Assembly (NCBI GenBank): GCA_017541275.1
Contig: JAFXZM010000032.1
Location: 1 to 49,594 of the forward strand
Direction of reading: 5' to 3'
Length of the DNA stretch: 49,594 bases
Source: Oscillospiraceae bacterium
Lineage (GTDB): Bacteria; Bacillota; Clostridia; Oscillospirales; Ruminococcaceae
Shown: positions 1-49,594 of the stretch, one piece after another
How positions within the stretch are numbered: the first letter of the stretch is position 1
Layout: each line of letters opens with the position of its first letter
Position numbers and translations under genes: made by a program
The notes under the pieces: model-generated
Databases searched by the model: none
What the model was told of the DNA's origin: nothing
What the model saw: only the letters and a program-made list of their open reading frames with translations

Positions 1-22
1 GTATAAAATATGCTGATACGTT

Positions 23-108
23 CTTTTTATATTATATCGGGGTCTGGGGACAATGTCCCCAGCAGGGGTTTGGGGACGGAGTCCCCATTTTGAATCCATC
101 GGAGATAC
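23..108. repeat. 86-bp direct repeat, copy A
   Basis: Bases 23-108 match 301-386 with a single mismatch (ccatcgg against ccattgg). The unit contains two stacked palindromes, ggggacaatgtcccc and ggggacggagtcccc, so a transcript would fold into consecutive GC-rich hairpins. It ends in ccatyggagatac. Related tails occur near 29745-29772, which suggests a dispersed intergenic repeat family. Confidence 0.85.
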
Positions 109-300
109 TACTTTCTCGACAAACTGAGGATTCCGATTTCCGGGAGCCTCTTTGTCTGTCGATAAAGTGTCTCCGACGGATTTCTAATGGGGCTCTCGCT
201 CGCTTCGCTATGAGTTTGCATCGCAAACTCACCCAAACCCCGCTTAAGGGCTACTAGCCCTTAAGAATCTCAATATATATCAAAATGATACTGGTTCGTC

Positions 301-386
301 CTTTTTATATTATATCGGGGTCTGGGGACAATGTCCCCAGCAGGGGTTTGGGGACGGAGTCCCCATTTTGAATCCATTGGAGATAC
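301..386. repeat. 86-bp direct repeat, copy B
   Basis: Second copy of the 86-bp unit, 278 bases downstream of copy A and identical except for one base. It ends about 45 bases before the -35 box of the glmS promoter, so it could affect read-in from upstream, but no protein-coding role is visible. Confidence 0.85.
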
Positions 387-431
387 CGCCTTATAAATCT
401 CCGGCCGGCGGCTTCCGCAGTGTGAAAAAAC

Positions 432-460
432 TTGACAATATGCTGCTTTCGTGGTATACT
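432..460 (+). promoter_or_regulatory. SigA-type promoter of glmS
   Basis: TTGACA at 432-437 and TATACT at 455-460 are separated by exactly 17 bases. The expected start of transcription is near 467, giving a leader of about 110 bases. That leader is short and lacks recognisable glmS ribozyme core segments. Confidence 0.85.
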
Positions 461-576
461 GTACAGTAGGGATACCGCACCGATATGCAGCATGTACCGC
501 AAAAATACCGGTGATTCTTTGCCCGGAGCGCGTATCCTTTCGCAAGCCAAATTACAACTGAGAGGATTATTTTATT

Positions 577-2415
577 ATGTGTGGAATTGTAGGATTTACA
601 GGCAACAAACAGGCAGCGCCCGTTCTGCTGGACGGCCTGTCAAAGCTCGAATACCGCGGCTATGACTCTGCCGGCATCGCAGTGCGCGACGGCGACAAGG
701 ATACCGAGATCATCAAGGAAAAGGGAAAGCTCAAGGTTCTGGCCGAAATGACCGATTACGGCAAGGCCGTCAAGGGTACCTGCGGCATCGGCCATACCCG
801 CTGGGCAACGCACGGCGAGCCCTCGGCAGTCAATGCACATCCCCATGCCTCCGATGACTATAACGTCATCGCCGTCCATAACGGCATCATCGAAAACTAT
901 CAGGAGCTCCGTGAGAAGCTCATCAAAAAAGGCTATTCCTTCAAATCGCAGACGGACACTGAGGTCGCAGTCAAGCTGATCGACTACTACTGCAAGAAGT
1001 ATTCCGGCCTGCCCGTTGAGTCGATCGCGCGCGCAATGGTTCGTATCCGCGGCTCCTATGCGCTCTGCGTCATGTTCAAGGATTATCCGGGCGAAATTTA
1101 CTGCGCCCGCAAGGACAGCCCCATGATTATCGGCATCGCCGACGGCTGCTCCTATGTCGCCTCCGATGTTCCCGCGATTCTCAAATATACGCGGAATGTC
1201 TACTACATCGGCAATATGGAAATCGCCAAGCTGGAGCAGGGGAATGTCACATTCTTCACCATTGACAGCGAGGAGATCGAAAAGCCGCTGACTGAGATCA
1301 AATGGGATGCGGAATCTGCCGAAAAGGGCGGCTTTGAGCACTTTATGCTCAAGGAAATCTATGAGCAGCCCAAGGTGATTCGCGATACGATCAATTCCGT
1401 TGTCAAGGACGGTCAGGTGCATTTCGACAGCGTCAGCCTCACGGACGAGGAAATGCAGGCGATTGAGCAGGTGTATATCGTTGCATGCGGCTCCGCCTAT
1501 CATGTCGGCATGGCGCTGCAATATGTCATCGAGGAGCTGACCTCCCTGCAGGTTCGTGTGGAGCTTGCCTCGGAATTCCGCTACAGAAAAATGACCCTGA
1601 ACAAAAAGAGCCTTGTCATCGTCATCAGCCAGTCCGGCGAAACTGCCGATACGCTGGCAGCGCTGCGTGAGGCAAAGGATCAGGGCATCAAGACACTCGG
1701 CATCGTCAATGTCGTCGGCTCGTCGATTGCGCGTGAGGCGGATAACGTGTTCTATACGCTGGCAGGCCCGGAGATTTCCGTCGCGACCACCAAGGCATAT
1801 AGCTGTCAGCTTGCAGCAGGGTATCTGCTGGCATTGCAGTTTGCAAAGGCGCGCGGTGAGATTGAGGAGGCACGCTATCAGGAGCTTCTGAAGTCGATCT
1901 ATTCAATCCCGGATAAGGTCGAGCGGATTCTGGAGGACAAGGAGCGCCTGCAATGGTACTCCGCGAAGCTCATCAATGTCGGCGATGCGTTCTTCATCGG
2001 CCGCGGCATCGACTACGCGATCGGCATGGAGGGCAGCCTGAAGCTCAAGGAGATCAGCTACATCCACTCCGAGGCATACGCAGCCGGCGAGCTGAAGCAC
2101 GGCCCGATCAGCCTGATCGAGAACGGCACAATCGTCATCAGCGTGGTCACGCAGTCCGGGCTGATTGAGAAAACCGTCAGCAATATGGTCGAGGTCAAGA
2201 GCCGCGGCGCAAAGGTCATGGCCGTGACGACAGCGGGCAATTATTTCCTCGAAGATACGGCAGAATTCGTCTGCTATGTGCCGAAGATCGAGCCGATGTT
2301 CGCGGGCAGCCTTTCGGTCATCCCGCTTCAGATTCTGAGCTATTATGTCTCGATCGGCAAGGGCTTCGATGTCGATAAGCCGCGCAATCTGGCAAAATCC
2401 GTGACAGTGGAGTAA
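577..2415 (+). CDS. glmS: glutamine-fructose-6-phosphate aminotransferase (isomerizing)
   Basis: GlmS makes glucosamine 6-phosphate from fructose 6-phosphate and glutamine, the first committed step to UDP-GlcNAc for peptidoglycan, in the cytoplasm. The 612-residue protein has the normal family length. It starts MCGIVGF, so Cys2 becomes the N-terminal nucleophile of the class II glutamine amidotransferase domain (about 1-220, with HTRWATHG and HNGIIENY). Two SIS sugar-isomerase domains follow (SQSGETADT near 350 and a second past 450), and the C-terminus is the typical DKPRNLAKSVTVE. The start follows AGAGGA at 561-566 with a 10-base gap. It is the first gene of an operon with the HexNAc kinase 4 bases downstream. 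Identification is firm. Confidence 0.98.
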   Translation: MCGIVGFTGNKQAAPVLLDGLSKLEYRGYDSAGIAVRDGDKDTEIIKEKGKLKVLAEMTDYGKAVKGTCGIGHTRWATHGEPSAVNAHPHASDDYNVIAVHNGIIENYQELREKLIKKGYSFKSQTDTEVAVKLIDYYCKKYSGLPVESIARAMVRIRGSYALCVMFKDYPGEIYCARKDSPMIIGIADGCSYVASDVPAILKYTRNVYYIGNMEIAKLEQGNVTFFTIDSEEIEKPLTEIKWDAESAEKGGFEHFMLKEIYEQPKVIRDTINSVVKDGQVHFDSVSLTDEEMQAIEQVYIVACGSAYHVGMALQYVIEELTSLQVRVELASEFRYRKMTLNKKSLVIVISQSGETADTLAALREAKDQGIKTLGIVNVVGSSIAREADNVFYTLAGPEISVATTKAYSCQLAAGYLLALQFAKARGEIEEARYQELLKSIYSIPDKVERILEDKERLQWYSAKLINVGDAFFIGRGIDYAIGMEGSLKLKEISYIHSEAYAAGELKHGPISLIENGTIVISVVTQSGLIEKTVSNMVEVKSRGAKVMAVTTAGNYFLEDTAEFVCYVPKIEPMFAGSLSVIPLQILSYYVSIGKGFDVDKPRNLAKSVTVE

Positions 2416-2419
2416 AAAT

Positions 2420-3499
2420 ATGCTTGATACAATCAGAAAGATCGGCGCGGCATTCCGGCTGCCGGGAGAGGCGACCGCCTGCGATACGATCACAAACGGC
2501 AACATCAATGCGACCTGCCGCGTCACCTACCGCAATCCCGACGGCAGCACAAAGCAGTATATCTTCCAGCGGGTCAATACGGCAGTGTTCAGCGACCCGG
2601 TGAAGATCATGCAGAATATCGACCGCGTGACTTCGTATATCCGCGAGAAATATCCGGAGGAGCCTACGCTGCATTTTCATCACACGGCGGACGGCAAAAA
2701 CTACGTATTTTCGGATGAAAACGCATTCTGGCGCGTGATGAACTGCGTCGATGCGGTCACATTCGATACCTGTGACGATCTCTCTGTCATCGAAGCAACC
2801 GGAAAGGCGTTCGGGCATTTTCAGAATCAGCTTGCGGACTTCGACGGCTCGCAGCTCTATGAAACGATACCGGATTTCCATAATACGAAAAAGCGCCTTG
2901 ATACGCTGTTTTCACATGCGGAGCAGGATCCCTGCGGCCGTGTCGCAGAGGTGCAGGAGGAGCTCGGATTCATCGCCACGGTGCGGGAGGAGGCCGGCGC
3001 ACTGTCTGTCCGCTATGCAAGCGGCGAATTCCCGGTGCGCGTCACGCACAATGACACGAAATCGAACAACGTGCTTTTTGACCGCGAGACCAGGCGGCCG
3101 ATCGTCGTGATCGACCTCGACACGGTCATGCCGGGCATGGCGATGTACGATTTCGCGGACGCGGTGCGGTTCATCGCGAACACCGCCGCGGAGGATGAAC
3201 CCGACCTGAGCCGCGTGTCGTTTGACACGGAGAAATTCCGCGCGTTTTGCAGAGGCTTTCTCGGCGAGGTCGGCAGCCGCCTGACGCAGCCGGAGCTTGA
3301 CAGTCTGGTGCAGGCGTCGTTCTCGATTACGGTTGAGCTTGCGTCGCGGTTTCTGGATGACTACATCACCGGCGACAAGTATTTCAAGGTCAACTATCCC
3401 GCGCACAATCTCGTGCGGACGCGCTGCCAGCTTGCGCTCGCGAAGGATATCCTCGCAAAGCGCGCCGAGCTGGAGCAGATCGTCCGGGAGGCGAAGTAA
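2420..3499 (+). CDS. nahK: N-acetylhexosamine 1-kinase-like phosphotransferase
   Basis: A 359-residue cytoplasmic kinase of the choline/aminoglycoside phosphotransferase fold. It closely resembles, from memory, bifidobacterial NahK/LnpB, which phosphorylates GlcNAc and GalNAc at C1 with ATP (EC 2.7.1.162). Visible signatures: GNINATCRV near the N-terminus, a FQRVNTAVF strand, the Brenner motif THNDTKSNN (catalytic Asp) near 212-220, VIDLDTVMPG (metal-binding Asp), YDFADAVRF, and a C-terminal NYPAHNLVRTR. It starts 4 bases after glmS, with a GGAG site inside the glmS end, so the two are co-transcribed. The context fits salvage of HexNAc to HexNAc-1-P feeding UDP-amino sugars. Substrate is inferred by family; a different sugar is possible. 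Confidence 0.85.
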   Translation: MLDTIRKIGAAFRLPGEATACDTITNGNINATCRVTYRNPDGSTKQYIFQRVNTAVFSDPVKIMQNIDRVTSYIREKYPEEPTLHFHHTADGKNYVFSDENAFWRVMNCVDAVTFDTCDDLSVIEATGKAFGHFQNQLADFDGSQLYETIPDFHNTKKRLDTLFSHAEQDPCGRVAEVQEELGFIATVREEAGALSVRYASGEFPVRVTHNDTKSNNVLFDRETRRPIVVIDLDTVMPGMAMYDFADAVRFIANTAAEDEPDLSRVSFDTEKFRAFCRGFLGEVGSRLTQPELDSLVQASFSITVELASRFLDDYITGDKYFKVNYPAHNLVRTRCQLALAKDILAKRAELEQIVREAK

Positions 3500-3505
3500 C
3501 GAAAA

Positions 3506-3550
3506 AAACCGCTCTCTGTATTCAGAGGGCGGTTTGCGTTTTTGTTTTTT
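3506..3550. terminator. bidirectional Rho-independent terminator
   Basis: The stem aaaccgctctctg/cagagggcggttt at 3506-3535 has one mismatch. It is followed on the + strand by a T-rich run to 3550, and on the - strand by seven T residues. It lies between the convergent nahK and pilin genes and can serve both. Confidence 0.85.
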
Positions 3551-3552
3551 GT

Positions 3553-4092
3553 TTACGGCGTAATGCCGAGCTTTTCAAGCGCGAAGTCAAGCGCACTTTC
3601 TGCCGACCATGCGCCGGCATGCGCATTGTAATCCGGAACGCCGATCTTGATCGGATTGGTGCCGGGGTAACTTTTCAGCATGACGCCGACCGCCGGAACA
3701 TCGTCGTTCTCAATGTAAAATGCAGCTTCTTCGAGCTTTGGCGCATCGGTGAAATAATTGTATACCTTCGCAAGAAATAACTGTTTCAGATCAGCTGCAC
3801 TGTGCAGATCGAAACCGGCATCATTTGCGCTGACACCCTTTGCTGCTTCAATCTCGTCTTTGGTCGCAGTAATGATTCCGTCAAGCGTGCGGGGCGGCAG
3901 GTCATACGCCATAATCTCAATATTCGCAATCTGCGCGCCGCTTCTCATATTCTTGGCAGCGGCATTAGCAGAGGTTAGTCTTGATTTGTTGATATAGCCC
4001 ATCAGCGCAGGCACGAGGATTGCTGCAAGGATGCCGATAATTGCGATGACGACTATCAGCTCAATCAAAGTGAACCCATTTTTTTTCTTCAT
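3553..4092 (-). CDS. type IV pilin-like protein (prepilin N-terminal motif)
   Basis: A 179-residue secreted/membrane pilin. MKKKN-GFTLIELIVVIAIIGIL is a class III prepilin leader: prepilin peptidase cuts after Gly6 and Phe+1 is methylated, with Glu5 of the mature chain present. The hydrophobic helix runs to about residue 30; the globular rest is unlike known domains but contains VYNYFTDAPKLEEA, shared with the next pilin. I chose the internal ATG at 4092 because AGAGAGGG lies 8 bases upstream; an upstream in-frame ATG at 4125 would wrongly extend the leader. It lies downstream of the second pilin gene with a terminator hairpin between. No assembly ATPase, platform or prepilin peptidase is encoded in the window. 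Known parallel: Pil-family cellulose-binding protein CbpC of Ruminococcus albus. Confidence 0.9.
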   Translation of the reverse strand: MKKKNGFTLIELIVVIAIIGILAAILVPALMGYINKSRLTSANAAAKNMRSGAQIANIEIMAYDLPPRTLDGIITATKDEIEAAKGVSANDAGFDLHSAADLKQLFLAKVYNYFTDAPKLEEAAFYIENDDVPAVGVMLKSYPGTNPIKIGVPDYNAHAGAWSAESALDFALEKLGITP

Positions 4093-4181
4093 CTGTTTCA
4101 CCCTCTCTAAAATGAAACCGGACAAATCGTGTTGTCATTCAAAAACTCAAATCTCTGCTGCTTTGATTAAGATATCTAGTA

Positions 4182-4209
4182 AGAAAGCCCCCAAAAATGG
4201 GGGCTTTCT
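4182..4209 (-). terminator. terminator between the two pilin genes
   Basis: An 11-bp perfect stem (agaaagccccc/gggggctttct) lies 40 bases after the stop of the upstream pilin gene. On the - strand it is followed by tactagat rather than a long T run, so some read-through into the second pilin gene is likely. No good separate promoter is visible for that gene. Confidence 0.7.
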
Positions 4210-4251
4210 ATCATCAGAACTCAGTCTGACTTGCTTTCTTTTCAGAAGTGA

Positions 4252-4734
4252 TTAGCCAGCAGCATAGGAAAGAGCCTGAGTGATGGTCTTGTTGCTCTCG
4301 TAGGTATCAACAGTCATCTGCTTCGGATGAGAACCCGAGTAGCCGGACTTATCAACAACAGCAGCAGCAGTGCAGACGCCGTTACCGTTAACAGTGATCA
4401 TTGCTGCAGACAGCTTGGTGATATCGGTGAAGTAGTTGTAAACTCTGTACTTCAGAACATCAGCATCAGCTGCAGTAGCTGCCGGAGCTGCCAGAGCAGT
4501 GGATGTGTAAACATCAATGTCACCAGCCAGAGAAGCAACTTCTCTGTCCTCAGCGTTCATGTCGGTCAGAGCAGCCTGAGCGCCGGTGTAGATCTGCTTT
4601 GCAGCACCGTTCGCGGAAGTGATCTTGGACTTCTTAACATAGCCCATCATAGCCGGAACCAGGATAGCAGCCAGAACGCCGATGATCGCGATAACAACGA
4701 TCAGCTCAATCAGAGTAAAACCTTTCTTTTTCAT
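4252..4734 (-). CDS. type IV pilin-like protein, probable major pilin
   Basis: A 160-residue pilin with leader MKKKG-FTLIELIVVIAIIGVL, Glu5 in the mature protein and a single N-terminal helix. The globular domain is small and rich in Ala, Thr and Asp, with VYNYFTDITKL near the middle matching the neighbouring paralogue. I chose ATG at 4734 because GAGGAGG lies 9 bases upstream (4744-4750); the longer frame would add 12 residues before the leader. It has a near-consensus promoter, two leader hairpins and a strongly biased codon set (GCA, GGT/C, CTG), which suggests high expression and a major-subunit role. The surface function (adhesion, twitching or DNA uptake) is not visible. Confidence 0.92.
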   Translation of the reverse strand: MKKKGFTLIELIVVIAIIGVLAAILVPAMMGYVKKSKITSANGAAKQIYTGAQAALTDMNAEDREVASLAGDIDVYTSTALAAPAATAADADVLKYRVYNYFTDITKLSAAMITVNGNGVCTAAAVVDKSGYSGSHPKQMTVDTYESNKTITQALSYAAG

Positions 4735-4834
4735 GATAAAAAACCTCCTCAAAAGTTGTAGCAGTTTCACTGCTTAAAGATCGGATTTGCAGCCTCCGCA
4801 GACGTCATACGGAGGATTTGCTTTCCATGGTCTT

Positions 4835-4863
4835 AGTATAGCACATCCAAACGGAAATGTCAA
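4835..4863 (-). promoter_or_regulatory. SigA-type promoter of the major pilin gene
   Basis: On the minus strand TTGACA (4858-4863) and TATACT (4835-4840) are separated by 17 bases. Transcription should start near 4828. The leader of about 95 bases carries a hairpin near 4794-4816 (cctccg/cggagg) and a second near 4764-4778 (agcagtgaaactgct), which could stabilise the mRNA. Confidence 0.85.
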
Positions 4864-5064
4864 GTCTTTTCCGCAATTTTACGAGAATGTGAACAAACTT
4901 TTACGAAACCCGATTTTTTTGCCGTTTTTTTGATATCGTCTTTGGCATTGTGCACAAAAAGAATGACAGGAATGTAATTATTCGGCGGGGCAGCGGTCAT
5001 CTTGCAGGCCATCTGAGCCGGAAACGGTGCAGGGTGTCTGCACAACTCACGCATTTATCTTGCG
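4864..5064. other. intergenic region without a recognised gene
   Basis: AT-rich stretch between the pilin promoter and the end of the oxidoreductase operon. A short hairpin gtgcag/ctgcac lies at about 5029-5045. I see no clear T-tailed terminator for the operon and no supported coding sequence. Confidence 0.5.
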
Positions 5065-7119
5065 TCATTTCAGCCATTTCAGCGCGCCGGTCGGGCAGGC
5101 CTCTGCACATTTTCCGCACTGCGCGCAGACGGCTGCGGTCTCCGGATCGTGAAATTCCGGCTTTACGGCAGTCGGGAAGCCGCGCCCGATGAGCCCGAGA
5201 ATGCCCTTGCCCGTTACCTCATCACAGATGCGGACGCAGAGCCCGCAGAGGATGCATTTGCCGTTGTCGCGCTCGATACACACGAGTCTGCGTTCTTTTT
5301 CCGCTTCGTGCATCACGCCGGCGAAGCGCTCGGGGTGAATCTCCTGCTGCTGCGCATAGCGGATCAGCCGGCATTCGGCATAGTCATGGCAGCCGCATTC
5401 GAGGCAGCGCTGTGCCTCCCGCACGGCGGTTTCGTCATCGAGCCCGAGGTTGACCGGTGCAAAATCCTTTGCACGCTCCGCCGCCGGTCTGGTCGGCATC
5501 TGACAGCGCGGCTGCTTCCCGCGGTCTGCGAGATCGGCGGCGGTGACATTCTTTTTCGAGTAATACGGCGCACGGTACGGCTTCATTTCGCCGCGCAGCG
5601 CTGAATCCACGACCGCCGCACAGCGTCCCGCCTCGCCGATCGCCTCAATCGCGATCGAAGCGCCGCGGTTTGTCGCATCGCCCACGGCATACACATGCTC
5701 CAGATTCGTCAGGTAGGTCGCGGCATCGGCCTCGATCGTGCCTTTTTTCGTCAGTGCAACGCCGTCCAGACCGGCCGGGTCGAGCCGCTGCCCGATCGCC
5801 ATGATGACAAGATCGACGTCCAGTGTCTCGAATTTCCCCTCGACCGGCACCGGCGACCGCCGTCCGGAGGCATCCGGCTCGCCGAGCTCCATGACTTGCA
5901 GTTTTATCTGCTTCACGCGGCCGTTTTCGCCGATGATCTCGGCGGGGTTCGTCAGGAATTTGTAGGTCACGCCCTCCTCGATCGACTCCTCGATCTCGAT
6001 CTCCTCTGCGGGCATTTCGCTCCGCGTTCTGCGGTAGATGACGTAAACGGCATCGGCGCCGCAGCGAATTGCCGTGCGGCAGGCATCCATTGCGGTATTG
6101 CCGCCGCCGCAGACCGCGACTCTTTTGCCGCGCAGATCGGAAATCTCACCCTCACCGCTGCTGATATCGTGCAGAAACTGAATGCCGCCGGTCACGCCCG
6201 CAAGCTCCTCGCCGGGGCAGCGCATATTCATGCTGCTCCATGCGCCGGTCGCGAGAATCACCGCGTCATACGTGCTGCGGAGCTGCTCCAGTGTAATGTC
6301 TTTTCCCAGCTTTACGTTATTTTTCATCGTCACGCCGAGCCGTTCGATCTCCGCGATTTCACGGTCGAGCAGCGCCTTCGGGAGCCGGTATGCCGGTATG
6401 CCGTACCGCAGCATACCGCCCATTTTCGCAGCGGCATCGTACACGGTGACATCGTGGCCTTTCAGGTATAAATAGTATGCGGCAGTCAGTCCGCCGGGGC
6501 CGCCGCCGACAACCGCGGCATGTTTGCCGCTGCGCGGTGCGGGTACGGGGCGGTAGGGGTCGCCGGCGAGATCACGGTCTGCGGCATGTGCCTTCAGAAA
6601 GGCGATCGAAAGCGGCGCCTCAACCAGTCCGCGGCGGCAGTTCTGCTCGCAGGGATGCGGACATACTCTGCCGATCGACGCGGGCAGGGGAATCTTCTCC
6701 TTGATAATTTCGACCGCGCCTCGGAAATCGCCCTGCGCGATTTTTTTCACATAGCCCTGACAGTCGGTGCCTGCGGGGCAGTTGAGCTGACACGGGCCGC
6801 GGCAGTCGCCGGTATGGTCGCTCATCAGCAGTTCCAGCGCGATTTTCCGCGACTGGTTCACGCGCGCCGTATCAAAGCGGACGACATAGCCCTCCATGGC
6901 CTTCGCGGAGCAGGCGCGCAGCAGCTTCGGAACGGGCTTGCCGCGCCCGTCATCGAGCACCTCGACCGCACACAGGCCGCATGCACCGTAAACGCGGACG
7001 CTCTCGTCATTGCAGAGGTTCGGGATCTCGATGCCGTTTTGCTTTGCCGCCTGCAAAATGGAAGTACCCTCCTCGCAGACGCAGGGCTGTCCGTTGACCG
7101 TAAAATGTATCTGACTCAT
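5065..7119 (-). CDS. GltD-like FAD/NAD(P) oxidoreductase with extra Fe-S domains (StnA/NfnA-type subunit)
   Basis: A 684-residue cytoplasmic flavoprotein. N-terminal 2Fe-2S ferredoxin domain (about 1-80; Cys36, Cys47, Cys50 and a Cys near 70 in LRACSAK). Next a GltD-type helical Fe-S domain with CRGPCQLNCPAGTDC and CPHPCEQNC. FAD fold with VVGGGPGGLTAAY (about 200), NADP-type fold with CGGGNTAMDACR followed by IYRRTRSEMP, and an FAD-closing GDATNRGAS. The C-terminus has two 4Fe-4S motifs (CILCGLCVRIC and CAQCGKCAEACP). It lies 9 bases after the NuoF-like gene with GAGGTG before the ATG. This is the subunit set of StnABC/NfnABC, which couples NADPH, NADH and ferredoxin. Alternatives: an SfrB-like subunit or a NADP-linked partner of another enzyme. 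No hydrogenase or formate dehydrogenase catalytic gene is adjacent. Confidence 0.85.
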   Translation of the reverse strand: MSQIHFTVNGQPCVCEEGTSILQAAKQNGIEIPNLCNDESVRVYGACGLCAVEVLDDGRGKPVPKLLRACSAKAMEGYVVRFDTARVNQSRKIALELLMSDHTGDCRGPCQLNCPAGTDCQGYVKKIAQGDFRGAVEIIKEKIPLPASIGRVCPHPCEQNCRRGLVEAPLSIAFLKAHAADRDLAGDPYRPVPAPRSGKHAAVVGGGPGGLTAAYYLYLKGHDVTVYDAAAKMGGMLRYGIPAYRLPKALLDREIAEIERLGVTMKNNVKLGKDITLEQLRSTYDAVILATGAWSSMNMRCPGEELAGVTGGIQFLHDISSGEGEISDLRGKRVAVCGGGNTAMDACRTAIRCGADAVYVIYRRTRSEMPAEEIEIEESIEEGVTYKFLTNPAEIIGENGRVKQIKLQVMELGEPDASGRRSPVPVEGKFETLDVDLVIMAIGQRLDPAGLDGVALTKKGTIEADAATYLTNLEHVYAVGDATNRGASIAIEAIGEAGRCAAVVDSALRGEMKPYRAPYYSKKNVTAADLADRGKQPRCQMPTRPAAERAKDFAPVNLGLDDETAVREAQRCLECGCHDYAECRLIRYAQQQEIHPERFAGVMHEAEKERRLVCIERDNGKCILCGLCVRICDEVTGKGILGLIGRGFPTAVKPEFHDPETAAVCAQCGKCAEACPTGALKWLK

Positions 7120-7128
7120 TCGCTCACC

Positions 7129-8886
7129 TCATTTCACTGTGACTGCGCCGAACTTGCAGGACGCGATGCACTGTCCGCAGCGGATGCACTTTGCCGGGTC
7201 GATAACATGCGGCTGCTTCACGCTGCCGGAAATCGCGGAAACAGGACATTTCCGCGCACAGGCCGTGCATCCTTTGCACAAATCTGCCTGAATCTCATAG
7301 TGCAGCAGGTCGGTGCAGGTATGCGCCGGACAGCGCTTTTCGCTGATATGCGCCTCAAATTCACTGCGGAAATACCGCAGCGTGGAAAGCACCGGGTTCG
7401 GGGCGGTCTGGCCGAGGCCGCAGAGCGCACCGTCCCGGACAGCATTGCAGAGCTCCTCAAGCAGCTCGATGTCGCCCTCTTTGCCCTTGCCCTCCACAAT
7501 GCGCGTGAGAATTTCCTGCAAACGCTTTGTGCCGATGCGGCAGTGAACGCATTTTCCGCAGGATTCCTTCGCGGTAAAATCGAGGAAGAATTTTGCCATG
7601 CTGACCATGCAGGTGTCTTCGTCCATGACGACCATGCCGCCGGAGCCCATGATCGCGCCGGTCGCGGCGAGCTTTTTATAGTCGATGACCGTGTCAAGCA
7701 GCGCTGCGGGGATACATCCGCCGGAGGGGCCGCCCATCTGCACAGCCTTGAATTCCCTGCCGCCGCGGATGCCGCCGCCGATATCAAAGATCACATCGCG
7801 GAGTGTCATGCCCATGGGAATCTCAACCAGACCGCCGCGCCGGATCTTGCCGGTCAGTGCAAAAACCTTGGTGCCCTTGGAATCCTCGGTTCCCATAGCG
7901 GCAAAGGCCTCGCCGCCGTTGTTGATGATCCACGCGACATTTGCGTAGGTTTCGACATTGTTGATATTTGAGGGCTTGTACCAGTAGCCCGACTGCGCCG
8001 GGAACGGCGGCTTCAGTCTCGGCATTCCGCGCTGTCCCTGCAAGGATTCAATCAGTGCGGTCTCCTCGCCGCAGACGAACGCGCCTGCGCCCGCCTTGAT
8101 GCGGAAATCGCAGGAAAAATCAGTACCCATGATATTTTTGCCAATGAAGCCTGCTTCCTTTGCTTCTGCGATTGCGTGCTCCAGACGCTTGATCGCGAGC
8201 GGATATTCCGCACGGACATAGACGATTGCCTCCCGTGCGCCGATCGCATAGGCGCCGATCAGCATGCCCTCAATCAGCGTGTGCGGGTCGGATTCGATGA
8301 CCGCTCTGTCCATGAACGCGCCGGGGTCGCCCTCGTCGGCGTTGCAGATCAGATATTTTTCATTCCCCTGCGACTGCCGCGCTGCATTCCACTTGAACCA
8401 TGTCGGAAAGCCTGCGCCGCCGCGTCCTGCAAGGCCGGAAACCTTGATACATGCAATGACCGCTTCCGGCGTCACGCCGTCCTTGAGAATGTGCGTGATC
8501 GCGGAATAACCGCCTGCGGCCCTTGCGCTTTCGATCGAATCGGGGTCGATGATGCCGCAGTTCCGCAGTGCGATGCGGGTCTGCTTCGTGAGAAATTCGC
8601 TGTCCTCCGGCGTGATGATACGGCCGCGGACGGCGGAGAGATCACCGGTTTTCGCTGCATCTGCGATATTCTGCGCATCCTCCGGTTGAACCTGTACCAG
8701 CCGTGCCTTCAGCGTGTCATTTTCATACAGATCGACGATCGGCTCCAGCCAGCACATGCCGATGCAGCCGACTGTTCCGAGCGCAATCTCCGTGCCGGAC
8801 AGCAGCGGTGCAAGTGCGTCATACACCTTTTGTGCGCCTGCCGCGATGCCGCAGCTTCCTTTTCCGACTGCGATGCGCATACTCAT
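7129..8886 (-). CDS. NuoF/HydB-like NADH-binding flavoprotein subunit
   Basis: A 585-residue subunit of the same complex. Domains: thioredoxin-like 2Fe-2S segment (about 1-95, VGCIGMC), NADH/FMN-binding region (GLAGRGGAGFPTWFKW, then CNADEGDPGAF near 200), SLBB-like section, the N3-type 4Fe-4S site ESCGKCVHCRIGT near 445, and a C-terminal pair of 4Fe-4S motifs (CKGCTACARKCP, CIRCGQCIASC). This is the HydB-type layout found in electron-bifurcating complexes and differs from NuoF of complex I by the extra N- and C-terminal Fe-S domains. The start overlaps the stop of the NuoE-like gene (ATGA), with AAGGAGGGA upstream, so the two are translationally coupled. In bifurcating enzymes this subunit carries the bifurcating FMN; that role is inferred here. 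Confidence 0.92.
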   Translation of the reverse strand: MSMRIAVGKGSCGIAAGAQKVYDALAPLLSGTEIALGTVGCIGMCWLEPIVDLYENDTLKARLVQVQPEDAQNIADAAKTGDLSAVRGRIITPEDSEFLTKQTRIALRNCGIIDPDSIESARAAGGYSAITHILKDGVTPEAVIACIKVSGLAGRGGAGFPTWFKWNAARQSQGNEKYLICNADEGDPGAFMDRAVIESDPHTLIEGMLIGAYAIGAREAIVYVRAEYPLAIKRLEHAIAEAKEAGFIGKNIMGTDFSCDFRIKAGAGAFVCGEETALIESLQGQRGMPRLKPPFPAQSGYWYKPSNINNVETYANVAWIINNGGEAFAAMGTEDSKGTKVFALTGKIRRGGLVEIPMGMTLRDVIFDIGGGIRGGREFKAVQMGGPSGGCIPAALLDTVIDYKKLAATGAIMGSGGMVVMDEDTCMVSMAKFFLDFTAKESCGKCVHCRIGTKRLQEILTRIVEGKGKEGDIELLEELCNAVRDGALCGLGQTAPNPVLSTLRYFRSEFEAHISEKRCPAHTCTDLLHYEIQADLCKGCTACARKCPVSAISGSVKQPHVIDPAKCIRCGQCIASCKFGAVTVK

Positions 8887-9380
8887 GCTGCTCCCTCCTT
8901 TTTCTGAATTTCTTTCAGAATATCCAGCACCTTCGCCGGCGTCAGCGAGCCGTAGGTGTCCTCGTTAATCATCATGACAGGGGAGAGCGAGCAGCAGCCC
9001 AGACATGCGACGATGCTGAATGAAAACAGCCCGTCCTCGGTCGTGCCGCCGTTTTCAACATGCAGATATTCCTGCACTGCCGCTGCGATGCGCGAGCTGC
9101 CGTTGACATGGCAGGCGGTGCCGTCGCAGAGCATGATGAGATATTTGCCGACCGGCTGAAACCGGAACTGCGTATAGAAGGTTGCGACGCCCATGACGCG
9201 GGCGGGTGTTGTGCCGGTCTGCTCCGCGATGTGATAGATCACATCGACCGGCAGATAACCGTAAATTTCCTGTGCCTGCTGCAAAATCGTGATGAGGCTG
9301 CCGGGCACTGCCGCATATTCGCGGAGCACCGGCGCAAGCAGCGAAAGGTCGCTTTGCTGCTTCTGGCATGAACATTGCAT
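8883..9380 (-). CDS. NuoE/HydC-like 2Fe-2S thioredoxin-fold subunit
   Basis: A 165-residue small subunit, first gene of the three-gene operon. The helical N-terminus has LREYAAVPGSLITILQQAQE and GYLPVDVI, typical of the NuoE family. The thioredoxin-like 2Fe-2S domain has the paired motifs CDGTACHVNGS and ACLGCCSLSPVMMIN, giving the four cluster ligands. Length matches NuoE (about 160). It is placed immediately before the NuoF-like gene with a 4-base overlap. The operon has a perfect promoter 85 bases upstream. A role in passing electrons within a soluble bifurcating complex is inferred from the family and the neighbours. Confidence 0.93.
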   Translation of the reverse strand: MQCSCQKQQSDLSLLAPVLREYAAVPGSLITILQQAQEIYGYLPVDVIYHIAEQTGTTPARVMGVATFYTQFRFQPVGKYLIMLCDGTACHVNGSSRIAAAVQEYLHVENGGTTEDGLFSFSIVACLGCCSLSPVMMINEDTYGSLTPAKVLDILKEIQKKEGAA

Positions 9381-9464
9381 ATGCTCAGACTCCTTTCTCA
9401 GACCCGGAAACCGGGTTCGGTAAAGACAACAGAAATCGGAAAATCCGAAGCCTGTATTCTATTT

Positions 9465-9493
9465 ATTATAGCATAGCTCATGCGCCGTGTCAA
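9465..9493 (-). promoter_or_regulatory. consensus SigA promoter of the oxidoreductase operon
   Basis: On the minus strand TTGACA (9488-9493), a 17-base spacer ending in TGC, and TATAAT (9465-9470). Both hexamers are perfect and the -10 is extended (TG-N), so this should be one of the strongest promoters in the window. It implies high constitutive expression of the three-subunit enzyme. Confidence 0.9.
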
Positions 9494-9554
9494 GAAAAAT
9501 CCATGAAATTTCAGACATATACCTATAATTATGCGATTTCACGCAGACAAACAA

Positions 9555-9587
9555 AAATCGCCTTTTCTCCTGCGGAAAAGGCGATTT
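9555..9587 (-). terminator. terminator after clpX
   Basis: A 12-bp perfect stem (aaatcgcctttt/aaaaggcgattt) followed on the minus strand by ttgtttg. It ends the tig-clpP-clpX cluster and insulates it from the divergently placed oxidoreductase promoter region. Confidence 0.85.
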
Positions 9588-9617
9588 GCATATTGATTCC
9601 GGGATGTTCTGAACCAT

Positions 9618-10883
9618 TCAGGCGGTCTGAAGCAGCTTGCCGTCCTCGCCGTAGCACTGCGGCTGCGTGTGATTCAGCACGCAGTCTGCGGTAATGACGA
9701 CCCGTCTGACATCTTTTTTCGAGGGAACATCGAACATGGTCTGCATGAGGATGCCCTCCAGGATTGCCCGCAGGCCGCGCGCACCGGTTTTCTGGGCGAT
9801 TGCCTGCTTAGCGATTTCTGCCAGCGCCTCATGCTCCGCCTCCAGCTCGATCTGGTCATAGCGAAACAGCTTCATATACTGCCGCATGAGCGCATTTTTC
9901 GGCTCGGTGAGGATGCGGATGAGGGAATCCTCGTCCATTTCGTCGAGCGCCGTAATAATCGGCAGTCTGCCGACCAGCTCCGGCACGATGCCGAATTTGA
10001 CAAGGTCCTGCGGGATGACCTTGCGGAAGATGTTTGCAGTTTTCTCAGTTTTCGAGAGCACCGGCGCACCAAAGCCGAGGGCAGAGGACTGCGTGCGGCT
10101 GATGATATGCTTTTCCAGTCCGTCGAAGGCGCCGCCGCAGATGAACAGGATGTTCTTCGTGTTGATATGGATGAACTCCTGATTGGGGTGCTTTCTGCCG
10201 CCCTGCGGCGGAACATTGGACACAGTTCCCTCAATGATCTTCAGCAGGGACTGCTGCACGCCCTCGCCGGAGACATCTCGGGTGAGGGAGGTGTTTTCGG
10301 ATTTTCTTGCGATCTTGTCGATCTCATCAATGTAGATGATGCCGCGCTCGGCTGCCTCTACATCGAAATTTGCGGCCTGAATCAGGCGCAGCAGGACATT
10401 CTCGACGTCATCGCCGACATAGCCTGCCTCCGTGATCGTCGTCGCATCGGCGATTGCAAACGGCACATCGAGAATCTTTGCGAGTGTCTGTGCAAGATAG
10501 GTCTTGCCGACACCGGTCGGCCCCAGCAGCAGCACATTGCTCTTTTGCAGCTCCACATCGTCGCCGTCGTCCTGACTGAGAATACGCTTGTAGTGGTTAT
10601 ACACAGAGACAGACAGTGAGATTTTTGCCTGCTCCTGTCCGATGACGTATTCGTCGAGCACTTTTTTGATCTCGGCGGGCTTCAGCAGATTGATCTTTTT
10701 GGATGTTTTTTTCGTGCGCGAGCGCTGGGTCTGCGGCTTCAGGTCGAGGTCGCCGTAGAGCAGCTCATAGCAGTAGGTGACGCATTCGTCACAGATATTA
10801 TTGGTACCGGCGGAGAAAATGCTCTGCACTTGGCTCTCCGGTTTTCCGCAAAAATTACAGGTACGCATTCCTTTTTCCGGCAT
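9618..10883 (-). CDS. clpX: ATP-dependent Clp protease ATP-binding subunit ClpX
   Basis: ClpX is the AAA+ unfoldase that recognises tagged substrates and feeds them to ClpP in the cytoplasm. The 421-residue protein has the family's length and layout: N-terminal C4 zinc-binding domain (Cys9, Cys12, Cys31, Cys34), Walker A GPTGVGKT near 125, Walker [12 protein letters not shown], the pore loop region GYVGDDVE, sensor/arginine-finger segment [12 protein letters not shown], and a C-terminal small domain. The ClpP-docking tripeptide appears as LGF (SSALGFGAP), where the E. coli protein has IGF. The start has GGGAGA upstream. It follows clpP by 78 bases with a short hairpin (ggaagc/gcttcc) between. 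Confidence 0.98.
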
Positions 10884-10961
10884 GGATATTCTCCCTTTTC
10901 ACAGTTTTGACAGCTTATCGGAAGCAGGGCGGGCGGGAAGCGGACGCTTCCGGCTTCTGCA

Positions 10962-11567
10962 TCAGCGCTTTGCAACGACCTTGTCGATCAGGCCGTACTT
11001 CATCGCTTCCTCCGCGGTCATGAAGTAGTCGCGCTCGACGTCCCGCTCGATCTCGCTGAGCTCCTTGCCGGTGTTCTCGGAGAGAATGCGGTTCAGGTTG
11101 CCCTTTGTGCGGAGCAGGTTGTCCGTGCGGATTTTGATATCGGTCGCCTGACCGGAAAGACCGCCGCCCATAATCAGGGGCTGGTGAATCATGATTTCAC
11201 TGTTCGGGAGCGCCATGCGCTTGCCCTTCGCGCCGGAGGACAGCAGCAGCGCACCCATAGAGGCGGCGAGGCCGATGCAGATCGTTGCGACATCGCATTT
11301 GATATACTGCATGGTATCGTAGATTGCCATGCCGGCCGTGACGGAGCCGCCGGGGGAGTTGATATAAAGTGAGATATCCTTTTCCGGATCCTGACTTTCG
11401 AGGAAGAGAAGCTGCGCAACGACGAGGCTTGCGGTCACATCATTGACATCCTCCGAGAGCATGATGATGCGGTCGTTGAGCAGTCGGGAATAGATATCGT
11501 AGGCACGCTCGCCGCGGTTTGTCTGTTCGATGACGGTCGGGACGAGGCTCATGTTCATGTTCATCAT
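10962..11567 (-). CDS. clpP: ATP-dependent Clp protease proteolytic subunit ClpP
   Basis: ClpP forms the tetradecameric serine-protease barrel that degrades proteins delivered by ClpX. The catalytic triad is visible: Ser in [12 protein letters not shown], His in EIMIHQPL, Asp in [11 protein letters not shown]. It begins [11 protein letters not shown]-type sequence after a short MMNMN stretch. I chose ATG at 11567 because AAAGGATGG lies about 10 bases upstream; an in-frame start at 11630 would add 21 residues without a ribosome site, and 11564, 11558 or 11552 are also possible. It lies between tig and clpX, the common Gram-positive order. A hairpin (11644-11671) lies in the tig-clpP gap but has no T run, so it is more likely an mRNA processing or stability element. 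Confidence 0.97.
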
Positions 11568-11643
11568 ACTGGCTAGCCATCCTTTCTTCGGCGGGATTCG
11601 CGCAGATCCGGCAAATCCCTTATAAAGCAATGCTCCGGCCTCA

Positions 11644-11671
11644 GCCCCGCACGGAATTCGCCGTGCAGGGC
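11644..11671 (-). other. stem-loop in the tig-clpP gap
   Basis: An 11-bp stem (gccctgcacgg/ccgtgcggggc, one G-T pair) with a 6-base loop. There is no T tail on the minus strand, so I do not call it a terminator; it may set differential stability of tig and clpP messages. Confidence 0.5.
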
Positions 11672-11699
11672 AGGAGCCGGTTCGGTTTCTGATTCTGTC

Positions 11700-13061
11700 T
11701 TATTCTGCGGAATCCTCAGCAGCGGGAGCTTCTTCGGCTGCTGCTGCCTCCTCGGCAGCGGCTTCCTCGGTGCTGTTGTCAACCACAGCGTTGCTCTTGA
11801 TGAGCTCAACGACCTTCTGCACACGCATATCGGTTCTGTAATCCTCTACCGGAATTCTCGATTTGACGAGCTCCAGCGGAGCATTCATCTGTGCAGCAAA
11901 TTCGGAGAGACCTTCCTCCAGCTCCTCATCGGAGACCTGGATATCCTCGGTATCGGCAATCTTTTCGAGTGCGAGGCGGAGCTTGACCTCCTTCTTGGCC
12001 TGCTCCTCATACTCATCGCGGAGCTGCTCCATGGTCATGCCGGTGAGCTGGAGATACTCAGAGAGCTTCAGGTCGCCGTACTGGGACTTGAGCTGGTTCT
12101 CGAACTCACGGACTCTCTGGTCGATGCGGCGGTCAAAGAGCACCTGCGGGATGACGCCGTCCGTACCGGCAACAATGGTATCGAACAGAGCGTTCTCGAA
12201 GGCGGTCTTTGCGGACTGCTCCGCAGACTCGGTCAGGCGCTTCTTGATATCCTCACGCATTTCAGCAACGGTATCAAACTCGGAAACGTCCTTTGCGAAC
12301 TCATCGTCAACCTCCGGCAGCTCCTGTGCGGAGATCGCGAGCAGCTCGGTCTTGAAGGTCGCATCCTTGCCGGCATAGCGCTCTTCGGAGTAGTCCTCCG
12401 GGAAGGTGACATTCACATCAAACTTGTCGCCGATGCTCTTGCCTGCGATCTGATCCTCAAAGCCGGGGATGAACTGGCCGCTGCCTAAACGGAGCGGGTA
12501 ATCCTCACCCTTGCCGCCCTCGAATGCCTCATCGTCGATGAAGCCCTCGAAGTTGATCTTGACCTCGTCGCCGAGCTTGGCCGGGCGGTCGTCGATGTCG
12601 ATGACTCTGGCCTGACGCTGACGGAGCATGTCGATCTGCTGGTCAATATCCTGATCGGTGATCTCGCGCACATTCATCGGTGCGTGGATGCCCTTATACT
12701 CAGCGACTGTGACCTCCGGCTTGGTGATGAGGGTTGCCTTGCAGACAGCGCCCTCCGCCTTGGAGCAGGAAACGAGCTCGACAGACGGACGGTCGATGAT
12801 GTTGATGTCATTCTCCTTAAGAATGGCATCGAGCTCACCGGGAATGAGCTGATTGACGGCGTCCTCAAAGAAGACCTCCTCGCCGTACAGCTTTTCGACC
12901 ATCTTGCGCGGCACCTTGCCCTTGCGGAAGCCCTTGACGGCGATATCCTTTTTCTGGCGCTGATAAACGCGCTCGCAGGCCGCCTCCAGATCCTCCGGAG
13001 TGATCGAGAAGGTGACCTCTCTCATATTTACATCTGTTTTCACATCGGATACTAAGCTCAT
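11700..13061 (-). CDS. tig: trigger factor (ribosome-associated peptidyl-prolyl isomerase chaperone)
   Basis: Trigger factor binds the ribosome exit tunnel and shields nascent chains. The 453-residue protein has the N-terminal ribosome-binding domain with the signature FRKGKVPRK (residues near 45; equivalent of the GFRxGKxP loop), a central FKBP-type PPIase domain (about 155-240, GDEVKINFEGFIDDEAFEGG), and the helical C-terminal chaperone domain. The C-terminal tail is an Ala/Glu-rich acidic run of about 25 residues. I chose ATG at 13061 (MSLVSDVKTDVN) because GGAGG lies 8 bases upstream at 13070-13074; a longer frame would need a TTG codon next to that site. First gene of tig-clpP-clpX, linking folding and degradation. 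Confidence 0.97.
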   Translation of the reverse strand: MSLVSDVKTDVNMREVTFSITPEDLEAACERVYQRQKKDIAVKGFRKGKVPRKMVEKLYGEEVFFEDAVNQLIPGELDAILKENDINIIDRPSVELVSCSKAEGAVCKATLITKPEVTVAEYKGIHAPMNVREITDQDIDQQIDMLRQRQARVIDIDDRPAKLGDEVKINFEGFIDDEAFEGGKGEDYPLRLGSGQFIPGFEDQIAGKSIGDKFDVNVTFPEDYSEERYAGKDATFKTELLAISAQELPEVDDEFAKDVSEFDTVAEMREDIKKRLTESAEQSAKTAFENALFDTIVAGTDGVIPQVLFDRRIDQRVREFENQLKSQYGDLKLSEYLQLTGMTMEQLRDEYEEQAKKEVKLRLALEKIADTEDIQVSDEELEEGLSEFAAQMNAPLELVKSRIPVEDYRTDMRVQKVVELIKSNAVVDNSTEEAAAEEAAAAEEAPAAEDSAE

Positions 13062-13134
13062 CGGTTGTTCCTCCAAATTTCGATTTCTTTATCACAAGCC
13101 CTCCGCAGACGGAGGGATATATGACAGACACTTT

Positions 13135-13140
13135 ATTATA
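13135..13140 (-). promoter_or_regulatory. extended -10 box of the tig promoter
   Basis: TGcTATAAT on the minus strand, about 75 bases before the tig start. No convincing -35 hexamer lies 16-18 bases upstream, so it probably works as an extended -10 promoter. The leader contains the hairpin ccctccgtctgcggaggg (about 13098-13115). Confidence 0.65.
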
Positions 13141-13195
13141 GCATAAAAAGGCTCATTTTTCCAGCACTTTTTCCGCTTTCATTGATTCCTACAGT

Positions 13196-13897
13196 TCACA
13201 TTATTTTTTGTGGAATAAACTGTACATAATCTCCCGCGATGAGGTGATAGTTCACATCGTCGCGCACGCCGTTGACCGCATATCTGTGCTGCGAACGGCC
13301 GTGGACATGCCCGTACCAGCAGTCCGTAATTCTGTGCTTCCAGAGCACCTCCAGCATCGGGAAATTACAGCTTGCGCCGTATACGGGCGGATAGTGCAGG
13401 AACACCAGCGGCCTGAGTCCCTGCTGCTCTGCGGCATTCAGCGAAACATCGAGCCGCTGTGCTTCTCTGGCACTGACCTTGGCATCGTCCGCAGCTTCCT
13501 CGCCCGGCTCCATATTGACCCAGCCTCTTGTGCCGCAGATGCCGTATTCGCCGTATGCATAGCAGTTGTTATGCAGGATGCGGAGCGTATCGAGCTGATG
13601 CGCCGCGAAATATTCCTGCATTTTCTTCATTGTGACCCACCAGTAGTCGTGGTTGCCCTTCAGAATGATTTTCTCTTTGCCGGGCAGTTCATTGAGCCAC
13701 TGAAAATCAGGCAGTGCCTCATCCAAGCTCATGCCCCATGAGATATCGCCCGCGAGAACAATCGTATCCTCAGGCTGCACGGCTTCGAGCCAAGCATGCT
13801 TCAGCAGCCCGGTGTGATTTTCCCAGCCCGCGAAAATATCCATCGGCTTTTTGACCCCGAACGACAGGTGGGTATCTCCGATGACGAAAAGGCTCAC
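13196..13897 (-). CDS. calcineurin-like metallophosphoesterase
   Basis: A 233-residue cytoplasmic phosphoesterase. The five blocks of the family are visible: IGDTHLS (residues 6-12, metal-binding Asp and His), LAGDISWG near 47, LKGNHDYWW near 80, HYPP near 168, and YGHVHGRSQH near 193. These ligate a dinuclear metal centre. There is no signal peptide. The start overlaps the thrC stop by 4 bases (ATGA), so it is the last gene of the thrC transcript. Homologues are widespread in clostridia without an assigned substrate; nucleotide or phosphoprotein substrates are possible. I would not assign a more specific role. Confidence 0.85.
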   Translation of the reverse strand: MSLFVIGDTHLSFGVKKPMDIFAGWENHTGLLKHAWLEAVQPEDTIVLAGDISWGMSLDEALPDFQWLNELPGKEKIILKGNHDYWWVTMKKMQEYFAAHQLDTLRILHNNCYAYGEYGICGTRGWVNMEPGEEAADDAKVSAREAQRLDVSLNAAEQQGLRPLVFLHYPPVYGASCNFPMLEVLWKHRITDCWYGHVHGRSQHRYAVNGVRDDVNYHLIAGDYVQFIPQKIM

Positions 13898-15387
13898 GCG
13901 ATTCCCAGCTTCGCCTTGACATAGGCGGGCATTTCGTCCTGTGCAACGGTGTCGGAGAAGCGGACTTCCTTTGTTTTCAGCTCTGCAAGCGCCTTCGGAA
14001 TCTGCATGCCGGACTTTGCCTGAAGCCGGTCAAGAATCTCATATTCATCGGCATTCGTATCGCCGCCGATCGCTTCGAGCACGGCTGCGCCGAATTTATA
14101 GGGATTCGCTGTGGATGCAATGAGCATCGGGTACTGCTCCGGCGCATTGGCGATGTAGTCACGCGCCGCACAGATGCCGACAGCGGTATGCGTATCGCTG
14201 AGATAGCCGTTCTCGGCAAAGACCTTGCCGATCATCGCCTTTGTCGCAGCGTCATTCCAGAAGCTGCCGGAGAATTCCGCCTGAATGCGGTTTCTCAGCT
14301 CTGCGGGAATTTCGTATCTGCCATCGGTTTTCAGTGCCGTGAACCATTCCCGGATCTGTGCATCATCCCCGCCGGTCATGTGATAGAGCAGGCGTTCGAG
14401 GTTGCTGGAGATGAGAATATCCATCGACGGCGAGACCGTCGCGTGGAAATCGCGCTTGCGGTCGTAGACGCCGGTGTCGATGAAGTCCGTCAGCACCTTG
14501 TTGATGTTGGAGGCGCAGACGAGATGCTGAATCGGCACGCCCATCTGCTTTGCGTACCATGCCGCAAGGATATTGCCGAAGTTGCCTGTCGGAACGGTGA
14601 TTGCAAAGCGCTGACCGTCACTGAGAATGCCCTTTTCGAGCATCGTGATGTAAGCGGAGACATAGTAGACGATCTGCGGCACCAGTCTGCCCCAGTTGAT
14701 CGAGTTTGCGCTGGAGAACTGCATGCCGCTGTCTGCGAGTGCCTTCTGCATGTCCGGGTCGGTGAAGATTGCCTTGACGCCGTTCTGGCAGTCGTCGAAA
14801 TTGCCTTTCACCGCGCAGACACGGACATTTTCGCCCTCCTGCGTCTGCATCTGGCGCTTCTGCATGGAGCTGACGCCGTCCTCGGGATAGAACACCATGA
14901 TTCTGGTACCGGGAACGTCCCTGAAGCCTGCGAGCGCAGCCTTGCCGGTATCGCCGGAGGTTGCGGTCAGGATGACGACCTCACGGTCAATGCCGGTTTT
15001 TTTGATTGAACGGGTGAGAAAATGCGGCAGAATCTGAAGCGCCATATCCTTGAATGCGCAGGTCGGGCCGTGCCAGAGCTCCAGCAGCATGGAACCGTCC
15101 GCAAGCGTTGTGATCTCCTGAACCGCCGGTGTCTCGAAGCTGCCTGTTTCGTAGGCATTGTGCGTGCATTCCCGCAGCTCTTCGTCGGTGAAGTCCGTCA
15201 GATAGAGCTTGAACAGTCTTGCTGCGCGCTCGGCATAGGACAGCCCCTTCAGTGCGGCAAAATCCTCTGCGCGCAGCTCCGGGATCGACTCCGGCACAAA
15301 CAGACCGCCGTCCGCAGAAATGCCCTGTGCGATTGCCTCTGCACTGCTGACAGACAGTGCCTTGTTTCGTGTGCTGTGGTATAACAT
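13894..15387 (-). CDS. thrC: threonine synthase
   Basis: ThrC converts O-phosphohomoserine to threonine with PLP. The 497-residue length matches the long bacterial/fungal type. Signatures: N-terminal YHSTRNKALSVSSAEAIAQG, the PLP-binding Lys in GPTCAFKDMALQ near 113-121, the phosphate-binding TATSGDTGKAAL, and PTGNFGNILAAW. The start has AAGGAGG 8 bases upstream. It begins 20 bases after the Agp-like lipoprotein gene and overlaps the metallophosphoesterase. There is no room for a T-box leader in front of it, so control must come from further upstream or at another level. Confidence 0.97.
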   Translation of the reverse strand: MLYHSTRNKALSVSSAEAIAQGISADGGLFVPESIPELRAEDFAALKGLSYAERAARLFKLYLTDFTDEELRECTHNAYETGSFETPAVQEITTLADGSMLLELWHGPTCAFKDMALQILPHFLTRSIKKTGIDREVVILTATSGDTGKAALAGFRDVPGTRIMVFYPEDGVSSMQKRQMQTQEGENVRVCAVKGNFDDCQNGVKAIFTDPDMQKALADSGMQFSSANSINWGRLVPQIVYYVSAYITMLEKGILSDGQRFAITVPTGNFGNILAAWYAKQMGVPIQHLVCASNINKVLTDFIDTGVYDRKRDFHATVSPSMDILISSNLERLLYHMTGGDDAQIREWFTALKTDGRYEIPAELRNRIQAEFSGSFWNDAATKAMIGKVFAENGYLSDTHTAVGICAARDYIANAPEQYPMLIASTANPYKFGAAVLEAIGGDTNADEYEILDRLQAKSGMQIPKALAELKTKEVRFSDTVAQDEMPAYVKAKLGIA

Positions 15388-15407
15388 AATATGATTCCTC
15401 CTTGCGG

Positions 15408-16769
15408 TTATGCTGCATTTTCAAATCCGTATGTCGCGATCAGGCTGTCATATTCTCCGATCGACGCATCGAGCCGCTCCATCACCGCATCGGCCTGATA
15501 GAGCCCGTCCGCATTCTTTTGCAGGCCTGCGAGGCTGATGCCGAATACGGCAGGGGAGACAGCCTGTCCGAGCATGGCTGCGGAGCGGAGCTGCTCCGTG
15601 GTCTGATAAACAAGATCGACCGAAATATACGCTTTGCCGTCCGGCCCGCGCCATTCAGCGAACACGAGCTTGCAGCCGATCGGTGTTTTCTTTTCGATTG
15701 CGTCCGGCGCCTCGTAATCCTCTGCCTGAAGCGCTGCAAGCACACTGCCGACATTGGAATCATGCCCGCAGAGGAAAGTAAAGACGCGGTCTTCGTTATC
15801 GAGCTCGCTCCGGATCTCCTCCAGCAGCGGGTGTGCGACATTCGGTGCGACCAGCGGGGCCGTAAACAGCACATCGCCGTACAGATCCTTGATCTCGCTG
15901 ATCGTTTCCCAGTCCTTGCTGCTGAGCGAATGGTCAAAGGCCGCCTTTTTTTCATCCGGCTCCTCATAGTATTGCAGCACCAGCGCATCACTGATCTGAC
16001 ATGCCGTTTTCAGGGAGCCGCTCACGCCCGGCTCTGCATACTCCTTCAGGATGAACTCCGAATCGTCGGTGCGGAGCGCGGAAACCGAGCCGTCCTTGTA
16101 TGCAGGTGACTGTTCGAGATCAATCACATCGGCAAGCAGCTTGTAATTGTCCTCCAGTCCGGCGATCTTTTCCGCAAACAGTTCATGGATCTGTTCCCGG
16201 ACATCCTGCTCATAATCGTCCGTCAGAAAGGTGAGCTGCGGTGTAAAGACCGGATCCATTTTGTCATATTCCATGTGATATTCGACCTCAGTATTGGCTG
16301 CCGGAAGCAGTCCGGCGGAAAAATAGCGTGCAGTCGCGATTGTGCGCTGCTTGGAGTTGGAATAGATCCGCACAGCGTCCGCATCCGGCTGATAATTTGG
16401 AGGAAAAAGACCCTCCTGCTCCATCCAGACCCGGAAAAACTGTCCCATTTCCGTTTCCAGAACGCCGCCGCGAAGACTGAGCTCGCTGGGCGCGGATGAC
16501 CATGTATGCCATGTGTGGGGCGTGACCTGTCCGAGCAGGGAATCACCGCCGCTGAGCGGAGAACGGATATTGTGCCGGCTCAGAACAACGACCTGTTCCA
16601 GCGTATAGCCTTCATGCGAAAGGCTGCCCTGCGCATGGGAGGCTGCTGCTGAATCCTGCCCGTTCGCGGCAGAATCCTGCCTTCCGCAGCCCGCTGACGA
16701 AAATCCGAGCATACATGCAAGCAGCAGCGCCGCTGTTTTTTTCTGGCTGAGAAATGTCAGATGTATCAT
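15408..16769 (-). CDS. histidine-acid phosphatase lipoprotein, glucose-1-phosphatase (Agp)-like
   Basis: A secreted phosphatase of the histidine acid phosphatase family, about 453 residues. The active-site motif reads SRHNIRSPL, with RHN in place of the usual RHG, exactly as in E. coli Agp (SRHNLRAPL). The proton-donor motif is GHDSNVG. Other Agp-like blocks: RGGVLETEMGQFF, YSNSKQRTIATA, EPGVSGSLK, LQYYEEPD and TPIGCKLVF. The N-terminus is a lipoprotein signal peptide with the likely lipidated Cys in SSAGCG. I prefer the ATG at 16769, which has GAGG about 9 bases upstream, over the in-frame 16787. Known Agp releases phosphate from glucose 1-phosphate and some inositol phosphates; substrate here is inferred. 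An enzyme mostly known from Gram-negative periplasm appears surface-anchored here. Confidence 0.88.
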   Translation of the reverse strand: MIHLTFLSQKKTAALLLACMLGFSSAGCGRQDSAANGQDSAAASHAQGSLSHEGYTLEQVVVLSRHNIRSPLSGGDSLLGQVTPHTWHTWSSAPSELSLRGGVLETEMGQFFRVWMEQEGLFPPNYQPDADAVRIYSNSKQRTIATARYFSAGLLPAANTEVEYHMEYDKMDPVFTPQLTFLTDDYEQDVREQIHELFAEKIAGLEDNYKLLADVIDLEQSPAYKDGSVSALRTDDSEFILKEYAEPGVSGSLKTACQISDALVLQYYEEPDEKKAAFDHSLSSKDWETISEIKDLYGDVLFTAPLVAPNVAHPLLEEIRSELDNEDRVFTFLCGHDSNVGSVLAALQAEDYEAPDAIEKKTPIGCKLVFAEWRGPDGKAYISVDLVYQTTEQLRSAAMLGQAVSPAVFGISLAGLQKNADGLYQADAVMERLDASIGEYDSLIATYGFENAA

Positions 16770-16808
16770 TTCAAATACCTCAATCATAAAAGCTGATTCA
16801 GCGTTCCC

Positions 16809-17186
16809 TTAGCGATCCGAAGCGTCAAATGCCCCGGCGAGATATTCGATATGCTGCACAAACTGTCCGGAATACTCGACCTCTGCGACATCGAAGCGCG
16901 GCTGAAGATCGCAGGGATATTTCAGCAGATACTGCTCTGCTGTCCGGATAATGTGCATCTGCTTCTGCGGCGTGACCGCTGCCGCCCCGGACTGCAATGC
17001 GCCGGGTCTGCGGGTTTTGACCTCGACAAACAGCAGGGCTTGTCCGTGCTTTGCGATAATGTCGATCTCCCCGCCGCGGACGGTAAAATTCCGCCGGAGA
17101 ATCTCTGCGCCCTGCCGTTCGAGATAAGCGCAGACGGCATCCTCTCCGAGATTGCCGGTTCTGCGTTTATTCGCTGTGCCGCTCAT
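16809..17186 (-). CDS. yraN: YraN/UPF0102 family putative endonuclease
   Basis: A 125-residue protein with the UPF0102 fold related to Holliday-junction resolvases. Visible signatures: GNLGEDAVCAYLERQG, RNFTVRGGEIDIIAKHG (catalytic-type Glu and Asp), and LLFVEVKTRR (the ExK). Its biochemical role is still poorly defined. It overlaps the end of rnhB by 20 bases and has no strong ribosome site of its own, which fits translational coupling. The rnhB-yraN order after rbgA is a common Firmicutes cluster. Confidence 0.92.
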   Translation of the reverse strand: MSGTANKRRTGNLGEDAVCAYLERQGAEILRRNFTVRGGEIDIIAKHGQALLFVEVKTRRPGALQSGAAAVTPQKQMHIIRTAEQYLLKYPCDLQPRFDVAEVEYSGQFVQHIEYLAGAFDASDR

Positions 17187-17799
17187 AAAACTTTTTCAGA
17201 AAGGACGGCCGGTGTGCGGGACAGAGCCCGTACTGTTCGATGGCCGCATAATGCGCCTTGGTGCCGTAGCCCTTATGCGCTGCAAAGCCGTACTGCGGGT
17301 ACAGCTCATCGAGCTCGCGCAGCGCGGCATCTCTGGCCGTTTTTGCGAGAACGGATGCCGCTGCGATACTGGCCGATCTCGCATCGCCGTGAATGAGCGT
17401 GCCGACCGGTACGGGCAGCTCCGGCGGCTGATTGCCGTCGGTGAGGGCATAGTCCGGCTGAATATCCAGCCCCTCGACAGCTCTGCGCATGGCGAGCAGC
17501 GCCGCCTGCAAAATATTGAGCTGCTCGATCTCCGCGACCGTTGCACGGGCGATGCACCATGCCTGCGCCTTTTCTTTGATGACAGGAGCAAGCTCCTCCC
17601 TGCGGGCTTCGGAGAGCTTTTTGCTGTCGTTCAGCCCCGGAATCACGGTGTCCGGCTTCAGAATGACCGCTGCAGCATAGACATCGCCGGCAAGCGGCCC
17701 TCTGCCTGCCTCATCGACACCGCAGAACAGCGGAAAGTGCGTCCGCACCTCCGCATCAAAATCAAACAATTCCTGATATACCTTTAATGCACGCGGCAT
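17167..17799 (-). CDS. rnhB: ribonuclease HII
   Basis: RNase HII removes ribonucleotides and RNA from RNA-DNA hybrids. The protein of 210 residues starts MPRALK; I chose ATG at 17799 because AAAGGAGG lies 8 bases upstream (the in-frame 17829 has no such site). Catalytic residues are visible in CGVDEAGRGPLAGDV (Asp, Glu), LNDSKKLSEARRE, and a later LIHGDARSASIAAASVLAKTARD section followed by YGFAAHKGYGTKAHYAAI. The length matches the family. It sits between rbgA and yraN. Confidence 0.97.
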   Translation of the reverse strand: MPRALKVYQELFDFDAEVRTHFPLFCGVDEAGRGPLAGDVYAAAVILKPDTVIPGLNDSKKLSEARREELAPVIKEKAQAWCIARATVAEIEQLNILQAALLAMRRAVEGLDIQPDYALTDGNQPPELPVPVGTLIHGDARSASIAAASVLAKTARDAALRELDELYPQYGFAAHKGYGTKAHYAAIEQYGLCPAHRPSFLKKFYERHSE

Positions 17800-17874
17800 C
17801 GGAATGCGCCTCCTTTCGGCATGCAGCATCAGTTCGCATTCTCCGGCCGCAAGGATACCGCAGATATCGCCGCG

Positions 17875-18735
17875 TCAGAACGGCTTTTCCAGCGATATCC
17901 GCCCCAATTTTGCACCGCGGAACTCATCCAGCAGTGTGATTGCGGCCCGCTCGGTATTCGGCACACCGCCCGAAAGCAGCATGCCCCGGTTTTTTGCCAT
18001 TTGTTCGAGCAGCTCATAGCCCGCGCCCTCTGTCTCCGGCGCGATCTTATACCGGTCGGCAAGAGCCTGTGGGTAGCGCTCATGCAGCAGCGTCATCAGT
18101 CTTGCCGCAAGTGCTTCTTTATCAAGGATATCGTCACGGACGGCTCCGGTCATAGCCAGCCGCACCGCGACGTCCTGATCGTCGAGCTTCGGCCAGAGCA
18201 CGCCCGGTGTATCGAGCAGCTCCACGCCGTCTGTTGTTTTAATCCACTGCTGTGTGCGCGTGACGCCGGCTCTGTCCTCTGCTTTTGCGCGTTTTCCGCC
18301 GGCGAGCCGGTTGATGAGCGAGGATTTCCCGACATTGGGGATGCCGAGGATCATGACGCGGATCGGCCGGCCCTTCATGCCCTTGGCCGCATACTGTGCA
18401 AGCCGTTCCTTCAGCAGCGTGCGCAGTGCGGGTGCAAACTGCTTCACACCCTTGCCGGCCTTGGAATCCGCCGTAATCACGGCACAGCCGGTTTTCTGGA
18501 AATACTGCATCCACTGCTGCGTGACGGCGGGGTCTGCGATATCCGCTTTATTGAGAATGATAAGGCGCGGCTTTTTGCCGGTGAGCTTTGCAAGCTCCGG
18601 ATTCCGGCTGCTCAGCGGGAGCCTTGCATCCAGCAGCTCTGCGGCGGCATCGACCAGCGGCAGACTTTTCGCGATCATACGGCGGGTTTTGGCCATATGA
18701 CCGGGAAACCACTGGATATCCTTCATGTCTTCCAT
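17875..18735 (-). CDS. rbgA: ribosome biogenesis GTPase RbgA (YlqF)
   Basis: RbgA helps late 50S subunit assembly. The protein shows the circularly permuted GTPase order: G4 NKADIAD comes first (about 65), then G1 GIPNVGKSSLINRL (about 140), a Thr-containing AGVTRTQQW (G2) and G3 DTPGVLWP. The N-terminus DIQWFPGHMAKTRR is the family signature. The C-terminal ANTAR-like helical part ends in LGRISLEKPF. I chose ATG at 18735; GTG at 18750 and ATG at 18726 are also in frame and none has an ideal ribosome site. It lies 46 bases after the first lepB. Confidence 0.96.
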   Translation of the reverse strand: MEDMKDIQWFPGHMAKTRRMIAKSLPLVDAAAELLDARLPLSSRNPELAKLTGKKPRLIILNKADIADPAVTQQWMQYFQKTGCAVITADSKAGKGVKQFAPALRTLLKERLAQYAAKGMKGRPIRVMILGIPNVGKSSLINRLAGGKRAKAEDRAGVTRTQQWIKTTDGVELLDTPGVLWPKLDDQDVAVRLAMTGAVRDDILDKEALAARLMTLLHERYPQALADRYKIAPETEGAGYELLEQMAKNRGMLLSGGVPNTERAAITLLDEFRGAKLGRISLEKPF

Positions 18736-18780
18736 TGTGTTCCGATTCACTCCCTGTCTGCCTGAGCATGCGGTGCTGAC

Positions 18781-19728
18781 TTAATCAACGCCGCCGAACT
18801 TTGAAAACGGTGCAATGCGCAGAACGACCCTGCCGATGATATTCTGCTCCGGGATCAGACCGACCTCCGGATTGCGGCTGTCCTTGGAGACCGAGCGGTG
18901 GTCGCCCAGCACAAAAACATAGCCCTCCGGCACGGTCAGCGGATAATTGAGCGCGCCGTCATCGCGGGTTGTCGGGTCTGCGATATACGGCTCATCCAGC
19001 AGCTTTCCGTCTACGTAGACATTGCCCATTGCGGTATCAATATTCACGACCTGACCGCTCTTGGCGATCAGACGCTTGACGATATCCTTTTCGGAGCCGT
19101 CCGGCTCAATGCCGCGGCTCTTATAGACCTCGCCGTTCTGATCGAGCATATAGCCGCCGTCATTCCGGATAATCAGAATATCGCCGGGGTCATAGTCATG
19201 CGACCAGCGCGACACCAGCAGGCGGTCATCCTCCTTCAGTGTCGGCTCCATGGAAGTGCCCTCGACATTGGCGATTGTCAGCAAAAACGTGAACACCAGC
19301 ATGACCACAAATACCGAGGTCAGCACGGACTCGACCAGATCGAGCACATCGCAGAAAAAGGCCTTTACGCCGGAGCTGTTTTCGCTGTCGGCTGTATCCT
19401 CCTTCTCCGGTGCATCCTGTCCGGACGGCTTTTCCGCATCCGGCGATTCCTCCGCTGCCGAAGAATTCTCTGTCTCCGGCGCGCTATTCACCGGCTGTGC
19501 AGGATTGTCCTCCGGAATGTGCGCATCGGAATCCTCGTCGGACTGCCTGCTCTGTGCAGTCTCCGCAAGAATCTGCTCCAGACGCGCATCGGCCTCCGTA
19601 TCAGGCTGCTGCTCTGCACGATCGGTGTTTTCCGCCTGTGCATCGGATGCGGCAGCTTCGGTCAGTTCTGCCTGTTCAGCTTCCGCAGCCTCCGTTTCGG
19701 GGGCTGTCTGTTCAGAATGCTCTGCCAT
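18781..19728 (-). CDS. lepB: signal peptidase I with a long acidic cytoplasmic extension
   Basis: Type I signal peptidase that cleaves signal peptides at the outer membrane face. Residues 1-120 are a low-complexity tail rich in Glu, Asp, Ala and Ser, with no homology I recognise. One membrane helix follows (about 133-153, VLTSVFVVMLVFTFLL). The catalytic Ser lies in GTSMEPTL, the catalytic Lys in VKRLIAKSG, and the SPase box GDHRSVSKDSRNPEVG is near the end. At 315 residues it is well over the usual 170-220; the excess is all N-terminal. It lies 36 bases after a second lepB. The tail is on the cytoplasmic side by topology, so it cannot reach substrates directly. Confidence 0.95.
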   Translation of the reverse strand: MAEHSEQTAPETEAAEAEQAELTEAAASDAQAENTDRAEQQPDTEADARLEQILAETAQSRQSDEDSDAHIPEDNPAQPVNSAPETENSSAAEESPDAEKPSGQDAPEKEDTADSENSSGVKAFFCDVLDLVESVLTSVFVVMLVFTFLLTIANVEGTSMEPTLKEDDRLLVSRWSHDYDPGDILIIRNDGGYMLDQNGEVYKSRGIEPDGSEKDIVKRLIAKSGQVVNIDTAMGNVYVDGKLLDEPYIADPTTRDDGALNYPLTVPEGYVFVLGDHRSVSKDSRNPEVGLIPEQNIIGRVVLRIAPFSKFGGVD

Positions 19729-19764
19729 GCGGCATCCCTCCCTTATTCCGTATCAAATAATATT

Positions 19765-20412
19765 TCACCAAAGGATTGCGAAGCGGTCAAGCCATGAATC
19801 ACAGTGCTCCGCTTCTCTTCCGTACCGCAGAACTGCTATGCCGAGCACTTCATCCTCCGGAATCAGCCCGACTGCGGGACTGCGGCTGTCCGTGCTGCCC
19901 AGACGATTGTCGCCCATCACGAACAGAAAACCCTCCGGCACGCGGAACGGATACGTGAATGCACCGTCATTGCGTGTCGTGAGCGCTTTGATATAGTCCT
20001 CCTGAAGCTGAACGCCGTCCACGGCGACAGCTCCGGTCTCAAAATCAATATTGATCTCCTGACCGCCCTTTGCGATCAGCCGCTTGACCAGCACGATATT
20101 CAGACCGTCGGTGTCATATAAATCGGTCTCGGCATCATCTGCGAACAGTGCGCTGCCGTGATTGTCGATCACAATGATATCGCCGTTATCGGGCTTTGCC
20201 AGTGCGGTCAGAATCAAGAGCTGATCCTCATTGTACAGTGTCGGTTCCATAGATGAGCCGTCAACCGTGACCGGCCGGAGCAGGTAGGTAAAGGTCAGCA
20301 GAAACACAAAAATCGTGACGAGCGCTGCTTCTGCAACATCGAGCAGATCGCCGAAAAATGCAGCACCCTCATTGGGCTTTTTCTTTGCGGCAGCCCCGGC
20401 TTGTTCTTCCAT
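19765..20412 (-). CDS. lepB: signal peptidase I
   Basis: A 215-residue type I signal peptidase of normal size. A short cytoplasmic N-terminus (about 30 residues with a KKK cluster) precedes the membrane helix (ALVTIFVFLLTFTYLL). The catalytic Ser lies in GSSMEPTLYNEDQ, the Lys in VKRLIAKGGQ, and the terminal box is GDNRLGSTDSRSPAVG. It is the first gene after the terminator of rplS and is followed by the tailed paralogue. The two enzymes differ in the substrate-binding linker regions, so they may prefer different preproteins; that is inference. Confidence 0.96.
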   Translation of the reverse strand: MEEQAGAAAKKKPNEGAAFFGDLLDVAEAALVTIFVFLLTFTYLLRPVTVDGSSMEPTLYNEDQLLILTALAKPDNGDIIVIDNHGSALFADDAETDLYDTDGLNIVLVKRLIAKGGQEINIDFETGAVAVDGVQLQEDYIKALTTRNDGAFTYPFRVPEGFLFVMGDNRLGSTDSRSPAVGLIPEDEVLGIAVLRYGREAEHCDSWLDRFAILW

Positions 20413-20462
20413 AAGTGATCCCCTTTTCCGCCGGAAGGCGGTTCATTCAGCAGAGAATAACA

Positions 20463-20489
20463 AAAGGGGGACTGCGCCAGTCCCCCTTT
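20463..20489 (-). terminator. terminator after rplS
   Basis: An 11-bp stem (aaagggggact/agtccccctttc) 14 bases after the rplS stop. On the minus strand it is followed by tgttattctctg, a modest T tail, so partial read-through into the lepB genes is likely; no other strong promoter is visible for them. Confidence 0.75.
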
Positions 20490-20502
20490 CGCTTGTTTGC
20501 AA

Positions 20503-20847
20503 TCAACGAACCAGTCCCTTGACCTTTGCCGCTTTTCCGACTCTGCCGCGCAGATAGTAGAGCTTTGCTCTGCGCACAACGCCTTTGCGGACGATCTCGA
20601 CCTTGTCAACAGCCGGGGAATGAACCGGGAACACACGCTCGATGCCGACACCGTGCGCAACTCTGCGGACGGTAAAGGTCTCGCTGATGCCGCCGTGCTT
20701 TTTGGCAATGACGGTGCCCTCGAAGACCTGAATACGGCTCTTTTCGCCTTCCTGAATGCGGACATGCACCTTAATGGTGTCGCCGACATTGATCTCCGGC
20801 ACGTTTTCCTTCATGCTGGACTTGCTGATTTGCTCCAGTGCGTTCAT
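20503..20847 (-). CDS. rplS: 50S ribosomal protein L19
   Basis: L19 lies at the 30S-50S interface. The 114-residue protein has normal length and typical blocks: [54 protein letters not shown] and [16 protein letters not shown]. The start has AAGGAGG 8 bases upstream. Here rplS stands apart from rimM-trmD (39646-40865), with which it is usually grouped. It has its own promoter and a leader of about 230 bases (see regulatory entries). Confidence 0.98.
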
Positions 20848-21076
20848 TTGAGAATTCCTCCTTGAATTGTTTACGGATGTTCATACATCGCCCTGCGGCA
20901 AAAGCCGTTCGCGGGAATTCCCCTCATCTATTTTACAGATATAGAGCGCAGGAGGGGCATATGCAGCGGACCACCCATGTGTCAGAATGTGTTGCAGATC
21001 ACAGAAAACACGCGGTTTTGCGCATCTGCTTGGCATCTTGACCTCGCCTGTCAAGTACAGGCGGATATTCAAATGC
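20848..21076 (-). promoter_or_regulatory. long structured leader of rplS
   Basis: About 230 transcribed bases precede the L19 start. Near its 5' end two mutually exclusive hairpins overlap: cgcctgt/acaggcg (21045-21063) and cttgac/gtcaag (21037-21055). A small reading frame of 51 codons starts at ATG 21036-21034 area just after GAGG and ends near the L19 ribosome site, but its sequence is unlike any family I know. The arrangement looks like an autoregulatory or attenuating leader; it does not match a leader motif I can name. Confidence 0.5.
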
Positions 21077-21082
21077 TGTACT

Positions 21083-21111
21083 ATTATATCACATTTCGCC
21101 GCAAAATGCAA
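21083..21111 (-). promoter_or_regulatory. SigA-type promoter of rplS
   Basis: On the minus strand TTGCAT (21106-21111) and a perfect TATAAT (21083-21088) with a 17-base spacer. Transcription would start near 21076. Confidence 0.75.
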
Positions 21112-21177
21112 GCCTTCTGCCGAAAAAAATTCCGTTCCTCCGCACATGATTTTTGGTCAAAAAGGGGAGTAAAAGGA

Positions 21178-21206
21178 TCAGCCCCCGCTTCAGGGGCGGG
21201 GGCTGA
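21178..21206 (-). terminator. terminator after the endolysin gene
   Basis: A GC-rich stem tcagcccccgc/gcgggggctga with a short loop lies directly after the stop of the GH25 gene. On the minus strand it is followed by tccttttactcccctttttg, a T-rich tail. Confidence 0.8.
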
Positions 21207-21211
21207 TGCCG

Positions 21212-21901
21212 TCAGGTAACGGCGGTCAGGGTTCCGGCATAGCGTTTGCCGTTTACGGACATTTCCACATCGACCGTATCCGGCTCTGCGGGCTGATCGA
21301 AGCCGTTGAGGCCTTTTTCGCGGATGAGTGCCGGATAATCCACGTAGGAGTAATCGAGGTCGCAGTCGCCGCTCACGCCGTCCGCATGCCCGACGGCATA
21401 CTGCCAGATGCCGTACTGTCCCGGATAGGGAGACTGCTGCACGCCCCAGTGCGCGAGCCAGATCGCATAGCGTTTGCGAATGCTCTCGTCGGTATACTGC
21501 GTCAGGCTGCTGTAGGAGCCGTAAAGCCCGACCCAGTAGCCGGCCGCCTCGACCCGTTCGAGAAAGGCGCGGATGATTGCAGAAACCTTTTCGCGGCCGA
21601 GCGCAAACTGCTTCTGCTCCTCGACATCGTAATAAACGGGATATTCAAACTGCTTGCCCTTGATGACGGCAAGGCAGGCATCGGCCTCCTGTCTTGCCTC
21701 CTCCGGTGTCATTGCATAGCTGTACCAATAGGTGCCGACGGGAATCCCGCGGGATTTTGCGCCGGCATAATGGCGCTCGAACATGGTGTCCTTCTGCTTT
21801 GCGTATCGTCCGTAGCCTGCACGGATGATTGCAAACTCTGCCGTGACCTTCTGCCAGTCGATCTGTGTCTGGCAGTACGAGATATCAATGCCTTTTTTCA
21901 T
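21212..21901 (-). CDS. GH25 lysozyme (phage-type endolysin)
   Basis: A 229-residue muramidase of glycoside hydrolase family 25. Residues 1-190 form the barrel: KKGIDISYCQTQIDW with the DxS motif, VYYDVEE with the catalytic Asp/Glu pair near 95-98, and late DLDYSYVDYPA. A C-terminal tail of about 30 residues (DVEMSVNGKRYAGTL) resembles short tails on prophage lysins. There is no signal peptide, so export depends on the holin. The start overlaps the holin stop by 17 bases with GGGAGG 10 bases upstream. It is the last gene of a five-gene phage-derived cassette. Confidence 0.93.
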   Translation of the reverse strand: MKKGIDISYCQTQIDWQKVTAEFAIIRAGYGRYAKQKDTMFERHYAGAKSRGIPVGTYWYSYAMTPEEARQEADACLAVIKGKQFEYPVYYDVEEQKQFALGREKVSAIIRAFLERVEAAGYWVGLYGSYSSLTQYTDESIRKRYAIWLAHWGVQQSPYPGQYGIWQYAVGHADGVSGDCDLDYSYVDYPALIREKGLNGFDQPAEPDTVDVEMSVNGKRYAGTLTAVT

Positions 21902-22298
21902 GATCGGTGTCCTCCCTGTCTTTTTGTTCCGTTTCTCTGAAGCTGCGGAGCTTGCGGATCAGACCGCGCACCCACACAGCATCCGGCGAGATCTCGCCGT
22001 AATTTTCAAGAATGGAGATCAGTTCCATTACCGTAATATATGCGAACACCAGACCGGATGTGACGGTTCCGGAGAGCTCTGCGGGGAGCGCCGTGCTGCC
22101 GTACTGTCCGAGCTTGGCGATTCCGGCCTCCAGCCCGCAGGCGGCAGTCATGACAATTATTTCGCAGAGCTTGTTCAGGCCGCCCTTTCGCATGGTGCGG
22201 CTGCTGAGGTCATGCCGGAGGCAGGCCTTGATGAGTCCCGTAAGGAAATCGGCGAAGGCAAGGCCGATGACCGTGCAGAGCATAATCAGATACCGCAT
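21885..22298 (-). CDS. phage holin (phage_holin_4/TcdE-like)
   Basis: A 137-residue membrane protein of the toxin-secretion/phage-lysis holin family. Hydrophobic helices appear at about 2-22 (YLIMLCTVIGLAFADFLTG), 42-62 (KLCEIIVMTAACGLEAG) and 77-97 (SGTVTSGLVFAYITVMELI), followed by a charged C-terminus. The typical ADFLTGLIKA and RKGGLNK blocks are present. I chose ATG at 22298 since GAGGG lies 8 bases upstream; the longer frame is not supported. It lies directly before the endolysin, the normal lysis order. Confidence 0.9.
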   Translation of the reverse strand: MRYLIMLCTVIGLAFADFLTGLIKACLRHDLSSRTMRKGGLNKLCEIIVMTAACGLEAGIAKLGQYGSTALPAELSGTVTSGLVFAYITVMELISILENYGEISPDAVWVRGLIRKLRSFRETEQKDREDTDHEKRH

Positions 22299-22308
22299 AT
22301 CGGCACCC

Positions 22309-22989
22309 TCACTCATCAAGCAGTGCGACATGGAACATGCAGCCGTAGTGGCTGCCGCCGATGATCTGCTCGCCGGTATCATAGAACTGTGCGACAGTGC
22401 GGATAAATGCGGATGTGAAGCAGTCGGTGCTGCCGTAGGCGCCTGCAACGGGAATTTTAGTAAGGATTGTTCTGTCTGCGTCGCTTGCAAAGCTGGTTTT
22501 GATGTGGTAGCCTGAGTAAAAGATGCGCAGGCTCGTATTGTCATGCAGACTGGTCGGATAAATCGTACAATCCTGCTGGAAATTCGACTGGCTCATATTG
22601 GACGGTATCAGGAACAGGAAGGAACCGGTCGTACCGCCGGATGTTTTCGCGATGACAAACACCGTTTTGCTGCCTGACACCGAAACACTTACGAAACAGA
22701 TGCCGCCTGCACAGCGCATAATATTATCAATTTTGACAAGGCCGAACTGCCGGCTTGCCGGTGCCTCTGTGCCGTCAGCGAAATAGGGCGTGATCCGTAC
22801 CTGCCCGCTGCTGTTCACGCCGAACCGGAACAGATCAATGCCGTTCTGCGTGCAGATGATGCCGTCCGGCTCTGATGTCGCTTCATCATAGTGATATTCG
22901 ACCGTATCAAACAGCCCGGTTTCGGCTGCGGGCTGAAGAAATGCGAGCATTTCCGCAAGTGTGCCCGGAATTGTATTGGGAATAAACAT
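22309..22989 (-). CDS. hypothetical phage virion-associated protein
   Basis: A 226-residue protein I cannot assign to a named family. It has no signal peptide or membrane helix; the middle is rich in Gly, Ser and Thr and in short beta-type segments, as in tail-tip or fibre proteins. The C-terminal part ends GGSHYGCMFHVALLDE. The start overlaps the stop of the preceding tail-type gene (TAATG) with GGAGG upstream, and the stop is 11 bases before the holin. Position between tail-type genes and lysis genes is the only functional hint. Confidence 0.6.
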   Translation of the reverse strand: MFIPNTIPGTLAEMLAFLQPAAETGLFDTVEYHYDEATSEPDGIICTQNGIDLFRFGVNSSGQVRITPYFADGTEAPASRQFGLVKIDNIMRCAGGICFVSVSVSGSKTVFVIAKTSGGTTGSFLFLIPSNMSQSNFQQDCTIYPTSLHDNTSLRIFYSGYHIKTSFASDADRTILTKIPVAGAYGSTDCFTSAFIRTVAQFYDTGEQIIGGSHYGCMFHVALLDE

Positions 22990-23471
22990 TATGAAACCTC
23001 CTCTGCGATCGCAATGAGATCATCGGAAACATAACCTGCCGAAACGGCCTTTGTCTCGGTGCAGGAATACGCAAACGGTTCGCCGGTTTCCAGCTTTGAG
23101 AGATAATCCAGAAGCTGCGCATAGACATCCGGCTGCGGGTCGGGATGCAGCGGTGCGCTGTCTGCAATGCAGCAGACGCAGGGGATGCGGATGGGCGTTG
23201 TGGTGCGGATATCACCCGCATAGACGCCGACCGTGATCTCCGGCGTATCGTAGACAGCCGGCAGCGGTGCAGTATCGCCCTCAAACAGAATATCGGTATA
23301 CAGCGGAAGACCGCCGCTGTATCGGATGACACGCATCGTTTTGAGGGGCAGCGCATCCCATTCCGCATCGAACAGAAAGCGGACGGTATCGCCGCTGTTG
23401 CCGCAGACAATCTGCGGACTTGCGATGATTTTTGCGATTCGATTTGTGATGCTGACAAGATATTCAGCCAT
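22989..23471 (-). CDS. phage tail/baseplate-type protein (BppU N-terminal-like)
   Basis: A 160-residue protein with the pattern found in many clostridial prophage tail genes: QIVCGNSGDTVRFLFDAEWD, MRVIRYSGG, DILFEGDTAPLPAVYD, VGVYAGDIRTTTPIRIPC and PDVYAQLLDYLSKLE. I recognise this as the N-terminal domain style of baseplate upper proteins, which anchors receptor-binding parts. It is clearly paralogous to the gene before it. The start overlaps that gene by 8 bases. No receptor-binding C-terminal domain is present, so it would be a short version. Confidence 0.75.
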   Translation of the reverse strand: MAEYLVSITNRIAKIIASPQIVCGNSGDTVRFLFDAEWDALPLKTMRVIRYSGGLPLYTDILFEGDTAPLPAVYDTPEITVGVYAGDIRTTTPIRIPCVCCIADSAPLHPDPQPDVYAQLLDYLSKLETGEPFAYSCTETKAVSAGYVSDDLIAIAEEVS

Positions 23472-23883
23472 TGTACACCTCCTGCGGCCTCAGATCATTG
23501 AGAATGCGGTTGACCTGCGCGGTGAGCGCCGCAAACAGATCGTGCCGTTCCGGCGCTTCGTGCGCGGGCAGATCTGTGATGCAGCACAGGCAGGGGATGC
23601 GGGCGGGTGCTGCGGTGCGGATATCGCCCGCAGCAATGCCGATCCGAACCTCATGGATGCCGGACAGTGCCGGCAGCATGCAGACATTGCCGGTAAACGG
23701 CACCGCAATGCAGCAGGGTGCGCCGTTCTGCATAAATTGCAGAAGCACCGTTTTGTCGGGATAATCCACCCATTCGCTGTCGGTGATGCAGCGCAGGACA
23801 GTGTCACTGTTTCCGCAGATGATCTGCGGCATTCCGCGCGGTGCGGCGATCCGTTTCCGGATGTTCAGCACAATTTCCTGCAT
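23464..23883 (-). CDS. phage tail/baseplate-type protein, paralogue
   Basis: A 139-residue protein, first gene of the cassette. It shares blocks with the next gene: PQIICGNSDTVLRCITDSEWVD, a strand pair around VPFTGNVCMLPALSG, and VRIGIAAGDIRTAAPARIPC. The C-terminus has a short helix (LFAALTAQVNRILNDL). I chose ATG at 23883 because AAAGGAGG lies 6 bases upstream; the longer frame to 23967 has no ribosome site and crosses a leader hairpin. The tandem duplication of a tail-type gene with no other structural genes nearby is unusual. Confidence 0.72.
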   Translation of the reverse strand: MQEIVLNIRKRIAAPRGMPQIICGNSDTVLRCITDSEWVDYPDKTVLLQFMQNGAPCCIAVPFTGNVCMLPALSGIHEVRIGIAAGDIRTAAPARIPCLCCITDLPAHEAPERHDLFAALTAQVNRILNDLRPQEVYNG

Positions 23884-23917
23884 AGAAAGCCTCCTTTCGG
23901 ATAAACCATCGGGCGGA

Positions 23918-23946
23918 GCATCCGCAGCTCTCTCCTCTGCGGATGC
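23918..23946 (-). promoter_or_regulatory. leader hairpin of the phage cassette
   Basis: Perfect 10-bp stem gcatccgcag/ctgcggatgc with a 9-base loop, 35 bases before the first gene. It could be a leader structure or an operator. Confidence 0.5.
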
Positions 23947-23986
23947 ACGGGTTCTCTCTCCATACACGGTACATTTTCGGCGAATT

Positions 23987-24006
23987 TTTGCACGTTTGCG
24001 TGCAAA
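23987..24006. promoter_or_regulatory. perfect palindrome upstream of the phage cassette
   Basis: tttgcacg-tttg-cgtgcaaa is an 8-bp perfect inverted repeat with a 4-base centre about 105 bases before the first gene. It lies in an AT-rich stretch where the promoter should be, so it is a candidate operator; no clear -10/-35 pair is visible. Confidence 0.45.
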
Positions 24007-24096
24007 ATTTATGTTTTAACAAACAATTTTCTCTGTGTTGCACAACCGCCGCCTCGTTTGATACGGAACATTTGTTCACTATTCCGGTGCGAAAAA

Positions 24097-24129
24097 ACCG
24101 CATGCAGTCCGTTCAGAGCTGCATGCGGT
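24097..24129 (-). terminator. terminator after htrA
   Basis: Perfect 11-bp stem accgcatgcag/ctgcatgcggt with an 11-base loop; on the minus strand it is followed by six T residues. It lies about 130 bases after the htrA stop. The gap between them (24130-24258) holds nothing I recognise. Confidence 0.85.
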
Positions 24130-24258
24130 CGGTTTATGGATAAAAACGGGGATGTAAAGATTCTGGTGGTTAGAATTTGTTTCAACGGTGCGTGCTTGTA
24201 TCATAAGACTCAATACCGTAACCGAAGGAACGCTCAGATATATTTCAAAAGCTGAATC

Positions 24259-25524
24259 TTAATCCTCCTGTCTGCTCTCCTGCAAAGTGACCGGCACCTC
24301 CATGCTCTCACCGTTCCGGCTGATGCGCAGGGTCACAGTTTCACCCGCTTTATGCAGATTCTTCTGCTCGTTCAGCTCCTCCATTGTGGTGATCTCTGTG
24401 CCGTCGATTGCCGTAATAATATCACCCTGCTGCAAGGGTGATGCGCTGTTCTCAGACACGCTGTAAACATACACGCCCTGCGGAATGTGATAGAATTCTG
24501 CCTGTTCTTCTGTGATCGTTGTACCGGTAATGCCAAGCTGCGGTCTGCCGGTCACATAGCCGTCCGTAATCAAAGACTTGATGATCTCCGCTGCATCGTT
24601 GATCGGAATGGCAAATCCGAGACCTTCCACGCTTGCCTCACCGTAGGAGGAGCCCATCTTCATCGAATTGATGCCGATGACCTGCCCGTAGGAATTCAGC
24701 AGCATTCCGCCGGAGTTACCGGAATTGATTGCCGCATCCGTCTGGATCAGCGTCATGGTCTTGTCCTCCAGCTCGACCTCGCGGTTCTTTGCGGATACGA
24801 TGCCGCAGGTCGTTGTGCCGTAGAGCTCAAAGCCGAGCGGATTTCCGATTGCCACGACCAGCTCGCCGACCTTCAGATCATCGCTGTTGCCGAATTCGGC
24901 AGGCGTCAGACCTTCTGCGTCAATCTTCAGCACGGCGAGGTCTGTCTGGATGTCATAGCCGACGATCTCTGCTTCATATTCCTCCTCATGATTTTCGCCC
25001 ATGACGACGCTGACAGCAGTCGCCTTGCCCATTTGGTATTCGCTTTCGATATCATAGATCACATGGGCATTTGTAACGATGTAGCCGTCGCTACTCATGA
25101 CGATGCCGCTGCCCGTTGCAGTCGCCTCCTGTGCCGCAGGCTGTGCATTGCCGTACATTCCGCCGAAGCCTGCAAAGCCGGATGTCTGCGCGGTATAGGT
25201 AAAGGTGGAGCTGATGCCGACTGCGGACGGCATTGCTTTTTCGACAATTTCCGGGAGGGTGAGCGCATCGGCAGGAGAGGCGAGCTCCATCCAGCTCATA
25301 TTGGTTGCCTGAACCGCGGCATTGCTCTGCTTTTGCGCCGAAGAATCGCTTTCTGCTTCGGTTACTGCATCGGAAATATGATATTCCGGAATGTCAGTTC
25401 CGAGCTTATCAATCAATTGATACATCCCGATTGACGTGCCCGATACGAACAGCATTGCTGCCAGTGCAGCGGATACCTTCATTAATGAGTGACCCTTGTG
25501 CTCTCTGTTATTCTGATTCAACAT
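24259..25524 (-). CDS. htrA: HtrA/DegP-like membrane-anchored serine protease with PDZ domain
   Basis: A 421-residue quality-control protease acting outside the membrane. A single N-terminal helix (about 14-36, LMKVSAALAAMLFVSGTSIGMY) anchors it. The trypsin-like domain (about 90-300) shows the triad: His in IVTNAHVIYD, Asp in IQTDLAVLKID, Ser in AAINSGNSGGMLL. The PDZ domain covers about 325-415 with YVYSVSENSASPLQQGDIITAIDG. The start has a weak AAAGGA-type site. A TATAAT (25589-25594) with no good -35 lies about 65 bases upstream. It is monocistronic. A CtsR- or two-component-type operator was not recognised. Confidence 0.95.
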   Translation of the reverse strand: MLNQNNREHKGHSLMKVSAALAAMLFVSGTSIGMYQLIDKLGTDIPEYHISDAVTEAESDSSAQKQSNAAVQATNMSWMELASPADALTLPEIVEKAMPSAVGISSTFTYTAQTSGFAGFGGMYGNAQPAAQEATATGSGIVMSSDGYIVTNAHVIYDIESEYQMGKATAVSVVMGENHEEEYEAEIVGYDIQTDLAVLKIDAEGLTPAEFGNSDDLKVGELVVAIGNPLGFELYGTTTCGIVSAKNREVELEDKTMTLIQTDAAINSGNSGGMLLNSYGQVIGINSMKMGSSYGEASVEGLGFAIPINDAAEIIKSLITDGYVTGRPQLGITGTTITEEQAEFYHIPQGVYVYSVSENSASPLQQGDIITAIDGTEITTMEELNEQKNLHKAGETVTLRISRNGESMEVPVTLQESRQED

Positions 25525-25929
25525 AAGAAACCGTCCTTTCAGTTTGTGCCGTTTTGACTGCCGGCTGTGTTTGTTGCTTACAGGTATTATTATACGGAAT
25601 TGTTTGAAAGCGTTATGAGGGAAATTTGGAATCAGCGTAAAAGAAATGAGGAATCTTGCAGAGAAAAGCGTTCATTCGGTGATATCAATATGAATAATCA
25701 TAGGACACAATTCTTTGTTTTTTCACACAGCAGGTCATAACAGAAAGCGAGCCTCCCTCCAAACGGAAGAAGGCACGCTTTCTTGGAAATCCCCTCTGCT
25801 GATAAGGAAAAACGCATTGTTATGTCAGCTTGCATCCTCAAACATTTCGCCGTCCACGATGCGGACGGTACGCTGCGCCCATTTTGCGACATTCAGGCCG
25901 TGCGTAAGGGAAAAGAACGCGGCTGGTAC
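25525..25929. other. intergenic/decayed DNA upstream of the kinase remnant
   Basis: Holds the htrA promoter region and, at about 25746-25785, an imperfect stem gaaagcg-a-gcct/aggc-a-cgctttc that could be an old terminator. Short frames such as one starting MSACILKHFAVHD (+ strand, from 25822) have no ribosome site and match no family I know. Confidence 0.4.
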
Positions 25930-26230
25930 GGCGACTTCCGCTATAAGCTCTACGAAACAGACGGCGGGCGGCAGCATTCATGCTGCACTTTCCCGGAAAA
26001 AGCATCTGACGCTGACCGTCACAAATGACTGCCGAAATGTGGACAGCATCCGGCTTGACCGGCTGTTTGACCGCTTTTACCGCGAGGATGCCGCAAGAAC
26101 GGCAGGCTCCGGCTTCGGCATCGGGCTTTCCATTGCGCAGTCGATCGCTGAGCGGCACAGGGGCAGCATCAAAGCATATAAAGCGGATGACGGCGTGATT
26201 GGCTTCGCAGTGAAGCTGCCGCTGAACTGA
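25930..26230 (+). pseudogene. remnant of a sensor histidine kinase (C-terminal ATPase part)
   Basis: The last ~95 codons before the stop at 26228-26230 read as the end of a HATPase_c domain: GGSIHAALSRKKHLTLTVTND, then LDRLFDRFYREDAA (F box), GSGFGIGLSIAQSIAERH (G2 box) and GFAVKLPL. The upstream part needed for a kinase (sensor, DHp with phosphorylated His, N box) is missing or out of frame; a neighbouring frame ends WYGDFRYKLYETDGG, hinting at a frameshift just before. No response regulator is nearby. I call a decayed gene, not a functional product. Confidence 0.75.
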
Positions 26231-26248
26231 AACGTCACACAGATAACA

Positions 26249-26286
26249 AAGCACGCTGACTGTTTCATTTGACAGTCAGCGTGCTT
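26249..26286. terminator. strong hairpin between the kinase remnant and the methyltransferase
   Basis: Perfect 15-bp stem aagcacgctgactgt/acagtcagcgtgctt with an 8-base loop, 23 bases past the methyltransferase stop. T-rich on both sides (catttgctatttta on +, tgttatctg on -), so it can serve convergent transcripts. Confidence 0.8.
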
Positions 26287-26308
26287 CATTTGCTATTTTA
26301 TCAAAAAC

Positions 26309-29300
26309 TTATTTCACCGGCCGGAAGACGGCGGAAAACTGCTCGTATTTTGCACGGATTCCGTCAATGGGGTTCAGTTCCGGTGCGGAATCTGCAAGCT
26401 GCCGGAGCGTTTCGGCATAGGTTTCCAGCTCCGTGCGCTGCGCAGCACAGTGTGTCAGCTTTTTCCGGAGCCTGCGCTGTGCGGCCGCATCTGCCTGCCG
26501 GAGCTGCGCAGTCAGTGCGTCATGCTCTGCGCGAAGCGCCGCGGCAGCGGCGGGCAGATGCACGCTGAGCACCTCGCCGAGCACGGATGCCCCGAAGCTG
26601 TGCGCATAAACAAGCGCCTGAAAGCCGCCGTTCCTGCCGGAGCTGAGCATCCAGTAGATCGGCCGCCGCCGGTAGATTTTGCAGTGATCGGCATAAAAGC
26701 CCGATCGCAGCCAGTGCCGGATGATTTCGCAGGGAGAGCCGGTACCGCCGAGCGCCTCCGCGATGAACCGGAGATTTTCCGTGCATGTTTCCGCTCCGAA
26801 TACATCGGCAAAAAATGCGGTAAGCTGCGCGGTCAGGTCATTGCTCCCGGTGAGCGGCAGAACCTTTTGCACATTTCCGCTGTCATTCTGTCCGCCGGTA
26901 TCGCAAATCCCGCCGCGGCCGGGGGAATACCGCCCGAACAGACAGCCGACTGCATAGGAGATCAGGCTCCTGACCTCGCGCTGCAAATCGGCACGGCGAA
27001 CGGTGATGTCGCGGGCGGAGACAGCGGGAGAGAGCTCCGCGCCGAGACCGTAAATGCCGATGAAAATGCGGTTGAGTGCCTCCTCATTGGCCTTGAGTGC
27101 CGCAAACCGCGCATCGCATTCCTGTGCCCACTGCGCAAACGCATCACGCAGGCGGCCTGTGCCGCGCAGGAGCGGATGCCGCTCAAAATCCCAGCTTACT
27201 TCAAAAGCATCCCAGTCCGCCTTCGAGAGCCGGATGTTTTCCCGCACGAGCCGTTCGATCTCAGCCTGTTCGGATTTCCGGACGATAACGGGCAGATCGG
27301 CGATATCGCCGGCCTGAAAATTGATGGTCGGGGCAAGCACGCTCAGCAGTCTGGCAGCGGGCTGAGAATTCGCGAAGCCGAGCAGATAACAGAGCAGATC
27401 ATCGGTGAAGCAGCTCATGCCTGCAACATCGAAGATCTGTCCCGGCGGTTTATACCGGAAGGAGGCCTTTGCCGATGAAACAAGCGACCACGAAACCGAT
27501 TCCCGGAAATAATACTGCATATTCTGCGGGCGGGAGCGGAGTTTTCCGTTCGCATTGCGAAAGCTGCGGATTGCCGCGCCGTTGTCCTCCCAGTTGACGA
27601 CATATGCCTGATTTCCGTACCATTTCCGGAATTCTCCGCCCTTGTTATAGGGAAACCAGCGCTTTCCGGATGCAGCGGCCTCATCGGTGCTGTGCATGCC
27701 GAAGCCGATTGAATCGAACGGCACCTCATACCACATCCGGACAAACCGTTCATTGCAGCCGGTCGCAAGTCCCTGTCTGGGCTTTGCGAGCATCCCGACG
27801 GTGGGATGCCGGAATGCGCGGGTCAGCGCCGGACTGACCCAGTAGGCGACCGGACAGCCCGGTATGCCGGAAAAGCTGTCTGTTCCGGTTTCATAATAAT
27901 AGCCGCACTGCCGGTTTGCGATTGCCTCCAGCACCTTCTGCCGCTGCAATTCCATGCCGCCGCGGAAATCGGTCAGACGGATATAGCAGCCCGGCTTTCC
28001 GGTGCGGCTGTTCCGCAGCACAAAGGTGCAGACCGGGACAGTAGCCTCCTCAAATGCGGAATATTCGAGCTGAATCAGGCTTTCGAGCGTCATTTCGCTG
28101 TAAATGCGCCTGCGCAGCTTTTCGTAGGAATGTATGAACATCCAGACATAGGGGGTGAGCAGACCGATCAGGCCGGAAGGCTTGGCCAGCTCTGCACACC
28201 GCACGGTGAATGCCGAAAACAGGTCGGAGCGGTAATCTGTATATTCTCTGCGGATAAAATCGGCAAGTGCGGGCATCATACCGCTGTTTGCCATATAGGG
28301 CGGGTTTGTGCAGACCGCATCATACCGCAGATTCAGTATCTCAGAAAGCTGCTGCATGGCAGCAAGACGACGGCGGAGGGACGGTTCCGGCAGTGCCGCG
28401 ATCATCTGCGCGGTCTGTGTATCGGGTGCGGCAGGGCGAAGCAGCGAGCCGAAGACCGCTGCATGTGCAAACTGTGCTGCAAACGGCCGGAGCATTTCGG
28501 GAAGCTGCGCGTTACGGACACCGGCAGCATCGGCAAAGCAGGCCAGATTGAGCGGCGGTGCCGTCCGGAGTGCGCCGGGGTCATATTCCCGCGCCTTCAT
28601 CCGGAGTGCAAAGCAGGCAAGCTGCCATGCGCGGCGGTCAATGTCCAGCCCGTACAGATTGCGCGTGAGAATGGAATGCACGGCCTCTGCTGCCGGTCTG
28701 CCGCATGCGGTATAGAGCTGCATCAGCAGATCAAACAGATATACCAGAATATGCCCCGCGCCCATGCAGGGGTCAATCACACGGAGCGATTCCGGACTGC
28801 GCGGCGGTATATCCTTCTGTATTATGTCGGTCTGCGCAGAAGCATTTATATAGTATTGCCAGTCTGCATTCGCCGGAAGTCCGTTTGTCTCTGCCCAGAG
28901 GCGGCCCAGCGTATTCTGTGCCATATAGCGGACAATCCAGTCCGGCGTAAAAATCTGAGTGGCAGCGGGGAGCGCCTCTGCACTGATTTTGAGATTCCGC
29001 TTCAGATCGGCGAAGGCACTGTCCTTTGGCTCTGCATTGTAATACTGATACAGCCAGCCGACGGTCTGCACCTGTCCGCGCCATTCTGCCTCCGGGATGT
29101 CCCGCCGCAGATGTGCGATCAGACCTTCCGGATGCAGAAGTACCGCCGGGAACAGCCTGTCGGCAAGGCTGTCATTCTGCCCGAACAGCTCCGGCAGCGA
29201 CGGCCGCAGAGCATCGAGCAGCGCGTAAATCTGCGAACGAAAGGCCTGCTCCTGCGCCGCCGAACCGGTCAGCGGCGCATCTGCAAGCGGCTGCACATTG

Positions 29301-29482
29301 TCCGGCAGATATCCGTTTATCTCCATGAACCGCAGTGCGGTGAGCCGGATGAACCATGTGCAGGCCGCCGCACTGATTTCCTGCGGAGAATACGTCCCGC
29401 TTTCTGCGGCGCATTTTGCGGCTGCATCCGTCAGCATAAGCCGTGCGGATGCTGCAAATTTCCGGAGCACTGTGATGTTCAT
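26309..29482 (-). CDS. orphan PglX-like adenine-specific DNA methyltransferase
   Basis: A 1,057-residue protein with the layout of BREX PglX/class I N6-adenine methyltransferases. The N-terminal helical part (1-180) is followed by TQIFTPDWIVRYMAQNTLG, SAM-binding motif I VIDPCMGAGHILVYLFDLL (about 238), LYGLDIDRRAWQLACFALR, and catalytic motif IV CTNPPYMA near 390. A target-recognition part follows with PTVGMLAKPRQGLATG and later APTINFQAGDIADLPV, as in type IIG/PglX specificity regions. The C-terminal 150 residues are helical (AALRAEHDALTAQLRQ). No PD-(D/E)xK nuclease motif is obvious. GAGGTG precedes the ATG. No other BREX, Pgl or restriction gene lies within the window, so it stands alone. 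It may protect, regulate, or be a restriction-modification enzyme with an unrecognised nuclease. Confidence 0.88.
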   Translation of the reverse strand: MNITVLRKFAASARLMLTDAAAKCAAESGTYSPQEISAAACTWFIRLTALRFMEINGYLPDNVQPLADAPLTGSAAQEQAFRSQIYALLDALRPSLPELFGQNDSLADRLFPAVLLHPEGLIAHLRRDIPEAEWRGQVQTVGWLYQYYNAEPKDSAFADLKRNLKISAEALPAATQIFTPDWIVRYMAQNTLGRLWAETNGLPANADWQYYINASAQTDIIQKDIPPRSPESLRVIDPCMGAGHILVYLFDLLMQLYTACGRPAAEAVHSILTRNLYGLDIDRRAWQLACFALRMKAREYDPGALRTAPPLNLACFADAAGVRNAQLPEMLRPFAAQFAHAAVFGSLLRPAAPDTQTAQMIAALPEPSLRRRLAAMQQLSEILNLRYDAVCTNPPYMANSGMMPALADFIRREYTDYRSDLFSAFTVRCAELAKPSGLIGLLTPYVWMFIHSYEKLRRRIYSEMTLESLIQLEYSAFEEATVPVCTFVLRNSRTGKPGCYIRLTDFRGGMELQRQKVLEAIANRQCGYYYETGTDSFSGIPGCPVAYWVSPALTRAFRHPTVGMLAKPRQGLATGCNERFVRMWYEVPFDSIGFGMHSTDEAAASGKRWFPYNKGGEFRKWYGNQAYVVNWEDNGAAIRSFRNANGKLRSRPQNMQYYFRESVSWSLVSSAKASFRYKPPGQIFDVAGMSCFTDDLLCYLLGFANSQPAARLLSVLAPTINFQAGDIADLPVIVRKSEQAEIERLVRENIRLSKADWDAFEVSWDFERHPLLRGTGRLRDAFAQWAQECDARFAALKANEEALNRIFIGIYGLGAELSPAVSARDITVRRADLQREVRSLISYAVGCLFGRYSPGRGGICDTGGQNDSGNVQKVLPLTGSNDLTAQLTAFFADVFGAETCTENLRFIAEALGGTGSPCEIIRHWLRSGFYADHCKIYRRRPIYWMLSSGRNGGFQALVYAHSFGASVLGEVLSVHLPAAAAALRAEHDALTAQLRQADAAAQRRLRKKLTHCAAQRTELETYAETLRQLADSAPELNPIDGIRAKYEQFSAVFRPVK

Positions 29483-29850
29483 GGCTTCACCTCGGCTTTC
29501 ATTCGTTTTTGTCAGGCGGGGAGCAATCCTTTTTTATATTAGGGTATGTAATTTTTTAGGTGGTCGGAAAAATAAGGTTAAAACAAATAGCTTTAATTTC
29601 GCCCATATTAAAAGTTTCGCTCAAGCCTTTTCAAAGGCTTGCGGGTCGAGGGCAGAGCCCTCGTCGCTCTCCGCAGAGAGCGAAATTCCCCAGCGTTCGA
29701 TAAGGGGAAGATTGGGGCTTGGGGAAAGTACCCCGTAGGGCTGCTTTCCCCATTCAAAATAGCATCGCGAAGCGATACCTTATTCTATTTAACCGTTCTA
29801 AACCACCTTTTTTGTGCGAGAATCCACCCAAATCTATATTAGCCCTTATA
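29483..29850. repeat. intergenic stretch with a chain of six hairpins
   Basis: No gene is visible. From 29622 to 29772 consecutive stems occur: aagccttttcaaaggctt, cgagggcagagccctcg, cgctctccgcagagagcg, ttccccagcgttcgataaggggaa, a long ggggaaag...ctttcccc stem, and atcgcgaagcgat. The end (ccccattc...gcgatacc) resembles the tail of the 86-bp repeats at the window start, and the ggcttgggga...tttccccattc core resembles 31132-31172. It is probably a member of a dispersed hairpin repeat family. Confidence 0.65.
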
Positions 29851-30519
29851 TTATAAATCGTAGCTTTCCGTGAGGCTGCGGAGCTCGGCTGCAATATCTT
29901 CGATCGTGCGGAGCGTGTTATTCCGGATGCATTCGACCGTATCCCAGCCCAGCCGCACTGCACAGTGATCGGCTGCCAGACGGGTGCGCTTCAGATACGC
30001 AAGGTCGGCCTCATGGATATCTTTTTTGCTGCTGTCGCCGCTGTAGCGTTCGTCCATGAGTGTCTGACTGACCTCCGGGTCTACCCGCAGATAAATGACA
30101 TGTGCCGGCGCCGGAATGCCGAGCAGCGTATATTCATAGTCAAACAGCCAGCGGAGAAATGCATCCCACTGTGCATCGGGCAGCTTGGCGCACTGGTGAA
30201 TTGCATTGGATGTTGTGTAGCGGTCTGCAATGACGATGCCGCCGGCCCGGTAGAATTCACCCCAGTGCTGCATATAGCTCGCATAGCGGTCAACCGCGTA
30301 AAAGCTCGAAGCCGCATAGGGATTCACTGCATCGGGCGTGCTGCCGAAATCGCCCCGCAGATACATTTTGACCAGCGCCGATGAATCACTGTCATAATCC
30401 GGGAATGATACCTGCATGACCTGCTTTCCGCTGCGCTGCAATGCCTCAAGGAGCAGCTTCGACTGTGTAGCCTTGCCGCTGCCGTCAAGACCCTCGATGA
30501 CAATCAGTTTTCCGTTCAT
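29851..30519 (-). CDS. tmk: thymidylate kinase-like (dTMP kinase family)
   Basis: Phosphorylates dTMP to dTDP for DNA synthesis. The 222-residue protein begins MNGKLIVIEGLDGSGKATQ (P-loop), has the DR(Y/H) motif in IVIADRYTTSNAIHQ near 95, YAVDRYAS, and a lid region near 150-165 (DERYSGDSSKKD). The family's usual length is about 210. I chose ATG at 30519 because AAAGGAG lies 8 bases upstream, and the longer frame from 30603 would cover the promoter. It is monocistronic with its own promoter. The longer insertions compared with E. coli Tmk suggest the clostridial thymidylate kinase-like subgroup. Confidence 0.93.
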   Translation of the reverse strand: MNGKLIVIEGLDGSGKATQSKLLLEALQRSGKQVMQVSFPDYDSDSSALVKMYLRGDFGSTPDAVNPYAASSFYAVDRYASYMQHWGEFYRAGGIVIADRYTTSNAIHQCAKLPDAQWDAFLRWLFDYEYTLLGIPAPAHVIYLRVDPEVSQTLMDERYSGDSSKKDIHEADLAYLKRTRLAADHCAVRLGWDTVECIRNNTLRTIEDIAAELRSLTESYDL

Positions 30520-30574
30520 AATATGCTCCTTTCTTCGCATGTGCCTGCTGCGGAATGGTATCCGCAGTACCACT

Positions 30575-30603
30575 ATTCTAGCACAATTTGCTGCGCATGT
30601 CAA
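30575..30603 (-). promoter_or_regulatory. SigA-type promoter of tmk
   Basis: On the minus strand TTGACA (30598-30603), 17-base spacer ending TGC, TAGAAT (30575-30580). The leader carries a small hairpin ctgcgga/tccgcag at 30548-30567. Confidence 0.85.
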
Positions 30604-30699
30604 CTGAACGGAGCCGGAAGGGAACGGGTAATCGGAACACTGCTTTTTATCTGTCTGAAATCAAATAGCAAAAAGTGCATTTCATGCCGGATTTTACCG

Positions 30700-30728
30700 T
30701 GCATGTTCAAATAGAATCAGCTTATAAT
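30700..30728 (+). promoter_or_regulatory. putative promoter of the spore protein transcript
   Basis: TATAAT at 30723-30728 with TGCATG at 30700-30705, 17 bases apart. The -10 looks SigA-like, while forespore SigG promoters would have GHATR and CATnnTA boxes; the -35 is compatible with SigG (GCATG), the -10 less so. The sigma factor cannot be decided by reading. Confidence 0.5.
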
Positions 30729-30793
30729 ACTATCACGGCAGCACTTCAAAGCAAGCATCGGCGGACAATCCGTTTGATGCGCAGGAGGCTTTG

Positions 30794-30853
30794 ATGAAAA
30801 TGAAAACGGCTGCCCGTTTGAATGATATGATGAAAAGGAGTCACACACAATGA
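30794..30853 (+). CDS. 19-codon leader ORF coupled to the spore protein gene
   Basis: ATG at 30794 follows AGGAGG (30783-30788) and opens 19 codons (MKMKTAARLNDMMKRSHTQ). The TGA at 30851-30853 overlaps the spore protein ATG (30850-30852) as aATGA. The overlap and the strong ribosome site suggest a translated leader that couples initiation of the downstream gene, whose own AAGGAG lies inside this ORF. The peptide itself is unlike anything I know; chance is possible for so short a frame. Confidence 0.45.
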   Translation: MKMKTAARLNDMMKRSHTQ

Positions 30854-31029
30854 AGGGTGAAATGACACAGAAGGGCAAGGAAGCCCTCGAACGTTTTAAG
30901 ATGGAGTCTGCGAATGAAGTCGGCGTTACGCTGAACAACGGCTATAACGGCGATCTGACCTCCCGTCAGGCCGGTTCGATCGGCGGACAGATGGTCAAGA
31001 AAATGATTGACGCATATAAGATGCAGTAA
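30850..31029 (+). CDS. alpha/beta-type small acid-soluble spore protein
   Basis: A 59-residue DNA-binding protein that coats and protects spore DNA. It carries the family hallmarks: FKMESANEVGV with the Glu-(Ser/Ile)-Ala site cut by the germination protease, and NGDLTSRQAGSIGGQMVKKMI for the DNA-binding helix-turn-helix. It is at the short end of the family (60-70). AAGGAG (30835-30840) lies 9 bases before the ATG. It is monocistronic apart from the leader ORF, with a terminator 16 bases after the stop. It is the clearest sign in the window that the organism forms endospores. Confidence 0.95.
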   Translation: MKGEMTQKGKEALERFKMESANEVGVTLNNGYNGDLTSRQAGSIGGQMVKKMIDAYKMQ

Positions 31030-31044
31030 TCAGTATTCGCAAGA

Positions 31045-31076
31045 GCGGGCGGCTTCCGTTACAAGGGAGCCGCCCG
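31045..31076 (+). terminator. terminator after the spore protein gene
   Basis: Stem gcgggcggct/agccgcccg with a 13-base loop, followed by tttcgtattat. Lies 16 bases after the stop codon. Confidence 0.8.
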
Positions 31077-31131
31077 TTTCGTATTATAAAAGCGCGGAAT
31101 TTCCCTATCGTTCAAAAGCGCGAAAAGAGAG

Positions 31132-31172
31132 GGCTTGGGGGAGAGAAAACAAGAGTTTTCTTTCCCCCATTC
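31132..31172. repeat. hairpin repeat related to 29690-29760
   Basis: A 15-bp stem tgggggagagaaaac/gttttctttccccca (one mismatch) at 31136-31169. The flanks (gagggctt... and ...cccccattc) match those of the long stem at about 29716-29757, while the stem interior differs. This suggests a hairpin family with compensatory changes. Confidence 0.6.
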
Positions 31173-31256
31173 CACAATAATATGTACCGCTCTTGTACAG
31201 ACTGATATTTGAACAATCAATCCGCGATTTGGCCACTTCCTTTTCCCGGCACATAG

Positions 31257-31285
31257 TTGACAACGAAGAAAAAGCATGCTATAAT
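31257..31285 (+). promoter_or_regulatory. consensus SigA promoter of the pyrophosphorylase gene
   Basis: TTGACA (31257-31262), 17 bases, TATAAT (31280-31285), both perfect and with an extended TG. Expected start near 31292, leaving a leader of only about 27 bases. Confidence 0.9.
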
Positions 31286-31318
31286 TAGAATACTAACTTT
31301 CAATAAGGAGGCCGTGCC

Positions 31319-32554
31319 ATGAATTCGGAACAGAATACAGTACAGCGGCATACGCCTGAGACACTGAAAGAGATTGGACAGACAAAACTTGCAGCGTATA
31401 TCGAGGCACAGGGTGCAGCGCAGCAGGAGCAGATTCTGGCGCAGCTTGCCGAGCTTGATCTGTCGGTGCTGGATGCCGGAGCGGCAGAGGAGGCGCGCGG
31501 TATATTTTCACCGCTTCAGGCAATGACCCGTGCAGAGATCAGCCGTCAGCGCGCCCGGTATACAGAGGCGGGCCTTGCAGCGATCCGGGCAGGCAAGGTC
31601 GGCGCAGTGATGCTTGCCGGCGGGCAGGGGAGCCGTCTGGGCTTTGAGAAGCCAAAGGGCATGTACAACATCGGCGAGACCCGCACCCTGTATATTTTTG
31701 AATGTCAGATCCGGAATCTCATGGAGGTGACGGAGCAGGCGGGCGCATGGGTACCGCTTTTCATCATGACAAGCGAGGATAACTGGGCGGATACCCGTCA
31801 ATTCTTTGCGGAGCAGGATTATTTCGGATATAATCCGGAGTATATCCGCTTTTTCAGGCAGGAGCAGCTTCCGGCAGTCGATCTGGACGGACAGCTTATG
31901 CTGAACCCGTCCGGCATGGTGCTCACAGCCCCGAACGGCAACGGCGGCTGGTATGCGTCCATGGAGCGGAACGGAATGCTGGAGAGCATCCGTGCTGCCG
32001 GGATTGAGTGGCTGAATGTGTTTGCGGTAGACAATGTGCTTCAGCGGATTGCCGATCCGTGCTTTGTCGGAGCGGTGATCGAATCGGGACGGGAGAGCGG
32101 TGCGAAGGTTGTTGCGAAGGCTGCACCGGACGAGCGAGTCGGCGTGCTTTGTCTGGAGGACGGCCGCCCGTCGATCGTGGAATATTTTGAAATGACGGAC
32201 GAAATGCGGACGCTCCGTGAGCCGGACGGCACACTTTCCTATAATTACGGCGTGATTCTGAACTATCTGTTCCGTGTCGATTGTCTGGACCGCACGCTTG
32301 GGGTCAGCCTGCCGCTGCACCGTGCCTGCAAAAAGCTCCGGTGCATGGAGCCGGACGGGACAGTGGTTGTCCCGGAGGAACCGAACGGCTATAAATTTGA
32401 GACACTGGCACTTGATCTGGTGCGCCTTCAGGAAAGCTGTCTGGCATATGAGGTTGACCGCAGCAGGGAGTTTGCACCGGTGAAGAATAAAACCGGTGTG
32501 GATTCCGCAGAGAGCGCGCAGCGGCTGCTGCGTCTGAACGGATACGTGCTTTGA
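31319..32554 (+). CDS. UDPGP-family UDP-sugar pyrophosphorylase, UAP1-like
   Basis: A 411-residue cytoplasmic nucleotidyltransferase that joins UTP with a sugar 1-phosphate. It belongs to the eukaryote-like UDPGP family rather than the bacterial GlmU/GalU types: MLAGGQGSRLGFEKPKGMY (nucleotide loop, about 98-116), APNGNGGWYASM (base/sugar binding), FAVDNVLQRIADP (Asp for metal), VEYFEM, and FAPVKNKTGVDS near the C-terminus with the catalytic-type Lys. These match UDP-N-acetylhexosamine pyrophosphorylases (UAP1/AGX) most closely; UDP-glucose or broad UDP-sugar activity is possible. AAGGAGG lies 7 bases before the ATG. It is monocistronic with a strong promoter. Together with the HexNAc 1-kinase at 2420 it could complete a salvage route to UDP-HexNAc. 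Confidence 0.88.
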   Translation: MNSEQNTVQRHTPETLKEIGQTKLAAYIEAQGAAQQEQILAQLAELDLSVLDAGAAEEARGIFSPLQAMTRAEISRQRARYTEAGLAAIRAGKVGAVMLAGGQGSRLGFEKPKGMYNIGETRTLYIFECQIRNLMEVTEQAGAWVPLFIMTSEDNWADTRQFFAEQDYFGYNPEYIRFFRQEQLPAVDLDGQLMLNPSGMVLTAPNGNGGWYASMERNGMLESIRAAGIEWLNVFAVDNVLQRIADPCFVGAVIESGRESGAKVVAKAAPDERVGVLCLEDGRPSIVEYFEMTDEMRTLREPDGTLSYNYGVILNYLFRVDCLDRTLGVSLPLHRACKKLRCMEPDGTVVVPEEPNGYKFETLALDLVRLQESCLAYEVDRSREFAPVKNKTGVDSAESAQRLLRLNGYVL

Positions 32555-32841
32555 TCCAGACTCATTAGATTCTCCCCCACATTCCGCGCTGCGCTGATAT
32601 CAAAGCTTTATGCCATAGTATTACTGAATTCTTTTCGGAATTACTATGGCATTTCTGCAGCCTTTTCAGCAGCAGGTATCGACAATTTCATTGAAAAACT
32701 GAATGACTGAATTCTGATGAATTTCAGCAGATGCATCAGCATACTGTCCCTGAGCAATTTGTTGCGCTCAGGGGCAGTATTTCTGTATGGGAATTTTAAT
32801 CCGGGATTTGTGTTCAGGCTGTATCTGTTCTGCGGTTTTCA
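32555..32841. other. intergenic region with two large stem-loops
   Basis: No gene is visible. An inverted repeat at 32610-32652 (atgccatagta.../...tactatggcat) is followed by tttctg, and a 15-bp stem at 32741-32780 (atactgtccctgagc/gctcaggggcagtat, one G-T pair) is followed by tttctg. Either may terminate the pyrophosphorylase transcript; neither has a long T run. Confidence 0.6.
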
Positions 32842-32870
32842 TTGCCATTTTTGATGCGGTATGGTATAAT
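32842..32870 (+). promoter_or_regulatory. SigA-type promoter upstream of ECF module 1
   Basis: TTGCCA (32842-32847) and a perfect TATAAT (32865-32870) with an extended TGG and a 17-base spacer. It lies upstream of the ECF-type promoter motif, giving the operon a basal promoter in addition to an autoregulated one. Confidence 0.75.
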
Positions 32871-32902
32871 AAAGCAGAAGCCGGAAAAATTTTTCCGAAA
32901 TA

Positions 32903-32929
32903 TGTAACCTGCCCGCAGGGATTCCCGTC
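32903..32929 (+). promoter_or_regulatory. putative ECF-type autoregulated promoter, module 1
   Basis: TGTAACC (32903-32909), exactly 16 bases, CGTC (32926-32929), 67 bases from the -35 to the sigma ATG. The AAC core and CGTC box match the general ECF promoter style (known for SigW-like factors). The same layout recurs at 46063-46089 and, with an altered -10, at 43754-43780. Confidence 0.65.
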
Positions 32930-32969
32930 GTAATGAGTAGGGACAGGTCAGCGAAAGGAGGCACACTGC

Positions 32970-33524
32970 ATGGATGACTGCGAAATCATTGAGCTGTTCT
33001 TTCAGCGCGATGAACGGGCACTGTCAGAAACCTCCGGCCGCTACGGCGGCATGTGCTGCCGGCTGGCCAAACGGATTCTCGGCTCACAGGAGGATGCCGA
33101 GGAATGCTGCAACGATGTGCTTCTCAAGCTCTGGAACGCCATTCCCCCGGACAGACCGCAGCGCTTTGCCGCGTATCTGGTCCGTGTCGTCCGAAACACC
33201 GCGCTTGACCTCTATGAGAAGCTCCATGCCGCAAAGCGCGGCGGTACGCAGACTGCCGTTGCACTCGACGAGCTCGCGGAATGCCTCCCCGCGCCCGATG
33301 ATGTCGAGGAGGCGCAGTCCGCCGCCGAAACAGGCGAAATGCTCAACCGCTTTCTTGCCGATCTGCCCGACCAGACACGCAATATCTTTGTTCTGCGCTA
33401 TGTATATCTCATGCCGGTCAAGGATATTGCTGCGAAAACCGGCGTATCTGTCAGCAAGGTCAAGGTCGTGCTGCACAGAACGCGCAATGCCCTCAAAAAA
33501 TGGATGGGAGGTGAAATCCCATGA
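32970..33524 (+). CDS. ECF-type RNA polymerase sigma factor, module 1
   Basis: A 184-residue group 4 sigma factor with only regions 2 and 4. Region 2 (about 20-90) has RILGSQEDAEECCNDVLLKLWN and the AYLVRVVRNTALD helix that reads the -10 box. Region 4 (about 125-178) has LPDQTRNIFVLRYVYLMPVKDIAAKTGVSVSKVKVVLHRTR with the helix-turn-helix. AAAGGAGG precedes the ATG. The stop overlaps the next gene by 4 bases (ATGA). It has no C-terminal extension, so control must come from the membrane partner. Strongly similar to the sigma factors at 43823 and 46128, including the DAEE-NDVLL block. Target promoters are unknown but its own upstream motif is a candidate. Confidence 0.95.
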   Translation: MDDCEIIELFFQRDERALSETSGRYGGMCCRLAKRILGSQEDAEECCNDVLLKLWNAIPPDRPQRFAAYLVRVVRNTALDLYEKLHAAKRGGTQTAVALDELAECLPAPDDVEEAQSAAETGEMLNRFLADLPDQTRNIFVLRYVYLMPVKDIAAKTGVSVSKVKVVLHRTRNALKKWMGGEIP

Positions 33525-34618
33525 ATGCAAAGACACTTCTGCGGGGATTCAGTGAAATTGACCCGCGCTATCTCGAAGCCGCTATGCAGGCGGGCGCTGA
33601 TGCAGAGGGCGAACCGGAGACCGGTGCCAAAGCGCATGCCAAATCTCCGCCGGAGGCGGAAGCGATGCCTGTTGTGACGGTTCACCGCAATGTCGGAAAA
33701 CGGCTGCGGATTGCCGGATGGGCGGCAGCAGCGGCATGTCTGCTGCTGGTCGGCGGCGCAATGCTGCATCTGCGGCAGTCCGCGAAGGAAAATGTGCTGA
33801 TCCCGCCGGCCTCACAGGACGATCTGTATGTCGAGATCACCGGCACCGCCGCGACTGCGCTGACAACCGTGTCCGCACAGACCGTGACTACGCACACAAC
33901 GGCTGCCGGTCATATTGTTTCGACCGCCGGAACGCTTCCCCCGGAGGACGAATTCACACCGAGTGAGCCGCCGCAGCCGGCTTTCACAGAAGGCAGCACT
34001 GCGGCACAGACTGTTCTGACACAGACAGCCGTGCAGACAGCCCTGACGGACGGTGAGACTGCGCCGTCTGCCGAAACGCGGGCAACAGAAGATGCAGGTG
34101 TGCATCCATTCCGGCCCGGTACTGCGTATGCGGGACAGATGCCTGTTCTGGTTGCAATGGCAGACCGCAGCGGCACATTGCCCGGCGGCATGCAGTTTGA
34201 GGCGGTGAATGATGCACAGGCGGTTTTGCAGTATCTTGCCGGGGATGATCCGGCCGTAACTGTCGGCGAAGGACAAAAGGACAGCAGCACCGCAGATTTC
34301 ATCATGCGTTCACCCGAAATGCTGCGCGTCTGCTGGCAGACCGCCGATCACCGCTGGGAGGAATACGGCGTTCAGAGTGCCGTGCTCGATGCAGACGGCG
34401 TGCTGCACCTCAGCGTTTGTATGTATTCCGGCGGCGGGCAGACAGAAACAGCCCCCTGGATCTATGAAACCGCACTGCTCTTTGCCGGCGGTTCCATGCC
34501 GGCAATTCGTGACGTTCAGCTCGATCTGCAATACTTTGAGGAGCAGAACGGCATTTCGCAGTGGCTCGCATTCAATGCGGCACTTCAGGACGATGTTCAG
34601 ATTCAATATGCACAGTAA
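33521..34618 (+). CDS. single-pass membrane partner (anti-sigma-like) of ECF module 1
   Basis: A 365-residue protein. The cytoplasmic part (1-60) begins MNAKTLLRGFSEIDPRYLEAA, the motif shared with the partners at 44377 and 46685. One membrane helix spans about 64-84 (AGWAAAAACLLLVGGAML) with basic residues on the inner side. Outside is a Thr/Ala-rich linker (about 100-190), then a compact C-terminal domain (about 195-365) I cannot assign, with TLPGGMQFEAVNDAQAVLQYL and beta-type segments. There is no zinc-binding HxxxCxxC anti-sigma motif. Overlap with the sigma gene implies equal synthesis and a regulatory role; anti-sigma function is inferred. The gene is 31 bases before the dockerin protein. 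Confidence 0.75.
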   Translation: MNAKTLLRGFSEIDPRYLEAAMQAGADAEGEPETGAKAHAKSPPEAEAMPVVTVHRNVGKRLRIAGWAAAAACLLLVGGAMLHLRQSAKENVLIPPASQDDLYVEITGTAATALTTVSAQTVTTHTTAAGHIVSTAGTLPPEDEFTPSEPPQPAFTEGSTAAQTVLTQTAVQTALTDGETAPSAETRATEDAGVHPFRPGTAYAGQMPVLVAMADRSGTLPGGMQFEAVNDAQAVLQYLAGDDPAVTVGEGQKDSSTADFIMRSPEMLRVCWQTADHRWEEYGVQSAVLDADGVLHLSVCMYSGGGQTETAPWIYETALLFAGGSMPAIRDVQLDLQYFEEQNGISQWLAFNAALQDDVQIQYAQ

Positions 34619-34649
34619 AAAATCTCAATATGAAACGGAGGTCATTCAA

Positions 34650-37600
34650 ATGAAACACTATATGAGAATTCTGGCCGGACTCGGCAGCCTTGCAATTCTG
34701 ATGCAGAACGGAGCGGCATTCCCTGCGGTGCCCCGCATCACTGCACAGGCCGCATCGGTCGAATCCATGCATCTTCGTGTATTTACCTACGATTTCGGCA
34801 GCTTTCAGGCGCTTTATGATACCGTATCAAAAAAATGGTACGATACGGAGGGCAATCCGCTGGAGGCTGAGAGTAAAAATGAGCAGTCAGCGCGGTTCAA
34901 CGGGCAGGATGTGACCGTCAACCTCACCACCGGAAATGTCGTTGACAGCATGGGCGGCGAGCTGCCGGCGCTGAGTCAGTGCGTCGCGGACTACCTCGGC
35001 CGCACCGATGAATGGATTTCCTATGCGCCGCAGTATTACGACAAGGCGCAGCAGCGGTATGTAGATGTTCCGAAGCCGGAGCAGTTTCCGCTGAGCTTCC
35101 GCTTCGATCAGGAAAGTGATAAATTTGCCTGCAATCTCTATTTCGGCGATCAGTTCTACTGCACGCTGGCCTATCAGCAGCAGGGCTATGCAGCGGAGGC
35201 TGCCGTGCTGGGCGAGCGCACGACCGCGCGGTCATTGCCGTTTACCGATATCGGCGACACGACCCTTGACGGCGAGGTCAATGTCTGCGATGCCGTGCTG
35301 ACCTGCCGCACCGTCGGCGATGAGGTGGATGTGCCGATCACCGAGCTCGGCCGCGAGCTTGCAGACGCAAACAAGGACGGCAAGGTCGATGCCGAGGATA
35401 CCTCGACCATGATGTTCCGGCTCGCGGGCATTGACCCGGTGGCCAGACGCTATCCCGATATCATTGATACATGGGCGGAGATCCGCACATCCCAACAGCT
35501 TCAGATTCCGGTGAATGAAATGTATGCAATGGCGGAGAAATCCGGCAATCAGCTCGACAGCGGCGCGGCCTACACCGGCGGATTCGCATGTGCCTCATCT
35601 CTGTCGGCGGCGGGCGATGAGCAGGCCACATCGGAGATTGTCTACTATTACCGCGCACCGGATGCGACGCCTTCCGGCATTTACTGCATCCGGAAAGCAG
35701 AGTTCAACCCGAACAACAGAACTGTTCAGCTTTACATCGGCCGCTGCGAATCCGCAACGACAGATGTTCAGCCGGATGTCAGAAGATTCTCGCTGCTGCT
35801 GCCGGATGAGAAATATGATTTCAGCGGCTGGGATTTCAAGCTCATCGCAGAGGATATGAGCTATAATGCGGTGCAGGCAGCCGCAGATGACCGCAGCGTG
35901 CAGCTCATCAAGAAGGGCACTGCGATGACCGATAAAATCGCTGTCGAAGATGTGCAGCAGACCAGTCCGGATGCGGATTCGGCAGAGGTGTTCGAGTACG
36001 GCGGCATGATCGAAAACGGCGGCGAATTCGAGCTGTACGATGTTGTCCGCACGGACGATTATGACACGCTGAAGCTCTCCTATGTCAATGGAAAATTCAA
36101 AAATGGGACAATCCATATCAACAGCATCGAAATGGATTCCTTCGGCGCATTGGTCGTGCATGCATCCAGACTGCCCTATGACGGCGGAAAACCGAATGCG
36201 GGCGTGCATCTGACCGACATCAGGCTGCAGCACGGCGTCCTCCCGGAGCCGACCGGTGTCCGCTATGTATTTGACGGTACCGATGCGCTGCAGGAGCTGA
36301 CCGCAATCAGCGCTGCAAAGCAGGACAGCAGCACCAGACATGCAATGTTTGCCAGAGCAACGGTCGATGACAATGCAGAGTGCGAGACCATCCGCTCCTG
36401 GCTGGAGGGAGGAACGAACGGCTACTTCGCAACATTCTTCTGCGATGCGCATACCCGCTTGGTGGATGACGAGGATGTTGCAGCACTTCAGGGGCAGTTC
36501 CGAGATTCCGCTTCCGTTTATGTGATGCATGACTGCCAGACACATTATGCGGTCACCGGCGCCGTGCTCGATCAGTTCAACCATACGCTTACGCTGACCG
36601 TCGGCTATTACAACGATCAGAGCGGCTTGGCCTCTGTTGAGCCGATCTTCTCCAGAGTGACGCTCGACTGGCCGCAGTATCGGCTCCAGTGCTCGAATGT
36701 CAAAATGGATGTCCAGTTTGTCAATTACGGCACGGATGAGGAAGCCTTTGAAGCGGCGAGCAAGAGCTATGTCTATATCGAAGATGTGCTCCATGAGAGT
36801 GAAGGCACCGCACAGCATGAGATTCCATGCAGCATCACAGAGGATTGGATGGATTTCCCTGCACCCGGTGATTCAGAGCCGGCTATGCCTTCTGTCTGGC
36901 AGGTCAGAAATGCAAATGAATACAAGGCATACTGCAAGGCGTTCGGCCTTGAGGAAAATGCCGATACCGCAGAGCGCCTCAAAACCAAGGACCTCATTTT
37001 CGTCAGAGCAACGGATTCCCCCTGCCAGCAGGAGCGTCTGAGCCGCGTGCATGTGTCCTATGACGGAACACTGGCAATGTATATCGCGCAGTGGGGTCTG
37101 GAGGATGTCTGCTATGAGATCGGTCTCCCGTCGGTCTACACGATCGAAACCGCGAAGGGCGCGATGCCGACCGTCGGAAAGGTGAAGATCAGCTATCTGA
37201 ATTATACCAGCAGCGTCACTGAGGGCTACGGTGCCGATCATATGCGCTTTGTCCTCGAAAACTGGAACAAGGCTGACAGCATCACCTATTCTGAGCCGGT
37301 TGTGCCGAGAGAATGGCTGCTTGGGGATACGGCGGTCGAGAGCCCGCAGATGTGGTATGAAACATCCGAAACCCTGCAAAGCAGCAAGGCCAATGCGGCG
37401 GCAGGCTATGTGCTGACAGACCCCGAAGAAATCGCGGAGCAGCTCACACTCTGCGGCGAAAATGCAGCAGACTGGGATATTTCCGGCTGTGATATGCTGG
37501 TGCTGAGCGTCAACGGCCTGAACACGGGCGTTCTGCCGGCACTGAAGTCCGCAGAGATCGACTGCCCGAGCGGCAGGCTCAATGCCGAAATGGTCACGTA

Positions 37601-38720
37601 TCTTCCGCAGGAAAGCGCACAGAATCGCCTCTGTGCCGTGAATATGTGCTTCCTGATTGAAAAGGACAAGCTGCCGGACTTCAGTTCCGTGAATGTGAAT
37701 GTCACCGCTGCAAGCGATGCTTATACCGTGCAGTCCGCGCAGAAAACCAAACTCACGATCTCCGCAGTACCGAACAGCAATGCCGGCCGGCAGGCTGCCG
37801 TGCTCACCGGAGCGCCGGTCAGCAGAACGCTGCCCATGGCGGACGATTATCCGGCAGCACCGATCACCGATGCATCACTGATTATTGACAAAACTGCGGT
37901 CGAAGAGCTGATAAAGGGCGGCGGCTGGAACAGCGATGCAATAAAATCCCTTGACCCGCAGAAAACGTCGCTGCTGCTCGTGTCAGTACCGAATTCCTAT
38001 CAGCAGATTCACATTGAGAAAGCGTCCTGTGCGTCTGACGGTCAGATCTGGCTGGAAATCGGCGGCTGCGGCAAAGCAGAAAACCACACGACAGAATTCT
38101 GTCTTGCACTCCCGTCCAACCAGACGGTTGTCAGCTATGCATCGGATACTGTTATCGTTTCCGATCATAACTACGGTGATGCCGAAAGCATCGAATACCG
38201 CATGACTGAGCCGCGCAGCCTGACCGTTTCTGAGGCAAAGAGCTCTGAGCTGGAAATCATCGGCGATCAGGCGGGCTGGTTTGAGTCCGCTGATTCCGCC
38301 GCAGAAGCGGAAAAACCGGCATATGAGGTCATCAAGGCCGTTGACAATGAGCGCGAAAAGCAGGAAGATCTGCTGAAGGCTGCCGGGCTTCCGGTTCCGG
38401 AGCAGCCGCTCGACCTGCTTGTGCTGCGGATTCCGATGAACTGCGGCGGCAATCAAGCCGGTGTGCAAAGCCTGTTCCTGCGCGACGACTACGTCCTGCG
38501 TGCGAATGTGGGAATTTATACCGGAGAGATGCAGTATACTGCTATGACCCACATGACGATTGTGATTCCCGTTCATCAGGGCATGCTGGATCCGATGGAG
38601 GATGTTGAATTCGGTATTTCCAAATTCTGCTGGGATAGCTGGAACCGGGATCTGTCAGAGCAGCTTTTCCGGGAATCGCTGCCGGAAAAACTGTCAATCA
38701 ACACGCTTGAGGGCTTCTGA
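34650..38720 (+). CDS. large secreted protein with an internal dockerin and repeated modules
   Basis: A 1,356-residue exported protein, third gene of the ECF module 1 operon. I chose ATG at 34650 because AACGGAGG lies 7 bases upstream; the in-frame start at 34377 lies inside the preceding gene. The signal peptide covers about 1-35 (MRILAGLGSLAILMQ...AQAAS). Residues 203-262 are a type I-like dockerin: DTTLDGEVNVCDAVL and DANKDGKVDAEDT give two calcium-binding repeats. Dockerins normally sit at an end; here over 1,000 residues follow. That part looks like about seven degenerate modules spaced ~155 residues, each a helical stretch followed by a strand such as LLVLSV/LLLVSV/LLVLRI. No catalytic domain or carbohydrate-binding module is recognised. 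Dockerin means attachment to a cohesin scaffold; the rest may be structural, adhesive or an inhibitor-type part. Confidence 0.85.
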   Translation: MKHYMRILAGLGSLAILMQNGAAFPAVPRITAQAASVESMHLRVFTYDFGSFQALYDTVSKKWYDTEGNPLEAESKNEQSARFNGQDVTVNLTTGNVVDSMGGELPALSQCVADYLGRTDEWISYAPQYYDKAQQRYVDVPKPEQFPLSFRFDQESDKFACNLYFGDQFYCTLAYQQQGYAAEAAVLGERTTARSLPFTDIGDTTLDGEVNVCDAVLTCRTVGDEVDVPITELGRELADANKDGKVDAEDTSTMMFRLAGIDPVARRYPDIIDTWAEIRTSQQLQIPVNEMYAMAEKSGNQLDSGAAYTGGFACASSLSAAGDEQATSEIVYYYRAPDATPSGIYCIRKAEFNPNNRTVQLYIGRCESATTDVQPDVRRFSLLLPDEKYDFSGWDFKLIAEDMSYNAVQAAADDRSVQLIKKGTAMTDKIAVEDVQQTSPDADSAEVFEYGGMIENGGEFELYDVVRTDDYDTLKLSYVNGKFKNGTIHINSIEMDSFGALVVHASRLPYDGGKPNAGVHLTDIRLQHGVLPEPTGVRYVFDGTDALQELTAISAAKQDSSTRHAMFARATVDDNAECETIRSWLEGGTNGYFATFFCDAHTRLVDDEDVAALQGQFRDSASVYVMHDCQTHYAVTGAVLDQFNHTLTLTVGYYNDQSGLASVEPIFSRVTLDWPQYRLQCSNVKMDVQFVNYGTDEEAFEAASKSYVYIEDVLHESEGTAQHEIPCSITEDWMDFPAPGDSEPAMPSVWQVRNANEYKAYCKAFGLEENADTAERLKTKDLIFVRATDSPCQQERLSRVHVSYDGTLAMYIAQWGLEDVCYEIGLPSVYTIETAKGAMPTVGKVKISYLNYTSSVTEGYGADHMRFVLENWNKADSITYSEPVVPREWLLGDTAVESPQMWYETSETLQSSKANAAAGYVLTDPEEIAEQLTLCGENAADWDISGCDMLVLSVNGLNTGVLPALKSAEIDCPSGRLNAEMVTYLPQESAQNRLCAVNMCFLIEKDKLPDFSSVNVNVTAASDAYTVQSAQKTKLTISAVPNSNAGRQAAVLTGAPVSRTLPMADDYPAAPITDASLIIDKTAVEELIKGGGWNSDAIKSLDPQKTSLLLVSVPNSYQQIHIEKASCASDGQIWLEIGGCGKAENHTTEFCLALPSNQTVVSYASDTVIVSDHNYGDAESIEYRMTEPRSLTVSEAKSSELEIIGDQAGWFESADSAAEAEKPAYEVIKAVDNEREKQEDLLKAAGLPVPEQPLDLLVLRIPMNCGGNQAGVQSLFLRDDYVLRANVGIYTGEMQYTAMTHMTIVIPVHQGMLDPMEDVEFGISKFCWDSWNRDLSEQLFRESLPEKLSINTLEGF

Positions 38721-38740
38721 TGAAAACAGCATAATACAAA

Positions 38741-38768
38741 GAGGGACACCCATTTTCGGGTGTCCCTC
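38741..38768 (+). terminator. hairpin after the dockerin protein gene
   Basis: Perfect 11-bp stem gagggacaccc/gggtgtccctc, 20 bases after the stop. The following cgcttgtc is only weakly T-rich, so it may need the next hairpin to act. Confidence 0.65.
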
Positions 38769-38786
38769 CGCTTGTCGATAAAGGAA

Positions 38787-38812
38787 CGGGGCATCCGAAA
38801 CCGGATACCCCG
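38787..38812. terminator. hairpin shared by dockerin and ptsH transcripts
   Basis: Stem cggggcatccg/cggataccccg with one mismatch. Followed by ctttatatac on + and by ttcctttatc on -, about 85 bases after the ptsH stop on the minus strand. Likely a bidirectional terminator. Confidence 0.7.
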
Positions 38813-38896
38813 CTTTATATACGGTAAATGCATATCCGCAGCCCGTCAGGGGAAACTGCTTATCTTGCAGCCTGCCGATCAGGACTGCGCTTTGTG

Positions 38897-39169
38897 TTAC
38901 CGGCTCTCGTCGCTGAAGCCGCTGTCTACCAGTTCAACCAGCGATGCGACTGCCTGCTCCTCGTCGGTGCCGTCCGCGATGATGCGGATTGCGGTGCCGC
39001 CGACAATGCCAAGCGACAGAATACCGAGCAGAGACTTCGCATTTACGCGGCGCTCCTCCTTCTCGATCCAGATTGCAGAGCGGAACTCATTTGCCTTCTG
39101 GATGAAGAATGTTGCAGGACGAGCGTGCAGACCCACCTGATTCTGAACCATAACATCTTTGATACACAT
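38897..39169 (-). CDS. ptsH: phosphocarrier protein HPr
   Basis: A 90-residue HPr. His15 in QVGLHARPATFFIQ is the site phosphorylated by enzyme I, and Ser46 in NAKSLLGILSLGI is the site of HPr kinase used in Gram-positive catabolite control. I chose ATG at 39169 because AGGAGAG lies 7 bases upstream; the longer frame to 39256 runs into the leader. No enzyme I gene is adjacent. In Ruminococcus-type cells HPr may serve mainly in regulation with few PTS transporters; that is inference. The leader is unusually long (about 270 bases). Confidence 0.95.
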   Translation of the reverse strand: MCIKDVMVQNQVGLHARPATFFIQKANEFRSAIWIEKEERRVNAKSLLGILSLGIVGGTAIRIIADGTDEEQAVASLVELVDSGFSDESR

Positions 39170-39448
39170 AAACTTTCTCTCCTTTGAATAATTCATTAAC
39201 CCGATATGCCAAAATAGACGGCTTATGCGGCCTGTTCCGTGGCTGCTCCGCCACACGCGGAAAACAAAGGCATGAATGACAGATGCTGAACGCTGAGTAA
39301 CGGAGAGGCACTGCGGTACTACGCTGCCTGACCAGCCGTATTCGCCGAATTAACGATATGTAATTCTGTTTGTAAATATACATAACGTATACTCACCAAA
39401 TCCCCAACTGCGTTCCGCTCTTTTTTATTTCCACGGAATCATGTTATC
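39170..39448 (-). promoter_or_regulatory. long leader of ptsH without a gene
   Basis: About 270 transcribed bases lie between the promoter and the HPr start. Possible structures include acgttatgta/tacatatcgt (near 39350-39390, one mismatch) and gtggc/gccac (near 39237-39252). I do not recognise a known riboswitch, T-box or RAT-type antiterminator site in it, and no supported ORF. Confidence 0.45.
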
Positions 39449-39477
39449 ATTATACTGTTTTTCTCCTGATTCGTCAA
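39449..39477 (-). promoter_or_regulatory. SigA-type promoter of ptsH
   Basis: On the minus strand TTGACG (39472-39477), 17 bases, TATAAT (39449-39454). Expected start near 39442. Confidence 0.8.
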
Positions 39478-39579
39478 TGTCTTTTCTACACAAAAGCCGC
39501 TCTTTGGAGCAAATTTCTCCCCTATGCTACATTTGAAACGATAGTGCGCCTCTCGGTTTGGGCAGTTTCACGAAAACGG

Positions 39580-39647
39580 ATTGTTGAAAGTGGTTGAAAA
39601 CCTTTGTTTGCGGTGCCGCTTTTCAACAATAGAATTTGTTGAAAGTC
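39580..39647. repeat. cluster of four GTTGAAA/TTTCAAC elements
   Basis: attgttgaaa (39580-39589), ggttgaaaacc (39593-39603 area), cttttcaacaat (39619-39630) and tttgttgaaag (39635-39645) lie within 68 bases, in direct and inverted orientation. Pairing of the first and third would give a hairpin. The cluster lies just past the trmD stop and about 100 bases upstream of the ptsH promoter. Confidence 0.55.
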
Positions 39648-40359
39648 ACAACAACCCATTCGTTTCCTGTTCTTTTGACCATTTTGCATAAAGGTCCGGA
39701 CGGCGTTCTCTGGTCAGGAGCCGGCTTTGCTCGGCGCGCCACTGTGCAATGTTTTTGTGATGTCCGCTCAGGAGCACCGGCGGAACAGCCTCGCCCTCCC
39801 AGATTTCCGGCCGGGTATACTGCGGGTATTCCAGCAGGCCGTTGAAGTGGCTTTCCTCCTCATAGGCCTCGGAGGAGGGGAGCACATTTTCACACATCCG
39901 TGCGATCGCATCGGTAAGCACCAGCGCAGGCAGCTCACCGCCCGTGACAACATAATCCCCGATTGAGATTTCCTCATCGCAGATGCGGTCGAGCACGCGC
40001 TGGTCGATGCCCTCATAGTGGCCGCAGAGCAGGAACAGCCGCGGCATCTGAGCCAGCTCCCGCACGCGCTGCTGCGTCAGCGTGTGCCCTTTCGGGGACA
40101 TATATATTGTATGCATCGGCACTGCCGAGCGTTCCTGCACTGCCCGCCAGCAGTCATAGACGGGCTGTGCCTGCATGACCATGCCCATGCCGCCGCCGAA
40201 CGGCGAATCATCGACGCGGTTGTGGCGGTCGGTCGTGTAGTCGCGAATCTGGTGACAGTTGACCTCGATTGCGCCCTTTGCGCGTGCGCGGCCGAGGATG
40301 CTCGCGGACAGAACCGCCTCGCACATCTCCGGAAACAGCGTTGCAATCTCAATAATCAT
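39646..40359 (-). CDS. trmD: tRNA (guanine37-N1)-methyltransferase
   Basis: TrmD methylates G37 next to the anticodon and prevents frameshifting, using SAM bound in a trefoil-knot SPOUT fold. The 237-residue protein has the family's normal length. Signatures: IATLFPEMCEAVLSASILGRA, DDSPFGGGMGMVMQAQP, LLCGHYEGIDQRV, the knot EEISIGDYVVTGGELPAL and the C-terminal PPVLLSGHHKNIAQWR. Its ATG overlaps the rimM stop by one base (TGATG). It is the last gene of the Ca2+-ATPase-rimM-trmD transcript. Confidence 0.98.
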   Translation of the reverse strand: MIIEIATLFPEMCEAVLSASILGRARAKGAIEVNCHQIRDYTTDRHNRVDDSPFGGGMGMVMQAQPVYDCWRAVQERSAVPMHTIYMSPKGHTLTQQRVRELAQMPRLFLLCGHYEGIDQRVLDRICDEEISIGDYVVTGGELPALVLTDAIARMCENVLPSSEAYEEESHFNGLLEYPQYTRPEIWEGEAVPPVLLSGHHKNIAQWRAEQSRLLTRERRPDLYAKWSKEQETNGLL

Positions 40360-40865
40360 CAGTCAAACAGTCCCTCCAGCGGACGGATGACGATGCGGTC
40401 TGCGATGTCGTCAATTTCCAGCACAACCTGCGGAATCACCGGCACCAGCAGCGTTTTTCCGTCCGGTGCCGCAACCTCATACACATCGTTCGCACCTGTT
40501 TGCAGGACATCGCGCAGTGTTCCGTATTCCATGCCGTTGTCAGCATCGACGACAGTCATGCCGATCAGGTCCTGCACAAAATGGGTCTCATCATCCAGCT
40601 CGACGTCCCTGCGGTTCATATACAGCACGGTATTCCGCAGTGCATTCGCGGCCTCCGGCGTGTCGATGCCCTCAAATTTAACGAGTGCCATATTTTTCTG
40701 CACGCTTGCCCGCTCGATCTGCATCGGCTCATGTGCATTTCCGCGGTAGAGCGTTTCAAAGCTGCACAGAAATTCCGCCGAATCACACCACGGCATGACC
40801 TTGACCGTGCCGTTCAGTCCGTGAACATTGACGATTTTGCCGATTTCCAAAAACTGTTTTTTCAT
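40359..40865 (-). CDS. rimM: 16S rRNA processing protein RimM
   Basis: RimM binds S19 and helps mature the 30S head. The 168-residue protein shows the N-terminal RimM barrel (LEIGKIVNVHGLNGTVKVMPW, residues 5-25) and the C-terminal PRC-type barrel (YEVAAPDGKTLLVPVIPQVV...IRPLEGLFD). I chose ATG at 40865 because AAGGAAT lies 7 bases upstream; the longer frame to 40898 overlaps the ATPase stop. It is 10 bases after the P-type ATPase gene, an unusual partner, and is coupled to trmD. Confidence 0.97.
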   Translation of the reverse strand: MKKQFLEIGKIVNVHGLNGTVKVMPWCDSAEFLCSFETLYRGNAHEPMQIERASVQKNMALVKFEGIDTPEAANALRNTVLYMNRRDVELDDETHFVQDLIGMTVVDADNGMEYGTLRDVLQTGANDVYEVAAPDGKTLLVPVIPQVVLEIDDIADRIVIRPLEGLFD

Positions 40866-40875
40866 GTGATATTCC

Positions 40876-43515
40876 TTATTTTTTTCCGAGGGCGGCACGC
40901 TGAATCACCTTGACGATCTCAACGATCGGGACGATTGCAGCGGCGAGCAGAAATGCCCAGAGATACTGCGTACCTGCCAGCTTTTCCAGCGAGAATACGC
41001 CGCGCAGAGCCGGCACCAGCATGACCGGAACGGTCAGTACGAACGACAGCAGGATTGCGCCGAGCAGTGCGAGATTGCGGCTGTGCATGGTGAATACGGA
41101 ACCGCGCAGGCTGCGCATGTTCCATGCGTGGAGCATTTCGCAGACAGAGAGCGTCAGGAACGCCATGGTCGTGCCGGCAGCAGGGGAGGTCTGTGCGCCG
41201 ATGACATAGGAGGCGATCGTCAGGCCGGAGATCACCAAGCCCTGCCAGAGCAGGTTCACGCCCATGCCGTCTGCAAAGATATGGGTATTGCTGCTGCGGG
41301 GCTTGCGCTGCATGATGCCGCGTTCTGCGGGCTCCATGCCCAGCGCAACGGCCGGGAAGCAGTCAGAGATCAGGTTAATCCAGAGCAGATGCACCGGGCT
41401 GAAGATCGTGAACGCGCCGCCGGTGAGGGAGCCGAGCCCGATCGTTGCGATGAGGATGCAGATGACCTCACTGAGATTGCTCGAAAGCAGGAACTGGATT
41501 GCCTTGCGGATATTGTCGTAGATGCGGCGGCCCTCCTCGACCGCACCGACGATTGTTGCGAAGTTGTCGTCCGTCAGCACCATATCCGCAACGTTCTTTG
41601 TGACGTCGGTGCCGGTGATGCCCATGCCCACGCCGATATCGGCGCTTTTGATCGAGGGTGCATCGTTGACGCCGTCGCCGGTCATAGCGGTCGTCATCTT
41701 CTTTTTGCGCCATGCATTGACGATGCGTACCTTATGCTCAGGCTGCACGCGCGCATAGACGCTGTAGTCGCCGACATGCTCGTTGAATTCGTCGTCCGGA
41801 ATTGCAGAGAGCTCCGCGCCGGTCAGCGCTTTCTGTCCTTCGCCGAGAATGCCGAGCTCCTTGGCAATCGCGACGGCCGTATCTCTGTGGTCGCCGGTAA
41901 TCATGACCGGACGGATGCCGGCAGTGCGGCAAAGTCCGATCGCATCCTTGACCTCCGGACGAACCGGGTCGATCATGCCGGTCATGCCGATATAAACGAG
42001 GTCATGCTCCAGCGCGGTCGGAGAAATATGGTCGGGCAGCATGGTCAGCTCGCGGCAGGCGGCCAGCAGCACGCGCAGTGCCTTGTCTGCCATTTCCTTA
42101 TTCTGCCGCAGGATCTCGGTGCGGTCGGCATCGGTCATCGGACGCGCCTTGCCGTTTTCGAGAATCATCGTGCAGCAGCGCAGCACCTCATCGGGTGCGC
42201 CCTTGGTGTATTGGATATAGCCCTTTTCTGTCTGATGCACCGTGGACATCATCTTGCGGAGCGAATCAAACGGTGCTTCTGCGACACGCGGCGTTTCTTT
42301 TTCCAGTGCATATTTTTTGAATCCGCATTTGTTCGCGTAGGCGACGAGCGCGGCCTCTGTCGGCTCACCGGTCACGGTATCGTCCGCATTGAGCTGCGCG
42401 TCACAGCAGAGTGCCATGGCCTTTGCGAGCAGGTCTTTGTCATCGGTGTGTTCTTCGACGACGGTCATTTTATTCTGCGTCAGGGTACCGGTCTTGTCGG
42501 AGCAGATGACCTGCGCACAGCCCAGCGCTTCAACGGCGGTCAGCTTGCGGATAACCGCGCCGCGCTTCGACATGTTTGTGACGCCGATCGACAGCACGAC
42601 CGTCACGACGGCGGCAAGGCCCTCCGGAATCGCGGCAACCGCGAGGCTGACGGCGATCATAAACGAATTGAGGAAGCCCGGAAGCGTAACAGCGTGGGAC
42701 TTCATATACATTTGCAGGACACTGATGCCGAGAATCAGCACACAGATGCCGAGCACAGCCACGGACAGAATCTTGCTGAGCTGCGAGAGGCTCTTTTGCA
42801 GCGGTGTTTCATCGTCCTCCGCATTGGCGATTGCGCCGGCGATCTTGCCCATTTCGGTCTGCATGCCGGTTGCCGTGACAACTGCCTCTGCACGGCCGTA
42901 GGCGATGCTGCTGCCCATGTAGATCATGTTTTTGCGGTCGCCGAGCGGCACCTCATCGCCGGAAAGCGGCTCGGTATCCTTATCCGACGGGACGCTCTCA
43001 CCGGTCAGCGCGGATTCCTCCGCCTTCAGAGCGGCGGCTTCGAGCAGGCGGCAGTCCGCAGGGACATTGTCGCCGGCCTCAAGCGTGATGACATCGCCGA
43101 CCACAAGCTCCGAGCTCGGAACGACGATCAGCTCGCCGGAGCGGAACACCTTGCTCTGCGCGGCACTCATTGCCTGAAGCGCTGCAATCGCTGCCTCCGC
43201 CTTATTTTCCTGATAGACGCCGAGCACGGCGTTTGCGATGACAACAAACAGAATAATGAACACATCGGCTTCGAGCTTGCCGTCCTGAATGATGCCGGTA
43301 ATCGCAGAGACAGCGGCCGCAGCGAGCAAAACCAGAATCATCGGGTTTTTGAACTGTTCGAGGAATCGTGCAGCCAGAGATTTCTGCGGCGGCTCATCGA
43401 GCTTGTTCGGCCCGTTTTTCGCGAGGCGGGCGGCAGCTTCGGGAGCGGTCAGACCCTCCTTGCTGCTCTGAACCTCCTTGAGTACTGCTTCGGTCGATTC
43501 CAGATAATGCTTCAT
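40876..43515 (-). CDS. P-type Ca2+-transporting ATPase
   Basis: An 879-residue P2-type (SERCA/PMCA-like) pump that exports Ca2+ with ATP. The cation ATPase N-terminal domain (1-60) leads to membrane helix pairs (about 57-100 and 250-310 with [14 protein letters not shown]), the actuator motif TGES, the phosphorylation site [13 protein letters not shown] near 345, the nucleotide domain, the hinge [21 protein letters not shown], and six C-terminal helices. The metal-site PEGL and late [13 protein letters not shown] motifs fit Ca2+ rather than Na+/K+ transport. The promoter is about 80 bases upstream, with a leader hairpin ggcgca/tgcgcc (43546-43587). It is co-transcribed with rimM and trmD. Confidence 0.93.
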
Positions 43516-43594
43516 TTCCTTAACAAACCTCCCATTCGTACATCAGGCGCACACAGTCCGCCGGTTCTCCGGCATTCTGCATGCGCCGACTACT

Positions 43595-43623
43595 ATTATA
43601 GCAAAAAACGGAACAAATTACAA
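43595..43623 (-). promoter_or_regulatory. SigA-type promoter of the ATPase-rimM-trmD operon
   Basis: On the minus strand TTGTAA (43618-43623), 17-base spacer ending TGC, TATAAT (43595-43600), extended -10. Confidence 0.8.
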
Positions 43624-43707
43624 GCCGCTTTGCAAAATTTTACAGAAACCTAACATTGCAGGCACGGCGAAGCCCCGCAGATTCCGGGCCGCGGGGGTTA
43701 TTATTTC

Positions 43708-43736
43708 TTGCGGAAAGATGCAGAGTATAGTATAAT
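43708..43736 (+). promoter_or_regulatory. SigA-type promoter upstream of ECF module 2
   Basis: TTGCGG (43708-43713) and a perfect TATAAT (43731-43736), 17 bases apart. As in module 1 it lies just upstream of the ECF-type motif. Confidence 0.65.
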
Positions 43737-43753
43737 AGAAGTGTTCGGGCGGG

Positions 43754-43780
43754 TGTAACCTCAGCGCAGAAAATCCATAC
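43754..43780 (+). promoter_or_regulatory. putative ECF-type promoter, module 2
   Basis: TGTAACC (43754-43760) is identical to the -35 of module 1 and lies 69 bases before the ATG. The position 16 bases on reads ATAC rather than CGTC (a CTGTATA lies 3 bases further), so the -10 either differs in specificity or has a longer spacer. Confidence 0.5.
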
Positions 43781-43822
43781 TGTATAGGTGAGATCTCAAA
43801 ACGAATCAGGGGAGGTGAGAAC

Positions 43823-44380
43823 ATGACAGACCGTGAGCTGCTTGCATTATACGCGGCGAAGGACGAGCGTGCAATCGCGGAAACCGACGCAAAATACGGC
43901 AAAATCTGCCGGCAGACAGCCCGGCGCATTCTCGGCAGCGCAGAGGACGCGGAGGAGATCGTGAACGATGTGCTGCTGCGCGCATGGCGCAATGTGCCGG
44001 CGGGACAGCCGGAAAAGCTGCTGCCCTATCTGAAAACCATGACCCGCAATCTCGCAACCAACCGTCTTGACCGCTATACTGCGAAGCGCAGGCAGTGCGA
44101 ACGGAATTCCGCAGTGCTGGACGAGCTGTCCGAGTGCATTGCAGCGCCGGAATCCGTTGACGACGCGCTCGATCGGCGGCTGCTGGCGGAGGCGGTGCAG
44201 CGTTTTCTGCATACGCTCAGTGAGGAGGCGCGGGCGGTATTTCTGCTGCGGTATTATTATGTACTGCCGGTCGCGGATATCGCTGCACAGCGCGGCATCG
44301 GCATCAGCCGGGTCAAGGTCATGCTTCTCCGCAGCCGAAAGAAGCTGAGAGCTTATCTGGAACAGGAGGAATTCTTATGA
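43823..44380 (+). CDS. ECF-type RNA polymerase sigma factor, module 2
   Basis: A 185-residue group 4 sigma factor. Region 2 contains RILGSAEDAEEIVNDVLLRAW and the LPYLKTMTRNLATNRLDR helix. Region 4 contains LSEEARAVFLLRYYYVLPVADIAAQRGIGISRVKVMLLRSRKKL. GGGGAGGTGAG precedes the ATG, and the stop overlaps the next gene (ATGA). It is similar to the factors at 32970 and 46128 but is the most divergent of the three in region 2 (DAEEIVNDVLLRAW), which fits its altered candidate -10 box. The module is divergent from the Ca2+-ATPase operon. Confidence 0.95.
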   Translation: MTDRELLALYAAKDERAIAETDAKYGKICRQTARRILGSAEDAEEIVNDVLLRAWRNVPAGQPEKLLPYLKTMTRNLATNRLDRYTAKRRQCERNSAVLDELSECIAAPESVDDALDRRLLAEAVQRFLHTLSEEARAVFLLRYYYVLPVADIAAQRGIGISRVKVMLLRSRKKLRAYLEQEEFL

Positions 44381-45915
44381 CGAACCGTGATTTATTTGAC
44401 GCGATCGGGATGCTGGATGCGGCAGAATGCAGAAGGGCGCTTGCACCGAAGAAAAAAGCGCCCTCGCACGGCAGAGCGTTCCGCATCACGGCGGCAGTTT
44501 CGGCAGCGGCGGTGCTTGCGTTGACCGCAGGGGCATCGCTGTGGATATTCAGCCGTCTGAAGCGCGGCGATCTGCGTGTCACTGCACCGGCTGCGGAACC
44601 GAATGTACCGGCGTCGGAACTACAGGAAATTCTCGTGCAGGAGCGCACCGTTCCGTTTGACGATATTTCGGATGCCATGATCTGCTTCATGTCGCCGGCC
44701 TATGCGCCCTATGCGCTGACCGTTTCGGCAGCGGAGCAGCAGACGCTTGCTGCGGCGCTGGAACAGGCACACTGGACGGAAATCGACGGTGCGGTATCCG
44801 AACCGGACGGCGAGCACAGTCCGATGTATGTGTACAACAACGGAACGGCGTTCTGCGTGACGCAATGCAATCTGATGCAGGATGACCGGAATGTTGTAAA
44901 GATCGAGCAGAACGGCAGAAGCCGGTATTATGCGGTAGACAGTTCGGCATGTGCGGCGATCGCGAAGGCGGCGAATCCGGAACATGCGGACACAAAGAAC
45001 GGCAATCTGACATGGTGTCCGGTTTATTCGGTCAACACAGAGGATATCTGGAAAAACTTTGTGGTTGACCGGAAAGAATGCGACATGACAACAAAGGACG
45101 GCATATTCTATAAAATGAGCAACACCTGCGATTATTTTGACCGCGCATCGGGGCATGTCTATGAGCTTGAGCGTCTGGAGGAGAACTTTGTTCCGGCAAT
45201 TCAGAGCGGCGGACAGGTGACACAGCCCGGCGGCAGCAGCCTTGACGGAAATAAGCGCTGGTTCCGGGAGTATCAGTCCGTCTTCTCGACTGACCTGTGC
45301 GCTGCGTTTTCCGTTGAGCATACCGAGGTGACGCTTTGGCACTGCGATCCGGCGCGGATGTTATCGGATGATTCCGCGGAGTTGATTCCGGAGGGGATGT
45401 GTGGGGTATATACCGAACCGGAGCAGCGTTATCGGTTCGACCTGACCACCGGCGAATACGAAAAGATGCACAGCAGCCAGCACAGGTATGTCTCGCAGCC
45501 GGTCGAAAATGACGCGCATCATTGGTATGACGAGGAAGGCACGGATGTCTGGCAGGCGCGGAACAAGATCACGAACTGCGATTTTTCCGATGAAGCGATT
45601 TCGCCGTATTACCTTGCGCTGAACTATCTGTATGACTTTGACAACTGGGAAATCGCCGGAAATGAGACTGTGGACGGGCGGGAATGCGTCCGCATCACGG
45701 GACACCTGACCGGTTATCCGGCACAAAAGCAGCAGGTCGATGCCTTTGAAATGGATGTGGACATTGAGACCGGCATTCTTATGAAGCTCACGGGCTATGA
45801 CAGCGAAGGACTGATGAGCCGGCAGATCGTCGTGAGCGAGCTCCGGCTGAATGACGAAGCAGAGGACGTTGAGCGGCCGGATTTCACGGTGCTGACGGAG
45901 AAGAAGCAGCCGTAA
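44377..45915 (+). CDS. single-pass membrane partner of ECF module 2 with LolA/RseB-like outer domain
   Basis: A 512-residue protein. The cytoplasmic stretch is only ~35 residues and begins MTNRDLFDAIGMLDAAECRRA, the shared motif. The membrane helix spans about 36-58. Outside, residues ~75-200 form a first domain (ISDAMICFMSPAY...) and the C-terminal ~150 residues resemble LolA/RseB-type lipid- or protein-sensing folds, seen in IAGNETVDGRECVRITG and FEMDVDIETGILMKLTGYDSEG. In E. coli RseB is a separate periplasmic sensor for RseA-SigE; here sensing part and membrane partner may be one chain. No zinc-type anti-sigma motif is present. Anti-sigma action is inferred from the overlap with the sigma gene; the fold similarity is from memory and moderate. 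Confidence 0.7.
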   Translation: MTNRDLFDAIGMLDAAECRRALAPKKKAPSHGRAFRITAAVSAAAVLALTAGASLWIFSRLKRGDLRVTAPAAEPNVPASELQEILVQERTVPFDDISDAMICFMSPAYAPYALTVSAAEQQTLAAALEQAHWTEIDGAVSEPDGEHSPMYVYNNGTAFCVTQCNLMQDDRNVVKIEQNGRSRYYAVDSSACAAIAKAANPEHADTKNGNLTWCPVYSVNTEDIWKNFVVDRKECDMTTKDGIFYKMSNTCDYFDRASGHVYELERLEENFVPAIQSGGQVTQPGGSSLDGNKRWFREYQSVFSTDLCAAFSVEHTEVTLWHCDPARMLSDDSAELIPEGMCGVYTEPEQRYRFDLTTGEYEKMHSSQHRYVSQPVENDAHHWYDEEGTDVWQARNKITNCDFSDEAISPYYLALNYLYDFDNWEIAGNETVDGRECVRITGHLTGYPAQKQQVDAFEMDVDIETGILMKLTGYDSEGLMSRQIVVSELRLNDEAEDVERPDFTVLTEKKQP

Positions 45916-45980
45916 CAGCGTGGAGTGGATTTTCGGGGATTTTCAGCACGTAACCGGCGATGTCAAAGAAATCATAAAAC

Positions 45981-46012
45981 ACTGCCCCGGATATGATTCC
46001 GTCCGGGGCAGT
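45981..46012. terminator. hairpin after ECF module 2
   Basis: Perfect 11-bp stem actgccccgga/tccggggcagt with a 10-base loop, about 65 bases after the stop. T-rich only on the minus side, so terminator activity on + is uncertain. Confidence 0.55.
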
Positions 46013-46062
46013 GCGGCAATTCTGTGCGATTCCGGCATGTCTGAAAAAATTTTTTGAATTCC

Positions 46063-46089
46063 TGTTACTTTCCTGTTCCGGTTCCCGTC
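46063..46089 (+). promoter_or_regulatory. putative ECF-type autoregulated promoter, module 3
   Basis: TGTTACT (46063-46069), exactly 16 bases, CGTC (46086-46089), 65 bases from the -35 to the ATG. The spacer ends in TTCC immediately before CGTC, as in module 1. No SigA-like promoter is visible in front of this module. Confidence 0.6.
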
Positions 46090-46127
46090 TTATATTACAG
46101 AAGCGAAAAACGAAAGGAAGTGAATCA

Positions 46128-46688
46128 ATGACGCATGACGAAGTGATACTCCGGCTGTACCGCGACCGCGACGAGCAGGCTCTGACACAGACAGACGACA
46201 AGTACGGAAAGCTCTGCCGCAGCCTCGCATACCGGATTCTGGGCGATCGACAGGACGCGGAGGAATGTGTCAATGATGTGCTTTTGAAGCTCTGGAGCTC
46301 AATTCCGCCGGCGCAGCCTGAAAGTCTGACTGCCTACATTTCCGCTGTGACGCGCAATTTGTGCTTTGACAGGCTCGAAGCCGCACGCACGGAAAAACGC
46401 GGCGGCGGAGAGCTGCCCGCCGTGCTGGACGAGCTGGAGCCGTTTCTCGCCTCTGATGACGCCCCGGAGGACTGCATCGCAAAGATCGCGCTGCAAGAAA
46501 GCATATCCCGGTTTCTTGGCGCAGTACCGCGTGAGCAACGTCTGATTTTTCTTGCGCGGTACTGGTCATTCCAGCCAATCGCGGAAATTGCAAAGCAGCA
46601 TGATTCAACCGTCGGGCGCGTAAAAATGATATTAAAGCGGACAAAGGAAAAACTCAAATTATATCTGGAACAGGAGGGATTGCTGTGA
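46128..46688 (+). CDS. ECF-type RNA polymerase sigma factor, module 3
   Basis: A 186-residue group 4 sigma factor. Region 2 has RILGDRQDAEECVNDVLLKLWSSIPP and the AYISAVTRNLCFDRL helix; region 4 has VPREQRLIFLARYWSFQPIAEIAKQHDSTVGRVKMILKRTK. I chose ATG at 46128 because AAAGGAAG lies 8 bases upstream; the longer frame from 45993 overlaps the previous hairpin and the promoter motif. It overlaps the next gene by 4 bases (GTGA). Region 2 is closest to module 1 (DAEEC-NDVLLKLW), in line with their shared CGTC candidate -10. Confidence 0.95.
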   Translation: MTHDEVILRLYRDRDEQALTQTDDKYGKLCRSLAYRILGDRQDAEECVNDVLLKLWSSIPPAQPESLTAYISAVTRNLCFDRLEAARTEKRGGGELPAVLDELEPFLASDDAPEDCIAKIALQESISRFLGAVPREQRLIFLARYWSFQPIAEIAKQHDSTVGRVKMILKRTKEKLKLYLEQEGLL

Positions 46689-48043
46689 AAAAGCTCGATT
46701 TTCTGGACGCGCTGAACGGGATTCCGGAGGAATATATCAAGGAGCTGAACGAGTGGCAGAAATCCGGAGAGCCTCTCTCTGCGGAAGCAACGGAACCGTC
46801 GTCCGCAGCAATCGCAGAACCGGAACAGGAGGAACCCGGAATGAAACAGACACAAAAGAAGGATATTCCCGTCAAGTGGCTGAAGCCGGTGACGGTCGGC
46901 GTGTTCGGCGCGATCGCGGCCTGCATCGCATGTGTGATCTGGGTCGGCGCCAAGAACGCGAAAACAGAAAAGCCGGATATCACGCCGGCAGCACAGATTT
47001 CGGAGGAAATCTCAGAGCAGATTACGACTGCACCGCAGCCGCGGGCGATCGACCCCGATCAATTCAAAGGCATGGATTTCGAGGAGGCACGCTCAGTCTT
47101 ACAGGAGGCAGGCTGGCAGATCAACAAATCCAAGGAATTTGACGCGGCAGTTCCGGAGGGGCATGTGATTTACGCAGAATTCAGCGCCGATCAACCGGGC
47201 TATGTGACGGTAATAGTATCGGCAGGGCCTGCAGAGAATTCGGAGGGGGATACTGACAGAAAGACACCGCCGGATTTTGAAACGCTGAAGGGCATGGATT
47301 ATCACGAGGCGCTGAAGCTTCTGGATGACTGCGGCCTGTGTGCCGAACTGGAATGGCAGACAAGCGATGATGTGCCGAGAGGGCAGGTCATCGAGGTGCA
47401 GCCGACCGAATACACCGGCGATGTGCTGATGGTCGTTTCCGGCGGACTGAGCGATGAGAATTATGTGATCGTTCCGCATTTCATCGGCATGGAAATGAAA
47501 ATTGCAGTCTCTGAGCTGAACCGCATCGGACTGACAGCGGAATGCGTAGACAGAGAGACAAAGGCGAAGCCGGAAGATGACAGCCTGCAATACATTGTGG
47601 TCGATCAGAGCCTTGTGCCGGGCGATCAGGCCGAAGTCGGTACAGAAATCTTCCTGACAGTCAAATGCATGGACGATACGACAAACGATGTGCAGCAGGT
47701 TCGCATCAGCACGCCGATTCTCCGCGATCAGGACAAATGGGTGACGGTAGACGGCAGCCGGGCGGAGCAGTATTTCGAGCTGATTGACAGGTTCAGCATG
47801 AAGCCGGCAGAGCAGTCGCGGTTTGATTTTGACGGCGGCGGACTGCTCATCGAGCTGCGCTATGACAGCGAGACCACGCTGACCTACGAGCTGTTCAGCA
47901 GCGGACTGCTGAAATGCACGGTCGAGGGCATGTCTTACCCCAAAGAAAGCGGCAATCCCGAATATCTTGAGGAGACAACCGGAAACAGCGACAAGCTGCT
48001 CTGGATGATTCAGGAGGATCTTGTCAAGGTTTATCCGCAGTAA
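46685..48043 (+). CDS. single-pass membrane partner of ECF module 3 with three PASTA-like repeats
   Basis: A 452-residue protein starting with GTG. The cytoplasmic part (1-66) begins MKKLDFLDALNGIPEEYIKEL, the shared motif. The membrane helix spans about 67-88. Outside lie three PASTA-like repeats of ~65 residues: about 118-180 (FKGMDFEEARSVLQEAGW), 198-258 (LKGMDYHEALKLLDDCGL) and 266-333 (FIGMEMKIAVSELNRIGL), each ending in a VxxVVSxGP-type strand. The last ~110 residues form a separate domain with a strand-rich FDFDGGGLLIELRYD section. PASTA domains of Ser/Thr kinases and penicillin-binding proteins bind peptidoglycan fragments; no kinase is present here. A cell-wall-sensing anti-sigma role is inferred. 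Confidence 0.78.
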   Translation: MKKLDFLDALNGIPEEYIKELNEWQKSGEPLSAEATEPSSAAIAEPEQEEPGMKQTQKKDIPVKWLKPVTVGVFGAIAACIACVIWVGAKNAKTEKPDITPAAQISEEISEQITTAPQPRAIDPDQFKGMDFEEARSVLQEAGWQINKSKEFDAAVPEGHVIYAEFSADQPGYVTVIVSAGPAENSEGDTDRKTPPDFETLKGMDYHEALKLLDDCGLCAELEWQTSDDVPRGQVIEVQPTEYTGDVLMVVSGGLSDENYVIVPHFIGMEMKIAVSELNRIGLTAECVDRETKAKPEDDSLQYIVVDQSLVPGDQAEVGTEIFLTVKCMDDTTNDVQQVRISTPILRDQDKWVTVDGSRAEQYFELIDRFSMKPAEQSRFDFDGGGLLIELRYDSETTLTYELFSSGLLKCTVEGMSYPKESGNPEYLEETTGNSDKLLWMIQEDLVKVYPQ

Positions 48044-48064
48044 ACACTTTTGGAAATACAAATT

Positions 48065-48100
48065 GAGTCCCCGCAGACCGGAACGAATCTGCGGGGATTC
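48065..48100. terminator. bidirectional terminator after ECF module 3
   Basis: Stem tccccgcaga/tctgcgggga extended by flanking ga/tc pairs, 25 bases after the stop on +, and 20 bases past the stop of the TPR gene on -. Tails are short (ttgtgt on +, aatttgtatttcc on -). Confidence 0.7.
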
Positions 48101-48116
48101 TTGTGTAGATGCGGGA

Positions 48117-48713
48117 TCACGACAGACCAAGCAGCCGGCGAAGTGCCGCACAGTTCGGATATCCGTGTTCTGCTAACTCACGGATCATCAGCTCTGCACG
48201 GGCAAGGTCACCGAGCTTTCCGATGGCAAGTGTATAATTCGAATAGGCTGTCCAGTAATCGGAATCAGAGGGATTCATATGGGGCAGCCCTTTTTCGTAG
48301 ATTGCTTTTGCCTCGGCATACCGTTCCGTGAGAATATAGACCGTGCCGATGTTTGCGTAAGCAGGGCCGCAGGCCGGATCAATTTCAATCGCCTGATTGT
48401 AATATTCCAGTGCCTTGCCGTTCTGTCCGAGCGCTCGGCAGCAGCGGCCGAGCTTTGTCAGCGTTTCAGGGTTGTTGTCGTCAATCTCCAGCGCCTTGGT
48501 CAGCATCTGGAATTCATCGAGGTACCGTTCAGCCTGTCTGTGCTTTTCCGCCTCGACATAGCAGAGCAGGAGCTTCGCATCGGTCAGTGCTTTGCTCCGG
48601 ATGTTCAGATTCCCGTCCAGCACATAACGGCTGCCGCAGAATGAACAGACCATGACGGAGCCTCGTCTGTTCAGCTGCGAACTGCCGCAGGCTTCACATC
48701 TTAATTCTATCAT
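48117..48713 (-). CDS. zinc-ribbon TPR protein
   Basis: A 198-residue cytoplasmic protein. The N-terminus has a zinc ribbon (CEACGSSQL and CSFCGSRYV, Cys pairs at about 6/9 and 23/26). Residues ~60-180 form tetratricopeptide repeats, clearest in NPETLTKLGRCCRALGQNGKALEYYNQAIEIDP and AYANIGTVYILTERYAEAKAIYEKGL (each shortened here by reading two blocks). TPRs bind partner proteins; the partner is unknown. AGAGGAAAT lies before the ATG. It follows ppdK past a terminator, so read-through may express it. Confidence 0.8.
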   Translation of the reverse strand: MIELRCEACGSSQLNRRGSVMVCSFCGSRYVLDGNLNIRSKALTDAKLLLCYVEAEKHRQAERYLDEFQMLTKALEIDDNNPETLTKLGRCCRALGQNGKALEYYNQAIEIDPACGPAYANIGTVYILTERYAEAKAIYEKGLPHMNPSDSDYWTAYSNYTLAIGKLGDLARAELMIRELAEHGYPNCAALRRLLGLS

Positions 48714-48769
48714 AACCTATTTCCTCTATCGTATTGTTTTGCAGCGATTGCTTCATTCCTGAATAGATA

Positions 48770-48804
48770 AAAGTCTCCCGCGGCGCGGAGCCGCAGGAGA
48801 CTTT
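48770..48804 (-). terminator. terminator after ppdK
   Basis: Stem aaagtctcc.../...ggagacttt with an inner gcggc/gccgc stem; on the minus strand it is followed by tatctatt after a TTT run. Lies 20 bases after the ppdK stop. Confidence 0.85.
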
Positions 48805-48823
48805 CGGAACCAAATCAAACAGA

Positions 48824-49594
48824 TCAGCGGAGTGCTGCCTGAGCTGCTGCCAGACGTGCGATCGGCACGCGGAACGGCGAGCAGGAGACATAGTCCAGAC
48901 CGATCTCGTGGCAGAACTCGACGGAAGTCGGGTCGCCGCCGTGCTCACCGCAGATACCGCAGTGGAGCTTCGGGTTGACCGGCTTGCCCAGTTCGATTGC
49001 CATCTTCATCAGCTTGCCGACGCCGACCTGATCCAGCTTTGCGAACGGATCGCTCTCAAAGATCTTCTGATCGTAGTAAGCGCCGAGGAACTTGCCTGCG
49101 TCGTCACGGGAGAAGCCGAATGTCATCTGGGTCAGGTCATTTGTACCGAAGCAGAAGAAGTCAGCTTCCTTCGCGATATCGTCAGCGGTCAGAGCTGCAC
49201 GCGGAATCTCGATCATGGTACCGACCTGATACTTCAGATCTGCGCCTGCTGCTGCGATCACTTCATCAGCGGTCTTGACAACGACGTCCTTGACGAACTT
49301 CAGCTCCTTGACCTCGCCGACCAGCGGGATCATGATTTCCGGCTCGACATTCCAGTCCGGATGTGCCTTCTTGACATTGATTGCAGCCTTGATGACAGCC
49401 TTGGTCTGCATTGCAGCGATTTCCGGATAGGTGACAGCCAGACGGCAGCCGCGGTGACCCATCATCGGGTTGAACTCGTGCAGGGAAGCGATGATCGCCT
49501 TGATGTCCTCAACGGACTTGCCCTGTGCCTTGGCCAGTGCTGCGATGTCAGCCTCCTCGGTCGGAACGAACTCGTGGAGCGGCGGATCCAGGAA
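48824..49594 (-). CDS. ppdK: pyruvate phosphate dikinase, C-terminal part (cut by the window end)
   Basis: Only the last 256 codons are in the window; the gene continues beyond 49594. PPDK interconverts pyruvate, ATP and phosphate with PEP, AMP and pyrophosphate, and in clostridia acts in PPi-linked glycolysis. The visible part is the PEP/pyruvate-binding barrel: NPMMGHRGCRLAVTYPEI, PEIMIPLVGEVKELKF, GTMIEIPRAAL, ADFFCFGTNDLTQMTFGFSRDD, and the catalytic Cys region KLHCGICGEHGGDPTSVEFC. It ends VPIARLAAAQAALR, the usual PPDK C-terminus. Codon use is strongly biased, which fits high expression. Confidence 0.97.
   Translation of the reverse strand, partial: FLDPPLHEFVPTEEADIAALAKAQGKSVEDIKAIIASLHEFNPMMGHRGCRLAVTYPEIAAMQTKAVIKAAINVKKAHPDWNVEPEIMIPLVGEVKELKFVKDVVVKTADEVIAAAGADLKYQVGTMIEIPRAALTADDIAKEADFFCFGTNDLTQMTFGFSRDDAGKFLGAYYDQKIFESDPFAKLDQVGVGKLMKMAIELGKPVNPKLHCGICGEHGGDPTSVEFCHEIGLDYVSCSPFRVPIARLAAAQAALR

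Follow-up and report, generated by a model that had tools for sequence, protein, structure and literature searches.

The window analysed here (i.e., the whole stretch of DNA, 49,594 nucleotides long) carries three ECF sigma modules with promoters that look alike, which raises the question of whether each sigma fires its own gene or whether the paralogues answer to one another's promoters. Our main reading, held with a probability of roughly 0.86, is that modules 1, 2 and 3 belong to one large family of ECF sigma factors with membrane anti-sigma factors, in which each sigma would fire its own variant of the promoter, limiting cross-talk. The features of the three modules are as follows.

32842..32870, + strand: SigA-like promoter of module 1, TTGCCA-N17-TATAAT with TG ahead of the -10; possible basal promoter
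32903..32929, + strand: ECF promoter of module 1, TGTAACC-N16-CGTC
32930..32945, + strand: predicted start-site box of module 1, GTAATGAGTAGGGACA (EM motif)
32970..33524, + strand: ECF sigma gene of module 1, 184 aa; Pfam Sigma70_r2 and r4_2; D80, K165, V166, H169
33521..34618, + strand: putative anti-sigma of module 1; overlaps the sigma gene by 4 nt, with a single membrane segment seen by eye
34650..38720, + strand: secreted dockerin-bearing protein, 1356 aa, start at MKHYMR
43754..43780, + strand: ECF promoter of module 2, TGTAACC-N16-ATAC; ATAC at 43777-43780, spacer ending in ATCC
43781..43797, + strand: start-site box of module 2 with palindrome GAGATCTC (43790-43797)
43823..44380, + strand: ECF sigma gene of module 2, 185 aa; Pfam Sigma70_r2 and r4_2; N at the residue-80 equivalent
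44377..45915, + strand: putative anti-sigma of module 2; one membrane segment by eye
46063..46089, + strand: ECF promoter of module 3, TGTTACT-N16-CGTC
46090..46105, + strand: predicted start-site box of module 3, TTATATTACAGAAGCG (EM motif)
46128..46688, + strand: ECF sigma gene of module 3, 186 aa; Pfam Sigma70_r2 and r4_2; D, K, M and K at the equivalents of residues 80, 165, 166 and 169
46685..48043, + strand: putative anti-sigma of module 3; three PASTA stretches beyond the membrane segment (Pfam PASTA, 1.1e-22)

A TATAAT at 43731-43736, with a poor -35, was also seen by eye upstream of module 2.

The promoter design described by an earlier, sequence-only reading is present at all three loci. 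The -35 boxes TGTAACC (32903-32909), TGTAACC (43754-43760) and TGTTACT (46063-46069) lie 67, 69 and 65 nt before the ATGs at 32970, 43823 and 46128, and in modules 1 and 3 CGTC (32926-32929 and 46086-46089) follows exactly 16 nt on, with TTCC closing both spacers. The deviating -10 of module 2 (ATAC) next to a shared -35 is likewise real, with TAC kept at the -10 position in five module 2 orthologues (54-58% identity) and in L089. The proposed fixed distance to the start codon is not a strict one: it is 65-69 nt in modules 1-3 and 52-78 nt over the 12 family genes. To quantify the match, TGTAAC-N16..18-CGTC was scored in the 120 nt upstream of each gene against dinucleotide shuffles. In the draft genome (76% complete), 12 ECF genes of this one family were found, all of which have the box 52-78 nt upstream with scores of 8-10 out of 10, as against none of the nine other sigma genes examined (scores 6-7, p of 0.3 or more; nine of 13 were compared, with L001-L003 and L007 left out and some start codons uncertain). 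Taken singly, nine of the 12 family genes reached p < 0.05, including module 1 (p = 0.002) and module 3 (p = 0.006), and module 2 (p = 0.084), L012 and L019 lay at 0.05-0.09. Unbiased EM recovered the motif in 88 of 92 upstream regions (P of at least 0.9), 80 of the 92 regions being from relatives.

The expectation of genome-wide enrichment failed for the bare word: TGTWAC-N17-CGTC occurred at four sites (modules 1 and 3 plus two within coding sequence) vs 22 for the reversed pattern, and the plain-frequency test suggested by the sequence-only reading itself would count against the motif. Given this lack of enrichment, plain word counting is unsuitable as a test; what exceeds chance is the position ahead of this sigma family together with the full profile, not the bare word. 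The full profile gave 152 matches in 17 of 19 genus genomes (own included), compared with one for a reversed-column control, with up to 150 candidates per genome scored for each. Among the sigma genes listed, matches to this family numbered up to 37 per genus genome, a figure that includes some other ECFs, since our own genome gave 16 matches for 12 family members. The ECF promoters of modules 1 and 3 scored 22.5 and 16.1 bits, respectively, both being among the 34 training sites.

We examined the best 112 of the 152 profile hits, 54 of which were not beside a listed ECF gene; 40 of these, together with C44 of our own genome, were inspected. Eleven further family genes were identified by eye. 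Non-sigma profile sites favoured exported proteins, as called by a crude script rather than a signal-peptide program (19 of 29 vs 26 of 176 control ORFs; 22 of 29 by eye), in support of the previously suggested link to membrane and surface genes. Control ORFs were at least 150 aa long and came from 80 relative loci, targets were at least 90 aa long, and the count was still 19 of 29 with one ORF per target.

The promoter bases covary with the residues of the adjacent sigma. Specifically, across 168 of 192 sigma/promoter pairs (24 with a profile score of 12 or less were dropped, their site being unclear), D at residue 80 went with C as the first -10 base in 64/64 pairs and N with a non-C base in 81/82, which gave a mutual information of 0.97 bits (next column, 0.26). 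Residues 165, 166 and 169 covaried with the -35 bases in the same 168 pairs: V166 went with A at base 4 in 65/67, M166 with G or T in 64/64, and K165 with C at base 6 in 94/94. A second set of 88 partly contained the same genes as the first (7 sigmas alike to a first-set sigma at 97% or more, 8 at 90%), so the counts were redone on the 77 left after removing sequences at least 90% alike to the first set or to one another, with D to C in 36/36, N to T in 32/33, V166 to A in 28/28, M166 to G or T in 36/36 and K165 to C in 44/44. Path-disjoint contrasts, on a tree made without the contact columns, agreed in 23/24, 15/15 and 12/13 cases; the covariation holds after both duplicate removal and tree control. 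Close pairs follow the same pattern: between module 1 and its relative L030 (66% identical) a CGTC/GGTC difference goes with a D/N difference, as does a CGTC/TGTC difference between module 3 and L018 (the closest own pair, 60% identity). We propose that residue 80 (region 2.4) may determine which base opens the -10 (C for D; T, G or A for N), and that residues 165, 166 and 169 of the region 4.2 helix may set the variable -35 bases.

A code trained on 156 pairs, with our own genome excluded, put the adjacent sigma at the top for 10 of the 12 own promoters, and did so again when sequences at least 70% alike were also excluded (150 pairs). Under the latter exclusion, the adjacent sigma was strictly first for 61 of 83 promoters in ten other genomes and first or tied for 69. 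The own sigma ranked 4 for the module 2 promoter and 2 for that of L012; the TAC-bearing module 2 orthologues were outside the training data (L089 scored 11.1, below the cut, and L111-L115 were not in the set). Covariation and profile search together support the earlier proposal of ECF-type promoters and predicted autoregulation. All three sigmas (184-186 aa) have sigma2 and sigma4 domains only, as expected of ECF (group IV) factors, and motif plus covariation point to an autoregulated promoter of AAC/CGT type, with TAC for CGT in module 2.

The choices at residues 80 and 165/166/169 give modules 1, 2 and 3 different promoter addresses. The -10 sets module 1 apart from module 2, alongside D versus N at residue 80, and -35 base 4 (A/T) sets module 1 apart from module 3, alongside V versus M at residue 166. 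Under the code, promoter 1 scored +3.7 with its own sigma and -4.2 with sigma 3, and promoter 3 scored +4.2 with its own sigma and -4.1 with sigma 1. The twelve own promoters hold 12 distinct addresses, i.e., no colliding pairs vs 3.15 expected when -10s are shuffled within genomes (P = 0.006). Weighing against this, random sets of 12 modules were all distinct in 8.5% of draws. Over 14 genomes together (partial module sets), the dispersion was marginal, with 14 colliding pairs vs 19.6 (P = 0.054). With identity matched, same-address rates showed no single direction within vs between genomes (3/69 vs 20/695 below 40% identity; 3/222 vs 61/2232 at 40-45%). Considering these two P values and the mixed rates, we hold selection for insulation to be probable only.

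The sequence-only reading had envisaged closely related specificities with possible cross-talk, of which the shared design stands, whereas the -10 bases, the -35 bases and the matching residues differ. Such cross-talk, in which paralogues cross-recognise promoters and form one coupled regulon, appears unlikely to us. It would fit the TGTNAC and NGTC-like boxes common to the paralogue promoters, the near misses in the code (sigma L019 scores 2.1 on the module 1 promoter vs 3.7 for the own sigma, and the module 2 sigma 2.7 on the L024 promoter vs 2.8 on its own) and the address collisions in six of 13 other genomes (G001, G002, G004, G007, G011 and G018), but it sits poorly with a mean own score of +3.0 vs -6.2 for others, the lack of colliding pairs among the 12 own promoters and covariation across independent contrasts. 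Far less credible still is that the boxes are unused leftovers of gene duplication and that the genes are read from upstream SigA-like promoters. Module 1 does have a good candidate of this kind, matching the consensus at 11 of 12 positions (weak evidence alone, as one was found vs a shuffle mean of 1.0), and module 2 has the TATAAT with its poor -35; a consensus scan, however, found no + strand SigA-like promoter upstream of modules 2 and 3, and the same profile stands ahead of unrelated exported-protein genes. Nor would inherited leftovers be expected to covary with the residues that read the DNA, as these boxes do in 23 of the 24 independent contrasts. The comparisons thus support predicted autoregulation, and insulation more than cross-talk, and we predict that each sigma would be insulated from its sister promoters.

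A further conserved box (family-wide, TATAnnGGTGAAGG) covers the predicted transcription start. It was seen at sites picked by -35 and -10 alone (50 of 92). The box is purine-rich and overlaps the Shine-Dalgarno sequence where leaders are shortest (e.g., L032, L070 and L071), as it would if it were merely the Shine-Dalgarno of the sigma gene; yet it persists in the 31 sites where the start codon lies at least 38 nt beyond the -10. Nor does it look like a general promoter feature of these genomes, since positions 8-15 past the -10 of 41 SigA-like promoters carry at most 0.15 bits each. Neither reading is supported, and we consider both improbable. Box bases covary little with sigma residues (at most 0.25 bits at four positions tested), so the sigma is probably not the reader of the box. 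In module 2, the palindrome GAGATCTC is identical in five orthologues; a pattern derived from these same sites finds it in 6 of 19 genomes, at a single site per genome. Among the listed hits of a literature search, judged by titles and abstract beginnings, none concerned an ECF start-site box; earlier reports may stand in the ECF re-classification, in Todor 2020 or in the -35-recognition paper. Tentatively, and at somewhat less than even odds, we picture a genome running a dozen or more ECF switches of one family on a grid of promoter addresses, in which residue 80 picks the -10 and three residues the -35, selection keeps the cells singly filled, and the reader of the family box over the start is not sigma but either core RNA polymerase or the ribosome, the latter at the newly made 5' end.

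The ORF following the sigma gene begins within it in all 12 own modules (4-nt overlap in 11, 8 nt in L012), and its offset is -4 in 71 of the 77 relatives, out of 80, that have such an ORF. The 12 own putative anti-sigmas have a similar N-terminal motif and, by eye, a membrane segment; from position, overlap and motif, we infer that the downstream protein binds the sigma. The anti-sigma would thus hold the sigma at the membrane until its variable outer domain senses an outside signal, and the released sigma would fire the promoter of its own gene in a positive feedback loop, together, for some sigmas, with a small number of exported-protein genes. The putative anti-sigmas of modules 1 and 2 gave no Pfam match above cut-off and no NCBIfam match, and none of the three modules' putative anti-sigmas has a Pfam anti-sigma domain that would place it in class I. 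Class I domains average 101 aa with four helices, and class II domains (CnrY type) wrap sigma2 and sigma4 with two short helices, as described in excerpts of PMC7406223; with an inner part of about 30-65 aa by eye ahead of the membrane segment, our proteins resemble class II in length. For module 3, none of the titles listed in a literature search linked a PASTA domain with an ECF anti-sigma factor.

ECF autoregulation and an ECF specificity code are already known. Autoregulated sigma/anti-sigma examples in Firmicutes include SigW, SigX and SigM of B. subtilis. The ECF hallmarks listed in excerpts of PMC8103513 (sigma2 and sigma4 only, an AAC/CGT-type promoter and an adjoining anti-sigma) recur here with a putative anti-sigma as neighbour. 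Unlike those known modules, ours form one many-copy family with a short anti-sigma inner part and a box past the -10. The code of Todor et al. (2020, PNAS), as excerpted from the same source, uses sigma2 and sigma4 residues to predict which -10 and -35 bases an autoregulated ECF recognises; ours lies within one family and compares paralogues inside one genome. Excerpts of PMC6056542 describe a similar arrangement in SigI/RsgI of cellulosome clostridia, i.e., autoregulated paralogues with operon anti-sigmas and similar promoters with specificity bases, and our modules would share with it these traits and a link to cellulosome proteins. SigI is, however, a separate sigma type, its -35 reading being ascribed there to the sigmaI-C domain, whereas here the sigma is ECF and the covariation falls in region 4.2; with no RsgI match in Pfam, membership of SigI/RsgI was rejected. 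How near-identical sigmas avoid each other's promoters is, in the same excerpts, an open question for the SigI family. The genus offers many natural sigma/promoter pairs under a simple rule, testable by one point mutation, and the code could connect uncharacterised exported proteins in relatives of gut Ruminococcus with the sensor that governs them. In module 1, the gene for the 1356-aa secreted protein, with a dockerin match barely above the Pfam cut-off (23.3 vs 22.9 bits), is probably the final gene of the operon.

The window is contig 57 of a 2.04-Mb draft genome (75.6% complete) and holds three modules, each comprising an ECF sigma gene and a putative anti-sigma gene. On re-reading, every coordinate that the sequence-only reading had given for their promoter boxes and start codons was correct:

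Module 1: TGTAACC at 32903; CGTC at 32926; ATG at 32970
Module 2: TGTAACC at 43754; ATAC at 43777; ATG at 43823
Module 3: TGTTACT at 46063; CGTC at 46086; ATG at 46128

These three sigmas belong to one family of 12 proteins (41-45% identity to the first) among the 25 sigma-70 region 2 matches in the genome. The promoter design proposed for the three modules was found in all 12 family genes as a TGTNAC-N16/17-NGTC-like box, while its supposedly fixed distance from the start codon varied from 52 to 78 nt. Compared with shuffled sequences gene by gene, the box reached p < 0.05 in 9 of the 12 members and p = 0.05-0.09 in module 2 and loci L012 and L019; none of nine non-family sigma genes examined (of 13) had a comparably high box score. 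Two-block expectation maximisation (EM) was run on the 130 nt upstream of each of the 12 genes and of 80 relatives, with 25 starts at randomly chosen sites. Its best solutions were TGTAAC-N16/17-nGTC-TATAtaggTGAAGG, with a motif probability of at least 0.9 in 88 of 92 regions (missed in L035, L036, L056 and L096).

In all 12 modules the next gene overlaps the sigma gene, by 4 nt in 11 and by 8 nt in L012, and the 4-nt overlap recurs in 71 of the 77 relatives having such an ORF (80 examined). By eye, the 12 overlapping genes encode one membrane segment, and their products have a short inner part with an LLDAIG.ID..Y-like start and a variable outer part. In module 3 this putative anti-sigma (46685-48043) carries three PASTA stretches and no Pfam kinase match, and is possibly a cell-wall sensor on an ECF module. 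The outer parts of the anti-sigma-like proteins encoded downstream of L012 and L017 show dockerin-like repeats by eye (GDVNMDGR / GDIDMDGR), as if they could dock to a cohesin. Searching 18 other genus genomes with the module 2 sigma returned 3 to 37 matches per genome, counts that take in some other ECFs (our genome gives 16 for its 12 members). Most named relatives are gut or rumen bins of Ruminococcus, other Oscillospiraceae or clostridia; the records containing the clostridial modules L082 and L085 bear the name of an archaeon, Methanocorpusculum, and probably come from a bin that is mislabelled or contaminated. A strong hairpin seen by eye between modules 2 and 3 (CACTGCCCCGGA...TCCGGGGCAGTG, 45980-46013) has no T run on the + strand and is absent from the terminator scan output.

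To relate sigma residues to promoter bases, each sigma was paired with its upstream promoter in a first set (92 pairs) and a second, later-assembled set from genus genomes (100 pairs), of which 80 and 88, respectively, were kept at a profile score above 12. A rule first noticed in the first set, that D at residue 80 (region 2.4) goes with C and N with non-C at the first -10 base, held in the second set for 37/37 D and 39/40 N pairs; the two sets have some genes in common, and after removal of sequences at least 90% alike (77 second-set pairs left) it held for 36/36 and 32/33. In the remaining 22 of 168 pairs residue 80 is K, G, S, T or Q and no single rule fits, K going with G or T (9/9). Residue 80 explains 0.97 bits of this base above shuffles, the runner-up among 184 columns 0.26. 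In the -35, 0.90 bits of base 4 are accounted for by residue 166 and 0.87 bits of base 6 by residue 165. Residue 169 adds detail at base 4, where M166 goes with G if residue 169 is L (31/34) and with T if it is K (9/9). Residues 165, 166 and 169 align to the region 4.2 stretch matching SigW and other solved ECFs, and presumably share the face of the recognition helix that points towards the DNA. Relatedness does not account for this covariation: with the contact columns left out of tree building, path-disjoint contrasts went in the predicted direction in 23/24, 15/15 and 12/13 cases.

We then scored sigmas against promoters with a code trained on 156 such pairs, all from outside our genome. 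For 10 of the 12 promoters its top-ranked sigma was the adjacent one, also when sequences at least 70% alike were excluded from training, and the total score of the true arrangement was 36.5 versus a best of 10.1 among 20,000 random assignments. In ten other genomes, under the same 70% exclusion, the adjacent sigma was strictly first for 61 of 83 promoters and first or tied for 69. These sequence patterns indicate that each sigma would read its own promoter. The code missed module 2 and L012, whose -10s are unusual (ATAC and GGAC, respectively); the module 2 orthologues with TAC lay outside the training pairs.

The shared box had also been taken to suggest closely related specificities and possible cross-talk. 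The shared design stands, but the sequences favour insulation over cross-talk: no two of the 12 promoters have the same address, defined by -35 bases 3, 4 and 6 together with the -10, and no two of the 12 sigmas have the same set of residues 80, 165, 166 and 169. No address pairs collided, against a mean of 3.15 on shuffling -10s (P = 0.006); in 14 genomes with incomplete sets, 14 pairs collided versus 19.6 (P = 0.054). Random draws of 12 modules from elsewhere were all distinct in 8.5% of cases, and same-address rates within versus between genomes at equal identity gave a mixed outcome. We read the address differences as apparent insulation; selection for it is probable rather than proven.

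The differing -10 of module 2 is real: TAC is kept in its orthologues in five genus genomes (54-58% identity) and in L089. A strict pattern drawn from the module 2 sites had a single match apiece in 6 of 19 genomes, always before the module 2 gene (sites found by construction), and nowhere else in the 19. Since TAC is kept and no further site appears, this -10 would reflect a conserved specificity for which the strict pattern reveals no further target. The palindrome GAGATCTC (43790-43797; L323-L328), common to module 2 and its five genus orthologues, is invariant at the predicted transcript start in these 6 genomes and could be an operator or RNA element.

Downstream of the -10, positions 8-15 are conserved (0.6-1.1 bits each) in sites picked by -35/-10 alone (50 of 92), also in the subset of 31 whose start codon is distant, compared with at most 0.15 bits at 41 SigA-like promoters examined. 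The distance of this start-site box from the -10 is constant with either spacer length, and hardly any covariation with the sigma was found at four positions tested. Counting as in the sigma-H open complex (PMC6411747), we infer that the conserved T and G of the box would fall at +1 and +2, within the core recognition element read by RNA polymerase (passages in PMC6411747 and PMC6372665). The purine run beyond them could serve ribosome binding in the manner of SD-like mRNA stabilisers.

Published work already describes a code that links residues of ECFs with the bases of their promoters, as well as autoregulation of ~55% of ECFs (passages of PMC8103513 citing Todor et al. 2020). SigI, as a section of PMC6056542 describes, likewise comprises paralogous sigmas with specificity bases. 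Our search of titles and abstract openings found no report on this ECF family, its within-genome address grid or its start-site box, which full texts or other papers may contain.

Profile R1, trained on 34 sites, gave 15 matches in our genome at E <= 10. Eleven were the genome's own sigma promoters, all training sites (L017, with an N16 spacer, was missed), three others were weak, and one strong non-training site (C44:1216, 20.9 bits) precedes the gene of a secreted protein in which an NGDGKLD-like repeat is seen by eye; the code assigns it to sigma L020 (4.5; next L018, 1.7) and not to its neighbour L023. Across the 19 genus genomes including ours, R1 gave 152 matches versus 1 for the reversed control. 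Among the best 112 of these, 58 precede a listed family gene; 40 stretches from the remainder comprised 11 that hold additional family genes and 29 with other sites. The anticipated enrichment near surface genes was supported: a simple rule called exported proteins at 19 of these 29 sites, whereas among 176 control ORFs it called 26 (p = 4e-8). Pfam scans of eight target proteins found dockerin in two, leucine-rich repeats in one, YfhO in one and aconitase in one; three, including that of C44:1216, had no match over cut-off. By eye, alike secreted proteins with a DxNGDGKLTxDDALxxAHExYYPGGAAAGY-like sequence recur behind these promoters (L142:1374-2588, L185, L186, L188, L189, L196, L208, L211 and L213); Pfam scans of those of L142 and L185 gave no match over cut-off. 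Four contigs (G006:C110, G006:C138, G005:C17 and G001:C45) carry 2-3 profile sites each, neighbours lying ~100-140 nt apart and the third site on G006:C110 ~1.1 kb off; several sigmas possibly feed one gene there.
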